From Parietichytrium sp. I65-24A (taxonomy: Eukaryota; Sar; Bigyra; Thraustochytrida; Thraustochytriidae): a stretch of DNA of 64,000 nucleotides. This document shows, piece after piece, positions 1 to 64,000 of the stretch (position 1 is the first letter of the stretch; the number at the start of each line of letters is the position of its first letter). A model generated the notes under the pieces. It saw only the letters and a program-made list of their open reading frames with translations, was not told where the DNA came from and ran no database searches. The position numbers and the translations under genes are program-made. The stretch covers positions 62,001 through 126,000 of the forward strand of contig BLSF01000072.1 of assembly GCA_012862575.1 (NCBI GenBank), written 5' to 3'.

Positions 1-21
1 CAGGGTCGGGGTCGGTCGAGG

Positions 22-2208
22 ATGGCGGCGGCAAGGCGGCGCGCGAAGAACGCGCTGGAGAAATGTCCCGGGTACGAGCCCAACCCAATGTTCCTGTTCC
101 TGGAGCGGTGCTCGCACTGCGGGTTCACCAAGAATGAGCACACGAAGATTCAGTCCGAAGGGGGCACGCTGTTCAGCTATCTGGGCGTGGATAACGGCAT
201 TCAGCAGGCGAAAGATGCGCTTTATAGGGTGCCTGCCGTGCAAAACTACCTGCCGAAGGAAGGCGGCCAGGCCAAGTTCAAGGTGGTCCGCGCGCAAAAC
301 TCTGCCGACCCGAAGGATTCCAGAGCGGAAACTACGCAGCCGAGCGACTCCCCCTCCGTGGCATCCAGAAAGAAGAGCCTGCCTGTTGCTCCGGCCTCGC
401 AGCCTCAAACCCAGCATCCTGCAACTCCGCCGGCGAGAAGCAGCGAGCGGAAATCAGAAGGGGAGGGCATCTTGTCCAAAGCCATCTCTCTCATCCGAAA
501 TGGACTGGTGGAAACTCCAAGCACAAACCAACCGGAGGACCGAATCAGCATTGACATGGCATCCCCGCCAACTCTTGATTCAGAAATCGCAAGCTCTCCG
601 AGCGCAAGGACGTCGTCAAGGTCGCAGAGAACGCAGAGCCAAACACGGACCTCTCGGGCGTCGAGCAAAGCTTCTTCCAGGTCTACCGCAGAACCAACAG
701 CCCCTCTCCTTGCCGAAGCGGATCGTCGGAAGGCTTCATCGACGAGGACGAACTCCGTGCCTGACATACAAGCTCCAGTCATGCCGATTAAAAATGATCT
801 TGCAGCCCGCTTTTATCAACCGGAGGAGCCGGAGCCAGTGCCACTTTCTATCGCCCCTGTGGAGAAGACAGCGTCTAGCAAGAGCCTCTCCGCCAGACAC
901 CGCAGCAAGGTATTGTCGAAAAAGAAGCTCTCCACGTCAATCTTGGACGAAGAGGTCCGCAAGCCTGCGAGCCACCGCGCAAGTGTAACGCAATTTCTAT
1001 CGTCCAAAATCCCCCGCCCGCTCTCTCGCCAGAGCAAAAAGGCTTCTCTCGCAGCGCTGCAAGGCGAGTCGCCAGCAGACATGCGCAATGCAAGACAAGC
1101 ACATCTCGACCAGATTCGCCTCTTGATGAGGATGACTGACACTCGTGAAATGAAAGTACAGATGCACTTCCGGAGGTACGAGGAGCCGTCCACCCAGACT
1201 TTGAAATTATACCGAGCACCAGGCGGCGATATCCGATGGAGCAAGAAGATGACCGTAGGCTGGGCGCCGTTGCATGTGGCTGCATGGAACCGAGACGCGA
1301 AGACTCTTTCCAAGCTTTTGAAAACCATGCGCGCGTCTCAGCTAGACATTCTCACCGGCGATTGTTTAGAGACAGCACTTTCCATTTCTATAAAACGTGG
1401 CGCATTCGATTGCGCGCGCATGCTGGTGATGGGCGGTGCCGACGTCAACCTCGCAGATACGTTTGGTTTCACACCCCTGCACTATGCAGTCCGCGCAGGC
1501 TCCAAGGAGACCGTCAAGCTTCTTCTGGACCGCCATGCAACCTACGATGCCATCACAAACGAAGTGGGACAAAGCGCCATCCACCTTGCTGCGCGATATG
1601 CAGACCTTGAGATTGTTGACGAACTCCTGGCACACAATGTGGACGTGAACGCGATTGACAAAAGAGGCTGGACGCCACTCTTTTATGCCGCTATGCGCCA
1701 CGGCAAATCTTCTCTAGTGGCTGGATTGGTGGAGCGCGGCGCGACCATCTCGTGGAAAGATCGATACGGGTTGACTCCTCTGCACTGCGCCGTGGTGGCG
1801 GACGACCAAGATAATTTGCCTGCACTCATCGAACAGGGAGCAAGGATGGACGCCAAAGACTCGAATGGATGGACCCCTGTACACTACTGCGCTCGATACG
1901 ATGCTGTGATGAGCCTGCAAGTAATGCTCGAGTACGGCGCACGGGCAACTCCGAAAGTCGCGAGTGACGTGGCTCCGTACGACATTGCGACCCACTACCA
2001 TTATGACAAAATTATTATGCTTTTGGAGCGCGCGAACGGGTTCAAATATCCCGAGGGAGACAGGTCAGACATCGACTGCGAGAACTCCTGTCTGGGTCTG
2101 AATGAGCGAATGGATACCGAGTTGGACTTGGCCGAGCTGCACAACATCCGCTCTGTTTTGGAGTACTCTGGCGCTGCCCCTGCTTCGGGATGCTGCATCG
2201 TCATGTAA
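22..2208 (+). CDS. Ankyrin-repeat protein with C-terminal CaaX box
   Basis: This 728-residue protein has three parts. Near the N-terminus Cys15, Cys30, Cys33 and His40 are spaced like a small zinc-binding site. Residues about 95-370 are Ser/Thr/Arg-rich and low in complexity. Residues about 410-672 hold seven or eight ankyrin repeats, recognised by TPLHYA- and GADVN-type motifs, which normally bind protein partners. The last four residues are C-I-V-M, preceded by another Cys. This fits a CaaX prenylation box, and a final Met usually favours farnesylation, so I infer membrane attachment. The frame stays open to the left edge of the window, so the true start could lie upstream of this ATG. No enzymatic domain was seen, and the cellular role is unknown. 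Confidence 0.85.
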   Translation: MAAARRRAKNALEKCPGYEPNPMFLFLERCSHCGFTKNEHTKIQSEGGTLFSYLGVDNGIQQAKDALYRVPAVQNYLPKEGGQAKFKVVRAQNSADPKDSRAETTQPSDSPSVASRKKSLPVAPASQPQTQHPATPPARSSERKSEGEGILSKAISLIRNGLVETPSTNQPEDRISIDMASPPTLDSEIASSPSARTSSRSQRTQSQTRTSRASSKASSRSTAEPTAPLLAEADRRKASSTRTNSVPDIQAPVMPIKNDLAARFYQPEEPEPVPLSIAPVEKTASSKSLSARHRSKVLSKKKLSTSILDEEVRKPASHRASVTQFLSSKIPRPLSRQSKKASLAALQGESPADMRNARQAHLDQIRLLMRMTDTREMKVQMHFRRYEEPSTQTLKLYRAPGGDIRWSKKMTVGWAPLHVAAWNRDAKTLSKLLKTMRASQLDILTGDCLETALSISIKRGAFDCARMLVMGGADVNLADTFGFTPLHYAVRAGSKETVKLLLDRHATYDAITNEVGQSAIHLAARYADLEIVDELLAHNVDVNAIDKRGWTPLFYAAMRHGKSSLVAGLVERGATISWKDRYGLTPLHCAVVADDQDNLPALIEQGARMDAKDSNGWTPVHYCARYDAVMSLQVMLEYGARATPKVASDVAPYDIATHYHYDKIIMLLERANGFKYPEGDRSDIDCENSCLGLNERMDTELDLAELHNIRSVLEYSGAAPASGCCIVM

Positions 2209-3142
2209 CCTACGATAGTATTTCGCTCCGAGAGGAGTGTACTTGTTTGTTGACTATTATAAACACCAAATTTCTCAACTCTTTTTCATCAACGCAAACG
2301 GTTCGGACTTTGATTTGCCCGAATACCGTTCTCCCTTGCTCTTTTCGCTAGCAAGGAAACCCTCCCATGTTGAGGAACAAAACAAAAGTACGGGGCAGGG
2401 CGCGAGTGGACTCCTTTTCGCTTGACGGACTCAACTGTGCCTCCTTCGGAAACGCTTTATCTCTCTCTCTCTCTCTCGCTCTCTCTCTCTGTTCACGCAC
2501 AGAAGAAAAAAGGCTGGCGCATTTCTCTTCTCTTAATCTAATACTATGCCCCTCCCTCCTCGCCGCCACACACAAAAAACGAAGGTAGCCTTGAAAAGTG
2601 AAAATTAAAAAAAACTTCTTTTACGTAGTTGATTCGAATATATTCCCCTTCGAGGAGGCACCACATCAAGAGCCATGTGAAAAAAACTGGCGCCCACGTG
2701 ATAGGTGCAACAAGAATGAATTGCGCCTCTGCTTGACAATTTCAAGCCAGGCAAACAAAATGAGACAATAACAAAAGAAGGGGAATAAACTCAAATGTCG
2801 AGTATTGCGCGAGGCTTCCTGGTAGCAACAAGATGTTCGCATCGAACAGTACACAGCACAGCTGAGCTATAGTGTTTCCGATCTTGAACGGGGTGGTGGT
2901 GGTGGCGAACCGTTACGACAATGTGATGTGTGCTTCGTACTTGTTGGGTGAAAGCTCTTCAAAAACAGACGCCCAGCTACGCCACGACTCACCATTCCCT
3001 CTAAAGATCAACCGGATACCCTCAGGCCTGAGCGATCTACTTGTGTGTTCTGCCAACACCCCCACGCAATCCTGTCATGTGCACGTAAAAGGAGAAAAAA
3101 TCCAAAATTTCCTGCACAATGTGCGCCGAGAGCCGAACTGCT
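2209..3142. other. Intergenic spacer between convergent genes
   Basis: The spacer separates the 3' ends of the ankyrin gene and the helicase gene. It contains a CT dinucleotide run at 2461-2490 and otherwise unremarkable AT-leaning sequence. Short open frames here have no recognisable product. No RNA gene was seen. Confidence 0.6.
2461..2490. repeat. (CT)n microsatellite
   Basis: This is an almost pure CT dinucleotide run with one G interruption, in the spacer after the ankyrin gene. Confidence 0.9.
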
Positions 3143-4617
3143 CTAAGTGCAGTACAGCTCGCGGTCAATCTCTTTCGGGATTGGCTTGATTTCGGTTCCC
3201 AATTCCTTTTCGATGCGAAAGAGGTTGTGCCTGTCCTCGTAGGTAATCATTGAAATAGCCAACGCCCGGTGTCCAAAGCGCCCTGCGCGACCGGTGCGAT
3301 GCAAATAAGATTCAGCATTGCGAGGAAAGTCAAAGTTAATCACCACATTCACGGCCTGAACGTCGATACCGCGGGTGAACAAGTCACTGCACACGAGATG
3401 CCTTGTTGCGCCATTTCTAAATTCGTGAAACACGCGATTCCTGTCTTCTTGGCGCATCTTTGCATGAATGTAAAAGCAAGAGTACCCCAACTGGGTAATT
3501 TTCTTCGCCAAGAGCTCGACTCGATTGACAGAATTTGCGAATATCATACTCTGGTTGATTTCCCTGTGTATGTGAAAACCTCAGTTAGTATTCGAACGCA
3601 AAGAGCAAACGATGAAGAGCCACTTCCGCTATGTCCCCGAGACTTACAGCTTTTTGAAGAGTGCATGCAAACAAGAAACTTTGCTGCGCTCCTCCACAAA
3701 TGCGTAAAATTGCGAGACACCTTTCAGGGTGAGCTCATCCATGAGGTTAATCTGGTACGGATTTGGTACGTTTTTGGTTGTGAACTCCTTGACTGAAACA
3801 GGGAATGTGGCGCTGAAGAGCATAATTTGCCGACCTGGTTGGCAAAAGCTCAGTAGCTGTTCACAGAGTCCGGCAAAGTCAGGAGATAAGAGTTTGTCTG
3901 CCTCATCCAACACGACAGTGGCGCAGCGGTCCAGTTTTGCGATGTTCTTTCCGGCGAGGTCAAGAATTCGCCCAGGAGTTGCAACAATTATGTGGCTGTC
4001 AAGAGGCCCAGTCAAATCGAAATCCAAAAAGCAATCACGTTAGTACGAAGAAAGCCGAAAAAAACAGCGACTGTGGCAAGCGCATTGCACCACTACCACC
4101 ACCAGCAGCAGCAGCGACAACAGTAGCAACAAACTTACACAGTGCTATAGAGCCTCATGATATCGTCTCTCAGAGAGGTCCCGCCGGTGGTCACCATGAC
4201 CTGCAAATTCTCGATGTGCTTGCCCATTTGTTTAAAGATACTGCTCGTCTGAAGAGCCAGCTCGCGTGTTGGCAAAAGGACTAAAATCTGAGTGTGGTCC
4301 TTGCTGGTGTCCACCTTCTCCAGGCAAGGAATGATAAACGACGCGGTTTTTCCGGTACCATTCTTCGCGCGCGCCAACAAGTTCCTGCCGGCCAAAGCGA
4401 TCGGGATGCTCTGCTCCTGAATGGGAGATGGCGCCTCGAATCCCATTTCGAAAATGCCCATCAGCAGCGGTCTCCGCAGAAAGTAGTCCTCAAACGAGTT
4501 GCCCTTCGTGCCAATCACATCCTCCGTCTTGACTCGAGTATCTTTCGCTGGCAACTTTAGCTGCGCCTTCCAGTCCCCCTCTCCTTCGCCGAATCCGCCT
4601 TGCTGGAATCCGCTCAT
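3143..4617 (-). CDS. DDX6: DEAD-box RNA helicase, DDX6/Dhh1 family, three exons
   Basis: The exons are 4617-4139, 3995-3648 and 3563-3143. They are separated by GT-AG introns at 4138-3996 (143 bp) and 3647-3564 (84 bp), both with GTAAGT donors. Splicing gives 415 residues with continuous similarity to DDX6/Dhh1/CGH-1. Visible motifs are the Q motif, the Walker A loop AKNGTGKT (84-91), [26 protein letters not shown] and [10 protein letters not shown]. Exon joins restore the family sequence exactly, for example [12 protein letters not shown] and KKL|EINQS. This family represses translation and activates mRNA decapping in cytoplasmic P-bodies. Its length is near the family minimum, since the N-terminal extension is only about 40 residues. 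The upstream region is a dense stack of pyrimidine repeats on the plus strand. Confidence 0.96.
3564..3647 (-). other. Intron 2 of the DDX6-like gene
   Basis: The donor is GTAAGT at 3647 reading leftward and the acceptor ends ATACACAG at 3564. Removing it joins the end of the first RecA domain linker to the [10 protein letters not shown] block in frame. Confidence 0.92.
3996..4138 (-). other. Intron 1 of the DDX6-like gene
   Basis: The donor is GTAAGT at 4138 reading leftward and the acceptor ends CTTGACAG at 3996. Removing it joins motif-Ia-distal sequence to the ATPGR block in frame. Confidence 0.92.
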
Positions 4618-5320
4618 TTCTCTTCTCTTCCTTCCTTACTTCCTTCCTTCCTTACTTCTTTCTTTCTCTCTCTCTCTCAAACACACCAACACACACACTT
4701 TCTTTCTCTCTCTTTTCTCTGTGCTTTTTCGGCTGCAATCGACCCCGCAGTCCCCGCACTTGTGCAGTCCGCGCGTCCCCGCACTACCACACTACCAACC
4801 ACACCTACTTCCCTACGCTCTTCCTTTCTTCCTTTCTTCCTTTCTTCTTCCCCTGCGTCCCCTGCGTCCCCTGCGGTGCGCGCTAGGCGGCGGCGTAAGG
4901 GAAGGAACTGTTTGTTACAAGGGCGCACGTGTCCCCCGCAGCTGCTCTGCACTCTGCACTCAAGGTTATCGTTCCCGCAGCTGTGCGCCTCTCTCTCTCT
5001 CTCTCTCTCTCTCTGTGCGCCTCTGCTTCGACGACTCTCTCTCTCTCTCTCTCTGTGTGTGTCTCTGTCTCTGTCTCTGTCTCTCTCACTCACTCACACG
5101 CTCTCTCTCTCTCTCTCTCCCTCTCTCTCTCACTTCTCTCTTTATATCTCTCTCTCTCTCTCTCCCTTTGCGGTAGTCTTTGTCGCGAGCGTTTCTCGTT
5201 CCTCATCTTTCTGTCGTTCTTATTCGTTCTTATTCGTTCTTATTTGTTCTTTTCATTCTTTCGTTTTCCCTCTCATTTCACTTATCTGCCCAACCATGCC
5301 CAACCATGCCCAACCCCTCC
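4618..5320. repeat. Mosaic of pyrimidine-rich tandem repeats
   Basis: Adjacent tandem arrays have unit sizes of 2, 4, 8, 9 and 10 bp, nearly all pyrimidine on the plus strand and so purine on the helicase coding strand. The clearest are (CT)n at 4985-5170, TCGTTCTTAT x3 at 5214-5243 and CAACCATGCC x2 at 5291-5310. Confidence 0.85.
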
Positions 5321-6371
5321 CTCCCTCGTCCTCCCTCTCTCTCTGTCCATCTGTCTCATCTGTCCCTCTCAGAGGGAGCTGAGGTTGCTGAGAGGGTCCC
5401 GCGGCTCCTATGTTTTGTGGTAACTGACTCGATAAGACGGGTATTTAACTTTGATTTTTTCGTGATTTTAACTCGCTTTTCGACTCGGATTTCCGCGGCT
5501 TTTACGTTCCCCACGTTCCTTTGCTAAGTTCTGATAGGAGCCTATATGGCCAAGGGTTCTAACGATCTTGGTAGAGGGAGTAAGCGCTACGGGGATCCAG
5601 TTTGCTGTAGGTGGACATGGTAGTGGTACTTAGGGAACAGCGCTAAGACCACCATGCGGTTTTGCGAAGTTCCTTTTGTTCTTCTAAGGAGCGTATTAGT
5701 GTCATGTGGATAGTAATTAATTAGTCGAGACGGTAGTACTTTGAAACCGAATACGATCCTACCGCTTTGCAAGTCCAGTTCTACAGAGAAGATTAATGTA
5801 GAGCTGCATTGATATAGCTCTATTGATTATGTTAAATAATTGAGTAAGCATGCCGTATGTGTGGCATTAAGGAATAGCCTATGCGCTGAGTAAGCTTGAC
5901 TGAGGAGAACTTTGGTTTCAAATCTTTTTTGTTCTTTTTTCAAATCAATTTTGATTTCAATTGACAAATCAACACACCCCACCTTCCGATAGGGTTTGTT
6001 TATGCTGCACTTGGTGGCTTCACTTGAAATCAACAAGCAAATGAAAAGCTTTCACGATACTAGAACTGTGACAGTTGTCCATTGCTCCTGCATTGTCATC
6101 AGGCTCAGGGATATCCTGGGATTTCAGGGATCATAGAGAGTGTGGCGAGTCTTAAGAGGGCGAAAAAGGGTTCTCACACGCAGTTTCGCGAGACGAACAG
6201 AAAAGGCTGGCCAAGATCGAGAGGAGTAGAAAACGAGAAAAAGTCACAAACGGATGCACATGGAATTCTGGCTCGCTCGATTAGATTTGTTTTAAAGAGA
6301 ACAGATTGCTGCAACCAAAAGAAAGAACATTACTTCTTCTTCTGTTTGAGACTTAACCAAAAGAAAGAACA
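4618..6371. other. Repeat-rich spacer upstream of the DDX6-like gene
   Basis: The first 750 bases are strongly pyrimidine-biased on the plus strand. They comprise several different short tandem repeats: CTTC runs near 4620-4680, TTCCTTTC near 4820-4850, CT near 4985-5170, a 10-bp unit at 5214-5253 and another 10-bp unit at 5291-5310. From about 5380 to 5850 the sequence changes to a TAG/CTA-rich non-coding island. Long apparent open frames here are translations of CT repeats. The last 300 bases lead into the 3' end of the enoyl-CoA isomerase gene. No gene was supported. Confidence 0.7.
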
Positions 6372-6396
6372 TTACTTCTTCTTCTGTTTAAGACTT
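6313..6396. repeat. 42-bp tandem duplication over a stop codon
   Basis: Copies at 6313-6354 and 6355-6396 differ at one base. Each contains the reverse complement of the last codons and the stop of the adjacent isomerase gene, so one copy is used as coding end and the other lies in the 3' untranslated region. Confidence 0.95.
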
Positions 6397-7205
6397 GCCA
6401 ACATCTTGTCAATGGTCGAAGAGCATTCCTCAGAAGTCACGGATTGCCAGAGTTCGTCGGTACTCGCTGGCCCAGTCAATTTGGCGATTTCTTCTCGAAG
6501 CTGCAGCTTTGTCGTTGCCCGCGCCACAGGCGGAATGCTGCAAAAATCTTTCAGTACCTCGGTCGCGCGGGCTATGACCTGGTCAGAAGCAACCCCCTCA
6601 TCAATAAAGCCAATCTTGAGTGCGCGCTCCACGTCCATCATCTCGCCACGCTGTAGAATGTACTCCGCGTTTCTATCGCCGACCGTTCGCACACAGAGCG
6701 CCTGTAGCCAGCGGGGAGGAAGCATTCCCAATTGAGCTTCGTTCAGCCCCATCTTGAGAGGCTTGTCATTCGCCGCGATCCGATAGTCGCAAGCGAGAGC
6801 CAAGATGCTGCCTCCAGCAGGGGCGTGTGATTCGATAGCAGCCACCGTCGCAAGCGGCGACAGGTACACCGTCCGCCACATGGTCTCGAACGCGGTCCAA
6901 AACACTCCGAAATGATTCTGCGAAACATTGTGAACTTCTGCAAGGTCCAGTCCTGCCGAGAACACCCTCTGCTCCGACTTGATCACCACACCTCGCACTT
7001 TATCATCCGCGGCAAGATCTCGCATTGCATCCGTCACCTGATTCACAAGCTCCAAGTTGAAACTATTCACTGGCGCACGGTTCAGGCTCAGAGTCGCCCT
7101 GTCCCCATCGCGATCCACGCGCACCAACTCCGAAAGTGACCGCGCGCTCTGCACAAAGGTCCGGCGCAGAGCCAGCCTACTACAAGTACGTCCCGACGCC
7201 AGCAT
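6372..7205 (-). CDS. ECI1: Mitochondrial enoyl-CoA delta isomerase (crotonase family)
   Basis: This 277-residue crotonase-fold protein matches mitochondrial 3,2-trans-enoyl-CoA isomerase, which shifts double bonds so that unsaturated fatty acids can enter beta-oxidation. The first 25 residues are rich in Arg, Ser and Ala with no acidic residue, like a mitochondrial targeting peptide. The oxyanion-hole segments are visible as VFSAGLDL and HAPAGGSILAL, and the GLNEAQLGMLPP block carries the Glu expected for isomerases. An open frame extends eight codons upstream without an ATG, so the start was placed at 7205. The basic tail SLKQKKK lies in a 42-bp tandem duplication. A related hydratase activity cannot be excluded from sequence alone. 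Confidence 0.9.
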   Translation of the reverse strand: MLASGRTCSRLALRRTFVQSARSLSELVRVDRDGDRATLSLNRAPVNSFNLELVNQVTDAMRDLAADDKVRGVVIKSEQRVFSAGLDLAEVHNVSQNHFGVFWTAFETMWRTVYLSPLATVAAIESHAPAGGSILALACDYRIAANDKPLKMGLNEAQLGMLPPRWLQALCVRTVGDRNAEYILQRGEMMDVERALKIGFIDEGVASDQVIARATEVLKDFCSIPPVARATTKLQLREEIAKLTGPASTDELWQSVTSEECSSTIDKMLASLKQKKK

Positions 7206-7270
7206 CCTGTCACTGTGTGAGTTGAGCAAAGTGTACTCGAGTAACGCCTTCCTCTTCCTGAGGGGTCTGT

Positions 7271-7315
7271 ATGTGTGGGTTTATGTGTGGGTGTATGTGT
7301 GGGTGTATGTGTGTG
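7271..7315. repeat. 12-bp tandem repeat, GT-rich
   Basis: Three full units of ATGTGTGGGTKT plus a partial fourth lie about 65 bp upstream of the isomerase start. The unit is telomere-like in composition but too short and internal to be a telomere. Confidence 0.9.
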
Positions 7316-7840
7316 ACTTCCCACTTGGATTCTCGTCTTTCAACTCGCAACTTTGTGCTTCTCAAATTTGCGACATACTCGGTGCCCAGAGCTAGCTAGC
7401 ACTTCCTTAACCGTTGATACGGGATCCTATTCTTGCCCTCTCTTGTTGTGAGGATCGCGCGTCTCTGCTAATAGTGCATATGTTTTAGTTATAAGGTGTA
7501 TTACGTCAGCGGGGCCACCGAGCGAATGGGAATCTGTTCCTTTGTTCCCCATCCCGGTAAGAGTTTATTATACCTGGATAATGTAATGTATTTAGCGTCT
7601 ACATAGTAGTCAGCGTTTGAAACTACGATTATTTTTTCAAATTTTGATTGTGAGAAGACTGAGACGACTGAGAGGACTGACCGCGGGACAGAGAGCGCGT
7701 ACACTTTCGCATACGTGGCGTACCACAGTACAGGTTGGCAACCCTTGACCCGCGAGAGTGCTGGCGCATAGTAGGTGTGGGTGCTCGTAAAACTCTACCC
7801 GTCCTGTTCTGAAAGAGGCTGCGGAATCGGGCTTCCGTGT

Positions 7841-7961
7841 GCTTTGCTTTACTCTGCTTTGCTTTACTTTACTTTACTTTACTTTGCTTTACTTTGCTTT
7901 GCTTTGCTTTGCTTTGCTTTACTTTACTTTGCCTTGCTTTGCTTTGCTTTGCTTTGCTTTG
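7841..7961. repeat. TTTGC/TTTAC pentanucleotide array
   Basis: About 24 consecutive 5-bp units alternate between TTTGC and TTTAC, with two slipped units. The array ends about 115 bp before the PSF2 start codon and so probably lies in its promoter or 5' leader. Confidence 0.93.
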
Positions 7962-8074
7962 AAAGGGGGTCAACTTGGAAACGAAAGGGGAACGGAGAGA
8001 TACATTTGGGCTTCGAAGCTGCCATTGAAAGGCGGAGAGGAGGGTGGAAGAATCAGAATCTCAAGATCAGAGGA

Positions 8075-8842
8075 ATGGCGAGCCCGGAAGAGGTTGAGTT
8101 TCTTGCAGAAGATGAAATGGTGACCATCGTTCCGAGGTTTGCGGACGGCAGCGTGGAGCTGATTGGAGGAACGTACGGACCGTTTGTACCACAGACGCCA
8201 ACTGAGGTGCCGCTGTGGCTCGCAATCGAGCTTAAAAAGCAGCAAAAGTGCCAGATTCAATGCCCGGACTGGATGCGAAGAGACCGCCTCGCGACTGTGA
8301 AAAGAGCCGAGAAGGAGACACAAATCTCGTCGCTGGAGCCTGTGCCGTCGCACTATCTGGAAATTGCTTCCTTGATATTGCAGCACGCCCCAGACGATGT
8401 CGCAGACGTGAACGAAGTTCGCTCTTTGCTTGAAGATATCGAAAACTTGAGACAGCACAAGATTCGACTTGGTCTGAGGAAGATGGCAGATCTGCAGATG
8501 ATGGAGCCTCTGCAGTTCCTGCATTTGAACAACGCCAGCGCCATGGAGATCAACTCCATTCGGCAAATTCTGTTGACGACGCTCACATCGTTCTACAACC
8601 TCTACGCCGAAGGCTCCACTTCGATCCGTCAGGCAGACGAGATGGTCGCCAATCGTGACGACCAGCAGCGAGACTCGATTTTCAATTCCAGAGTCAGGCA
8701 ACTTCGTTCTGCGGCGCCCAGTGGAACCACTGCCCGCGTTGGCCAGGATTCGCAGGAATCTTATGACTCGGACGAAGACTTTTACGGATCCCAGTCACAA
8801 AATGGTCCAGACCAGCCGCGCACATTACGCGGTGCTAGATAA
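8075..8842 (+). CDS. PSF2: GINS complex subunit PSF2
   Basis: PSF2 is one of four subunits of GINS, which joins Cdc45 and MCM2-7 to form the replicative helicase in the nucleus. The N-terminus EVEFLAEDEMVTIVPRF and the blocks IGGTYGPF and EVPLWLAIELKKQQKC are diagnostic of the family. The helical core follows to about residue 185 and contains the MEIN motif. At 255 residues it is longer than the usual 180-200. The extra C-terminal 65-70 residues are acidic and Ser-rich with several SQ pairs, which are possible checkpoint-kinase targets by inference. The start at 8075 is the first ATG of the frame and aligns with the family start. Confidence 0.95.
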   Translation: MASPEEVEFLAEDEMVTIVPRFADGSVELIGGTYGPFVPQTPTEVPLWLAIELKKQQKCQIQCPDWMRRDRLATVKRAEKETQISSLEPVPSHYLEIASLILQHAPDDVADVNEVRSLLEDIENLRQHKIRLGLRKMADLQMMEPLQFLHLNNASAMEINSIRQILLTTLTSFYNLYAEGSTSIRQADEMVANRDDQQRDSIFNSRVRQLRSAAPSGTTARVGQDSQESYDSDEDFYGSQSQNGPDQPRTLRGAR

Positions 8843-9769
8843 CACCATCAAAACTGTGTACATTTTCCGGCTCGAGACGAATCCGACATCTTCTTTTCCT
8901 TTTCCTTTTCCTTTCCCTTTCCCTTGCTCGTACATCACTCTAAACTCCAAATCGTTTTTCTTTAATCTGCCTGTGAGTTCCATTTACATCCCCAAATTTC
9001 GCACAAAAGCAACCTGATCTAGCGCTCGCATTTGCTACACCGCCCGTCTCTCGTAGGCAACAACCGCACTTGCACATCGTGTGAGCGAGCATCGGCACTC
9101 CGAGCAAATTGCGCAAATCGCACCATACTCGTGTTATCATCCATTTTCCTGAATTCTGAATTCTGGAGCTGTCGTGTTCACTGAAAAAAGTCAAGAAATC
9201 CTTTTTCCAAAGCCATCTAACTCATCTTTATACTAACAAACCCGAACCCGGAAGCTTACCGTCTGCTAACTCTGCACTCCGTCTTGCAAAGCGCAGGTAC
9301 TGACACTTATTGTGTGACTAGCCAAGCTCGCAGAGTGCATACGGCGCTGCCGAGGGTCCGCGAGTACACTTGAGAGGTGCTCGAGACTTAGATTCGGAGT
9401 GCCCACTGGAGTGAACGGACGTCGCTTTTGCATCATCGGTGGGCGGCTTCTGTGCTCTGGGAGGGTTTGGTTAGGCCAGGCGGAGAAAGTGGTTTGGCCA
9501 CCTGCTACTGGGACTTGGCGCGAGAGTGGCAAAAGTGGTTCGGAGTTGGCGCGGCACTTGCTCAATGCGAAAGACGCTGCAAAGTCGGTGGATCATCAGC
9601 AGATTACGATCTGTTTGAGGAGTTTGGCTGGCGTGACTGTCTGAGGGAGGCGCCTTGAAGCTGGCAGAGGTACCCTGGTGGTTTAGTATTCGTATTGATT
9701 GTGACTCATCTGTCGATTCCTGTGAAACAGAATTCTAGCCGCGCTAACAATTCTCAGAAAAGTGCGCTC
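8843..9769. other. Spacer between PSF2 and Rho GEF genes
   Basis: A TTTTCC-type run occupies 8893-8925 just after the PSF2 stop. A CTGAATTCTGAATTCTGG motif lies at 9148-9166. The segment 9660-9730 contains plausible but weak splice-like signals (a GAG|GTACCC donor and a GTGAAACAG acceptor), so a 5' untranslated intron for the Rho GEF gene is possible. No additional gene was recognised. Confidence 0.55.
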
Positions 9770-12376
9770 ATGCCGTGGCGCTGTGACTATTGCACATTTG
9801 TCAACTACCGCGACTCGGCGCGAGAGTGCGAGATTTGTGGCTCCCGGAGGCCGCTCGGTGACGATGAACTCGATGCCGATGACTCGGAAGATGCCGATGG
9901 CGTGGATGTCTTGGACTTCTCTGACGATGGGGACGATGGGGGCGACGATGAGGACGAGGACTCCAGCGCTGCCGTCATTGCTGTGGCCCCAGAGAGCCCC
10001 AGCAGTCCGATGTTAGTGGGGTTGAGCGCGTCGAATGTTAGTCCACCTAGAGATGGACAAATTTCGTCTGCGATGGCAACTGCAGCTTCTGAGCGCACAG
10101 GCAGCTCGTCCCAGTACACCGCCAACGCATCTGGTCCTCCCTCAAGTGCAACAAACCGCGAGCAGCAAAGCTCATCAGCTTCGGCACACGGCAAATCCGA
10201 ATTGCAACGTAAGACTGACCAGCAGTCCCAACACCTCGGTGCTTCTCGTGTTAGGGGGCGAAAACTGCGCCTACATACGACACGGCCCAAAGCGCCGACG
10301 CGGCCGCGCAAAGGTAGCGCAACGGCCAAATCTCCAGATAGTCGAGGTAGCGATGGTGAGAAGAAGCACGAACGTGTACAAATGCTGGAAGAGATAGTTC
10401 AGTCGGAGAGGGCATACGTAGACTCACTCTGCATCCTGGTAACGCACTTTTATCAGCCATTGGAAACTGCCGAGAAGGACGGGCGGCCAGTTGTACCGAA
10501 CAAGATTGTTCAAGGAATATTTTCCAACGTTCAGCAGCTCATGAGCCTGAATGTCGAGCTTCTAAGAATTATGGAAACCGAATTGCGAACGGCGCAGCAA
10601 CAACAGCGTAGCAATGGTGCGGTTATTCAGTCGCACGACCCGAAAGCGCTGGACTACAACCTCTCTGGAGAAGCCTTGTCGTCTGCAATAACAAAAGCCT
10701 TCAAGGAGATCATTCCGTATTTCAAAATGTATTCCTGGTACGTTAACAACTACGGAAATGCCGTGGAGCTTCTCAAGTACGAGCAAACCAATAACCGGCA
10801 ATTTTCGAAATTTTTGACCGAGCAACGAGCGCACTCGATATGTAAGGGCCTCGATCTTGGCGCGTATCTGATTATGCCAGTTCAGCGGCTTTGCAAGTAC
10901 CCCCTGCTGTTTGACAGACTGTTGAAAGCGACCCCTTCAAGTAGTAGTGACTACGAGCATATTAAACAAGTGTCTGTCGTGGTAAACCAGATCACGAGCT
11001 TGGTTGATCTGGATCGAGACCGTGCTGAAAAATCCCTCCGGGGTTTTGAAATAGTCAACTTCGTTTCGTTGGAAAACATTACTAAAAAGTCACGGGAGCC
11101 TATACACCTTTTGCAGCCTGGCCGAGTGTTTCGTTATGAGTGGAGTGGCTGGGTATCCGCAAACCACTCGAAGAAAACGCTGCACGACCTGAAGCAGCGA
11201 ACTTTTTTCTTGTTTTCGGACATCTTGCTGATTACCAAGAAGGGTTCGAAAGGCTACGAAGCAAAATTAGTCATGGACCTTGGTAAGGTCATTATGGGCG
11301 ATCTGCCCCCAGAGTCAACTTCACGGGCGCAAAGCAGCGAGTCAATTTCGAAGGAGTCAGGTTCAAGGTCCTCTGGCCGGTGGAAGCCTCTCATTTCGGG
11401 ATTGCTTCCGGGCTCGTCAGGAGACCACGGCGGACACAAGAAACCAGGTTCACCCAGTAGTGCGAGCATCGGCCCCCTTTCTCAATTCTCCCTCATGTAT
11501 GAGGGCCCGAGCCGAGTATCCAGGGGAAGAGCGAGGGGAAAGTCGTCTACGGACATGTATACATTCGCATTCGGTAGCAACAAGTGGCGAGAGGAAGCGT
11601 ATACGCAAATAAGCTCTTGTATTGGCGCTTTAATCGAAAGCTCCAGGTGCATTGCTGATCGCCCCGGAAGTTCGCATGGCGGGGGCTCTCGTCCAGCCTC
11701 GACTGCCATTTTGCGAACTAGCTCAATGCCGCTTGCGCAGTCAGAGAGCCGAAACGCTCGCTCACTCTCTCCTGTTCCAACGAGATCCTTTACCTCGCAC
11801 GAGAACACCGAGAGCCAAGCATCAGGTGGTCAATTACCCCGTGAGAGTACCGAAGAAGGAGAGGATGCTGTGGACAGCATTTTGAATCCATTTTCATCCC
11901 TTGGTCCCCGGCCTGGCCATCAGAGGAATTCAAGTACGGGCTCTTCGCAATCCCTCGCCAGTATGACATCTACCACATCCTCCTCGGATTATTCCAGTGT
12001 TGCGGGCTTGCGAAAGCGACCATCTGCGCCGACCAGGTCGCAGGAGGGCTTGTCCAATCCATCGTCGAGCCCTTCCAGATCTGTTGCTCCGCCCAATAGA
12101 CGGAAGCCGCGGCCGAAAGCACCTGTGAAGGCTCCGTCTGCCTGGCTCAGTGGGGCCGAATCAACCGAACAGCCTATTAGTCCGCCCTCTGTCCTTACTA
12201 AATCTGCTTCGACTTCTCGCCCGGTAAACATACGTTCCAGGCCAGTGATGATCAGCCGGCCGTCCACCCCTCTAGACCCTGCGGCGAACTCTAACTCTGG
12301 CTCCCCTCAAGCGGTGAATCCGAAAGAGCCCGAAATTCCGAGCCCAACGCCGGTGGAGAAGTGGTTTGGGTCTTGA
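9770..12376 (+). CDS. Rho guanine nucleotide exchange factor (RanBP2 finger-DH-PH)
   Basis: This 868-residue protein begins with a RanBP2-type zinc finger (Cys5, Cys8, Cys20, Cys23, with the typical Trp3, Thr9 and Asn12). An acidic and Ser-rich linker follows. A DH domain at about 200-423 has the conserved opening helix around EIVQSERAYVDSL and the QRLCKYPLLFDRL block, the surface that ejects GDP from Rho-family GTPases. A PH domain at about 430-617 is split by a roughly 100-residue Ser/Gly-rich insertion. The C-terminal 250 residues are Ser/Pro-rich. The protein should act at membranes or cytoskeleton to activate Rac/Rho-type GTPases. The finger may bind ubiquitin or RNA, which sequence alone cannot decide. 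The frame opens upstream without an ATG, so 9770 was chosen. Confidence 0.92.
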   Translation: MPWRCDYCTFVNYRDSARECEICGSRRPLGDDELDADDSEDADGVDVLDFSDDGDDGGDDEDEDSSAAVIAVAPESPSSPMLVGLSASNVSPPRDGQISSAMATAASERTGSSSQYTANASGPPSSATNREQQSSSASAHGKSELQRKTDQQSQHLGASRVRGRKLRLHTTRPKAPTRPRKGSATAKSPDSRGSDGEKKHERVQMLEEIVQSERAYVDSLCILVTHFYQPLETAEKDGRPVVPNKIVQGIFSNVQQLMSLNVELLRIMETELRTAQQQQRSNGAVIQSHDPKALDYNLSGEALSSAITKAFKEIIPYFKMYSWYVNNYGNAVELLKYEQTNNRQFSKFLTEQRAHSICKGLDLGAYLIMPVQRLCKYPLLFDRLLKATPSSSSDYEHIKQVSVVVNQITSLVDLDRDRAEKSLRGFEIVNFVSLENITKKSREPIHLLQPGRVFRYEWSGWVSANHSKKTLHDLKQRTFFLFSDILLITKKGSKGYEAKLVMDLGKVIMGDLPPESTSRAQSSESISKESGSRSSGRWKPLISGLLPGSSGDHGGHKKPGSPSSASIGPLSQFSLMYEGPSRVSRGRARGKSSTDMYTFAFGSNKWREEAYTQISSCIGALIESSRCIADRPGSSHGGGSRPASTAILRTSSMPLAQSESRNARSLSPVPTRSFTSHENTESQASGGQLPRESTEEGEDAVDSILNPFSSLGPRPGHQRNSSTGSSQSLASMTSTTSSSDYSSVAGLRKRPSAPTRSQEGLSNPSSSPSRSVAPPNRRKPRPKAPVKAPSAWLSGAESTEQPISPPSVLTKSASTSRPVNIRSRPVMISRPSTPLDPAANSNSGSPQAVNPKEPEIPSPTPVEKWFGS

Positions 12377-12866
12377 GGTCCCAGTTGGTGCCACATCAGC
12401 CCCAAGTGCAAGAACACAAATGCCATCATTTGAGAACATCCATCGACCTCGCGAAGTACCAACCAAGGGTCGCAAAAGGAACCAACCGCCCACGCGCTGC
12501 TCGAATAGGCCCGAGACAGCGATCAAGCTGTAAAAACATCACAAACAAAACCGACTGAAAGAGCCCCGTGTACCTTTGTCTGTGAGCCACCTTATAGAAC
12601 AAGTAAAATATTTTTTTTGCAGACAAGTCCTCGTGGAGGCTCTTTCGGAGTGCCTTTCTTCCTATCACATTGAGGTCCGCCATGCTCCGCATGTGTTCTC
12701 CCGCTCTTCAGCCACAGCGCTCGACCAACTGACTGTGCATCGGTCTTGTCTGCAAATCTCTTGTCAGCCAGTGCGAATCATTTGTCATTCCATCGTCCGA
12801 TTGTTCAATTGTTTTTAAATTTATCAAGTTCCATCGCTCATCTCGTATAACTAATTTCTGAATTCT

Positions 12867-12884
12867 GATGACTTGCAAGTCATC
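12867..12884. promoter_or_regulatory. 18-bp perfect palindrome with TGAC/GTCA half-sites
   Basis: GATGACTTGCAAGTCATC equals its own reverse complement. The paired TGAC and GTCA half-sites resemble spaced bZIP half-sites, and an octamer-like ATTTGCAT follows within 25 bp. A binding function is inferred, not shown. Confidence 0.45.
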
Positions 12885-13043
12885 TTTTGCATCTTTGCAT
12901 GATTTGCATTTTTGCGCAGGACTGTCAGTACGAAGACTACCGCACGAGAGCGCTGTCTAGCCGAAACCATAAAACCAAGTAGCCGCTCGCGGCCCACATT
13001 CGCCTCCACATCGACCTCCGTATCGCGTCACTTATACGTCTCC

Positions 13044-13097
13044 GTGACGTAGATTTTCCTCTCGCCATCATGTCCAATCCTGTCACGTTTTACGTCA
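13044..13097. promoter_or_regulatory. Pair of CRE/bZIP-like sites
   Basis: GTGACGTA at 13044-13051 and TTACGTCA at 13090-13097 are inverted copies of the CRE-like core. Further CGTCAC, TGTCAC and GTTACGTG elements lie within 100 bp. Clustering is suggestive, but no function is proven. Confidence 0.35.
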
Positions 13098-13580
13098 CAA
13101 TGCCACTTGTGTTACGTGTCTAGATTGGCCCAAATCCATCCGACAACGCGGCCCTACCCTTACTGCTAGTCCATTCCCTACCCTCTGCGGAGTCCTACGT
13201 GGATCCCTTAGACAACCCTGCCCCTCACAACCCGCACATGCGAAGTGAACTCACTCAGATCCACCCAGCGCAAACTCTACGACTCAGTAGCGTCCGCGAG
13301 TATCCCCGGAGTCCCCGCGAACCCCCCTACAGTCGCGGGCGCGCTTGATCTCATTATATTTTCGTCTAGCCGCCCTAGCTGGCCCAGCCAGGAGGAAGAG
13401 AAGGAAGAGCACGAAGAGGAGCTTGTCGGACAAACTGGGCAAACTGGGCAAAGTGGATCGCGGTCGTCGAGCGAAAGGGAGCTAGCTAGATCGCTAGCTG
13501 TGTGGCGCCGGAAGCCGGGAAGCCGGGAAGGAGGTCTATACGCTGATTTCGTCGAAAGAAAAGGGGGCGAGGACGCCGGA

Positions 13581-13620
13581 GGCATATATTATATGTATAT
13601 ATATATATATGTATATACAT
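13581..13620. repeat. AT-dinucleotide tract
   Basis: This tract is mostly alternating TA and could form a hairpin. It is flanked by unrelated spacer sequence. Confidence 0.85.
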
Positions 13621-13909
13621 CTTGCCGCTCAACTCTCTGCAAAGGTATAGGGTATTGCGCTTCAAGTCTCGAAAGTGTCGAGATCTCGAGCGTGTGAGTT
13701 GTTCAATTCTTGCGAGACCAGAACGTTCCGGAGCGCTGGACGTGTTTGCGTGCTCTCGTTGCACCGATTGGAAAACGGATTGGGCCCCACACACACACAC
13801 ATACACATATATACACACAATTCAGCACCGACTAGTCAGGTCTTGGAAGAGCTTCCGTACGTAGAACGCGACATTCGTCCTGGTGTATGTGCCAGTCTGT
13901 CAGGGGGAA

Positions 13910-14021
13910 ATCTCTCATCTCGCATCTTTAATCTTGCACCTTTTATCTCGCATCTTTCATCTCTAATCTTGCATCTTGCATCTGTCATCTCGCATCTCTA
14001 ATCTTGCATCTGTCATCTCGG
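13910..14021. repeat. Heptanucleotide array, ATCTNNN x16
   Basis: Sixteen consecutive 7-bp units, 112 bp in total, begin ATCT (one begins ACCT) and vary mainly in the last three bases. The array ends about 300 bp upstream of the sulfotransferase start. Confidence 0.93.
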
Positions 14022-14324
14022 TCTGAAAAGGCTCGGTTCGCTCTCTAGAGTAGCAAGCTAGAGCGGGCGGCTGCGTAGGAGAGCGGCGCGTGCGAGGCGC
14101 ATTGAGCCAAGACGGCGCTAGTGGTGCGCCTGGCTGCGTCACTAGCGGCGTGGTGGCGCAGGGTTTTGCAGCAGCCGCGAAGCAAGCCTGGGAGCGTATT
14201 TGGCGGCAGCAGCAAAGTGGTGTTCGGGGCGAGCAACGCGCCCGGTGTTGCGAAGAAGAAGAGGAAGGGCAAGTCTCGCGCGAGCAGATACCGGCTTCCG
14301 CGAGGTGGCTGCTGGGTGAAAAAC

Positions 14325-15671
14325 ATGGCATTCTCCTACGCAGATGAGAAGCAGGCTATGGAACACCGCTACGCTCGGGTAGCTCTCCTCCTTTCCTGCC
14401 TGCCGCTACTATGTGCCATGCTGGGCATGCCTTTCCTGTTGGACCGCTCTTATGGCTCCGTGACGGACGACTTGGTGGCGTTTCTGCCGCCGCCGGAACT
14501 CGCCACCATGGACAGCGTTACGGAAGAGATGCTGGTGCCGAAGGCGTGGCTAAAGTCAAAGCAGATCGCGTTAGGCGCTTGCAGCTTCCAGTCAAGACCA
14601 GACCCCACGCTTCCGCCCAAGGTAAAGTTCATTCGCGTCGTCGGGGAGCGGAATAGTGGAGTTGACAACGTGGCAGAAGTACTTGCAAAAATGTTTCCCA
14701 ACGTAACGGTTGGTACAGGCTTCACTCGCGGGAAATTCTGGTTTCAGACGGAGCGCACCCTGTTGGTGAACGGCGAGTACATTGATCTTGACAAGGTCCT
14801 TGTCGTCGTCGTGCTCCGCAACCCGTACGATTGGCTACGGGCACTTCGGAAGAACCCGCTGCACTCGCCGAATCACATGTACCGGCATGACTGGAAAGTT
14901 TTTATAAATAAGCCCTGGACAATTCGCACCTCCAGCGTAGACAAGGAGATCTCCAAAGTCCCAGGAGTGAAATGTCAAGCTCGCTATCTCGCTGGAGAGG
15001 TCTTACCTTGCCGCCAATCTCGATTCAACATGGTCGGCCTCTCGCTCAGCACGATCCGCCAGCGGAAGAACATGTCTCCAGTGTACGAAATGAATCCCCT
15101 CAACGGGCTTCCGCTCGCCAATGTTCTCCAACTTCGAAAGCACAAGCTGCTCAACTACGCCAACATGACAACATGGGTTCCGAGGATCTCTTTTGTGAAG
15201 GTGGAGAACCTTGTCACCCCAGAGGGGGTGCAAAAGCTAAGAACCGTCCTCAGCTCAAACTACAACCTGGACATTTGCTCACTCGTTGACGACCACACTG
15301 TCAGTTTGGTGGAAAATCAGCCCAAGAAATCTTCATCGACAACCTTGCAAGAACTGGACTACATCAACTGCAACTTGGACTGGTCTGCGGAGAAGCTGTT
15401 CGGGTACCAAATGAAGTCTTTCACGGATGACATTGCTCAATCCAATACGAATAATGAAGAGTGCTCCACGGATCCTTACGCCCATCGATTCTCTGGCAAG
15501 ACATTTCTTCCAGGAGAATCTACCAGCTCTAGTGGTAGCTCGAGAGCTGGATCTAACTCGCACACCCAAAAATGGAGCAAAAGGGGACACTCTAAGGACT
15601 CGTCCAGTAGCAGTAGCGGAACTAAATCCAACCACGGCTCCGGAGATAAGTCATCTTCTCGCAATCTGTAA
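14325..15671 (+). CDS. Type II membrane sulfotransferase-like protein
   Basis: The 448-residue protein has a short basic cytoplasmic end and one membrane segment at about 19-39, followed by a lumenal domain, the layout of Golgi sulfotransferases. A 5'-phosphosulfate-binding-like loop (VVGERNSGVDNVAEVL, 106-120) and a 3'-phosphate-binding-like RNPYDWLRAL (165-174) are both visible. These are the two PAPS-binding elements of the sulfotransferase fold. N-glycosylation sequons (NVT, NMS, NMT) support lumenal exposure. The substrate, probably a glycan, cannot be inferred. The last 80 residues are Ser/Gly-rich. The P-loop has Val where many relatives have Thr, so activity needs caution. The frame is open 204 bp upstream but lacks an ATG. 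Confidence 0.75.
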   Translation: MAFSYADEKQAMEHRYARVALLLSCLPLLCAMLGMPFLLDRSYGSVTDDLVAFLPPPELATMDSVTEEMLVPKAWLKSKQIALGACSFQSRPDPTLPPKVKFIRVVGERNSGVDNVAEVLAKMFPNVTVGTGFTRGKFWFQTERTLLVNGEYIDLDKVLVVVVLRNPYDWLRALRKNPLHSPNHMYRHDWKVFINKPWTIRTSSVDKEISKVPGVKCQARYLAGEVLPCRQSRFNMVGLSLSTIRQRKNMSPVYEMNPLNGLPLANVLQLRKHKLLNYANMTTWVPRISFVKVENLVTPEGVQKLRTVLSSNYNLDICSLVDDHTVSLVENQPKKSSSTTLQELDYINCNLDWSAEKLFGYQMKSFTDDIAQSNTNNEECSTDPYAHRFSGKTFLPGESTSSSGSSRAGSNSHTQKWSKRGHSKDSSSSSSGTKSNHGSGDKSSSRNL

Positions 15672-16193
15672 TTACTACCGCCTCGTGGTCATTTTTCGTT
15701 TCTCTCCTTCGCTGAGAAGTTAACACCAGAATTGCGTGCGCACGTGTCAGATAGAAATTGAATTTTTAAATGAGAGGTTCATTGTCAAAGCGACTCAAAA
15801 GTTGCTCTGATACTTTAAAAACGTAGTTTGTGTGCTTGATGTAATTGTATTTCTCGTCTTCAGCTTCCTTGTTCACGTTTCCCCTCAAGGTATGTGTGTC
15901 TCACAAGGTCTCTGAACAGTTTCGTTTTGTGTGGCTGAGAACCCATTCGTGGCATTCTCTCCCTGAGAAATTTCTGTATTTTCTGTGTGGAAATGCTAAA
16001 TGCTACCATTCTTTTGTTTCAACTTAAAAAGGGAGGAAACCGAAGTTAACGGCTCATTTAGAGAATTTCTCTTCTCCGCCCCCCCCTTTGCCCTGTTTTG
16101 CTCCCCTCGAAAGATCGGTTTAGTCTCTAAATACTTTACTTCAAAAATTGTCAAGATTTTTTGCAAATGGCAAGCTGTCAAGCGAGTAGAGAG
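15672..16193. other. Convergent 3' spacer
   Basis: This 522-bp AT-leaning spacer lies between the sulfotransferase and protease 3' ends. No gene or notable repeat was seen. Confidence 0.6.
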
Positions 16194-18371
16194 CTAGAAT
16201 GTGTCTTTGCGCCTATAGAAGAGAATATAAGCATCGGAGTCAGACCCGTCTGGGGGGACAGAGTGCTGCAGGGTGGAGGAGTCGTCCATCGTTCGCCAAC
16301 ATCGATCACTACAAAGTACTTGAGCAATATAATGCCCGCCTTCGAGTGAGCTACCAATGTGCTTTGTTACCCCGAAAAGATCGTACATTAAGGAGTGCTC
16401 ACCATCCTGGATTCCGAAGTCGTTATCGTCGTCCTCCATGAACCCCACATTGTTATCCACCCGTTTATTCCCAACGAAAGGCGCAAGATTGAGATTCTCA
16501 ACCGGAAATTGCACGAGAAACTGGATCTTCTGGTGCGTTGCAGTGAATCGTTTGAGGTGAATGACGAGAATCCGTGGCATCCGCTCAGCAATCAGAGTCA
16601 TCTTCTTTGAAGCCATGCGGTAGTCCGCACACCGCGGGCAGTACCAGCGCTCACCAGAGTCGAGAATTTCAGGGGAGATGTACGATTGTAAGCACTCTTC
16701 CAAACCCGTTCCCCCGGAGCCTCCCGCGCTGTGTCTTGTGATCGGCAGGCTCAGTGCAGCAAATGCCTCGAAGGTCGACGACACGAAGCCACATGCCTCA
16801 CACTGCAGCCTAGACTCGTGCTGACCTTGAAACAGCTCAGTGATAAAAGAATTGGCCCTGGCTGTGTATTTTATCCACGCTTCATTGGCTCGAAGCGACC
16901 AGGTCTGCTCAAGGTCAATACTGTACGCGGGGCTTGACACTACGGGGCTCAAAGGGTACTCCCTTTCCATCCCTGGCTCTTGTTGCATATCCTCTTCCAT
17001 TGCATAGCGCTCTTCTTGACGTGGAATAGGCTCCAAGCCCAACCCATCATTCGCGCGATTTGTCTCCTCATGCAAGGTGTCAAGCAAGTACACAAGAAAC
17101 TCGTGCGCGTCATGCTGATGAAGGTTTGCAAAAGACCTACAAGTGTTACGAATGCAGCTGACAAAGCTTCCAGGGGATACCACCGAATGCTGCGAGCTCC
17201 ACATCAATCTAAACAGCTCTGCTAAAGCTTGATGTAGAGCCTTACGCGACGAACGGCCGCCTATGCTGCCCTCGCGGCAGTTGCGCAGGCTTCTTGCGGT
17301 GTAGATAGCTCCAAGCTCGCGCAGTTTTGACTCGTCAACAAACCACTTGACGAATTGCTGCCCCTGGCAGAGGCACTGCAGCACTGCGTTCATATAACAA
17401 GTATTGACTAGGTTGGTGAGACCGCAAACGCCGAGCGCGCGGCTGGAAATCTGATCACCAACGTTAGTAGAAGGAAATTCTGGCCCTGATAGAGACGGTG
17501 GCTGCTGACTCTGGTGGTTCTGTGCGTTCTCCCAAGCCCCGCCGCGGGGAATTGGTGCGAAAGCTGAAGCTGGAGGAGGCGCAAATTGAACGCCACGTAC
17601 AGCAGAGAGACCGTGACCATTGACAGGACCCGCCCCGTAACCAAACATCGGGGCAGAGGGAAGTGGCGCGGATATATCCGCATCCAAGCTGCCTCGCCGT
17701 TTCCGTTCCTGCCCATTCATCTCATACGATGGCGACCTAGCCTCCGGGCCACCAGACGGAGCTGCACGAGGTCTTTTGGACGCCGACGACGTCCGCCGCC
17801 TCCTCCCACCTTCCCGTTCACTTGGCCAGCCGCCACTCGCGTTTGCTAATTCTATCTGCACTACGATTCTACCTCGTGTGTCGCACCATGGTGAGTCGGC
17901 AACTTTCATTTTTGACACTTCCGAGTGCTCCAACCGAATAATACTCCAATCACCTCCGTAGAGCATGCCGCGAATCCGCCAACCGGCTCCAAAGCTCAAC
18001 GCAAGACCCCACTCGCGCTGCACCAGGGCTTTTATTTCATGCACAAGCTCTTCCACAGAGCTTTCGCGGCTAATTTGTAACTGCAGGACGTTTCCGTCGT
18101 GTTGGTCGTCCTCGTCGACCCACTTTGTGACTTGAACCTCGAACGAGTATAGCTGGAGGACTCCGCGTATCTTTAACCGTGCAATTTCCGGCCCACCGCC
18201 ATACATGTTTATGCGAGTCTGCCATGATCTTTCATCTTCCGTGAAGAAATCGATGCCTTCCACCAAACGCTGTCGCAAAGAGCCCCGCGCATCTAACAAT
18301 CTCGAGTTGTCTACACGGCCACTGCGCGTAGTAACTAAATACACCAGCGAGGTGGAGGAGGAGTCCGCCAT
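16194..18371 (-). CDS. Ubiquitin-specific protease (USP/UBP family)
   Basis: This 725-residue cysteine protease removes ubiquitin from proteins. The Cys box reads GLTNLVNTCYMNAVLQCL with the catalytic Cys at residue 325. The HDAHEFLVYLLDTLHE block follows. Two CxxC pairs (CEAC and CPRC) mark the zinc-binding finger. The His box contains GGHYIAQV with His680, and the chain ends near the YILFYRR signature. The usual Gly in NLGNTCY is Val here. Residues about 80-190 look like a ubiquitin-like beta-grasp domain, and residues 195-290 are disordered and basic. The subfamily cannot be assigned. The frame continues nine codons upstream without an ATG, so the start was set at 18371. Confidence 0.93.
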   Translation of the reverse strand: MADSSSTSLVYLVTTRSGRVDNSRLLDARGSLRQRLVEGIDFFTEDERSWQTRINMYGGGPEIARLKIRGVLQLYSFEVQVTKWVDEDDQHDGNVLQLQISRESSVEELVHEIKALVQREWGLALSFGAGWRIRGMLYGGDWSIIRLEHSEVSKMKVADSPWCDTRGRIVVQIELANASGGWPSEREGGRRRRTSSASKRPRAAPSGGPEARSPSYEMNGQERKRRGSLDADISAPLPSAPMFGYGAGPVNGHGLSAVRGVQFAPPPASAFAPIPRGGAWENAQNHQSQQPPSLSGPEFPSTNVGDQISSRALGVCGLTNLVNTCYMNAVLQCLCQGQQFVKWFVDESKLRELGAIYTARSLRNCREGSIGGRSSRKALHQALAELFRLMWSSQHSVVSPGSFVSCIRNTCRSFANLHQHDAHEFLVYLLDTLHEETNRANDGLGLEPIPRQEERYAMEEDMQQEPGMEREYPLSPVVSSPAYSIDLEQTWSLRANEAWIKYTARANSFITELFQGQHESRLQCEACGFVSSTFEAFAALSLPITRHSAGGSGGTGLEECLQSYISPEILDSGERWYCPRCADYRMASKKMTLIAERMPRILVIHLKRFTATHQKIQFLVQFPVENLNLAPFVGNKRVDNNVGFMEDDDNDFGIQDGEHSLMYDLFGVTKHIGSSLEGGHYIAQVLCSDRCWRTMDDSSTLQHSVPPDGSDSDAYILFYRRKDTF

Positions 18372-19142
18372 GCGATCACTGCGTTTATGTTCTCCCACCG
18401 ATCAGTAAAGCCTGGTCTCCCGCAGACGGCAAAGAATTCGATAAGAACGAGAAAACGTTGTAGCATCCAATGCAACTGACCGTCGCGATCGAAAAATCCG
18501 CAATCAATCCACAGTCCACGAGTCACGGCTCGCAATCTGCCGCAGCAAATACACAACGACTGGCCCTCCAAGTCCCAGTCCTCGCCTGCAATGCAAATTC
18601 TCCAGCGCCCCACACTATGACGAGTGAGCCCACCATACAAGTGTGGCCCAAGCCCACACTCACCGCGCGAAAGCAGTCCGTAAACTCAAAGCGATTCAAA
18701 TAATCCTTCACAGGGAACAGGGGACAGCGAGCCACCGCTCGCGCTCAACGCAACGAAAGCGATACACTCTGCGCGCTTCCCAAGCTGCTGAAACCCTGAA
18801 CTTTGCAACCTTGTTCCCAAAAATGGAAGCGCGTTCGCCAGCGGATCAGTGAATCAGCGGATCAATGAATTTACAGTTAATCAAACAGCTCCAGCCCAGT
18901 CTCAACTGTCTCAACAGCCCAAGTTGTCCTCTTGTCCCGAACGACCTTCGCCGCTCCTTCACTCCCTATCAGTTCGCTGCTTCAACCCTGCGACCTCTGG
19001 CCTCCTCCGCCTTGCCTGCGCAAGTCAGACCGCCCGAGGTGTCCCCGAGACGTGTCCCCGCGTATGCTAACGTATGTGTGTGCGTATGTATCCGAGGTAG
19101 GCGCTATCCATCCTATCCATGCGTGGCGGGTTGCCTTGCATA

Positions 19143-19185
19143 ATTCATTCATTCATTCATTCATTCATTCACTCATTCACTCATT
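19143..19185. repeat. (TTCA)n microsatellite
   Basis: This is a run of about ten tetranucleotide units with two CTCA variants. Confidence 0.9.
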
Positions 19186-19440
19186 CGCAAACCTATGTTA
19201 TTGTTGTTATTGTTGTTATCTTCTTCTTTAGAACTTGGCATTTGTTAGAAACTAGCATGCGAGTCTGGCCATATCGCTGTCTATCGTTGATTGATTGATT
19301 GATTGACTCTATCTACTGCGACTCGGACGGGTTGCTGGTTCCCGTGGTTCATTCATTCCAAGTTGTTTGGTCCTTCGACTCGGTCGATTGGCGGCTTGCT
19401 TGGCTGGTTGGTTGAATTGAGTTGGTTGGTGGAGCCTTCG

Positions 19441-19745
19441 GAAAGCGGCGGAAGGGTTTTGGGATGGTATGAAATATTTTTGCTTTGCAGGTTCATCGCT
19501 TTTACTATTTGTTTCGGCAATAGTGAGTGCCTCGTGTTGGATTATTTGCCTTGGACTGACAGCGAACCCGATTGTAGCTCGTTGGGAATGGGAATGGGAA
19601 TGAGACGACAGATTTCTTGAAAAGCGGCGGAAGGGTTTTGGAATGGACGGGAATGTGTTTGCTGTGCCTCGTCAATGGTGTCTGGAAAGAATTTGGCCGA
19701 GCCTCACATCCGATTGCCTTTGACCGAGCCCGATTGTAGCACGTT
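19441..19745. repeat. Diverged tandem duplication
   Basis: Copies at about 19441-19583 and 19620-19745 begin with the same 20 or so bases (AAAGCGGCGGAAGGGTTTTG) and end with CCCGATTGTAGCNCGTT. Their middles are diverged and differ in length. Confidence 0.75.
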
Positions 19746-20059
19746 CTAAACGAGAGGACGGTCTAGACATTTTAATCAAGCATATGCTCGGTTGGCCCCT
19801 CCTTAATTAAACTGGGCGTGGATGAAGATCATGGGATTGATGCAAGGGTTCTTCCTTCCATGGACAAAAGCTTTCTCAAGTGCTGCTTGGCTCAATGGGA
19901 GCTGATACATTATTTATAAAACAGCTGAACTCTGATGTTCAAGCAGTCATTGGCATCTTCAAAAGAAGTAACGCTTACAGAACAAGACGTCAAGATGAAC
20001 GTTTTCTCCAAGCAAAACCAACAAACAACATGGAGGAGAGCAGGGAGGAGAATTAAAAA

Positions 20060-21976
20060 TTACACGTTCGGAAAGAGGAGCGCCGCTTTTGCACGTACAT
20101 TGGACACGGAGTCGTTGAATGCGCTGCGCACTACGTCCGCGTTCTTGTCAGTAAAGCACTGCACTTTGTATAGCTCGTGTAAGAGCTCCAACGCACAAAT
20201 ACGAACGCGATAGTCTGGTTTCGAATAAAGCATTTCCGGAATCGGACAAATTTGGGCTTTGACCCAATCGAAACCAAATGTCTTGGCGAACTGCGGCAAC
20301 TGGGATATGGCGGTCTCGCGCACTGAGTGCACAGCGTCTTGAAGACAGTGTTGGAAAAAATGAAGCCCCGCGGCGTCATTAACCCACAGGTCCCGCGGCA
20401 AGCTCTGGATGGCGGTCGAGATCGCTTTCGCAGCCTCCTTCTTGGTTCTCCAGCTGAAAGAAGGCATCGCCCTCGCTTCCACAGAGCAAATGGTTCCATA
20501 TATGTTGCGAATGATGGACAAGCGATCAGTCTCCGGCAGTTCACCAATTATACTTGAGAAAGTAGCTGCCACGGCCTCAGTTCGTACCTCGGCCACAGAG
20601 TCGGTCATGAGTATTTTATTTAGCATTCTAGTCGTGTCGCCTGGAAAAGGTCGCGCCAAGTGTTGCAAAGAACCAAGCACAGCTTTACGCACCTCCGTGT
20701 CCTCGTCGTCGACCAGCTTGCTGACTATTTCCGTTATGTACTTATCAACGCTCACTAAGTATTTGAGGTGTTTGGCTGCACCCGCACGAACGTCAGGCTC
20801 TGGATCTGTAAACAGCTCCAAAAAAACTGTGGCAAACTCCTTTACGAGCCCTTGCTCGTTGCTACTCCCAGAAGACGATACACTACCACCAAAGTCCGAG
20901 TTGCTTTGATCAGCAGCAGAGTTTGCACCTGCTAATGGTGATTGAGACTCTGAATTCTGCCCTGATATCGCCGCCGTGTCGTTTCCCCTCGAGTCAACGT
21001 CCATATCAGAATCGCCGTGGCTATTGGCCTGCTGCGGAGCTTGGCTGGTGCTTTGGTGCTGCTGCTCAAGCGCTCCGAACTCGCGAAAGAGGCTATCCAC
21101 TTGCTTCACTAATGCCAACCTCGCACGCCAACTTGGAGAGTGTACAATCTCCTCCTTCAAGAAATGCATCCGCCGCTCGCGCTCAACGCGCACCAGAAAC
21201 ATCGGCAGGCAATACTCTACTGCAGCGGCTTGCACCATGTCGTCTGGATCGGTCATCAAGTCTCTCACTGCCATGAGTGGTACGCTTGCTAAGCGAGAAT
21301 CTAATATACGGGCTTCGGGGCTTCCGGGCCTGCCCAAAGCTCTTCTGTGTTGCGCAAGCTTGCCCAAGTTTTCTGCAAGAGCCATTCTGACCTGCGGCAC
21401 TTGGTCTTTTGCAAGTTTTTGGAAAAGATCCTCCTCCTGAGCAGAGTCCAGTCCGCTGGGAATCGGATGGGCGAGCAGCTCACACACCGAGACGCGCTGG
21501 TAGAAGCTCTTAAATTTGATCTGGTCGCAAAGTGCCGTGAGCAAACGCGAATCCTGGTCTTCTCCTTCATCGTTCATTGCTGCTTCGGAATCCACAGGCG
21601 AGGGATCAAACTTGGAAATATCCAAACCGCTGTACATGATGAGCGGCTGCCCACGGTGCGCGTGTTGTAACACACTCTTCACCGCAGCAGTGCGAACCAC
21701 CCTCTCAGGGTACTCCAGGAGCCACACCAGCACACTAAAAGCATGCTTAGAGCCTTCAAACTCCTTCTCGCCGAGGCTCTCGGCCATCCCGAGCAAGACG
21801 GCATCGCTGATCTCGACGGGAAGCAGGCACTCCTCCAAACTGTTGAGCACCAGATCGGCGCCAATCTCGCGCGCTATGAGATGGCTGTTTCGGACGGCGT
21901 TCACCCTCACCCCATCTTCGAAGAAATTCGACAGCTCGTCGCGCCAGAAAGCCAGAACACCGCTGTCGTCCCCCAT
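20060..21976 (-). CDS. HEAT-repeat scaffold related to PP2A subunit A
   Basis: This 638-residue protein is built of HEAT repeats in the style of the PR65/A scaffold of protein phosphatase 2A. Examples are repeats with DPEPDVRAGAAKHL, DEDTEVRKAVLGSL and DAVHSVRETAISQLPQFAKTFG. The N-terminal DAVLLGMAESLGE block also matches PR65. About 80 Ser/Gln/Asp-rich residues interrupt the repeats near the middle, a layout also seen in the PP4 regulatory subunit R1. It should therefore scaffold a PP2A- or PP4-type phosphatase in cytosol or nucleus. It is more divergent than a canonical A subunit, which I would expect elsewhere in the genome. The start at 21976 is the first ATG. The chain ends in a final HEAT pair with little tail. 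Confidence 0.75.
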   Translation of the reverse strand: MGDDSGVLAFWRDELSNFFEDGVRVNAVRNSHLIAREIGADLVLNSLEECLLPVEISDAVLLGMAESLGEKEFEGSKHAFSVLVWLLEYPERVVRTAAVKSVLQHAHRGQPLIMYSGLDISKFDPSPVDSEAAMNDEGEDQDSRLLTALCDQIKFKSFYQRVSVCELLAHPIPSGLDSAQEEDLFQKLAKDQVPQVRMALAENLGKLAQHRRALGRPGSPEARILDSRLASVPLMAVRDLMTDPDDMVQAAAVEYCLPMFLVRVERERRMHFLKEEIVHSPSWRARLALVKQVDSLFREFGALEQQHQSTSQAPQQANSHGDSDMDVDSRGNDTAAISGQNSESQSPLAGANSAADQSNSDFGGSVSSSGSSNEQGLVKEFATVFLELFTDPEPDVRAGAAKHLKYLVSVDKYITEIVSKLVDDEDTEVRKAVLGSLQHLARPFPGDTTRMLNKILMTDSVAEVRTEAVAATFSSIIGELPETDRLSIIRNIYGTICSVEARAMPSFSWRTKKEAAKAISTAIQSLPRDLWVNDAAGLHFFQHCLQDAVHSVRETAISQLPQFAKTFGFDWVKAQICPIPEMLYSKPDYRVRICALELLHELYKVQCFTDKNADVVRSAFNDSVSNVRAKAALLFPNV

Positions 21977-23185
21977 TCCGGCCAAACTCCCGCCTCAGCG
22001 GCCACCACGATTCTGCGCCCCGGCAATGAAATGTATGCACGCACAATCGCACAATCGCACAATCGCTCAGTCCAGCGAACCAACGAACCAACGAAGAGGC
22101 AGATTACGATGACACCTTTTGCACAGAGCACGCCAGACACGCCAAGGCGACGATCACAAGTCGCAGGCTCCGGCGAGTCTATTTACACCCCAAACACACA
22201 CAATCACACAAACACACACACACACAAACAATTTCGCCAAACCAAACTCGGACTAACCGTCTTCAAGTTGGCCAACTCCTACTCCCTCAGCAAGGCGGAA
22301 CAACAGCACCGCCTCCGCTTTGCGGAACCCAACCTGGCGCCAAGCACAGTTTCTCTCGCATGCACGCCGCGCGAGAGCGACAAGTGACAAGTGACAAGTG
22401 AGATGTGGTTTTGAGTGGACGATACTATGCCAAATGTACCGAAGGTATCAAAGGTACCAAATGCAATAAATGCACCAACTGAGCAGATGAGCAGATGAAC
22501 AAATGAACTGATCAGCTTTCCGGCCGGCTGATTCCGAACGCTCAAGACGCGGTCAGCCCGGGCCTGGTTCGCGGGAGAACAGAGAACGGTTCGCGGGGAC
22601 GTGCGCGGAGAACGTCTGCGCACTGCACTGTCTTCTGTGTGAACTGTGAGAGCCAAGTTGAGTAGGGGTGTGCCACTGGATATAGTAACCCTCGATTTGC
22701 ACTGGAGGGATCGCGGACTTTGTGGTGGTGGTGGATTGGTTGGAATGGGAAGGTCTTATTTCGTTACGCGCGTGATTTTGACTGCGGGTTTGCTGTCGTG
22801 TGAACGATGGAGCTCGGGAGAGATGGCGAGCTGTGAATCGAAATGGAGGAATTGGTTTTGTGGATTCGGTTGTAATTCTTTTTCGTTGGTTTGTTCGTTC
22901 TCTCATTGGTTTCTTGGAGGAGCTGCCTGGTCTGGCTTTGGTCAAGGTCGCCGACGGGAATGTGCTTTCTTCGTGAGTGATGCAGGTTTCCGTTTCAAGT
23001 GGAGCAATCTGTCCAAACCGGAGAATATCAGAGCTGAGAATGAAGGATTAAAAATCTATAGGAATTCTGAAATCACGCCACGAAAATTCTACAACTCAAT
23101 CTGCAGAAGAAGCCGTACAAGGAACCAAGGCTTCGCTTCGTACATAGTAACCGCATTAGATTGGGAGTGCATGCGAAAGTTTGTG
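21977..23185. other. Spacer between PP2A-A-like and Tmc-like genes
   Basis: This spacer holds a CA run at 22192-22230, three exact 7-bp GACAAGT units at 22379-22399 and several ATGAGCAGATGAAC-like near-repeats around 22440-22515. A long plus-strand frame at 22646-23482 overlaps the end of the Tmc-like gene and looks like chance. No gene was supported. Confidence 0.55.
22192..22230. repeat. (CA)n microsatellite
   Basis: This is an interrupted CA-dinucleotide run upstream of the PP2A-A-like gene. Confidence 0.88.
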
Positions 23186-26100
23186 CTACCTTCTTTTGCT
23201 CTTAGAGGAACTCTGAAGAAGGCTGAAGATTTCAGGAACCTTGGTGAACACTTCAGATGGAAGCATGAGAAGCAGAGTCTGGGTCTTCTTAAGCTCCTTC
23301 TCGGTCCTAGACACAGCCTGAAGAGATATGACGTGCCCGATAAGGAGGAAAGCAAAGAGAGTAAAGCCTGCTTTGATTTTGTAGCTCCTGAGCTCAGAAG
23401 CTTCTTCACCGAGCTCTTCGAGGTAAAGGGAGCTCGAATTTTCCAATCCCAAACCCAAGAAAGCAGCCGGCCGCAGCAATAACGTTTCATTTCCAAGCTC
23501 CTCTGCCAAAGACAGCTTTCCGGCTTCCAAAGCTCGGAGCATCACTTTTGCGTTGTGCAGATAGTTTTGCATTGCAAAATTGAGGCCCTGACGAAAGTCA
23601 TCGGCAACCTCTGTTGCTGCCTTGTTGATCAACGCGAACTCTTGACACTCTGAGGTGCACAAATCACTATAGTACAAGCTATAGAGATTTCCACTTGTTG
23701 CTTTGAAGCTTGGCATAACGTTGTTGCCGTACATGAGTTTGTAAGTTTGCTGGTCGATTTGACTCAAAGTCTCCGATGCTCTGTCTCTCATCAACGCTTC
23801 CACGCCCTCCCTCTCCCAGTCGAACGACTGGCCGAGATGGCCCAGATAAAAGGGCAAACCTCCGTTAAGCGTAAGACGGTATCCGGATTCAAACACCGCA
23901 GCACTTGCCGATGCCATTTGACTTCGCATTCCGATATCTTGCCAGGTTGTTATAAGCATGTAGATTAGAACAAACCAGAATGAAATACCGATCCTTATAA
24001 TCGCAATGAGCAAATGACGCAACTTGACCGAAAAGGAATCGGAGCGAATTAAACGACTTTCAGCCCCTTCACTCGAGTGGTGGAGAATTCCGGCGCTTAG
24101 ACGCCGCAATAAACCAATCTTTGATCGCTTGCCCTTCACAGTCTGCAGCTCAGATTCTCTGCGGAAAATATCTGAGATCTCCATTTCATCTTCATCATCT
24201 TCCAAATCATCATCGTTCATTATCCTGTCTCGATCTCCAAGATCTTCAGTGTCAAGCTGAAGCTGCTGGAGCCGTTTCTCTGAACGCGTTTGGAGTAGGC
24301 GACAAATTTTGGCTGGAATAGCAACGAATGCCATTCCGATGGCTCTTTTTTTCCGGCCGTAGCCTACAAACATTGGCGCATAGCCTATAAGGAACGAAAT
24401 TACCAAAAGCCCAAGAATGGTCGAATTCGAGACTACGTCAAAGTTTGATAACCGGACGAGCGCTTGTTCGTTCCGGGTTTCGTAGAGCTGTGCCAGGCTG
24501 ATTCCCCCCTGCATGATGTCATACACACCATTATTTATAACGAACTTGCATGACTCTCCACAATCTGACGACTCGCTCAAATCCCCCAAAAGCTTTTCGA
24601 GATTGTTTACAAAGTCGAGGACAGCCACCTGAAAGCTCACGGTTCTAGTGTCGTTCGTACCAATGTATTCTATATAAGCTGGAGACTCGAACGCCGCACT
24701 TACGACGCTTGGGTAAAAGAGCGCCTGTTCGGAAGCCTCCACAGCTGTTGTATACTCTGCTTTCAGCTCAATGAGCAGATCGTTAAGCAAGCCCATGGTG
24801 TAGTTTCCTTCCGATCCCGATATTTCCGGTGAAACATGGAAATGAAACCATGTGACGGCTGATGCGAGCCCGATCAAATAGGCGCACCGGTGCAAGGTGT
24901 GCATCGCTTCGTTCTCGCTCAGAAGGTTCGCATACAACTGGCTTTGAAGGACAGACTGAAGGACTACAACAAGCCAAAAGCACAGAACAAAGCGCTTTGC
25001 GAACCGAATGAAGCGTTGGAGCTGAGGGTCCTTCTTCCCTAGATCAGACATGATCTTCTTTTGTATTTGCGATATCTCCACGTTGCCTTTAGCATTGTCT
25101 CCGACGCTGGAGGAGCCCACCGAGCTACCTCCTCCAAATCCCCGGTGTCTATCTGTTTTGGGTGACATATGTCCGAACGATGCGTGCCTTGGCGAGCCGC
25201 TGCCCCGCGAATGTGGTTCCCCGTCTTGTTGCCGGCCCATGTCGTGAGGTCGTTCGACAAGCGTCGTCTGATACACGCGATCCTCAGAGTCAGCAGAGCT
25301 GTTATTGCCAGCAATAATTCTGTCGTCCCTCGATTCTCTTATGTTGAGAGGATTCACCCTCGGATCCACAGAATAGTAAGGACTGTCTTCTAGTTGCTGT
25401 AACTTTACCATGACGACCTTGCATTCAATTTTGGCCCGGGAGTAATCAACCAACGTTGCTTTCACCTTAAATTCATGGTTATTGATACGGCACACAGTTT
25501 CGGTCTTGTACCTGAGCTCGAAATTCTCCTCGTAGAAATCTGGAATCAAGTCGGTAATATGCAGGGTTAAGGCGAACATGTCATGCTCGTCAACATCCAG
25601 AGCGTCTGGGCAATGCTGCGTCCCAGCTGTGACGTATCCAGATTTGGCCTCCACCATAATGATGTGATGATTCTCCGGCAGGTGTACGTCAGTTCCTAAC
25701 TTTCCAATCAAAATGAGGTCGGATTGCGCGTTCGTGCTTGGCGTCAAGACAAAATCAATCGGCATGATATATCCCTTCCTGTGAATTCCGAATATGCGAC
25801 GAGTTTGCGTGGAGAACTCAGCGTCACCGTTAAGAAAGTGCTTGATGAGGTCATCGTGGATCCTATCGAAAGGACTTGGCATGATGATGTTGACACTTCT
25901 TCCAACAAGGTCGGATTTGCTGTACCCGAAGAAAGAGCACATCGTATGGCTGGCATCCATAATTTGTCCGAGTGTATTCCAATTCCCGCTGATCGTACAA
26001 ACTGCATATCCGCCTGTATGCTCCGCTGCACGGTATTGCAGACCGTGAAGGACCTCCATCGATTTCTTTTTGTCATTCATAACGTAATGCAGGTAGGTGG

Positions 26101-27691
26101 CGTACAGCCTTTGTGCCTCGGCGCTTGATCCAGACATGTTGAGAAGTTTGGAAATGTGGAATTTGCATTGAGACGCCTCCTCGTGCACCTTGGAACCAAG
26201 TGAAAGCAGTTCGTTAAGCTTGCAATTGTTGTGCCCTACTTTTTTCCAAAAGTTGGAGATGTGTTTCAGGGTGCTTTGCATGCTCGCCTTTGCGAGCTCC
26301 AGATGGCGATCGAGAGCCATAAAGGAAATGGCTCCCGCCAAGCTGTGCTGTCTCTCTTCATTTATACGATTGTGAGCGTAAAGAAAGTACTCTGTATCGA
26401 TTTGCAAGCTGCATTGCCCGGCTTGCTTGATCAGGTTGAGCGAATAGATGATCTTGTTTCCAGCGGAGGTTGCTAACGCTGCAACATAGAGACTTAGAAA
26501 AGCGGATCGCGGAAAGGCTGCTACTGCGGCTTTGTATGCTTCCTCTGCCTCCCCTGAAAAGCTGAAATTCCGCATATCCCTCTGGTATTTGAGGCGTAGA
26601 TGAAGTTCAACAATGTACGGTGACTGCAAAAGGATGACGTTTTGGGCGCACATCAGGCGGTGTGCACGGTGATGAACCATCGCACCGAGCGAGAACTGGA
26701 AGAACGGAAGTGCAACTAAGAATACAAACATGGCGCCATAGTCGTTTGAGTTCCCCACTGAGTAAGCAATGACCGCACAAACGCTTGCCCACAAATATAC
26801 AGCATGCGAGACGATAAAGAAGCGAGAGTATCGTAGCCTGTAGTGGGGGAGAAAGTATAGACAGCTCCAGATCATTCCACAAGCTGTAAGGACACAGAAA
26901 GTAAGAAGTACAGCCTGAATCTGCACTGTTGGGTGAGTTTCCGAATCTGTGTTGTATACACCAAGAGTTGCAACCATGGAGCCAATCAATAACTTGCACG
27001 CAAAATAGAGAGCATCTGTGCGTCCGTGCGGAGTAGGAAGCGATTTACTCTCCCGAAGCTTAAGGTTGGAGTACGGAACGTGATGCACGAGAAGCAGAGC
27101 CGCAAGAATGCAAATCACGCAATGCACGGTGAGTGCGATCGCTGCGACGATTTGCAAAGCAAAGAGAATAGTCGTGTCCCCGAAAAGTGAGATTGACGCC
27201 GAGCTGCTCAGCCCACCAGTGCCGCGAATTATGCGGATGAGAACTCCTGTCAGAGGTAATTGAAAACAGCCCTTGAGCAAATGCAAGCTCAGCCCAAGGA
27301 AAGGCAAGACGGACTTGTGAGAGTGGCGCTTCTCCACTGAGTCCATGCCCACGAAAATACCCATTCCGAGAGTCAATAGGATCCAAAGTATGAAGCCGAT
27401 TCCGAGTCCGAGAAGCGCTTTGTCGGATCGGAAGTCCCAGTATCCAAAATTGATTCCACTTAGTATCGGGAGCAACCAGGTTTGAAGTGAAGACGACCAG
27501 GGAAAGCCCACCTCAGCTGCGAAAGGGAAGCAAGCCAATTGAAGAGCAGACAGCAGCGTGTTACCGAAGAAGAAGCGCTCCCCAACGACATTGCGGAGCT
27601 GCACGTCATACGCCGCTCCAAATATGCCTTGCTTCAGCAATTCAAACGGCCGAAGCGTGGCGCGCTCATGCTGTGTGGCTGTTTCGATCAT
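23186..27691 (-). CDS. Large Tmc-like multispanning membrane protein with PAS domain
   Basis: This 1,501-residue protein has many hydrophobic segments in its first 400 residues, then a helical TPR/HAT-like region at about 400-540. A PAS domain at about 560-645 follows (MCSFFGYSKSDLVGRSVNIIMP). Residues about 770-890 are disordered. The C-terminal third has four membrane segments near 910, 1100, 1237 and 1447, enclosing two extracytoplasmic loops with paired cysteines. Both cytoplasmic flanks end in a similar IPAKICRLLQ / VPEIFSLLQ motif, which suggests an internal duplication. The arrangement matches the TmcB/TmcC (tiny macrocysts) family of Dictyostelium, ciliates and other protists. A sensory or signalling role is inferred, and no enzymatic output domain was seen. 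The start is the first ATG. Confidence 0.82.
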   Translation of the reverse strand: MIETATQHERATLRPFELLKQGIFGAAYDVQLRNVVGERFFFGNTLLSALQLACFPFAAEVGFPWSSSLQTWLLPILSGINFGYWDFRSDKALLGLGIGFILWILLTLGMGIFVGMDSVEKRHSHKSVLPFLGLSLHLLKGCFQLPLTGVLIRIIRGTGGLSSSASISLFGDTTILFALQIVAAIALTVHCVICILAALLLVHHVPYSNLKLRESKSLPTPHGRTDALYFACKLLIGSMVATLGVYNTDSETHPTVQIQAVLLTFCVLTACGMIWSCLYFLPHYRLRYSRFFIVSHAVYLWASVCAVIAYSVGNSNDYGAMFVFLVALPFFQFSLGAMVHHRAHRLMCAQNVILLQSPYIVELHLRLKYQRDMRNFSFSGEAEEAYKAAVAAFPRSAFLSLYVAALATSAGNKIIYSLNLIKQAGQCSLQIDTEYFLYAHNRINEERQHSLAGAISFMALDRHLELAKASMQSTLKHISNFWKKVGHNNCKLNELLSLGSKVHEEASQCKFHISKLLNMSGSSAEAQRLYATYLHYVMNDKKKSMEVLHGLQYRAAEHTGGYAVCTISGNWNTLGQIMDASHTMCSFFGYSKSDLVGRSVNIIMPSPFDRIHDDLIKHFLNGDAEFSTQTRRIFGIHRKGYIMPIDFVLTPSTNAQSDLILIGKLGTDVHLPENHHIIMVEAKSGYVTAGTQHCPDALDVDEHDMFALTLHITDLIPDFYEENFELRYKTETVCRINNHEFKVKATLVDYSRAKIECKVVMVKLQQLEDSPYYSVDPRVNPLNIRESRDDRIIAGNNSSADSEDRVYQTTLVERPHDMGRQQDGEPHSRGSGSPRHASFGHMSPKTDRHRGFGGGSSVGSSSVGDNAKGNVEISQIQKKIMSDLGKKDPQLQRFIRFAKRFVLCFWLVVVLQSVLQSQLYANLLSENEAMHTLHRCAYLIGLASAVTWFHFHVSPEISGSEGNYTMGLLNDLLIELKAEYTTAVEASEQALFYPSVVSAAFESPAYIEYIGTNDTRTVSFQVAVLDFVNNLEKLLGDLSESSDCGESCKFVINNGVYDIMQGGISLAQLYETRNEQALVRLSNFDVVSNSTILGLLVISFLIGYAPMFVGYGRKKRAIGMAFVAIPAKICRLLQTRSEKRLQQLQLDTEDLGDRDRIMNDDDLEDDEDEMEISDIFRRESELQTVKGKRSKIGLLRRLSAGILHHSSEGAESRLIRSDSFSVKLRHLLIAIIRIGISFWFVLIYMLITTWQDIGMRSQMASASAAVFESGYRLTLNGGLPFYLGHLGQSFDWEREGVEALMRDRASETLSQIDQQTYKLMYGNNVMPSFKATSGNLYSLYYSDLCTSECQEFALINKAATEVADDFRQGLNFAMQNYLHNAKVMLRALEAGKLSLAEELGNETLLLRPAAFLGLGLENSSSLYLEELGEEASELRSYKIKAGFTLFAFLLIGHVISLQAVSRTEKELKKTQTLLLMLPSEVFTKVPEIFSLLQSSSKSKRR

Positions 27692-29357
27692 CCCGCCAGC
27701 TGCCGCCCAGCGCACACACCGACCTTACGCTACTGAGGCCAGAACGCAATCGCAAGCAAATGGCGGCTCTCTTCTCTCATTCAGCAGCCTCCGGAGTTGC
27801 CTCTTCTGCCGCCTTTTCCATGCAAACACCTTTCTTTCTACTCGTTCTTTCCGTCACACGTACCGTTAGCACCAGTACCAGGTACCAGTTTCTTTCTCTT
27901 TCTCTCTCTCTCTCTCTCTCAACATACTCTCCCTGTCTCTGTCACTGCCTCTCTCAGCGCAAGTAAACTAACTTTAACGCATGAAAAAAAAATCCCTCTT
28001 TCTCTGGTTACAAAAAGGCATTGTCAGGAGCGCAAAATGGCAATGGTTATGTCCTCTAACCCGCGCCTCAATGTGCAGTGAACGCGAGGGAAAGACGGCT
28101 TAGTACTTTAGCCAGACTTTGCGAACGTTAGTGTGTTCGAGGAACGCCAGAGAAACAGGCCTCCGCCACTGTGACAATGCTACATCGCTCGCTCTTCCGT
28201 TTGTGAGGTATCCGTTGCAACTGAGATGTTCAACAGTTCGAGTCCTTTCCCGCTGCTCTTCAACAAAGGCAACTTCTATCGTGCACATAGTAGGGCTCCA
28301 TCCACTACTCAGTAGACATCACAGCTTCCAACGTCCGCCGTAGAAAGTGGCAACGCAGTTTGCGACGAGCTGCGGCAGCTGCGGCATAACCCGGCCACTT
28401 GCCGCAGTTCATCCAATGTCAATGTCATTGAATGAACATCTTTCCGTTTTCAAGTCTGCAGAGCTGAAGCAGCTGAAGCTCATGTATGGCCTGGAGAAAG
28501 GCCGGCAGGCGTTGATTTAACTTCAAGCAGGAAGGCATGCTCAAGCCGCAGATACGTGATGTTGCAACAGTTCACACAACAAAAACAGCTCAAAGTCTCG
28601 GAGTCTCCATTAACATTGATTCACTACCTCCTCCTGCTGTTGCTCCTCCTGCTGCTCCTGCATTGAGAAGTACGTTGCTCCAGGAAAGGAAGCAAATGGA
28701 AAGATTGAAACGCTTCGCTTATTCAGTGACTCTGTGACAGATTCGAGTCGGCCCGGACCCCGTAACGGTTAAATCTCTACACACTAGACGTCGCTAAGCC
28801 TTCCGATATCATAGTACCCATATATCACTCGTGGTAATGATGCGGAAACAGTATGACAGGCACACCATACAGTACCGAGCGCGAATCTTCTTCAAAGCCG
28901 TGAATTTTCTTTTTTGTAGAATTTAGAAGGGAAGCAAGCACCCGTACTACAGTACTACTATATTCGCTTACTGGTAGATCGATGGGTGAACAAAAGAATG
29001 ATCGTGGAGAATGTGACCCAAACATCACCACCTCGCTCACCCACCACCACACCAACACACGCGGTGTTCCGTAACAACCGCGCGCCTGTCCCCGGTAAAC
29101 GGCCAGCCAATTGCCCAGTCGGCGGCTCGCTCAGCCGTTCACCGCCGGAGCTTTCTCGCGCGCGTGTCTCCTATCGGACTTGGCGGACCAGTGTGTGCAC
29201 GGAAGGGCAAGTTTTAATCGTGCGATCTGCGAGGTTCGGTGACCAACGGCGTTCGATTCCTGGATTGTGAGCCGTTTACGCGCCATTGGAGCTCGGGCGC
29301 GAGGAGTCCTGCTGAGAGTGGCATCTGCACGGCCCGTTTGGTGCTTGTGGTGGTGCT
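27692..29357. other. Divergent spacer between Tmc-like gene and FAN1
   Basis: A CT run lies near 27898-27920. The segment 28740-28990 is rich in CTA/TAG and GTAC. Several short frames around 28340-28740 are too small and lack similarity. The last 300 bases probably contain the FAN1 promoter and leader. Confidence 0.55.
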
Positions 29358-32300
29358 ATGCTTGACCCGCGACCTGCTCTGCGTCTCCGCCGTGCCAAGC
29401 GGTCCCGGTCCTTGGGTTCTTCGACGGGTTCTCCGGCTGTGCTTGTAATACCGGAATCATCTGGCTGCACCTTTTTACGCGAGAGCAATAATGGTCCAGT
29501 AGAACCTGCCGGTTCTTTAGGAGAGGTTGCTGATGAAATCAACGTTTTGGCTGGAAATGGTGCACGGGATCCGGTGAGAGAAGGTACAGGAGAACCGGGA
29601 GCGCATGCATTGGAGGTAGAAGATGAAGAACCGGAAAAGGCGAAATATTGGGACAAGAATAATGCTTATCGAACGCACTTAGAGATTGTGTTGCGAACGG
29701 TGTTTTGGGAGCGGAAAGACTGGGCTGCTTTGTTCAGTGAAGAGGAAATACGCATGGCGCAAACTATTTTGGAGGAGTGCGGCAACGATTCCAGGTCACT
29801 ATTGTCAAGAATACATTCCAGGAAAGGACCGTGGTTTAGAGTTGCAGAGCTGAAAAAGTATTTTACGAAAGGGAAACGAGTCATCCAAAAGCGGTCATCA
29901 AAATCTTCTGTTGAATCTGAGATTAGATCTCACCGGCAACTTTCTCAGCAAAATTCCATGGGATTCGAAGAAAGTGGGCTGAGCAAGGATGATAGCACCA
30001 AGGAGTCGGACTGCGCTTTCGAAACTGCCCAATCGCCGGCTTCCTTGACTGGAAGCTCGGAAAGTCGGGTTGACTCAACAGACGGCAAAGCCACCAAAGT
30101 CGAAACGAATCGATCCGGAGACAAGTCTGCTAGAAGTGAGGCGTCCGAAACGAATCGATCCGGAGACAAGTCTGCTAGAAGTGAGGCGTCCGACACCTTG
30201 GCGGATGAAGGAGTTGCGACAGAAAAGCTTACTGCTGCTGTGGAGGAGCTGGCCAGTTTGAAACTCGCCTGCTTGCTCCTGACCGGAAAGGAGAAAAATA
30301 TCACCAAAGATGCTGCTGTGGATGCTGCAGAGTGCGCAATGACCTCTGCGGAGATTCAAACTGTTCTGAAGCGAATGAAAGTTTCTTCCAAGTCAAGCCG
30401 AAAACGATGTGCGCCAACGAAGCAAGAAGCGATAGGCATGCTGAGGGATGTAGCTCGAACGCAGGGTAGTTTGTTCGGAATGGGGTGCCCGATTGCCAAA
30501 CATATAGCGGATCAAGTGCCGATGGGGTTCATAGCTCTCAAAGATGACGTAAAACTTCTTTTGTCGAGGGCGTTCTCTCTCTACTACCTGTCCAGCTCAG
30601 ACTCCTCCTTCCAATCTCCTGACCGTGGCAGAAGCTCAGAAACAAAATCCTCCTCGCGGAACTCGAGCGGTGGAGCAGCCTTCAACTCGCCGGGATTGCT
30701 GGCCACCTTTAAGGTACTCAAGTTTGAGAAATATCGTTGCAATGCTGAGTCCACTATCTTCGCTTCTCGGAAGCACCTAGAGTTGTTTGAGCTTGCTGTG
30801 GCAGTGAAAAGATCCATGGAAGGATTCATGGAGCATCGTCAACTTTCACGAAGTGATAGCGATAGGAGCATTCGAAGTAGCAGCAGCAGTTCTGGAAAGG
30901 TGTCGAATGACGCGAAGCAGACCAGCTCGGCAGCGCCGCGGTATTCGCAAGTAATATGTCTCGATGGTGACGACGAAGTTTCGCAAGAAGGGGCGCCATG
31001 GGTGATTGAACACCGCGCCATTTTTCCTGTAAAGGAAGAGGTAGGGCTCGCCACGGAGGTTATTAGGTCGTTCGTTGACTTTCGTACCCAACACGAATGC
31101 GTGGAGTACTTGCAAAGCTGCGGCGAAGCGCGGTTTGTTGAGTGCATCACAAACTTCATGGACGATTACGAGAAATGGCGAGGAGTAGCGCTGAAAAGCT
31201 GCCCGAAGCTACCTCCTTTCCTTTCCCAGTTTGACCCGGCCTTCGTGCTTGGCGAAGCGCTTCACGAGATAGTTCCGCTTATCGAAGCTGCCGGAAACTA
31301 CGGCGAGGCCGTCCGTGTGCTCCGCCTGCTTTTAGATTCGTTTCCCCAGTCCAGGCGGACCGGCGGCTGGTGGAATCGTCTCGCTGTGGACCTCAAGCAT
31401 CTCAAAGATGTAGTAGGTGCTTGTGAAGCATGTGTGGCCTCTCTTCTGGAACAAGGCGTCGGTCCGTATCATGCGACCAAGATCGAGGCTCGTGCACGGT
31501 TGATAGGGATTCTGAAGCTAAAAAACACGCCGTCCTTTCCCATAGCTACCGAGATTCTGGAGGCCTTTAGAGACGTCCCAAAGGAAAGTGACATCAAAGT
31601 TGAGTATTTATTTGGGAAGGTGAAGGAGAAAGTCTCAAAGCAAGGGGAAGCCGTTTACGGCCGTTGTGAGTTCGTTAGCCCCCTGGACTCATCCAATATA
31701 TTCTGCTCGGTTGAACAGTACGTAATAGACCACTACAAACTTGAAGGCGGGTGGACTGGTCACCATGCAGAGGGTTCTGTGCTCCTCTCACTCTTTGCGA
31801 TCTTCATGTGGGACGCCATATTTAACTGTGAGGTACCGGATGTCTTTCAAACAGCCTACCAGGGCGCTCCGCTCGATCTGAGCCACAGCTACGGGCTGTT
31901 CTATCAGAACCGAAGAGAACAGATCGACAGTATCTTGAGTGATCTGGAGAAATGCTCGAGACGAGACCTTGCAGAGAAAGTGCGTTGCTCCTGGGAGCAG
32001 CACTACGGAAAGCAAGTATGCGGTCACCGATGGGACCGGTTCTCTTGCGGGGCAATGGAGTGCATCGCGGCGTGTGCGGGTCCCAAACTCGTGTGTGCTA
32101 TTCTGAAGCGTCTAGCAACGGATTATCGCCATTGGTGCGGAGGTGGCCCAGATCTTGTGTTGTACCGGATTCGCGATGAGAGTGGTGTAGCCTTGGAAGT
32201 TCCAGGCCCTGTATCTCGTGAGACGGTTACAGATGCGGTGGATCTTGACCTCACCCACAGTAACGAGGAACGGAAGAGGCGGCGCGCTGGTTCTTACCCT

Positions 32301-32495
32301 AATCATGACGCACAGCACCCGTCAGACCTGGAGTTTCATGAAGCTTGGACATTCGACATAAAGTTTGTAGAGGTGAAGAGCAAGAACGATCGGCTAAGCG
32401 ACAAGCAAATAGGCTGGATATTCCTTTTGAATGAGACGGTCCCAGGGTCTTCACTGGTGTGTAAAGTAACTGACAATGTATCTTCTGGCACCTAG
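29358..32495 (+). CDS. FAN1: FAN1-type structure-specific nuclease
   Basis: FAN1 is a nuclear 5' flap endonuclease/exonuclease that repairs interstrand crosslinks. The 1,045-residue protein carries the family blocks in order. An N-terminal RKGPW segment lies near residue 155, a SAP-like/helical region at about 300-420 and a TPR-like region at about 620-780. The VRR-NUC core runs from about 795 to the end. Catalytic residues are visible as Glu805 (HHAEGS), Asp932 (GGGPDLVLY) and Glu1005/Lys1007 (FVEVKSKNDRLSDKQ). Asp and Glu are separated by 72 residues instead of about 14 as in the human enzyme, because of an Arg/Ser-rich insertion. No UBZ zinc finger is visible at the N-terminus. A perfect 45-bp tandem duplication (30102-30191) lies in a disordered stretch. 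Confidence 0.94.
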   Translation: MLDPRPALRLRRAKRSRSLGSSTGSPAVLVIPESSGCTFLRESNNGPVEPAGSLGEVADEINVLAGNGARDPVREGTGEPGAHALEVEDEEPEKAKYWDKNNAYRTHLEIVLRTVFWERKDWAALFSEEEIRMAQTILEECGNDSRSLLSRIHSRKGPWFRVAELKKYFTKGKRVIQKRSSKSSVESEIRSHRQLSQQNSMGFEESGLSKDDSTKESDCAFETAQSPASLTGSSESRVDSTDGKATKVETNRSGDKSARSEASETNRSGDKSARSEASDTLADEGVATEKLTAAVEELASLKLACLLLTGKEKNITKDAAVDAAECAMTSAEIQTVLKRMKVSSKSSRKRCAPTKQEAIGMLRDVARTQGSLFGMGCPIAKHIADQVPMGFIALKDDVKLLLSRAFSLYYLSSSDSSFQSPDRGRSSETKSSSRNSSGGAAFNSPGLLATFKVLKFEKYRCNAESTIFASRKHLELFELAVAVKRSMEGFMEHRQLSRSDSDRSIRSSSSSSGKVSNDAKQTSSAAPRYSQVICLDGDDEVSQEGAPWVIEHRAIFPVKEEVGLATEVIRSFVDFRTQHECVEYLQSCGEARFVECITNFMDDYEKWRGVALKSCPKLPPFLSQFDPAFVLGEALHEIVPLIEAAGNYGEAVRVLRLLLDSFPQSRRTGGWWNRLAVDLKHLKDVVGACEACVASLLEQGVGPYHATKIEARARLIGILKLKNTPSFPIATEILEAFRDVPKESDIKVEYLFGKVKEKVSKQGEAVYGRCEFVSPLDSSNIFCSVEQYVIDHYKLEGGWTGHHAEGSVLLSLFAIFMWDAIFNCEVPDVFQTAYQGAPLDLSHSYGLFYQNRREQIDSILSDLEKCSRRDLAEKVRCSWEQHYGKQVCGHRWDRFSCGAMECIAACAGPKLVCAILKRLATDYRHWCGGGPDLVLYRIRDESGVALEVPGPVSRETVTDAVDLDLTHSNEERKRRRAGSYPNHDAQHPSDLEFHEAWTFDIKFVEVKSKNDRLSDKQIGWIFLLNETVPGSSLVCKVTDNVSSGT
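30102..30191 (+). repeat. Perfect 45-bp in-frame tandem duplication in FAN1
   Basis: Units 30102-30146 and 30147-30191 are identical and encode ETNRSGDKSARSEAS twice. Identity at silent sites indicates a recent event. Confidence 0.97.
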
Positions 32496-34438
32496 TGCGC
32501 AACTAATCATGGTGCTGGCGTTTTCAACGACCAGGAGTACCAGGAGGGAGACCTTTTGAGTGAGGCACTGACTTTTCTCAAACCGGATTCTCAATCAGAA
32601 ACCTTTGTGCTTGATTGAAAGAGCCCTTCCGTTCGCGCCTTTTAGCAAGTGTCCAGCATGAATAGCCTACCGGTACCTTCGGTCTCTCCAGAGCTCCATC
32701 CGCCTTGCAGCCTCAGGCTTGAAGAATCTTCCGCGAATTATCCCGGAAGATCCATGAGAGGGTGGGTGCTGAAGACTCTGAAGGCACAACAGACGTTTCC
32801 TCGCGTAATAACCGGAACGTACTGTACTGTAGCATCTGTAGAATGCACGCTGATGTGCACATTCTGCAGCACATGCACTTTGGTACTAATAACTCATGCC
32901 GAAGCAATGCACAGACGTAATCCAGTTGAGGTCGCACCAAGTCGGACAATCCATCGCTTGACTGTGAGAACTTTGCAAACCAACTTGGCAGCCTCGCTCA
33001 TGGCGTCTCTGCTAAACCTGTGCACGCGTGCACTTACACAGGCAGCGATCGAGGGCGATCGAGGTCTCCGAGTGAAGCAGAGAGAAACCCTCCAACATTC
33101 AAAGATTTTCAATCAGTGCTCAGTTTCAGTTTCTCCCTCCCTTCCTCTTCCTCTAACTCCCTCCCTCCCCTCTTTCGTCGATCGCGCGACAGATCTCTCA
33201 CTTTAAAAGCTCTCTTGCTCGATTTACGTTTACTTTTACTTGTTCTGATACTCAGTACCCAGTACCGGTACTCGCACCCATTTCACAGTTCGCAGTTTTT
33301 TCTCTCTCTGAATTCTGAATTCTGAATGAACACAGTGGCTTTGAGGTGGGTTTTCACTCCACGAAAGCTACGATTTCCCGACTGTTGAGTGCTCAGGTGG
33401 CTTCTTTTCGCTACCTTGGAATAATGTGAATCAAATTGACTTTAATCTCTTTTCTCCATTTCAACATTGACTGTGAATGCTCATGGATTCTTATTAATTA
33501 TTTCATTTTCAAGTTGTGAATGAACGAATGAAAATAAATACCTGTTTTCTGTTTTCTGGGATTTTCTGTTCTGAGCACTGCAGTTTGATTTACGAGCAGC
33601 TCACAAAACTATTACCAATATAGACTATCTGACGTCTAGTCAATTGCGGAATGATGATCTGGAACTTTCGGTTCTAGTCCACACCGTAGTGCCTTATCCT
33701 ACCGGCCTCACAGCTTCAGCTAGTCGAGCGAGTAGCAGGTTCTATTGTCCTGCTACTCAGAGGACTCCGAGCCTGCATCTTCCTCTTACCATCCCCTATC
33801 CACCGCTACCTGCAGTGCTTGTCTCGTAGCACTCTTATCATTGCCGTAACTCATCGTTATGATGGCTATTATAAGTACTATGGTAAGGGGTGTTTAGGCG
33901 TTTGAATATGATGTGTACTCGAGTAACTGGAAGTGGGGAGGTAATGGGGAACATGTACCCGAGATGTCGACAGAGAGCGAAGCTTCTATATGCGAAACCC
34001 GCAAAAATTACATTGAGAAATATCCAATCCACCCCACCGAGCTCTACCCCTCCTCACCGCCACGTCGTACCCCTCCTCCTCCCGGAAAACCGACACCTCC
34101 CCACCCCTCACAATCACCCCGAATCCAGAACCACCCTATACCCACACCAAGACTTCCCCTTCCCGCTCCACCGCACCCCGGCCGCTAGCCCTCCCTACTG
34201 CTCCTCACCAGCGAAAGATACAGACAGAAACAATCATCGCGCACCTTAGCAAGGTTGCTAGGCGCCGCGGTGGGACTGGCCAGGGGAGAGGGTAGCGCAG
34301 TAGGGTCCGGCTAGGCGTCCCTCAGAGCGGGCGGTAGGAGCTGGCTGGAGGCGGAGGAGCGCGAGGGCAGACCCGCAACGCAACGCAGCGCAGAGAGAGA
34401 GATCCACGCGAAGGAACAGAGCGAACAAGACGGCAAAG
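32496..34438. other. Spacer between FAN1 and VDAC
   Basis: A CTGAATTCTGAATTCTGAA motif lies at 33308-33326 and a CTA/TAG-rich island at about 33590-33960. The segment 34026-34215 is a C-rich, G-poor tract in the VDAC promoter. Frames on both strands at 32650-33210 are not convincing. No gene was found. Confidence 0.55.
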
Positions 34439-35632
34439 ATGGCTACCAAGTTCAAGGGTGAGTGACGAATGCACGAATGCACGAATGCAGGATGGACGAT
34501 GCACGATGGACGGTTGATTTGCCTTGGATTGGCTTTCTCATTCACATTGGACGGTATCCAAACGCGCGCGAAATGTGGATGTGGGAATGTGGGAATGTGG
34601 GATGTGGAGAGATGGAGTGCGGGAGCATGTGAGATGATGATTGATGATGGGTGTGTCTGTATGACTGACAGAGTTGTTCGTTGATGTGTGATGGAATGTG
34701 CGCAGATGTGAGCAAGTATGCTAACGACTTGCTCGGCAACGACTACCTGTTCGATGCTCAGAAGATCAAGATCGTAAGTTTGTTGTTGTTGTTCGAGGTC
34801 GAATTGGCCGGGAGAAGCGCAATTTTGATTGATTCGGTTGCTGACGGCCTGCCGTGTTTTTGTTATGCGATGATAGAACACCAAAACCGCAAATGGAGTG
34901 ACCTTCACCACTGAGGGAACCCTCAAGGGCAAGGGAGCTAGCGGCAAACTCTCCGCCAAGTTCACCCCATTCCCAGGTATTGCCATTAAGAAGCTCTGCG
35001 TGACCACCGAGGGCCGCTTCCAGACCGAGGCATCCCTTGAGAACGCCATGGAGGGCGTCACCTTCACCGTCAAGGCTGAGGAGGGTGCTGAGAAGCCACC
35101 AGCTGGCGAGCTCTGTGTCGACTTCAAGGCGAACAACACCACCGTCAACGCAAGCGTTGATGTGTGCGATGCTAGCGGCCCATCTCTCTGGGGAGCCACC
35201 ACCTTCCAGTACGACAACTTCCTCGTCGGAGGTGAGGTCAAGTACAACACCGGCTTCGACTCCAAGGACACTTCCCCAGCTATCGTTGACTACAACGGAG
35301 CTATCGAGTACCGTGGCCTCGACTTTGTTGCTTCCCTCCACACCAAGAAGAAGGCAACCAACCTCACCGCAAGCTACCACCAGCTTCTCTCCAAGAACGT
35401 GGAGGTTGCTTCCACCTACAACCACCCATCCAAGCTCCTCACCTTCGGAGCTCTCTACAGGCTCGATGCCTTCACCACCCTTCAGGGCAAGCTCAACTCC
35501 AAGGGAGTCGTCTCCGCAAACGCCATCCAGACCATCAGCCCAGGCGTCAAGCTCATCACCTCTGCAGAGGTCGACGCCAAGACCTTTGGCGGCGAGAGCC
35601 ACAAGTTCGGTCTTCAGCTTGTTCTCGGGTAA
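34439..35632 (+). CDS. VDAC: Mitochondrial outer membrane porin VDAC, three exons
   Basis: The exons are 34439-34457, 34706-34773 and 34877-35632. The introns are 34458-34705 and 34774-34876, with GTGAGT and GTAAGT donors and CAG/TAG acceptors. The spliced product is 280 residues, the typical VDAC length. It starts MATKFK and continues DVSKYANDLL, the N-terminal helix that sits inside the pore. The rest alternates short beta strands and ends KFGLQLVLG, which fits the C-terminal beta-signal for outer-membrane insertion. VDAC passes ATP, ADP and metabolites across the mitochondrial outer membrane. Codon use is very biased toward C- and G-ending codons (AAG, GAC, ACC, CTC) compared with neighbours, as expected for high expression. 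Confidence 0.96.
34458..34705 (+). other. Intron 1 of VDAC
   Basis: GTGAGT donor, GCGCAG acceptor, 248 bp. It follows a 19-nucleotide coding exon. It contains ATGCACGA-like near-repeats. Confidence 0.92.
34774..34876 (+). other. Intron 2 of VDAC
   Basis: GTAAGT donor, GATGATAG acceptor, 103 bp. It joins KIKI to NTKTANGV in phase 0. Confidence 0.92.
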
Positions 35633-35951
35633 ACGAGCTCGGATCTTGTAGAACGCGGCGACTGCATTGCAAACTAAATCGATTATACGAAGGGCAGACT
35701 TCAAAACTATTTAATTTGCTCTTTACACACATGACTTTCTTTTCTGCCTGCTTTCTCGTCTGAATATTGAAGCTGCGCCAGCTTGTTTGCTCACGAGTGG
35801 CACTTGCACCGGATCGTCTTCACTGTGAACTATTCTATTGCTCAGCTCCCCGCTTCGGCAACACCATCAGAATCTGAACGCAAAAATTAATGTCACAGTT
35901 TTTTTTAAACATTTGATTCTTATGTATTTGGTCGGGCGTCTCGAAGGTCAT
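35633..35951. other. Convergent 3' spacer of VDAC and Sfi1-like gene
   Basis: This 319-bp AT-leaning sequence carries a short T run near 35900. No gene was seen. Confidence 0.65.
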
Positions 35952-38900
35952 TTACCGAAGCGAAGCTTGTGACGTGAGCGTCTGATCTTTAATTATCGCG
36001 AGGCGGACCAGGTCTTCATAGTATCGCAGCGATCTCTCGCTGGTGTTGAGTTTCGGCATCTCAAACAGCCCTTTGTCGACGATCGACCTCCCTTCTCGGA
36101 TCATCTCCGATGCGCTTATGATTCCTTGCTCTTGCGCAAGAAGCTCGGTCATAATTTCCCGATGTCGCTTCGCACCAATGTGCGCCTCGTTCAGCTGCCC
36201 AAGCCCGCCTGGCCGCTGCAAGAGGGAATCTAACTCGCGCTTTCTGATCTTGAAGTCTCGAAGCCTGTTGTTGCCTTGGTGGATCATCATGTATCCTTTG
36301 GCGATGTTGCGCTGCGAATCTTTCTTCTTCTCCACACCTGCGTTCTCTCCCTCCAGCGCGGCATTGCCGCCGCTTGGGAGTCTCACCAGCGAGCGGCTTA
36401 ATGCGTTAAAGGTCCAGTTCAAGACCAATCGAATGACTGAGATGTGTTGCAGCTCTACAGGAGTTGAGCGATCATAACGCATTCTCAGTGCTAGCTTGTG
36501 CGAACGCTTCAGGGCACTGCGAACGTCTGCACAACGCATCGCCAGGACAGTGTTGAACTGCCTTTCATGCGACCTGCGCTGCGACTCAATGTAGGCCAGC
36601 TGCTCTTCCACCGTCTCGGCACCGTCGGAAGAGGACACCTCGTCCAACAAAGTGTCCTTTCTGTCCATCCAGCTTCGCGAAAACACGTTAGTCTGGTCGA
36701 CTTGGCGAAGCACCACTCCGAGAGATAAGATTGACGTCTCACTTTCTGCGCCGTGAAAACCGATAATGTATTCTTCCTCGAAGCGAAGTCTGCCATTGTT
36801 CGTCCGTTCTCGACTTGAAGGAAGCATAAAGCGCTTTCCTCCTTCACCTTGACCATACCAAGGCGACACGCGGCCCCGATTCGTTCGGAACCTCACTTTC
36901 CCTCCGACAACATGATCCAAAGCAAAGCCCTCCATACTCTCTAGCTTTTCGGTCACGCCGTCTAAGAGAAACTCAAATACATTGAGACCAGGTTCGCCGG
37001 CAGACAGCTCGGCGGGCTTGCCGTCGTCGTCGTCATTATGCATCGAACTGCCAAGGCTCTTTGGCCGATAGCCATGTATTGGCAACAAGAAAAGTTTTGG
37101 GGCCGACGCTGTGCCAGAGTGCATCTTGAGCTGCAAGCTTACAACCATTCCATCGGACACTGCCACAAGGACCGAGCGGATGCGCACGGCGGGCCCGCAG
37201 CTTCGTTCTTGGAAGATCCGTGCGCCCTCAACCTTTTCCAGATCAAGTCCAACTGCTGGACTGAGCTTGTCGTGAAACACGACCGTAGCGCGCTCTTCAA
37301 ATGCAGTGCTCAAAAGTCGGGTCTCCAGCGCCAATCTGGCTTCGGAGATGGTCTCGTGCCACCTCAAGACGTGCTTCAGGATATCCATTTCCTTCGACTT
37401 GCTCCGAACTGATTCTTTGGTCTTTTTATGAACGAAAGCATTCTGGGCACGCAACTTGGTCGAGAGAATATGTTTCTCTTTGCAAAGCATCTTGGTTTTC
37501 AGCCTGTCAATGTCATACGCTGCTCTCTTCGACAGGTATGGATGGTTCGCTTGGCGCACGTCCAGAGTGTGCCTTGACTTGAGCGCTGTATTCCAGGCGC
37601 TCCAGCAGCGCTGCAAGGTTTCCCCACGGAGCCTTTCTTGGAACAGGTTGACGAGTTGGCGACGCGTAGCGCTTTTTTGAGTGTATTCCGTCCAGCGTAA
37701 AAACCACGACTTGGCCACCAGTCCCTCGCTGACTCCTGTAGAATTCCTGAGATGAACACTGTACAGCTGCAGAATGGTTTGGCGGCGATTTAGCTCGTCT
37801 CGAAGTGCCGGCGATTCGTATGTGTACTTGTTGTCCACAAACAAGAGCCACTTGTTGAAGCACTGCCACTTGACTTTAAGATGGTAGAATTTTGGCATTG
37901 CTCGCCAAATTTTCCGAAGTCGCACACATATCCTGATCCAGTTCATCAGCCTCTTGCGTTGAAATATGCCGAATGATCTGCGAGCAACCACTGGAAACCT
38001 TAGGCTCCTAAAACATTGTCGCACCAGCCGCTCGACAGTGTCCATTTCGACCTCTTCCATCACGTTGTACAAAGCATCGTGCAGCAATCTGCCACGCATT
38101 TGATGCAGCTTATTTGCATGCTCAAGTTGAAGACGCTTGGACTCTTCAAGCTCACTCTGCTTTATGGCCAGAACGTCCGCAACTTGGATGGCGCTGCGCC
38201 GCGCGTTCTCCCTAGCAGCTTCCATGCGTTCCTCATGAACTTTGAGCTGAGTGTCGCGAGTCACCCGCTCCTTCTTGAGAGCCTCTGCTTCTTTGGAAAA
38301 TGTGAGTAGCTTTTGTCTGCGCCATCGTGCATCTTGTACCCATTGCTCCCGGGAGCCAAGCTTTGGCGATGTTGATTCTACATTTTCTGCTGCCTTTGCC
38401 ACTGCTTCTCCCTTGCCTGCAGCGCTTTGCTTAGAGGACACTCCAAGTTTGCGACCCCGAGGACCCTGAGCACTCTCGCTCTCCGCCGCAGATGACTTGT
38501 GCTTGGAAGACTTTGGAGCGCTTCCGGGAATCAACAAAGTCTTTCTCGGCTCAGCTGCGCTGGGCGCGCGACCTCTGCGCTTACCCTTCACACCAGCGAG
38601 CTTCATCCAACCAGCAAATGATTTAGAGAGCTCTCGCCTCACGTAATGGTGCCATGCATACCTGTCCTTTTGCCGGTCCTCCACGTACATCTTCCAAAGC
38701 TCAAACACCTTCGGGCCAGCAATGTTCCGTTGAACGCACAAGAATGCCCTCTCTAGACGCTCCGCTTCTAAGAGGGTTTTGCGAAACGCCACACACTGCT
38801 TGCGGAGAACCGTGTCCCTTGTAAGAAGCTCTGCTCCAGCAACGCCGACGAGATCGCGCAATAGAGGAAAGTCAGGAATTGTATCATCTGCCAATTCTTT

Positions 38901-41261
38901 ATAGTGCCGCGGGTTGAGGCCCAAATCACTTCTCATGAGCTTGACCTTGAGAATAAAGAGATATGGGACGTAATTGTAGTACGTGAGCGATCGTGCCCTG
39001 CACGCTTTACTGCCGCTCGCATACAATCGCCACATTGTCCACGTCTTCAGTTGCATCCTCTGCGTGACTCGGTCCTGAATAGCTCTCCCGCCCGCTTCCC
39101 AGCGCTCTTTCAAGTAGCGCTTGTGGGCTACAATACCTTTCCACGCATTGAATTGGAGTTGAACTTGCTCGTGAAGTTTTGTCGAAAGCTTTTGCTTCAT
39201 TCGTCGTGCAAACTGGCGTGACCGGGTAGTCTTTTGCTTCCACGCTCGAAAGTGCCTCAAGAGCCAAAAGGTTGTCCAAACTCTTTTCAAGAATTTGGCC
39301 TTGTTTCTTGCGTTAAGGCGCTGAAACGCCCACCGCCTCCAGATAAAAAATGGCCAAAAACAGAATCTGAAAAGCTCCTTGTGGGCAATATTTCGTTGTG
39401 CAAGCCTTCTCCAATGGAAAAAGTACCGCAAGCAAACTTCTCGCAATCGGAAACGGCTCTTGCTGATTGCAAACCACTTTGCCATCAGACGCTTTGCCTT
39501 AAACAACACGTGTTTGGCAAGGACAGACTCCTGGAAGTAATACCTGGCATTCGTCCGAACGACGTAGCCCCGTCCAAGACACTGAATTTTCCTCGCCGCA
39601 GCCCGCTGGACCAAAGCTATTGCATCTGCGAGCGACTTCTGAGCTTCCAGATGCAAAAGACCGTCTTCGCCTTCCAAGCCGACAGACTGCATTTTATGAG
39701 GGGCCATTGGAAACGTGGGGATGTCGCTTGACGTCCCCAAAAAGGATGCACTACCATCCAAAAGACCAATTATAGCGCTACTCTTCCGGACGGCTCTCTC
39801 CCTTAGCCAATCGCGATCCATCTTGCGAAGGTAATGGGCAGAAGTGCCAGCAATATCTAAGAGCATATCGGTACTATATGAATCATGCCCTCCGTTTGGA
39901 ATCCCTTTCGTACGTAGAGAAGCCTTAATCTTCTTCTTCAGCCTCATGACTCTTCGCATGTAAATTTCCAGTTCTGTCATTTCCTCGTGCTCGATGTCCC
40001 ATCGCTCCTGAACCCCAACACGAGAAAATCGCGGAGCGGCGGCTTCAGCGAAAGCCTCGCGTTCAAGCTCGGCATCTCTTGGTGTTGGCGGAATAAAGTC
40101 AAGATTTAAAGGGCTGCCCGCGAAAGCCTCTCGAATTGGGCCAGGCGCAGACACTTCAGGCACGGCTCTATGTGCCTCCTCTTGATCATCCTCGTCAATG
40201 CAAACGGAGATAAAGTCCTCCACGTCTGAGTCCGTCTCGTACGGGTCGTCTGCCGAGTAATATTGATTATGGAAATCCATGTACGACACAAGATCCTCGC
40301 CGGGCAGCAGAGTTTGAGAAGCGCGAAGCACCACTCTTGCAACGTGGGGGGCAGTAAGACCAGTCGCCAAAAGGTTTTCTCGCAAGTCACGAAGGCCAAG
40401 AACACCACCATTCCGGTCGAAAGACGTTTTAATGAGAAACCAATTCCTTCGTATTGCAAATGCCTGAACGTCTTCCGCGGCATCTTTTGCTCCAATCAAC
40501 GCATGAGTTCGGGGCAAATGGTACGATTCTGCCGTCACGTGAGCAGTGCTAGGTATTCCAACCCGATTTACGAGCCTTTCCCTTACCTGCGCACCGTCTC
40601 TGCGCGCTCTGGCCATTGCGATGACAATATTATCTATTCTTCCATCTCTCTCGCGTTCTGCCATTTGCTCTTCAGATAAGAACCCACTTGGTTCACTCTG
40701 AAATCCCGGGGATCCGATTACCGCAGCGTTTTGCTCTCGATCGATCTGTTGCGGAGATGCTTTACGTTGGTCGTGATGTGTAGTCTTCCATAGTTGCTGA
40801 AACAAAAGAGCTGCGAGGTGCTCCTCCTTCTCCAAGTTGACCCAGCTCGGAATATTGCTCTTCTCTGAGGGCTTTTCCAATGCTGAAAAGGCAAGCGTTT
40901 TATCCAGTGTGGGCTCGCCCCTCGCCACCTTCCGCTGCTTCTTGTTTGGACTCCGCGACTGCTGCACCCCTGGCAGATCGTACCACCCCACGCCTTTGTA
41001 GCCCGACTTAATTCGCTCAAACCACGCCGGGCCGTCAAAGTCATACCTCGATTTAATGCGCTTTTGATGCGCACTTTCGATACGGAGCAAGTCCGACTCT
41101 GCCGATCGCGGCGGAGAGCGAATGCGCTCGAGTGGTTCAAGCCCTGGTGACCTGGCGCGAGGCGCATTCACATCTTGATGCTGCTGCTGCTGCTGCCGCC
41201 GTCGCTGCTGCTGCTGCTGCTGCTTTTCCACAGGCGACCTGGCGATGGGACCTAGCCTCAT
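35952..41261 (-). CDS. Sfi1/IQ-repeat protein with jacalin-like domain
   Basis: This 1,769-residue protein begins with a polyglutamine/Arg tract (CAG repeats) and a disordered segment. Residues about 275-345 resemble a degenerate EF-hand pair. An IQ motif (KIQCLGRGYVVR) lies near 560. Clusters of basic helices with spaced Trp/Phe (for example FFHWRRLAQR, HFRAWKQKT, QFNAWKGIV, CFNKWLLFVD) at about 590-750 and 1090-1195 look like Sfi1 repeats, which bind centrin along centrioles or basal bodies. A coiled coil spans about 980-1060. Residues about 1350-1520 match a jacalin-like beta-prism domain, with VRFRTNRGR, a Gly-rich turn and YIIGFHGAES. About 250 helical residues follow. I infer a centriole or basal-body protein. 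The jacalin part is unusual. The start is the first ATG. Confidence 0.78.
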   Translation of the reverse strand: MRLGPIARSPVEKQQQQQQRRRQQQQQHQDVNAPRARSPGLEPLERIRSPPRSAESDLLRIESAHQKRIKSRYDFDGPAWFERIKSGYKGVGWYDLPGVQQSRSPNKKQRKVARGEPTLDKTLAFSALEKPSEKSNIPSWVNLEKEEHLAALLFQQLWKTTHHDQRKASPQQIDREQNAAVIGSPGFQSEPSGFLSEEQMAERERDGRIDNIVIAMARARRDGAQVRERLVNRVGIPSTAHVTAESYHLPRTHALIGAKDAAEDVQAFAIRRNWFLIKTSFDRNGGVLGLRDLRENLLATGLTAPHVARVVLRASQTLLPGEDLVSYMDFHNQYYSADDPYETDSDVEDFISVCIDEDDQEEAHRAVPEVSAPGPIREAFAGSPLNLDFIPPTPRDAELEREAFAEAAAPRFSRVGVQERWDIEHEEMTELEIYMRRVMRLKKKIKASLRTKGIPNGGHDSYSTDMLLDIAGTSAHYLRKMDRDWLRERAVRKSSAIIGLLDGSASFLGTSSDIPTFPMAPHKMQSVGLEGEDGLLHLEAQKSLADAIALVQRAAARKIQCLGRGYVVRTNARYYFQESVLAKHVLFKAKRLMAKWFAISKSRFRLREVCLRYFFHWRRLAQRNIAHKELFRFCFWPFFIWRRWAFQRLNARNKAKFLKRVWTTFWLLRHFRAWKQKTTRSRQFARRMKQKLSTKLHEQVQLQFNAWKGIVAHKRYLKERWEAGGRAIQDRVTQRMQLKTWTMWRLYASGSKACRARSLTYYNYVPYLFILKVKLMRSDLGLNPRHYKELADDTIPDFPLLRDLVGVAGAELLTRDTVLRKQCVAFRKTLLEAERLERAFLCVQRNIAGPKVFELWKMYVEDRQKDRYAWHHYVRRELSKSFAGWMKLAGVKGKRRGRAPSAAEPRKTLLIPGSAPKSSKHKSSAAESESAQGPRGRKLGVSSKQSAAGKGEAVAKAAENVESTSPKLGSREQWVQDARWRRQKLLTFSKEAEALKKERVTRDTQLKVHEERMEAARENARRSAIQVADVLAIKQSELEESKRLQLEHANKLHQMRGRLLHDALYNVMEEVEMDTVERLVRQCFRSLRFPVVARRSFGIFQRKRLMNWIRICVRLRKIWRAMPKFYHLKVKWQCFNKWLLFVDNKYTYESPALRDELNRRQTILQLYSVHLRNSTGVSEGLVAKSWFLRWTEYTQKSATRRQLVNLFQERLRGETLQRCWSAWNTALKSRHTLDVRQANHPYLSKRAAYDIDRLKTKMLCKEKHILSTKLRAQNAFVHKKTKESVRSKSKEMDILKHVLRWHETISEARLALETRLLSTAFEERATVVFHDKLSPAVGLDLEKVEGARIFQERSCGPAVRIRSVLVAVSDGMVVSLQLKMHSGTASAPKLFLLPIHGYRPKSLGSSMHNDDDDGKPAELSAGEPGLNVFEFLLDGVTEKLESMEGFALDHVVGGKVRFRTNRGRVSPWYGQGEGGKRFMLPSSRERTNNGRLRFEEEYIIGFHGAESETSILSLGVVLRQVDQTNVFSRSWMDRKDTLLDEVSSSDGAETVEEQLAYIESQRRSHERQFNTVLAMRCADVRSALKRSHKLALRMRYDRSTPVELQHISVIRLVLNWTFNALSRSLVRLPSGGNAALEGENAGVEKKKDSQRNIAKGYMMIHQGNNRLRDFKIRKRELDSLLQRPGGLGQLNEAHIGAKRHREIMTELLAQEQGIISASEMIREGRSIVDKGLFEMPKLNTSERSLRYYEDLVRLAIIKDQTLTSQASLR
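41179..41224. repeat. CTG/CAG trinucleotide tract encoding polyglutamine
   Basis: On the minus strand this encodes two Gln runs separated by Arg residues near the N-terminus of the Sfi1-like protein. Pure CAG runs of this kind are length-variable. Confidence 0.93.
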
Positions 41262-43082
41262 CGCCGTGCACCACAAGACCCACCAGACAAGCTAGTCCGC
41301 TCGCACGAACACATGCATACAGCTCTCTGTGCTTTGCAGAACGAATTCGTCAAGTTCCAGGTCTCCAACACGCGACTGAATTCCTCGACCACCGTGAGAC
41401 GCGACTCTCTCGGTCAGCCGGCCAAAGCAATTCTGGCAGCAGTCGACACCGTTTTTGGTCTCCGTTTCCCAAGACGACCTTCCGTGTGCACGTGAGCATG
41501 CGCTTTCGAACACGTTCGGTGAAATCTTCTGCTCAACAACTTGAAGATCTACGCGAGCAAGTGCGCGTGCATGTGTCCGCGGCGGATGAATGCCCGCTGC
41601 GTACGTCACTGCTGTTCAATGAGATATGAATGGAAGGAATGTAATTATAATCAAGAGAAATAAATGCTCGATGTTCATTGATTGATGGATAGACTTTTTC
41701 AACTCAAGAAACCAAACAAAGCAAAACGAATAGATAAAGAGAGATGACCAGAGTAATTGAATGTTCACGTAACTTTCCACATTGGACTTGCGTTGCTGTG
41801 CCACACCTCGTACATAAACATGTTTATTTACATATGCTAAGTTGAAGTACACTTCAACTTGCGCATTGCCAAGTGCGCATTGACCGTAACGGTCTTCGCG
41901 AGTCCTATAGCGCGCTCTAACCATCCCTACAGGAGAACCCGTCCGTGGAGGTGGCAGCCTCGGCCGGTTCCATCTGCTGGGCCAGTATGGAGCTGGGCCT
42001 GGAACCGAACGAACAAGGAACTGATCGACAACGGTCATAACGGACGGAACCCAACTGTGAGACTTTCTTCATCTTTCCACTCTCATTCATTGATATTGAT
42101 AGTCAGTCTCACGCAGTCTCGTTCACTCCGTCTTCACAAGTTCAGGGCTTGATTCACATGAAACTAACCAACAAACAAACTGACTCAGAATAAAAGAATC
42201 TAAACGTGAAAGTCATAATGCATGGATGAAGGGATGGATGTCAACCTTCGTAAATTTCCTTTTTACGAACGATGTTCATTGAATGATGAATGATGATTGA
42301 TAACATGAAGATTGATTGAAAAGCGATAAACGAATGAATGTTCATTGATGAAGAATGAAACAATGAACTAACTATCAAAGTAAATGATATGTAGTACTAG
42401 TGAAAGTGCCGTAATCGCTCAAGAGCAAACCAAACCAAGCAAAGCGACCAAGAGAGCAAGACCAAGACCAAGAGAACACGTTGAAAGTATAGAGTGCAAA
42501 GTATACAAAGTTTAAAGAGAGTCAAGTCGGGAGCTTTAAAAGCAGGAGCGCAAGGCGGTTGGTTGAATTCACAGCGATTGGCTCACAGACGGACGGACGG
42601 AGAGAAGGAGAGGGAGCAAGGGACAGGAGCGCCTGACCAAGTGAGTTGAACGATCGGTCCCGCAACCGTCTCGGCAATCCCAGCGATTGCATATATCAGA
42701 TTCACCCCATTCATCCCACGCATTCCAGCCTTGCCGGCCATTTCATCCATCGAATAGAACAAGGTGGAGCTGGACAGGTCGCTTGACTTGCAGAGGGATC
42801 GGAGACGCATTCACTTTCGCAGTCGCGGTTTCGCTGTTGGCATTAGGCTGCTTGACTCGGTGACTGCCTGGGAGCCACGGTCATGACGGATAGGTGAGCT
42901 GCGAAGAAGATCGACTGTAAACCTCGTTTGATTGATTGCTGGTCGAGTCTCCCAGGCCTCCTGCTCGCCGGTGTGCGTGTGCCTGTTGTGCGTATTGCGG
43001 GTTGTGGCTCTTCTTCCTTCAGAGTTTGGTTGTCTGTCTTGTTGTCCGGTTTCTCTCTCAGTGACTGAGAGAGAGCGGTGTC
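41262..43082. other. Divergent spacer of two ciliary/centriolar genes
   Basis: This 1.8-kb region lies between the 5' ends of the Sfi1-like gene and CFAP221 and should contain both promoters. It contains many GAATGAA/TTCATTG-type imperfect repeats at about 42270-42370 and a GACGGACGGAC run near 42590. A frame on the plus strand at 41132-41629 overlaps the Sfi1-like 5' end and looks spurious. No X-box motif was identified by eye. Confidence 0.55.
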
Positions 43083-46000
43083 ATGGCGGAGCGTGGGCCC
43101 GCGGACTTTGTGCAAGAGCCTCCGGCGGTTGGCGGGATCTTGGAGCTGGAAGATTGGCAAAATAAGCAGCGCTGGGCAGCAGAAGATGCGGTGCATTGTC
43201 CGATCAGGGTGTCGCCGTCGGTGGTACACTTTGGGGGCTATACGGTCGGAAAAAACCACTACATGAAGGTGAAGATCATTAACACCACGGCTGTTGCTGT
43301 GCGCATGCGGCTGTTTTGCCCGCGGACTGAGGAATTCGAACTTAACTATGAGAAAAAGGGCGCCTTGGCGCCTGGCATGGCTCAGGTTGTGACTCTCAAA
43401 TTTCGCCCCACGGAGTGGAAGTATTACGCGGATTCATTCAGGATCGACTTTGGCAGAGAGAGCGAAGACATCATCGTCGTCCCCATTCACGCGTACCCGG
43501 TTGTGAACACGGCATTGTTCCCGAGACAGATAGACTTTGGTGTGTGCGAGCTTGGCCAAACCCATACCGAATACGCGGTGCTTGAGTGCAAGGTCCCAAT
43601 TCCTTTCGAGTATGAGATTCTGGAGCTTTCCAAGCACAGTAATTTTACAATCACACCGACCAAGGGAATTGTTCCAGCGAACGACAAAGTAGTTATCAAG
43701 GTGGAGTACAAGCCCTCGCACATGTCATTGGCAACCACTTCGTTCCGTCTGGTGGTGGCGCAGTACAACTTTGAACCCATCGTGTGCACAGTGACAGGGA
43801 GCTCTTGCTCGGGGATAACCAGAGACCGTATGATCGACGAAAACAGAGAGCGGTTTCACCATGAAATTGGCTCTGACCCTAAATTAAGCACGCAGTTGAA
43901 GAAGAGCCTCAAGGACACGATCTTTGAATCGTACGCTCCGCCAGTGCACCGCAAGCTTCGGGGATCTGGGTCTGGGGCGATTCTGGATCCTGGGGCAGTC
44001 GTGTTGGATCGGAGTGCCAATCAAGTCGAGGACGATGACGACGTTAAGAAAGCAATCAAGAACGACGAGGAGTGGAAAGAGCGGGATGCACAGGAAGAGC
44101 CGCAGAAAGTGGATGACGAGACCGACGGTATTAACGTTGACATTGACGTCAACGCTCAAAGTGATAGCGAGCTGAGTGACGACGGTTCAATTGCCATTAA
44201 CGGAATCAAAATCCCAAGGCGACTGCAAGGAGTGCAAGCTGCGAATTATGTGCTAACTCAAGAAGCAGGAAAGCTAAAGCCAAAGGATCTCTTGCGGGAG
44301 ATCGAGCGTCAAAGAGCCGAACGTGAGAAAGACAAACGGCGGAAAGAAGATACGGAGCGGAAATTAGCACAAGCTGGAGCAAGCGGTCAGAACGACCCCG
44401 CCGAAACGATTATGGCGACGGAAGCTGCGATGTCGGATCAATCCACGACACTGCAGGTGAAGGAGATGGTGTTTCTCCAGAAAATGCAGGAGATCGAGGA
44501 GGAGGAAAGGTCGCGTGAATTTTCCAGTCAAGCTGTTTGCCTCGGGGACACGCTTCTCACGACTGAACAAGTAAACAAAATCGAAAGCGCAAGGGTTGCT
44601 CGGTCTCTAGAGCTTGAGAGGAGCATCCGGCGCGAGCAGAGGCAAGCCTGGACTCACGAAAAGTTCGGCCCGGAGAGTACTCCTCCTGTGCGCGTGCAAT
44701 GTGTCCTCCCACGCGCAGATGCAGGAGAAGATCAAGATACGACAGAGAACTCGCTCGGTCGCTCGGGCGTTTGGAAGCCGACGTTTGATTCTTTCGAAAA
44801 CAACATGTGGCCTCGTCGGAAAGCAGTGATGTCCAGATTCATTGAATTTGCCGGGAAGGTAATCATAAGAAATCGCGGGCGTCGAAGATTGGCAGCGATC
44901 TGGAACCGCCTTGGGAACTCGAGGTCCAAGAAAGCTGTCCGAGAGCTGGTCGAAGAAGATCATATACAGCACAAGCTTGGAATGGGCCAATCAAAATCTG
45001 CTTCGCACGACCGAGCTGGAACTGTCCCAGAGTGGAAGTCATATCGGGAACACTTGCTCAGAATTTGTTCCCAAAAAGGCAACTCCGGGCAGGTGAACAT
45101 CCTTGTTCAGTCTTCGCTGGTGAAGGATCCTTCCGCGCTTGAGGCCGCAGAAGGCGTGGACCCAAACCAAGGCGGAGATCCAAAGGACGTTCCACGACCA
45201 GGAGAAGAGCTGTCGCAGCAAGTGGCCGTTAAAGCTCTCGAAAAGGAAGGCGTTCACATACCGCAGATTTCCGTTGTGGATATTTCCAGGGCTACTCTGA
45301 AAAATGTCGAAGACTTGCACTTGGTCTCCTTTCCGTTTTACAACGACAGCACCGTTCTGGAGAGCAGCGCAGTCCGCTCAAACCCAATTCGAGGTTTTCA
45401 AGACTTGTCCTTCTTTCCGCTGCGGACCGCAGAGGAATACAAGCTGTGCGGATATTCAAAGTTTGAATTTCCTGCTCTCGTTCAATACGTGCCCAAATTT
45501 GACGATATGCCGGTGCTGTCAGCGGCAGAAGAGGAGTCTGTCTGGGGCAAGCCGAAAGAGCAGCTCATGGACTATGGAGAAGCGTGCATCCCAGTGTCAT
45601 ACCTGGCGGATACTTATAAGCCACGTTTCGAAATGGTGCTCCCTCCCCGCGCTTTCAAGGAATTTCAGCGGGTGGATTTTTACACCGAAAGCGACCCAGA
45701 ATTCTATTTGCAGCCGGCGAAAATTGACTTTGAGCCTCTTGAAACCCTCGGTTCGAGCTGGTCGTGGGAGACAGGAATTTGCACAGCCAAAGCTATCGGC
45801 ACAGAACCTACGATCAGCGATTTATGGCAACAAAACACCGCGCCATACAGTAGAACGTATGCATCTCGCTGGGATTGCAAAGCCACGCTGGAGCGCATGA
45901 AGAAGGGGCCGGACCCAGAGGAGCTATTGAGCGAGGACGAGGATAGCGATATTGAAACGAGCGAAGCTGACGAGAGCCAAGACACCAGCGAGGAAAACGG

Positions 46001-46241
46001 CCAAAGAACCAACCCATTTTCTCTTGCTGCTGCTGAAAATTTATTCGGCCCGGTCAACGCTGATGTGCCCACAAATTTTCGGCCAGAAAGTCCTCACGAG
46101 ATCTATCACAAAGTGTGTCTGGCGGCTGAGATCGTGCAGGAAAGGTCGAAACGTATGTTGTCCTTGCACGCACAGTTGGAAGCATGCCAAGCAGAGATTA
46201 AGAATCCACTCTTGGCATACAAGCTGATGGTGTTTCAGTAA
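43083..46241 (+). CDS. CFAP221: Cilia- and flagella-associated protein 221 (Pcdp1)
   Basis: This 1,052-residue protein matches CFAP221/FAP221 along its length, most clearly at residues 35-260. That part holds ASH/MSP-like immunoglobulin folds with the blocks VHFGGYTVGKNHYMKVKIIN, FRPTEWKYYADSFRI, VVPIHAYPVVN and CTVTGSS. In Chlamydomonas and mammals this protein is part of the C1d projection of the axonemal central pair, binds calmodulin and controls beating. The middle (320-560) is acidic and coiled-coil. A basic WTHEKFG to RRRLAAIWNRLG section follows, then a conserved C-terminal half. Its presence is good evidence that the organism builds motile 9+2 cilia. The ATG lies directly after an in-frame-free GA-rich leader. 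Confidence 0.93.
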   Translation: MAERGPADFVQEPPAVGGILELEDWQNKQRWAAEDAVHCPIRVSPSVVHFGGYTVGKNHYMKVKIINTTAVAVRMRLFCPRTEEFELNYEKKGALAPGMAQVVTLKFRPTEWKYYADSFRIDFGRESEDIIVVPIHAYPVVNTALFPRQIDFGVCELGQTHTEYAVLECKVPIPFEYEILELSKHSNFTITPTKGIVPANDKVVIKVEYKPSHMSLATTSFRLVVAQYNFEPIVCTVTGSSCSGITRDRMIDENRERFHHEIGSDPKLSTQLKKSLKDTIFESYAPPVHRKLRGSGSGAILDPGAVVLDRSANQVEDDDDVKKAIKNDEEWKERDAQEEPQKVDDETDGINVDIDVNAQSDSELSDDGSIAINGIKIPRRLQGVQAANYVLTQEAGKLKPKDLLREIERQRAEREKDKRRKEDTERKLAQAGASGQNDPAETIMATEAAMSDQSTTLQVKEMVFLQKMQEIEEEERSREFSSQAVCLGDTLLTTEQVNKIESARVARSLELERSIRREQRQAWTHEKFGPESTPPVRVQCVLPRADAGEDQDTTENSLGRSGVWKPTFDSFENNMWPRRKAVMSRFIEFAGKVIIRNRGRRRLAAIWNRLGNSRSKKAVRELVEEDHIQHKLGMGQSKSASHDRAGTVPEWKSYREHLLRICSQKGNSGQVNILVQSSLVKDPSALEAAEGVDPNQGGDPKDVPRPGEELSQQVAVKALEKEGVHIPQISVVDISRATLKNVEDLHLVSFPFYNDSTVLESSAVRSNPIRGFQDLSFFPLRTAEEYKLCGYSKFEFPALVQYVPKFDDMPVLSAAEEESVWGKPKEQLMDYGEACIPVSYLADTYKPRFEMVLPPRAFKEFQRVDFYTESDPEFYLQPAKIDFEPLETLGSSWSWETGICTAKAIGTEPTISDLWQQNTAPYSRTYASRWDCKATLERMKKGPDPEELLSEDEDSDIETSEADESQDTSEENGQRTNPFSLAAAENLFGPVNADVPTNFRPESPHEIYHKVCLAAEIVQERSKRMLSLHAQLEACQAEIKNPLLAYKLMVFQ

Positions 46242-46745
46242 ATTTTAGAATTTAGATGATGTGAAGAATCCTTGGGGGATCTTGTGAACTGTATTTTAAA
46301 GACAAGCTAACCAAAGTACTTGGACTGTTGTGTGATAGATGCAAAACCATTTTTGAGAACTGAAACGCTTTAGTTGGGGATAGCCGAAATTGGATCATTT
46401 GCATCATTTGCTTATTTTTCTTGTAGTTACAGGTATACATGACATAAATACTCGAGATATGCTCTCGCGTTGCCCGGCTCAGGATCGCTTTATCGGTCCA
46501 GAGCTAATGGCAGACTTTTTCAAAACCAGGCGCGTTTGAATTTACAGTGAAATAGATTTCCATGCCTCCATTTTTCATACACAAAGTTCAACTCTGCGCA
46601 AAAGGGAGTCACCGAGAATTTTGTTTGACATGGCCCAGCTCAGAACAGGCTTGGTTGAATGGGATATCTCCGGCGAGGCAAAAGGCAAGTAAAGAATATG
46701 CTGCTCTAGGTTGGTACTGCGCAACAATTACTGTCGACAGCACCA
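46242..46745. other. 3' spacer after CFAP221
   Basis: This 504-bp spacer is AT-leaning with no recognised gene or repeat. The 3' ends of CFAP221 and the small acidic gene face each other here. Confidence 0.55.
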
Positions 46746-47300
46746 TCATAGCCAAGAAGAATTGGTACGTGAGTACGAGGGGATCTGTATGAGGGGTAGC
46801 GGCGATCGATTGCATCTCAAACGTCGGCAAGAGACAACATCTACTAGAGCCTCTTCGAAAACTGCCACTTCAGAGACGCTCTCATCACAGCAGTCAAACT
46901 CCAACTCGTCTTCCCACTCGAGATCAGACTCCGAAAAGCCTTCGCTGAGCCACGAGGTTGTGGAAGACGAGTGGTGCCTCTTGAGGCGTCCTTCGGGGTA
47001 CTCTTCTTCCTCCTCCTCCTCCCACTCCGCCACAGATACGTTCGGAGCCGGCATGGATTTCGCGGTCTTCAACCCGTGCTTGATGGATTCTTCCCAAAAC
47101 GATTTGCGCAATGCATCTACTTCTCGCTCCAATATCTCCAGTTCAGACCTGAATTTTTCCCTTCGGAGTCGCCATCCGCATTGCTCGCCACCTGCTGCTC
47201 CTGATTCGGAGCAGAATTCCAGGGCCTCGTCATCCTGAGGCATGTGGTCCACTTGATCGGCACAGTCTTCCATCATGTGGACAAATCTGCCGCGAGCCAT
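46746..47300 (-). CDS. Hypothetical acidic protein
   Basis: This 184-residue frame starts at an ATG. Residues about 45-75 form an amphipathic, coiled-coil-like helix (FRSELEILEREVDALRKSF). An acidic run of consecutive Glu (AEWEEEEEEEYPEG) and a Ser-rich acidic stretch follow. I recognise no family. Amino-acid composition looks protein-like and better than the overlapping plus-strand frame at 46711-47238, but low complexity could mislead. It may lose a downstream exon. Confidence 0.4.
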   Translation of the reverse strand: MARGRFVHMMEDCADQVDHMPQDDEALEFCSESGAAGGEQCGWRLRREKFRSELEILEREVDALRKSFWEESIKHGLKTAKSMPAPNVSVAEWEEEEEEEYPEGRLKRHHSSSTTSWLSEGFSESDLEWEDELEFDCCDESVSEVAVFEEALVDVVSCRRLRCNRSPLPLIQIPSYSRTNSSWL

Positions 47301-49076
47301 TCTTCCCGTTTCCGCCGTTCGCAGCAGCCGGAGTCGCGGGGAGGCAGATGCAAGCTCTCCAAAGTACGCAGATGGAAGTTAGAACCAGGGACGTTTCCTC
47401 ACGCGAGTTGCGCGAAGCACATGAGACTGCGAGAGCGCAGCAGCCACCAAGCACAAGCACATGCACAAGTACACGCCGGAAATGGGCACAGAGGCAGAAG
47501 TTGACAAACACAAGCACAAGCACACGCCGGAGGTCAGCACAGAGTCAGAGAAAGAGATGGATAGACTCAAGCGCAAGCCGGAAATGGGCACAGAGGCAGA
47601 TATGCACAAGCACAAGCACAATCACAATCACAATCACAATCACGCCGGAGATGTGAGATGAGCACAGAGACAGAGATGGACAGGTCCAAGCACAAGCCTG
47701 CACCAGAGACAGATACGGAGACAACTACACAACGACGAAGACCAAGATGAGCACGCCAACAGCCCCGCCCTTTTTGACCCTCTCCTCGCGCCACGCAGCT
47801 GCACTCCTGCCAATACTTCGCCGTGTGGACTTCGACCCTTCTTTCCACAAACTTTAAACCTTTCCAACTTTTCAACTTGCACTTACAGTTGGCCAACGCG
47901 GGCGCACCCCTCCCTTCCTTCTCCCTCTTCTCCTTACACAATAATAAACAATTCTAATTTGTGAGTGAGTATGAGTGAGTGAGTGAGAGAAAGTGTGTAC
48001 TCACTGGCAGTGAGTTTACTGGTAGCGTACTCGCTATGTGGTCTCAGTAAGCGATTTTGATACATAGCCTCGAGAGCAGCTAGCTAGCTAGCTGGTAGTG
48101 GCGGTTGACTGGTATTAGAAGGTAGCTACGAGCTATTGGAAGCGGTTTAGATAGAGGTATTGGTAGTACTCCGATTCTGAGGAACTATAATGAAGTGAAC
48201 ATTTGAACGTAGGTGGAACAGTAGAAGATCTTTACTAGACGGCCGTATGGATGTGTAGTAGTCTGAGGTAGTACAAGCTAAGTATCTGTACACACATTTC
48301 TATGGTCCATCAGTAGACATGGAATTAGGAGGGAACGGTGTTAGATAGTCTAAACGTTACGATATGTAAACTTAGCTAATAGAATAAGGTTTTATTGGGA
48401 CCGTACTGGGGGTTGTTTTGCGACGTCAAAGTGCATTACTACATACTTATGCAAAACAGATAAGTGTTGAGTTTTAGAGGTGATTAGAGGGTAGTTCAGT
48501 GAAAGACTAAGAGTGAATGTGAAGGCCAAATTGTATTGCACACACACAGACACACTTCTTAGATTGGCGAGAATGGATTTTTCTTTGACTCGCTCTTGAA
48601 AGCTATTTACTGTTCCAAGCAGGTGCTTCAAGTTCGCAGTCGGGACATAAAAAGCTGCGAGCCGAAGTTGAGCGTCTGTGGTAGGTCGTCCTTAGTTCTT
48701 GAGACTTCGATTCAGTGAATGTGTAAATTGATTCCTTGCTTTCGGTGAGGAATCTGAGCCTCAATCCACGACAAGTCCATGGAGCAGGCAAGAATCGCTT
48801 CGCCAATTCCGAACCAGGATTCAAGAAGAAGAATTGACAAGCAGAAATGTTGACTCTTGAAGAAAGGATGAACTTGATGGTCTTGCGATGGTCTTGCTTC
48901 CGCATTCACACTCCGCATCAACCTTGCCTTAAATAACAGTATCATGAGTTGGTCAGGCTACTTGGGCTCTTGCGTTCACTCCGGCGCATTGGGCTTCTTA
49001 TACATGTCGCGGCGTGCTCAATTATCAGCATCATGATCTAATCTGAATCGGCGCGTTGACCACACTCTCCTTGCGC
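47301..49076. other. Spacer with His-codon minisatellite and TAG-rich island
   Basis: An imperfect minisatellite occupies 47461-47661. From about 47960 to 48380 the plus strand is unusually rich in TAG, with 17 TAG triplets counted by hand in 48001-48300. The stretch 48400-49076 has no recognisable gene. Confidence 0.55.
47461..47661 (+). repeat. Degenerate minisatellite encoding His/Lys-rich peptide
   Basis: Diverged units of the kind CACAAGCACACGCCGGAAATGGGCACAGAGGCAGA are repeated about three to four times, followed by (CACAAT)n. The plus-strand frame from an ATG at 47461 reads PEMGTEAE-type units and an HKHKHNHNHNHNH tail. It may or may not be expressed. Confidence 0.6.
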
Positions 49077-49493
49077 TCACTCTGATGCGTTGGCGTTGGC
49101 GTTGGCGTTAGCGTCGGCCTCGGCAGGAGGCTTTCGCGCGCCGGCCACGTGCCAACAAACGCCAGCAAGGTCTGCAAAGTGGACCTCTCTCGATCCCCAC
49201 GGGAACTCGACCGGTTCGCGTAGTTTCGCGGCGGGGTACTGCTCGAACACCTTGCACGCTGCGGCATACCATTCATCCAGGTCCGGCACCGTCAAGTGCA
49301 GCATCATGTTGTGCTGCATTTCCTCATTCTCGTACTTTTGCAGCACGAACACGGCAGCCCCAGCCTGCAGCTCCGCCACGTCTCCGGCAAACCAATTCTC
49401 CTTGAAGCCCAAGTCCGAGAAGAACTTTCTCGCGCCGTCAAAGTCTGCGCCGCTCGGGACGAACGCCTTCAGCTCAAGCCCGTTCGTTTCCAT
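49077..49493 (-). CDS. Glyoxalase/VOC-fold protein
   Basis: This 138-residue protein has the betaalphabetabetabeta pattern of the vicinal oxygen chelate superfamily. Visible blocks include an opening LELKAFVPSGADFDGARKFF, LQAGAAVFVLQ, the MMLHLTVPDLDEWY segment and EVHFADLAGVCWHV. The family includes glyoxalases, dioxygenases and antibiotic-resistance binders. One metal ligand could be His in MLHLTV, but the full ligand set is not clear, so reaction and substrate are unknown. Single-domain proteins of this size are most common in bacteria. The C-terminus carries a short Ala-Asn repeat encoded by a (GCGTTG)n tract. It is divergent from the downstream SUMF2-like gene. Confidence 0.8.
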   Translation of the reverse strand: METNGLELKAFVPSGADFDGARKFFSDLGFKENWFAGDVAELQAGAAVFVLQKYENEEMQHNMMLHLTVPDLDEWYAAACKVFEQYPAAKLREPVEFPWGSREVHFADLAGVCWHVAGARKPPAEADANANANANASE

Positions 49494-50099
49494 CTCCGCA
49501 CTCGCCTAGGCGACTTAGTCACTTTCAAGCCTCGCGTCCCAGGTCCTTCGGGTGTCTCGGGTGTCCTCGAATGTCGTCCCAACACGCCAATTTGCCGCGG
49601 ACCAGGCCACTTTCCACGTTGAGATGTCCCCCCCCACGTATCCCCACGAGGCCATCGGGCAGCAATGCGACCAAGTCTTGAAGATATTTCCCTGCTCTCG
49701 TAATCAATGCACCAATCACTAATGTAACTTAACTTACTACAATAGCTGGATATTTTTGCCACGAATGGAAGGACCGGCGACCTAGAGAGATTGGTCAAAT
49801 GTTGAAACGTTGAACGAGTTTGTTGTCAGGAGTACTGATAATCAAGGACCGAAGTGTACGCGGGGACTCACACCAACGCCACAGAGGAGGTGAGACAGGA
49901 GAAAGCCGGGGAGCATTTGCACTCCTTCGGCCTGCCGCTTGCAGAGTTTGCACAGAGTTTTGAAAGATCAGGTTCGATCTTCAGCGGTGGAGCCTCAGAA
50001 GAGGTAGGTTTTAGGTGTCCAAGGAGACTGAGTTGTCATATTCGTACTCTCCTGTTGCGCGTCGCGGAAAGAAGAAAAGAAGGAAAGAAGAAAAGAAGA
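49494..50099. other. Divergent spacer, VOC gene and SUMF2-like gene
   Basis: This is a 606-bp promoter region. An in-frame extension upstream of the SUMF2-like ATG lacks any ATG. A GAAAGAAGAAAAGAAGGAAAG purine tract lies just before the start. No gene was found. Confidence 0.6.
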
Positions 50100-51392
50100 A
50101 TGGTGCGTCTCCATCTCCAAGGCGTGGCGCTAAGAGCGGCGAGTCTGGTGTTGTTCGTCGCGATTGGTATTTCGTCGGAGGAGAAAGGCGATCCGTGCGC
50201 GGAGTTGATATCGGTGAAAGGTGGCATGTTTCTCATGGGCAACTCGTTGGACGCGCAGCTCAAGCCTCAGGAACTAGCAGCGCAGATGGTGAACGTAGGG
50301 CCTTTCAAGATCGATCCGTGCGCTGTGACAGCGTCTGCTTTCCGCGACTTCGTCAGAGAGACAAAGTTTCTCACAGACTCGGAAAAGTTTGGCTGGTCTT
50401 TTGTGCTCGAGTCAGAAGCCACTCCGCAGGCTCGCGAGTCGGCTCAAGGTCAGGTTGAAGGCGCCACGCATTGGCTTGCAGTTCCTCGCGCGTACTGGCG
50501 GGCGCCCCAGGGCCCAGGTTCAGGCGTGGGCACCGGGCTGGACTTGCCCGTGACGCATGTCAGCTACAACGATGCGAAAGCTTTCTGCGAGTGGCGGGGA
50601 ATGCGATTGCCAACCGAGACAGAGTGGGAGTTTGCGGCTCGCGGCATCACTGACGCCTCGAAGCAGAGCTCAAAGACAAACGCCAGATACACATGGGGCG
50701 ACGCCGCGCCAGTGGATGCGAGCGGCAAGTGGCGGATGAATATCTGGCAGGGCAAGTTTCCCACAAAAAATACCGCAGAGGATGGGTACGTGGGAACGTG
50801 TCCGGTGCATGCGTTCGAACCAAACGCGCTCGGGCTGTACAATATGCTCGGCAATGTCTGGGAATGGACGCAGACCGAATACGCAGACATGGCGTCTGCC
50901 AGCAAGAGGAAAGACCCCAACGAAGCCCCGCAAGTGGTCTTGCGAGGTGGCTCTTTTTTGGATAGCGTCGATGGGAAGTTCAATCACTTTGTTGACCTGA
51001 ACACTCGTATGGGCAACACTGACGACAGTGCCAGCAGCAACACGGGATTCCGATGCGCTGCATCCGTAGGAAAGGGAAAGCGACCAGAGGGTTACCCTTA
51101 CCCGAAGCCAAAGGCTCCTGCTGGCATGGCGGGATTGGACCAGGAGATGCTGCAAAAGATCGTCGAGGAAGGTGGGGTGGAGGCGTTGCAAAAGTTCCTT
51201 GGTGACAAGGCTACAGTGACGACACCGGGTCAGATCCGTCAGCAACAAGAGGAGCTCAAAAAGAAGCTTGAAGAAGCCGAGAAAGAGCGCAAAATGCGAA
51301 GAGAGCCAGGTCAGGCCCCGACACAAGGTGTCGTTGGTCCCGACGAGGCAGCGAAGATGTACGATGACGTGGACGAGCACATTGAGCTCTAA
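50100..51392 (+). CDS. SUMF2: SUMF2-like pseudo formylglycine-generating enzyme
   Basis: The 430-residue chain begins with a signal peptide (about 1-28) and has an FGE-sulfatase fold at about 33-325. Visible blocks are VKGGMFLMGN, PVTHVSYNDAKAFCEWRG, RLPTETEWEFAARG, NMLGNVWEWT and TRMGNTDDSASSNTGFRCAA. In active formylglycine-generating enzymes the GGS block is followed by two catalytic cysteines. Here the stretch LRGGSFLDSVDGKFNHF lacks them, as in SUMF2 (pFGE), which binds sulfatases and FGE in the ER rather than oxidising them. The last four residues, HIEL, are a known KDEL-type ER retrieval variant. The tail includes a coiled coil (about 375-400). I infer an ER-resident sulfatase-folding modulator. 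The start is the first ATG. Confidence 0.88.
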   Translation: MVRLHLQGVALRAASLVLFVAIGISSEEKGDPCAELISVKGGMFLMGNSLDAQLKPQELAAQMVNVGPFKIDPCAVTASAFRDFVRETKFLTDSEKFGWSFVLESEATPQARESAQGQVEGATHWLAVPRAYWRAPQGPGSGVGTGLDLPVTHVSYNDAKAFCEWRGMRLPTETEWEFAARGITDASKQSSKTNARYTWGDAAPVDASGKWRMNIWQGKFPTKNTAEDGYVGTCPVHAFEPNALGLYNMLGNVWEWTQTEYADMASASKRKDPNEAPQVVLRGGSFLDSVDGKFNHFVDLNTRMGNTDDSASSNTGFRCAASVGKGKRPEGYPYPKPKAPAGMAGLDQEMLQKIVEEGGVEALQKFLGDKATVTTPGQIRQQQEELKKKLEEAEKERKMRREPGQAPTQGVVGPDEAAKMYDDVDEHIEL

Positions 51393-51600
51393 ACTTCTCT
51401 GTGTCAATCAATCCATGCTGTGGACGAGTATACATATGTTGAAGAGTTTAATCAGAATCAGCATTTCAGAACAGTTTGTAAGAAAAGGAAATACAGAGCA
51501 AGTGGCCAACTAAACGAAATTTTTTTGGATTGAAAAAAAAAATGGGTTATGCAACGACCGAGGTAAAAGTGTATATACAATGTTCACAATTTGTGGACGC

Positions 51601-52071
51601 CTACAAGACGTCCACTTTCTTTGCCACCACCTTTTTGGTGGACTTTGCCAGCTTGTTCTTGTCAAAGCCAGCGTGGTCAAACTCGCACTGGTGCTCTTCA
51701 GGGTACCTGTGCGATCCGCAGTACACGAATCCGCATCGGCACTCAAACCCGAGAATACCGACCTTCTTCCTGCACTCGAAGCACCTCTTCCTATTCTTCT
51801 GAATCTTCTTAGGGGTGCCGTCTCCATCCTCTGGCGGGCTTGCCGCCGAGCTATCATCTTTCGGCTCTACCTTGGCTTCCTCCACAGCCTGCACGGCCTC
51901 CTTCTCCACCTCCATCTTGGCGCTGGTCGGCTCCGGCTTGGCATTTGCCTTATCATTGATCTGGGACTTGTAACACACCGAGCAATAATTGTCAAACCCA
52001 GCATGGCCTGCAAAGTTGCAGTCCTCATTGGCGCATGGCTGCCCGCTCTGCGTGTTGTTTTCTGTCGACAT
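51601..52071 (-). CDS. A20/AN1 zinc-finger protein (ZFAND5/6, SAP type)
   Basis: This 156-residue protein starts with an A20 finger (C-x4-C-x11-C-x2-C around CANEDCNFAGHAGFDNYCSVC) and ends with an AN1 finger (CFECRKKVG...CRCGFVYCGSHRYPEEHQCEFDH). An acidic linker joins them. This two-finger layout defines plant stress-associated proteins and animal ZFAND5/6. They bind ubiquitin through A20 and link to the proteasome or stress signalling through AN1. The start at 52071 is the first ATG of a longer open frame. It is convergent with the SUMF2-like gene, separated by 208 bp. Confidence 0.93.
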   Translation of the reverse strand: MSTENNTQSGQPCANEDCNFAGHAGFDNYCSVCYKSQINDKANAKPEPTSAKMEVEKEAVQAVEEAKVEPKDDSSAASPPEDGDGTPKKIQKNRKRCFECRKKVGILGFECRCGFVYCGSHRYPEEHQCEFDHAGFDKNKLAKSTKKVVAKKVDVL

Positions 52072-55000
52072 TCTCCTTGTATTTCTCTCTTTCCACACAC
52101 AATTCTTCGATTCTCCAATACTTGACAGTGTCAATACTCCTCTGGTTGCCGCGCAACGTGACCTGCTCCTGCTCCTCCGCGCGGGTGCTCCGCTTGTCTT
52201 GCGGAACGCAACTGCGGCACCTCCTTGTGTCTCTTCTCTCCGTCCTCCGCGCGTTACGGTTCTGCCGCGCGACGATTTTGCAAACCATTTGCGTCTCCTT
52301 TCTCTCTCAATCTCTCTCTCTCTCGCTAGCGACCCCGAAAGGACTACCGTTTACGCTGACTGACCTTACGCTCCCGCGGCAGGGACCGTACTGCGACCTA
52401 GGCCATCCGCGGCGTGGTGCAGAACGGCCGGGTGCTACCGCCTGATTATGCGGTTGGGTAGGACCGGAGGAAGAAGGTGATGGAACTTTGGTGAACCGGT
52501 TCTGAATTGCGCATCATAGGAGGTGGTAAGGATGGGGGTAGGGAAGAGATAGCGGGTGGGGTAGTGTGGCGCTGATGCTTACGAGAGTGTGAGAGCGAGA
52601 GTGTCAGGGAGTGAGCCGAGGAGCGAGGTGTATGGGTTTGTTAGAGGCAACTGTAGGTCGGGAAAGAAGGAAGAAAAGAAAGAACTAACTTGTTTCTTTT
52701 TCTTGGCGCATTATTCACAACTTATCTTGCTTCGATGTACACTGAACAGCGCTCAGAATGAATTGTGATGAACATTTCATTTCAGCAAAGCACACAGCCA
52801 CTTAGTTATCCCCCAAAGTAGAATAATTGAAATGCACGGACTAAGCACACGTCGTCAAAAGTAGATGAAAAATGAAGGTCAAACCAATTCAGAATAACAA
52901 AGAACAACGACCAAGGCGGACAAGTCCACGACTCACTCCACTCTCGCACCAAAATAGGGGAGTTTTCTGTTGGTAGCACTCCGCTACCAATGCATAGCTC
53001 CAGAACCTTCGCGAGCCTTTTCGCCTAATGAACTCCTACCACGGGTGACGGAAAGTGACTCACTCATTCTCACGCGCACACACTGGTGTCGTTCCGACAG
53101 ATGCAAGGGTAAGGTAATCGATAGATAGGGCTAGCGGCCGTCGGCTCATCTTTACTGGTAGAGCTAGCTAGATGCTTTCCAAAGGGGAGACTATGGTTTG
53201 AAATAGATGTGGGATAGTCTACCTTCGTTTTTGGCTTCTGCCAGTTCACGAATGTTAGGATGTACAGTACTAGAATTAGTACCTCAATGTTATTCAGAAA
53301 GCAGGGGAGAGGCTCGCGTATCCCGTTTTCCCGGGAGGCTAGCGGAAAATCATAGCAGTCCGACTGGACTTACGCCAAAGAATAGTGATTTCCGCTACAG
53401 TGCATAACACCACGGTCCTATTCCAGGATCAATACAATCAATACAAATAGGGATCGTTTGCTCATACCGGTTCTCTATGACAAAGCTACATGTCGCCTCA
53501 GCAGGGGACAGGATTAGGCAATCTAAAGAAAACGGTAGCAGTACATGGACACGTAGCGGGAGGAGAAGGGGTAAGGAGGAGTATGTAATATCTACTTCGG
53601 GCCATTCTCAGTTACTCGCGAAGCTTATCATTACCGTCTTCATAGACAAACCATTAGTAGCACAGAAAAGTCACAGTGCGGGGAGTTGGGTGCTCCGTTA
53701 GCTACCAGATACTCTAGGTCACTCTACTGAAGCCGCGGAGGTCCCGTTTGGAAAAATGACGTCAGCACTGATAAGGTCCTGGTTGAGGCAAACGGTAGAG
53801 AAGGTCTTTTGCAAAAAGAAACAGAGTGCATCAAAAGCCGTTCGTTCTCTTTGTGCATCTTGACAGCTCTCTTTCTTTTCTCCATTCTTACTCTTATAAT
53901 TGCTTTTTCTTTCGCGGCTTCGAAAGTTGGTCGTAAGCACGCGCCGTTGCCAAGCCGGGGCCAAACTCCACCTCAGCGAACGTTGAATGAAAGAGGCGAA
54001 TTAGTTCTGAAATCTGACAAGCTGAAAAGCTGAAAGACCGCGGCCTTCTTTGCCGCTGCAAAGCGCTGCTTAGCTACGGTGCCCGCACGTGTCGACCAGT
54101 CGTCCATAGTCGTCTCGTCGGGCACAGTCACTGTCTGTCTGACCAGTCTGAACGGCTCCAAAATTTCCAAATTCCATTGCCCATCCTCCGAGTCCAGGAG
54201 AGGAGTCCAACAAGTCCATTCAATGTATTCACAATGCATACTACGCATCTACGCAATATCTACTATCTACGCATTCCGATTTCGAGGACCAGGAGCTTGA
54301 GTGACAAGGACGTCACAGTGACGAGAATCGAGATGGAAGGCTTAGTAGCCAGAGTATCCATAGGGGTAGAATTAATGCAACTCATGACTTGACGTCTCAT
54401 CTTGCGCTGATACTGCGCTGGGAGGCTCGGCTTGATATTGTAGAAATGTTCTTTCGAAAGGGAGAATGAATGAACCCTCGCGCGATCGTTTGCGGGACTG
54501 CGGTGGCTGTAAGTCGGAAGTTGGAAATAATAATTGAAAAGTAAGGAAAGGTAAGACGTGGGCTGAGTTTGTTGAATACCGGAGTAAGTTGGATGTGTTT
54601 TATGGGCCAAACTGATTTCTGGGAGCTAGCTAATGTCCACAATAAGGTCCGAGAGTCCGAGTCTTTAGTCCCGCCACCGGACAAGTGACGTCATAGGGTT
54701 GTTAGTGCATAATTTTAGGATTGGGATTACCATCTTGAACATGGTATAGCTACTCATGATATTAAGACTCGAAAATAGGAAGTTCTATTGTAAAATGCGG
54801 ATTGTATATAAGAGTGGAATGGCTAAAACCATAGGAGGATGTGCTGAAAATAGAACAGTTCCAGAACGGAAATGGAACAGAGCCAAAGAGGTTGCAATGC
54901 AACAATTTCGGGTTGATCGAAACTCACTCATTTTAAAATTTATTTTAAAAATAACAAAAGAGCGTTCAAATTCAGAGTCATTCAGATTTCATGCACGTTT

Positions 55001-56027
55001 ATTCATTTGCGGATGAGTCACCATGTTTCGATAAAATAAAAACCCTCTCTCGAGCTGATTTCGATCCCATGCATTCACAGGGAACTTCATTTGCCGTGGA
55101 GTTCTTGAAAAGCATGAAGGCACAGTTTAACTTTAAATATTTTCCACAGTGACCACTTCTACTACACTTTATTTCATCACTCTTAAGCGTACCTACTGCG
55201 AATGAGATCCGTTCGAGGGGAAGTCGTAACTCAACGTCTATAAAAAGGAATTAAGACCAATTGCTTAGAAGTAACGGAACTGAGAGTGAGTCTTTGTGCA
55301 CAAACAACTATTTCATTCTTCGCGGAATGGCGAGCTTTATCTTGTCGAGCATGTTTATATTATGTTAATCAAAAACCGCGGCGGCGATTTGCGAATTGTG
55401 GCGAACGAGAATCTCGAAGAGAATGTGTGTTCTGCTGATGGATGAATGGGGTGTAAAATTGCCATGGTAATAGGTATCGGTATTGGTGCACGCGTTCATT
55501 TGCAACGACGATTCGATCGGTGGCGATCCTCTTGCCCGTTACCAGGCACTCAATCGTCGCGTAAAAAAAGTATTTCGACGCCTCGCCTCGAGGAGCTGCA
55601 ATTGGAATTGTTTCGGGCTCATAGCAGCGCAAATCTCCTTCGAGTTCCAGCGCTGAGGAGCGAATTACGCACAACTCTTCGTTCCCACTTGATTGTTCAT
55701 GAAAAAAAGATAGATAGTGACTCCGCGCAAGCGTCTCTATCTCCCCGTCCATTATTACTTCCTTGCCTACTTGCGAACCAGACCATGCATGTTTCATGAA
55801 CCTGGATTCTGAACGAGTTGACATGTGTGTTGGGAAATCGAGGTATCCATTCCGGTATCGATTCCTAAACTTGGCGCTGGACTAGCGCGGGGGTTCACGT
55901 CTGCTCCTCATGTTACAAGTAGCAAACTTCGCAAGTTGATATCGTCGACCAACGACACAAGAGCACGCCAAAACAGCACACGGTCTCCACGCAACCAAGC
56001 GCAAAGACGCAAGCTCTGCTCCGCGAG
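52072..56027. other. Largest gap in the window, about 4 kb
   Basis: A CT run lies near 52300-52325, upstream of the A20/AN1 gene. The interval 52440-53720 is TAG/CTA-rich and resembles the other islands. The stretch 54700-55400 is AT-rich with only short frames. A minus-strand frame of 151 codons at 55369-55824 starts with an ATG but has no recognised family. Nothing here resembles a transposon or RNA gene. Confidence 0.5.
55369..55824 (-). CDS. Possible small hypothetical protein
   Basis: This 151-residue ATG-initiated frame has a fairly even residue mix (for example LCVIRSSALELEGDLRCYE and ASKYFFYATIECLVTGKRIA). It has no low-complexity stretch and no family I know. It is divergent from the gene starting at 56028. 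A long chance frame is quite possible, since a 117-codon frame overlaps it on the other strand. Confidence 0.22.
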   Translation of the reverse strand: MSTRSESRFMKHAWSGSQVGKEVIMDGEIETLARSHYLSFFHEQSSGNEELCVIRSSALELEGDLRCYEPETIPIAAPRGEASKYFFYATIECLVTGKRIATDRIVVANERVHQYRYLLPWQFYTPFIHQQNTHSLRDSRSPQFANRRRGF

Positions 56028-58853
56028 ATGATGAGACCAGCTGGCCGCGAGGCGAATGCCCACGCTCGCAGCGGGCACCAGCGTTCGAGGGAAATGTCTC
56101 ACAAGCTGCGCGAGGTGAGCAAGATGTACAACCAGAAGAGGGTGGACATGCACGAGAATTTGCAGCGAGCCCAGCTGGCGAAAGACTGTACCTTTCAGCC
56201 ATCTTCTGGGCAGCGCGCGTCGAGAAGCAGCGGAGGTGCCCCTAGGCGCAGCAGCGCACGGTCCTCCCGTTCTCTGAGCCCAACACGACATGGAAGCAGA
56301 CCTGCAGTCCGATATGCCGACGACAGCAACCTTGGCAAAAATTCGGTCAAAGTGGCCGAGGTGTATGAGAGACTTTACAAAGAGGCCCAGCAGAGAACTT
56401 CCAATCGGGATCGCAAACATTTGCTCTACAAGGTTGGCAACGAGCTCCGTGAGAAGAAGGAGCTCTCCGATCTTCAACTTGCAGCCCAACAGAGGAGGAA
56501 CGAGATGCAGCGGAGAACAGGTGCGTTTCAACCGAAGATGATCTCAAGGGAGCCCCTCTATGACCCGCGATGGATCGAGGAAAGAGTGAATGCGAGAAAC
56601 TCAAGAAAGGAGGAAGAGGATATTAGGCCTTGCACCTTCCACCCCGTGATCAATCCTCAATCGGAGGCGCTGGCTAAAAAGTCAAATGCGTCGCATCATA
56701 GCAACGTACATACCCGCCTTTATGAAGAATCTATTAATAGGCCACCGACTCTTCATATCAAGCTTGATGTTGAAAACGCAAGATGCACTACAGTCTCGCC
56801 AAGGTCGTTTTCTCGGCAATATAATTCGAGTGCGACACCTTCCATGGAGAGGAGCGCGAGAGTAGTCCGACAAACAAACGAGGCACAGCATGAGGGATCG
56901 CAATTGCGAAGAAGGGAATCAACCGGCAGACAAGTTAGTTTCGAGGAGTTCCAAAACAGATATGCTTCGGAGAGGCAAGGAGCAAGGCCACAGAGTTCCC
57001 ATTCCTCACGAGCAAGCGCTCAGAACGCGATGCCACAGAGATCCAGAAGCTCACAGGGACACAGGTCGGTAAGCCCTGCGAGACGGTCTGTGCCATCGGT
57101 TCAAGAGAGTGCACACCAAACCCGGCCGACGACATCTGTGAAGCAAGACCACGCAGACCCGGGAGCACGCCAAAGGGTAGAACTTCGGCGTGCTAGATCA
57201 ACTTCGATGGATTCGCTACCCTCTTACGAGCAGTTCTCGCAACAATTGGCTTCCGCTGATCAGCAAAAGGGCCGTTTAGGCAGGGCAGCCACAGACCCGA
57301 CGCATGGGCAGGCAGATTCGCGAGATGAGACCAAGCTCGGGACCACAAGGGTCCAAAGTGAAGTGCCTGTTGACGGTGACGCAATCCATACTTCAAAGCA
57401 GTCTAGAGAGTCACTCATGCGTGAGCCATCGTTGCAGGAAATCTCTGCGGCTAGCCTGGAGTCAAAGAGTATCTTGCCACTGGCTTCACAAACACGAGAG
57501 GTTTCTAGCCACAAACCGCCTCAGGAGGGCGTGAACGATGCGGGCAACAAGACAACCGATTTACCCGATGGCAACAAAATCATTGAGAAGGCAACCTCAA
57601 AGCAAACCCCTCATGACCAGGACTTGGATTCAGGTCGCAAAACCAAGGAGGTGTCAGCGGAACGAATCGAATCTGTAAACCGCGAGGGCACTGTTGCTGA
57701 GGACCGTGTGCTCAGTGGAACCACTCGCGCACTTTCGTCGTCAAGTATTACCTCGAGCTTGTCGTCCACCCGCAGCGAGACGAGGTCAAACACCATGCAA
57801 GCAGCTTCATCGCGAACACACGGTTCTGCTCCTAATCATTCGCGGGTGAGTGCGTTGTCCGGTACCAACGCTACGAGGCAGCTCGACCATGCTTCGAAAG
57901 CACCAGCACCAAATTTCACACAGCATTCAAATGCAAAACTTTCCACCTCAATGCTGTTTCAAGAGTACTTCATCAAGATGAAGCAAGAAGGTGCCAATGT
58001 CCGGAGAGTGTGCAGAATGCGCGCTCCACACTACTCACACATCAGAATGGACGACCACGCATTTTTTTGGACCTCGCGGAATGGTGTTTCGAACAGAATT
58101 CTGTGGCCGGAAATGATTAACGTCGTCAAGGGAAAGAACGTCGCTAAACGCTCAGACTCCGCGGTCTCGTGGCTGAGCAGGAAATTATCCACGCCAAGGC
58201 GCAGAGCCGCTTCTCAGGAGTCAAAAGAAGAGGGCAACAGCAACGAACCTCCGTTGCTCACTATATTGTACGACCGACAGGAACTGGTCTTTGAGAGTTT
58301 CAACTTGGAGACCCGGGAAGTGCTATACGGTGCACTTCTTTGCGGAATGGGCCTCGTCCCCAGGCCTGCATCTGGTGCTCCACAAGCGGCTAATGCCCCA
58401 CAAAAAAATGTCAGCAGAAAGTCTTCAAGCAATACGATGCATGGACCTGCGCTTGTTCACGGCGAGACCAAACCACTGCCAGCTAACACTAGGTCCTCGG
58501 GCAGCTCCTTCGAACCAAGGCACAACAAAATGGACAATGCACCAAGTATGAAGAGGGCGGAAGGGAATCGAGTACCGACTGTTCGCGTGGAAGAGAGCAA
58601 AGAGCATGACTTTGACCTTCAAATAGAGTCTCCTCCGCCTCCTCCGCCTCCTCCGCTCAGTTCGGCCCAGTCATGCCCGATCTCCCCTGCCTCAGACGAC
58701 GTCAAGCTCCCGTCACCACCAATGCTGAAAAATGAAGTCCCTTTAAGCGCAAGAAGCTGCTCCGTCAGTAGTTTGGGATCGGATTTCGACGATGATGATG
58801 TGCTCAACGCGATTGACTCGCTCGGATTCGGAAGCGAATCCAAACTCTTGTAG
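56028..58853 (+). CDS. Disordered protein with PH-like C-terminal domain
   Basis: I do not recognise this 941-residue family. The N-terminal 250 residues contain repeated modules with RLYxEAxxR and CTFxPxI/FxP-type motifs (KDCTFQP, TGAFQPKMI, RPCTFHPVINPQSEAL), a style seen in many flagellate proteins of unknown role. The middle 250-640 is Ser/Arg/Gln-rich and disordered. Residues about 643-774 look like a PH-like fold: SMLFQEYFIKMKQEGANV, a W-containing helix (ILWPEMINVVKG), and FESFNLETREVLYGALLCGM. The end has a Pro run and an acidic tail. A membrane or cytoskeletal adaptor role is only inferred. The ATG at 56028 follows a stop-containing leader, and the next codon is also ATG. Confidence 0.8.
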   Translation: MMRPAGREANAHARSGHQRSREMSHKLREVSKMYNQKRVDMHENLQRAQLAKDCTFQPSSGQRASRSSGGAPRRSSARSSRSLSPTRHGSRPAVRYADDSNLGKNSVKVAEVYERLYKEAQQRTSNRDRKHLLYKVGNELREKKELSDLQLAAQQRRNEMQRRTGAFQPKMISREPLYDPRWIEERVNARNSRKEEEDIRPCTFHPVINPQSEALAKKSNASHHSNVHTRLYEESINRPPTLHIKLDVENARCTTVSPRSFSRQYNSSATPSMERSARVVRQTNEAQHEGSQLRRRESTGRQVSFEEFQNRYASERQGARPQSSHSSRASAQNAMPQRSRSSQGHRSVSPARRSVPSVQESAHQTRPTTSVKQDHADPGARQRVELRRARSTSMDSLPSYEQFSQQLASADQQKGRLGRAATDPTHGQADSRDETKLGTTRVQSEVPVDGDAIHTSKQSRESLMREPSLQEISAASLESKSILPLASQTREVSSHKPPQEGVNDAGNKTTDLPDGNKIIEKATSKQTPHDQDLDSGRKTKEVSAERIESVNREGTVAEDRVLSGTTRALSSSSITSSLSSTRSETRSNTMQAASSRTHGSAPNHSRVSALSGTNATRQLDHASKAPAPNFTQHSNAKLSTSMLFQEYFIKMKQEGANVRRVCRMRAPHYSHIRMDDHAFFWTSRNGVSNRILWPEMINVVKGKNVAKRSDSAVSWLSRKLSTPRRRAASQESKEEGNSNEPPLLTILYDRQELVFESFNLETREVLYGALLCGMGLVPRPASGAPQAANAPQKNVSRKSSSNTMHGPALVHGETKPLPANTRSSGSSFEPRHNKMDNAPSMKRAEGNRVPTVRVEESKEHDFDLQIESPPPPPPPPLSSAQSCPISPASDDVKLPSPPMLKNEVPLSARSCSVSSLGSDFDDDDVLNAIDSLGFGSESKLL

Positions 58854-59845
58854 ACACATTGAAAGTTTAGAATACTATTTTGTCAAACTCATTTCACACC
58901 GCCCGTCTTCAATCTCCAAAAAAAACTCACCCCTCTGCTTGCTTTGCTCGGGCTGCAATACAATCAAAATATAGCTAATATAGCTAGCTCCAGTCAACTC
59001 TGTGAACCTGGCACTACCAGCAAACTCCACATCACCCTCGACCAAGTCACTCAACTTCAGGACAGATCCAAAATCCTATGCCCAGGATCCAACTCCTCGC
59101 AAGTGATCGAGTGTTCACGATCCAGAATCCTGATGAGGCGACGGCCGTCCCAGCTCTTGGTTCTCGCTCTTGAAGACATCGCATCCTCCGTCATGTCAAT
59201 TCTTCCTGCGGCTCCTGCGCATCCCGAAGCATCCACCATCAATCATCCATCCATCCATTCGCTCATCCACCATCCAACCATCCAAAATCGCGTTTGATAT
59301 AAATAGTATGATAAACCTCGCCGTCATTCTTCTCTTCACAAGTAGTATGACATCTCTCTCACCGTCCATTGACGACCTCCCACGCTTGACTGTGAATCAA
59401 AATATTATTTTATGTATTTTATGACTATCGCTGGATCGCACACTTCGACATCGCAAAACCGTCCCACTGCAATCTCCCGTTACCGCCGTACATAGGAACC
59501 GCTATGCCAGAATAAGGTTTACCTCAGGCTTAAGTGAGGTATCTACTAACATAGTTAGTAGCTAGTTGGAGGAGGAAAGCGTCCCCCACAAGAAGAGTTC
59601 TACTTGTTTCACTGTCAGTTGGAGAAGTGGAGTTGGAACTCTCTCTCTAACCATAAGTGGGGCGACTGAAGCCGTCCCCGCGTAGGTGTGGGGCGGAAAG
59701 GCGTCTGCGTGTTACAGAGCAGTGATACATTTGCGCGGAGAAGGTTGGAGTTGAGACGAACGTTAGATCTCCTTTGTTGGTTTGTTTGTTTGGTTGTTTG
59801 GTTGGTTGGTTGGACTTGAAGAAAGGAGAGGCCGGGCAAAGTCAA
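58854..59845. other. Spacer before the prolyl hydroxylase gene
   Basis: CATC-type repeats lie near 59233-59283, a small TAG-rich patch at about 59500-59570, and a TTGG/TTTG run at 59774-59813 ending 33 bp before the hydroxylase ATG. No gene was supported. Confidence 0.6.
59774..59813. repeat. TTTG/TTGG tetranucleotide run
   Basis: This short imperfect tetranucleotide array lies in the 5' leader of the hydroxylase gene. The frame through it lacks an ATG. Confidence 0.88.
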
Positions 59846-61117
59846 ATGTCTCAAAAGGCACCGGCTGCACTCTCGGCGGATGGCAACGGCCATCTGAGAG
59901 CCAAGTATGCAGCATTGGGCAAAGCCGAGTGGTGGTGGCTGTTCGACGATTCGCTCGCACAACTGGCGGCCAAGCTATCTCGTGACAATTTTGTGGTCCT
60001 GGATGGATTTCTTGGCAATCAGACCGCGCTCAAGCTGCATGGCGAGCTTCGTCGCGCACATCCTGTATCGACGGAAAAGTCTGAGCAGACACTACAAGAC
60101 AGCGACAAAACAAATTCCGACCGAGATCGTTCCGCTAACCCAGGTGCTTCCCAACTTACATCCATGGAGGGTGGTCCCGTCAATGAGCCGAGTGATCTAG
60201 TCATGCGTGGTTGCCCTCCGCTGCAGCCCGGAGCGCTGGCCGGGGGGCAGTCCGGTTCGTCACTTTCCTATCGAATGGCGTCCGTTCGCGGCGACATGAT
60301 CGGGTGGTTTGGCGGAGACGAACCAGGATGCATGTGGGATGCGCTACCCAAGTATCTACAGAGGCTTGACACCCTCGTTTCAGAGCTGTCCCAGCTCGTT
60401 CCGGAGCTCTCAGGGTCGGCAGAGAGACGCAGCAGTGCCATGGTGAGCTGCTATCCCGGCAGCGGAGCAAGGTACGTCAGGCACTGCGACAACACGACTG
60501 CCGTGAAGAACGGAAGGAGGCTCACTGCCTTATTTTATGCAAACCCTGGCTGGAAAGTTGGTGACGGCGGCGAGCTTCGAGTGTTTGCACCTCAAAAAGT
60601 GAAGCCCAATGACTCTGAAAGAGACGGGTCCGGAAGGAGCTTCGTTCCTCTGCTTGATATCCCCCCTATCCTGGACCGAGTTGTGCTCTTCTTTGCGGAC
60701 GAGAGGGTGCCGCATGAGGTCTTGTCATGCAAAGCAGTGCGTTACGCCGTAACAGTTTGGTTTTTCGACAAAAGCGAGAAAGACCAGGCTGCTGCAAAAG
60801 CCAAGCAGAAGGAGGAGGCTGCTCTGCAGGCCGAAGAAGCCAAGATTAGGGCTGAAATAGAAAAATTTCAACGGCAGTATGGTGAGACTGCAAGTATTCT
60901 GGAGAGGAAGAAAGACCAGCGTGAAGCAGAACATGCCGAGGAGTCGAAGGATGAAGAGCCAAGGGCAGTAGTCACTGGGGGTTCTGCTACTGTGAAAGAC
61001 GGCGAGAAACCGATTACCCCCACAGGCCAACACCAAAGCGACAGCGCAGAACAGCCACCAGAAGCTCCACCCCCACAATTGACAGCAACTAGTGGTGGCG
61101 TGTGGGACCTCGATTAA
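59846..61117 (+). CDS. EGLN/PHD-type prolyl 4-hydroxylase
   Basis: This 423-residue 2-oxoglutarate/Fe(II) dioxygenase carries the jelly-roll motifs of animal EGLN1-3 and protist Skp1 hydroxylase. These include RGDMIGWFGGDEPGC, AMVSCYPGSGARYVRHCDN, GGELRVF and RVVLFFADERVPHEV. The Fe ligands His213, Asp215 and His290 and the 2-oxoglutarate-binding Arg299 (VRYAVTVWFFD) are all present. In the absence of HIF, protist members hydroxylate Skp1 and sense oxygen, so that substrate is an inference here. The core is followed by a coiled-coil and acidic tail (about 310-423) not found in EGLN1. An insertion of about 40 residues follows the first helix. The start at 59846 is the first ATG after an ATG-less frame. 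Confidence 0.93.
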   Translation: MSQKAPAALSADGNGHLRAKYAALGKAEWWWLFDDSLAQLAAKLSRDNFVVLDGFLGNQTALKLHGELRRAHPVSTEKSEQTLQDSDKTNSDRDRSANPGASQLTSMEGGPVNEPSDLVMRGCPPLQPGALAGGQSGSSLSYRMASVRGDMIGWFGGDEPGCMWDALPKYLQRLDTLVSELSQLVPELSGSAERRSSAMVSCYPGSGARYVRHCDNTTAVKNGRRLTALFYANPGWKVGDGGELRVFAPQKVKPNDSERDGSGRSFVPLLDIPPILDRVVLFFADERVPHEVLSCKAVRYAVTVWFFDKSEKDQAAAKAKQKEEAALQAEEAKIRAEIEKFQRQYGETASILERKKDQREAEHAEESKDEEPRAVVTGGSATVKDGEKPITPTGQHQSDSAEQPPEAPPPQLTATSGGVWDLD

Positions 61118-61292
61118 AGCCGCGGGCAGCTGTTTGACCAGAAATGAAGAGCTTACTCTCCTTGAAGAAAAGTCTTATGTAAAATGAATGTGAAAAGATA
61201 ATCAGCGGTGCGGACAAGAGACGACAACTTAGGACAAAGGACCAAAAAAATATAGGGTAATTTCGGCTTTGCAAGATAATCTAGTGATGCAT

Positions 61293-62777
61293 TTATTCTG
61301 CTGCCATGGCTTCAGCCAGAGTTGGCCACTTGGTCCATGGGATAGGGTCATTTGGGTCGACAGCCACACAGTGATAATAAACTGTCTTCGAGGTGAACCA
61401 GCTGGAAGAGTTGTCCCAAGTAAGAGTGTACTGGCCGGACGATTTTGCCACAAATCTCCCTTGAAGAGGCTTTTTGTTCTTGAGATTGCAAGTGTGCGAG
61501 GTAGCTGGGACAACCTTGTTCCCTGCTGGATCGGTCACAGAGAAGACAACGTCCAAATCAGCGAGAATCCACTCATAAACCAGTTCACTCCCCTCCTGGA
61601 CAGTAATTTGGGTCTCAAATTTAGTACCCTTGTCCACAACGGCAGTCAGAGTTTCGAAGGCGTTAAGCTCTGTGTTCGCATCGAAAAAGATGGTTGCGAG
61701 CTCGCGCTGCTTCATGGCGTAGTCGCGAACGCGCTTGACGTTGAGTCCTTGCTGTGGTCCGACAAGATTCGCTGCCCACTTTGGCACAGAGCCCTTGATG
61801 TTGATTTGCAGAAGATAGGTGAGATCGATGCTCATCGAATTTTTTCCTAGAGGCTTCTTCGGGTCGGTGCCTGGAGTATTTTTCCAGAAATACCCAGTCA
61901 TGCCCATGTTGCCTCGAATAATCGAGTGAGACTCCTCCAAGCTCTTGACCTTGGCGGTCACCTTTGGGATGCTCATGCACATAGACACTCCGTACCCATT
62001 CTCAGCCCAGCAAGTGTATTCACAAAAGACAAAGTCGCGATTGTACAAAGGGAATGGCAGCATCCAGACTCCCCACTTGACCGAGAACAGCGGGAGGTTG
62101 AGGTTCTCAGAGCGAACTGTCTTTCCTCCATAACGGTCGTAGTCTTTTGGAAGCACGTGCAATACGTCTCCATCGCCAAACATCGGATCTAACATTGTGA
62201 AAATGCGCTTAAACTCGGAGCGCGTGGACGTCACGGCCGCGTTCATCATCAAATCAGCAGGAATTGGAATCTGCACCTTCGACATTACAAGCTGGACCTC
62301 CTCTTCCTCGGAGTCCATCTTTTTGCCGAGGTAGACGGAGATGCCGTCCGACTCAGTAGCCTTGCGAAGACCATTCGTTTCAGGATCACTAGTCACGAAT
62401 TGCAGGGCCTCGTCGAGGTGCGACTGCATGAATGTCTTGATCTCCTCTTCTTCTTGACCCGTGAGCTCTGCAAGGTCGCTGAAAAAGCCATCTGGCAAGG
62501 GGAGCGAGGACTGCGTCGACTCGAGGGCGCTGTGTTGGATGGTACTAAAGCTCAGCGTCCTTGGCCATGACGCATTCGCGACGCGGTCCAGAATCTCCTC
62601 GAAAGAGAGCCCCTCCACAGCCGAGTTGTTCACCGCGACCAAGGCATGTCCGGGCTTGATCTTTGCGTTCTCGCTCGACACCACGAAAGCATCCTTCCCG
62701 TCCTCACTGCTCTCGAGGTCGATTCCCATCGGCCCCTCCGTCGTAAACTCCACATCATACCTGAGCATCGGCGCCAT
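61293..62777 (-). CDS. PDZ-START-GOLD lipid-binding protein
   Basis: This 494-residue protein combines three domains. A PDZ-like domain at about 9-75 has GIDLESSEDGKDAFVV and IKPGHALVAVNN. A START lipid-transfer fold at about 130-350 has a long helix-grip pattern around WGVWMLPFPLYNRDFVF and AKVKSLEESHSIIRGNMG. A GOLD-like beta-sandwich at about 384-469 has FETQITVQEGSELVYEW and SSGQYTLTWDNSSSW. START domains bind lipids or sterols, and GOLD domains act in membrane trafficking. I therefore infer a lipid-transfer or signalling adaptor at membranes. No signal peptide or membrane segment was seen. The frame runs 16 codons upstream without an ATG. It is convergent with the hydroxylase gene. Confidence 0.85.
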   Translation of the reverse strand: MAPMLRYDVEFTTEGPMGIDLESSEDGKDAFVVSSENAKIKPGHALVAVNNSAVEGLSFEEILDRVANASWPRTLSFSTIQHSALESTQSSLPLPDGFFSDLAELTGQEEEEIKTFMQSHLDEALQFVTSDPETNGLRKATESDGISVYLGKKMDSEEEEVQLVMSKVQIPIPADLMMNAAVTSTRSEFKRIFTMLDPMFGDGDVLHVLPKDYDRYGGKTVRSENLNLPLFSVKWGVWMLPFPLYNRDFVFCEYTCWAENGYGVSMCMSIPKVTAKVKSLEESHSIIRGNMGMTGYFWKNTPGTDPKKPLGKNSMSIDLTYLLQINIKGSVPKWAANLVGPQQGLNVKRVRDYAMKQRELATIFFDANTELNAFETLTAVVDKGTKFETQITVQEGSELVYEWILADLDVVFSVTDPAGNKVVPATSHTCNLKNKKPLQGRFVAKSSGQYTLTWDNSSSWFTSKTVYYHCVAVDPNDPIPWTKWPTLAEAMAAE

Positions 62778-63183
62778 CGTCCAACCCCATGCAACCGAGC
62801 CGTCCGCCCAGAACGTAAACCACAACGCACGCCATTCGCCGCGACACCCAGCAGCCCATCAACAGTCGCACAGTCAGACCCACATCCACATCCACATTCA
62901 CATTCACATTCTCATTCACACACAATTTCCGCCTATCCACTCCACCTCCACCACTTACAAAGTCGGCTCCGACATCTTCTTGTCTCACAGAATCCTTTGC
63001 TGAGTCCCAGTCCGTCCGAGCGCCACAGCGTCAACAACAACTTTCAACTGTCAACTGTCAATTTTCAACAACTTTTTAATTTCTCGCACCACCTTCTCCC
63101 TCTCTACTATTCCCAACTTTTTCCCTCTTCCCCTCACTCACCTAATCACTTACTCACTCTTCCTCCTTCTTCTCCTCGCTCGC

Positions 63184-63220
<37 letters not shown>

Positions 63221-64000
63221 TGGGACGCTTGGCCGGCCGCTTCTTGTGGGAGAGACCTGTGGGGGACGCTTTTGCGATGCGCAACCTGCTTCCTCTCTCT
63301 CTCTCTCTCACTCGGGCAGGAGGGAGGTATGTTTGGCGGGCATCTCGTAGGACTGGGCTAAGCGCGCTAAGGGATTGTGGGTATGGTTTATGCTGGGAGA
63401 GGTGGTAGTGATCTGGAAGGTCTTAAGGTGTGCTACCGATGCACGTAGGCCACGCTAGGGAAAGTTCTCTTGGGAAGGTAGCTAGGTGAATTGGTAGACT
63501 TAGTGTGCATTGTCGGGTAAGAGGGTGCTAAGTCATGGGTTTTAGAATGGGTAGTAGAGGTACTAGGTACAGTAACTGTAAAGGTTGGATGGAGGGCGGA
63601 ACCGGCTGCTGTGAAACGGGTTCTCCTTTGGAGAACCGGATGTTGAGTGATCGATTAAACCAAGATTGCTTTCATGACTGATTGATTGCTTTAAAAAGAT
63701 CGACTATCCCAGAAGAAGTCCGCAAACGCGGCGTTCAACCTGCAAAGCGACGGGAATGAAATCAGAAAGGAAAGAAGACTATCGAGGATTTGTGGTGTTG
63801 ACAATGTGATCAATCTCTGTTGGGAAACATCACCGCCTGGAGAGTTTGCCCACGGCTCGTCGATCGTTCCGAGACGCCACTTCCAATGCATCCAGAACGA
63901 CGAGCTTGGAGATAAGATTAACATTTCCAGTCATAAGGACGACGCAACTTGCCTTGTCAACAGAAGACGAACGAAAGCTTCTGCTTGAATGGCGAATGAC
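62778..64000. other. Right-end spacer, possible exon at the edge
   Basis: This spacer contains CT runs at about 63187-63219 and 63292-63310 and a TAG-rich island at about 63330-63600. From roughly 63690 to 63988 an open plus-strand frame without ATG could be an exon of a gene, but no product is recognised. Confidence 0.45.

Follow-up and report, generated by a model that had tools for sequence, protein, structure and literature searches.

The window, that is the whole stretch of 64,000 nucleotides analysed here, contains on its minus strand an open frame of 5.3 kb, uninterrupted by stops, which holds all of the domains described below (Table 1). The ORF tool places its start at a TTG, while the first in-frame ATG corresponds to residue 6, and the true start is uncertain. 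A search of the whole genome (42.5 Mb) recovered the protein as one stop-free match, and no second copy was found in it up to an E-value of 10 (2 candidates scored). No N-terminal hydrophobic stretch or signal peptide is apparent by eye, given the uncertain start, and a cytosolic placement would fit this. The 3' end of the gene faces the 3' end of a eukaryotic porin (VDAC) gene (34898-35632, plus strand). Three further ORFs were noted in the window: one of 1052 aa (43083-46241, plus strand) with CFAP65/HYDIN/ASH-type Ig domains, likely a flagellar protein and located near the gene under study; one of 1045 aa (29358-32495, plus strand) with FAN1-type TPR and VRR nuclease matches over cut-off and a weaker FAN1 HTH, in which the short direct repeat ETNRSGDKSARSEAS is seen twice by eye; and one of 1509 aa (23186-27715, minus strand) with TmcB-type TPR repeats and a PAS domain.

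Table 1 Features of the studied gene, in window coordinates, with the basis on which each was assigned
Feature	Position	Strand	Basis or remark
Studied gene, single open frame	35952-41276	minus	1774 codons + stop; all domains inside
Degenerate EF-hand-like loop DRNGGVLGLRD, residues 287-297	40386..40418	minus	pattern match only; without Pfam match
One IQ motif, IQCLGRGYVVR, residues 564-574	39555..39587	minus	pattern match only; without Pfam match
W-repeat block 1, residues 600-760 (W622, W646, W679, W712, W746)	38997..39479	minus	motif and spacing analysis
W-repeat block 2, residues 855-895 (W861, W890)	38592..38714	minus	motif spacing
W-repeat block 3, residues 1105-1235 (W1113, W1143, W1195, W1228)	37572..37964	minus	motif spacing
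Jacalin-like domain, residues about 1362-1530	36687..37193	minus	Pfam fragments and genome-derived profile vs shuffles; outer limits by eye
Asp-rich insertion in first Greek key, residues about 1387-1422	37011..37118	minus	by eye and alignment gap pattern
Pfam Jacalin-matched part, residues 1416-1521 (model 40-135 of 136)	36714..37031	minus	Pfam PF01419 on fragments
Jacalin core VRFRTNRGRVSPWYGQGEGG, residues 1461-1480, best-conserved stretch	36837..36896	minus	alignments and profiles

The Pfam family PF01419 (Jacalin, curated cut-off of 22 bits) was matched by four fragments of 181, 199, 216 and 300 residues with 26.1, 25.6, 25.2 and 23.6 bits, respectively (E-values of 1.3e-5 to 7.3e-5), and membership by score is confined to these fragments of 181-300 residues. 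With 500 or 774 residues or the whole protein as query, Jacalin was unreported even at E-values up to 10, LtuB (E 0.36) being the sole family reported for the 500-residue fragment, and a genome scan with PF01419 at E-values up to 0.001 returned three other places and not the studied domain. The HMMER speed filters and length correction probably explain why the longer queries and the genome scan miss it. Scans of the whole protein against Pfam and NCBIfam gave nothing useful, and the domain had no NCBIfam match. As an independent check, a profile was built from the three remaining jacalin domains that the genome encodes. It gave the studied domain 21.1 bits and the whole protein 17.6 bits; shuffled sequences (500 of the domain, 50 of the whole protein) reached 5.1 bits at best. 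The alignment to this profile extends over just 28 columns around the FRTNRGR...YG.GEGG core, and an hhalign comparison of profile and domain gave 25 firm columns and a poor global alignment. The firm portion in these alignments is VRFRTNRGRVSPWYGQGEGG. By eye, the first strand pair of one of the other domains, L001 (RVQKIVVRSGALVDSITFYY), is matched by residues 1364-1385 (VRIRSVLVAVSDGMVVSLQLKM), while the aligner placed these otherwise.

On the strength of these scores, residues about 1362-1530 are confirmed as a divergent, weakly matching jacalin-like domain, as the original prediction had proposed for the C-terminal part of the product; the Pfam match holds for fragments of 181-300 residues and was not recovered with longer queries. 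The peptides quoted in that prediction also lie where it had put them, in one minus-strand frame (FEFLLDG at residue 1434, base 36977; VRFRTNRGR at 1461, base 36896; YIIGFHGAES at 1503, base 36770). The domain would be expected to adopt the beta-prism I fold. A single-sequence AlphaFold model was uninformative (mean pLDDT of 32.9), so that the fold is deduced from the sequence alone. A search with the jacalin-domain alignment returned one Streptomyces locus from 14 stretches matched in genome contigs and no locus from 18 stretches matched in viral contigs; relatives are thus too few for structure prediction to be supported by an alignment.

The Sfi1 consensus consists of hydrophobic-xx-W repeats at a spacing similar to that described here, and W-rich repeats of this sort bind the calcium protein centrin. 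Residues 600-1240 contain 14 hydrophobic-xx-W motifs, with W itself counted as hydrophobic, for a shuffle mean of 8.1 (51 of 5000 shuffles reach 14). Eight of them have a partner 23-37 residues downstream (shuffle mean of 1.3, reached in 1 of 5000), and the longest chain at this spacing, a range picked after the W positions were seen, comprises five motifs (11 of 5000). Five forms of the motif were also compared with shuffles on residues 600-1260. Wxx-hydrophobic occurs 17 times (mean of 6.6; 0 of 2000 shuffles), the stricter Sfi1 motif [LFIVMY]xxW[KR] is mildly enriched (5 vs 1.5; 29 of 2000), [LFIVMY]xxW without [KR] occurs 11 times (vs 7.2; 147 of 2000), and two longer forms occur 2 times (vs 0.4; 147 of 2000) and 4 times (vs 3.0; 715 of 2000). 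Residues 600-760 are rich in Arg and Lys, with 1 Pro and 4 Gly. With HMMER filters on, neither the whole protein nor its fragments matched the Pfam Sfi1 family (PF08457), and no match to the IQ and EF-hand families was found at E-values up to 10. A further Sfi1 profile comparison was equally without a match, but 14 controls were silent too, so that absence is not demonstrated. A SecA2 match to the repeat region (NCBIfam, E 0.019; score 13.2 bits, cut-off 930) was taken as coiled-coil noise. The description of the product as an Sfi1-type centriole protein therefore has partial support: the motif and spacing of the repeats are like those of Sfi1, while the Sfi1 profile is unmatched and the centriole location is presumed.

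Jacalins hold their sugar with a GXXXD motif close to the C terminus, and griffithsin binds sugar through motifs of this type. The third-key motif of griffithsin is GDYLD, where the studied domain reads GAESETSILSLG, without an aspartate by eye; the third-key GXXXD of a sugar-binding jacalin lectin is accordingly missing from it. The first key reads DGMVV (residues 1375-1379), again with no GXXXD by eye, which brings the motifs lost to two of three. By the same inspection the middle key keeps one, GFALD (residues 1450-1454), followed by a Gly-rich loop, so that one sugar site may survive. In the alignment with the other jacalins of the genome, five extra residues (HVVGG) stand directly after GFALD. 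In an excerpt of PMC6362431, the residues given for carbohydrate-binding activity include a leucine, a tyrosine and an aspartate of its motif M3. Judging from these motifs, classical lectin activity is unlikely. Between the two roles initially considered for the domain, glycan binding becomes doubtful, with its first- and third-key motifs gone and GFALD remaining, and a reuse of the jacalin fold for protein contacts appears likelier.

Elsewhere in the genome, SAS-6_N exceeded its cut-off at two places, and there are at least 149 EF-hand matches (149 of 150 scored, the best 150 of 461 candidates). From their sequences, we read one ORF (in L008) as a probable centrin and another (in L007) as a probable calmodulin. 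The host is likely a flagellate or a basal-body-bearing eukaryote. We favour, with a probability of roughly 0.6, a reading of the protein as a large scaffold in the cytosol, of the centrin/basal-body or fibre type, in which a centrin- or calmodulin-binding rod of W repeats would carry a jacalin-type docking head. The W-rich repeats, presumably helical, and the one IQ motif would bind centrin or calmodulin along the rod, and the degenerate beta-prism near the C terminus would serve in docking to proteins and not as a lectin. The uninterrupted frame, the jacalin scores of the fragments and a W spacing that is rare in shuffles, all direct observations, are taken in favour of the scaffold, as are the SAS-6_N matches and the centrin-like and calmodulin-like ORFs. 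The loss of GXXXD from two keys counts for docking over a lectin role. Against this reading we count the absent Sfi1, IQ and EF-hand Pfam matches, the mild enrichment of the strict motif, the choice of the spacing range after the W positions had been seen, the retained GFALD site, the fusion without a homologue and the uninformative AlphaFold model.

Part of this architecture would disappear if two genes had been misread as one, with an intron or a separate promoter splitting off the jacalin part. We regard this as highly improbable: the two regions share, as originally claimed, one stop-free frame, which runs to 1774 codons, and GC is lowest at the second codon position, as for coding DNA, in 14 of the 17 100-codon stretches, including all seven from residue 1001 onward (the deviating ones start at residues 201, 601 and 901). 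The jacalin match itself could be due to chance or to a different beta fold, an Ig-like domain for instance, which would agree with the silence of the longer queries and with a firm profile alignment of 25-28 columns only. In PDB sequence searches, moreover, the whole protein returned mostly beta-2-microglobulin (best 60 of 78 matches), and phmmer with the domain gave the same protein at E 0.005 at best, over residues 1488-1536, while the best 60 of its 123 matches include no jacalin lectin. This likeness spans 49 residues and many of its rows are near-copies of one protein, and it was rejected as chance over a short stretch. Since none of the 550 shuffles comes near the real score, Pfam assigns four fragments to Jacalin and none to an Ig family, and the FxTNxGR..YG.G.GG core is common to the studied domain and the three clear jacalin domains (one of the three without the R), a spurious match is very unlikely.

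Other readings concern what the two parts do. The repeats could reflect a likeness to W-rich helical proteins at large (IQ, myosin-like), and the product would then be a calmodulin-regulated scaffold unrelated to centrioles. The unmatched Sfi1 profile and the one IQ motif are in line with this, as is the PDB sequence search, where the repeat region finds its best match in part of a plasmodial myosin heavy chain (E 0.044), while the hydrophobic-xx-W spacing of 24-37 residues, as in the Sfi1 consensus, argues against it; we hold it to be possible though somewhat unlikely. It overlaps with the preferred scaffold, and the odds assigned here do not sum to one. A working intracellular lectin, bringing the scaffold to glycosylated proteins or membranes, would make use of the GXXXD kept in GFALD and the Gly-rich loop next to it, and griffithsin, the solved protein closest to the L001 domain, does bind sugar with such motifs. 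The GXXXD motifs gone from the first and third keys, the HVVGG inserted immediately after the remaining one and the lack of a signal peptide apparent by eye make such a lectin distinctly unlikely. A narrower version, in which a glycan reader in the cytosol, mounted on a centrin rod, uses its GFALD/Gly-loop site to recognise a sugar-modified component of basal bodies or fibres, is extremely improbable; if true, it would couple calcium-driven contraction to glycosylation state.

Returning to the preferred scaffold, no paralogue or relative was found in the same genome or in viral contigs. In the latter, the 1 stretch matched by the domain and the 91 stretches matched by the whole protein gave no confirmed relative. 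No paper on a fusion of W-repeat/Sfi1 and jacalin parts was found among titles and abstract beginnings, in listings that are partly incomplete and cover few subscription journals, and jacalin is not mentioned in the excerpts of PMC5795050. PMC7355776 was rejected as an account of it: in the excerpt available, the name SFI1 denotes an RxLR effector of Phytophthora, and the jacalin mentioned is an adhesion protein. The same architecture could well be listed already in domain databases such as InterPro, and we consider W repeats with a jacalin-like domain to be a modest new domain combination. Were the fusion conserved, it would mean that a lectin fold has become a structural part of the centrin cytoskeleton, and would offer an entry point to lineage-specific proteins of basal bodies or fibres; confined to one species, it would be an ordinary case of domain shuffling. 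The genome encodes a second jacalin fusion, with the domain of L001 (L001:1285-3312, G000:C68) lying N-terminal to the TMEM129-like part (PF10272, which we take to be a RING-type E3 ligase family) of a membrane protein. Its unrelated partner favours the modest view. No paper combining jacalin and TMEM129 was found in the literature searched, and L002 and L003, which carry the other two domains, have no match to a further Pfam family at E 0.01 within the stretches examined.

Compared with Sfi1 and Sfi1-like proteins (PF08457), the studied protein shares the hydrophobic-xx-W motifs at a spacing of 24-37 residues and, in residues 600-760, the Arg/Lys-rich composition with few Pro and Gly, whereas it differs in the unmatched profile, the interruption of the repeat blocks and the addition of a jacalin-like domain. 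The other jacalin domains of the genome are sound (43.9 to 70.1 bits; E 1.4e-11 for L001 against griffithsin). They are likewise set within longer ORFs and have the FRTNRGR and Gly-rich loop core in common with the studied domain, but score higher than it does. Jacalin-related lectins at large (PF01419, which includes the plant jacalins and griffithsin) are matched by the studied fragments over model positions 40-135. The domain departs from them, by eye, in its degenerate sugar-site motifs and in its Asp-rich (about 36 residues) and five-residue insertions, and also in its setting, inside a large W-repeat protein.
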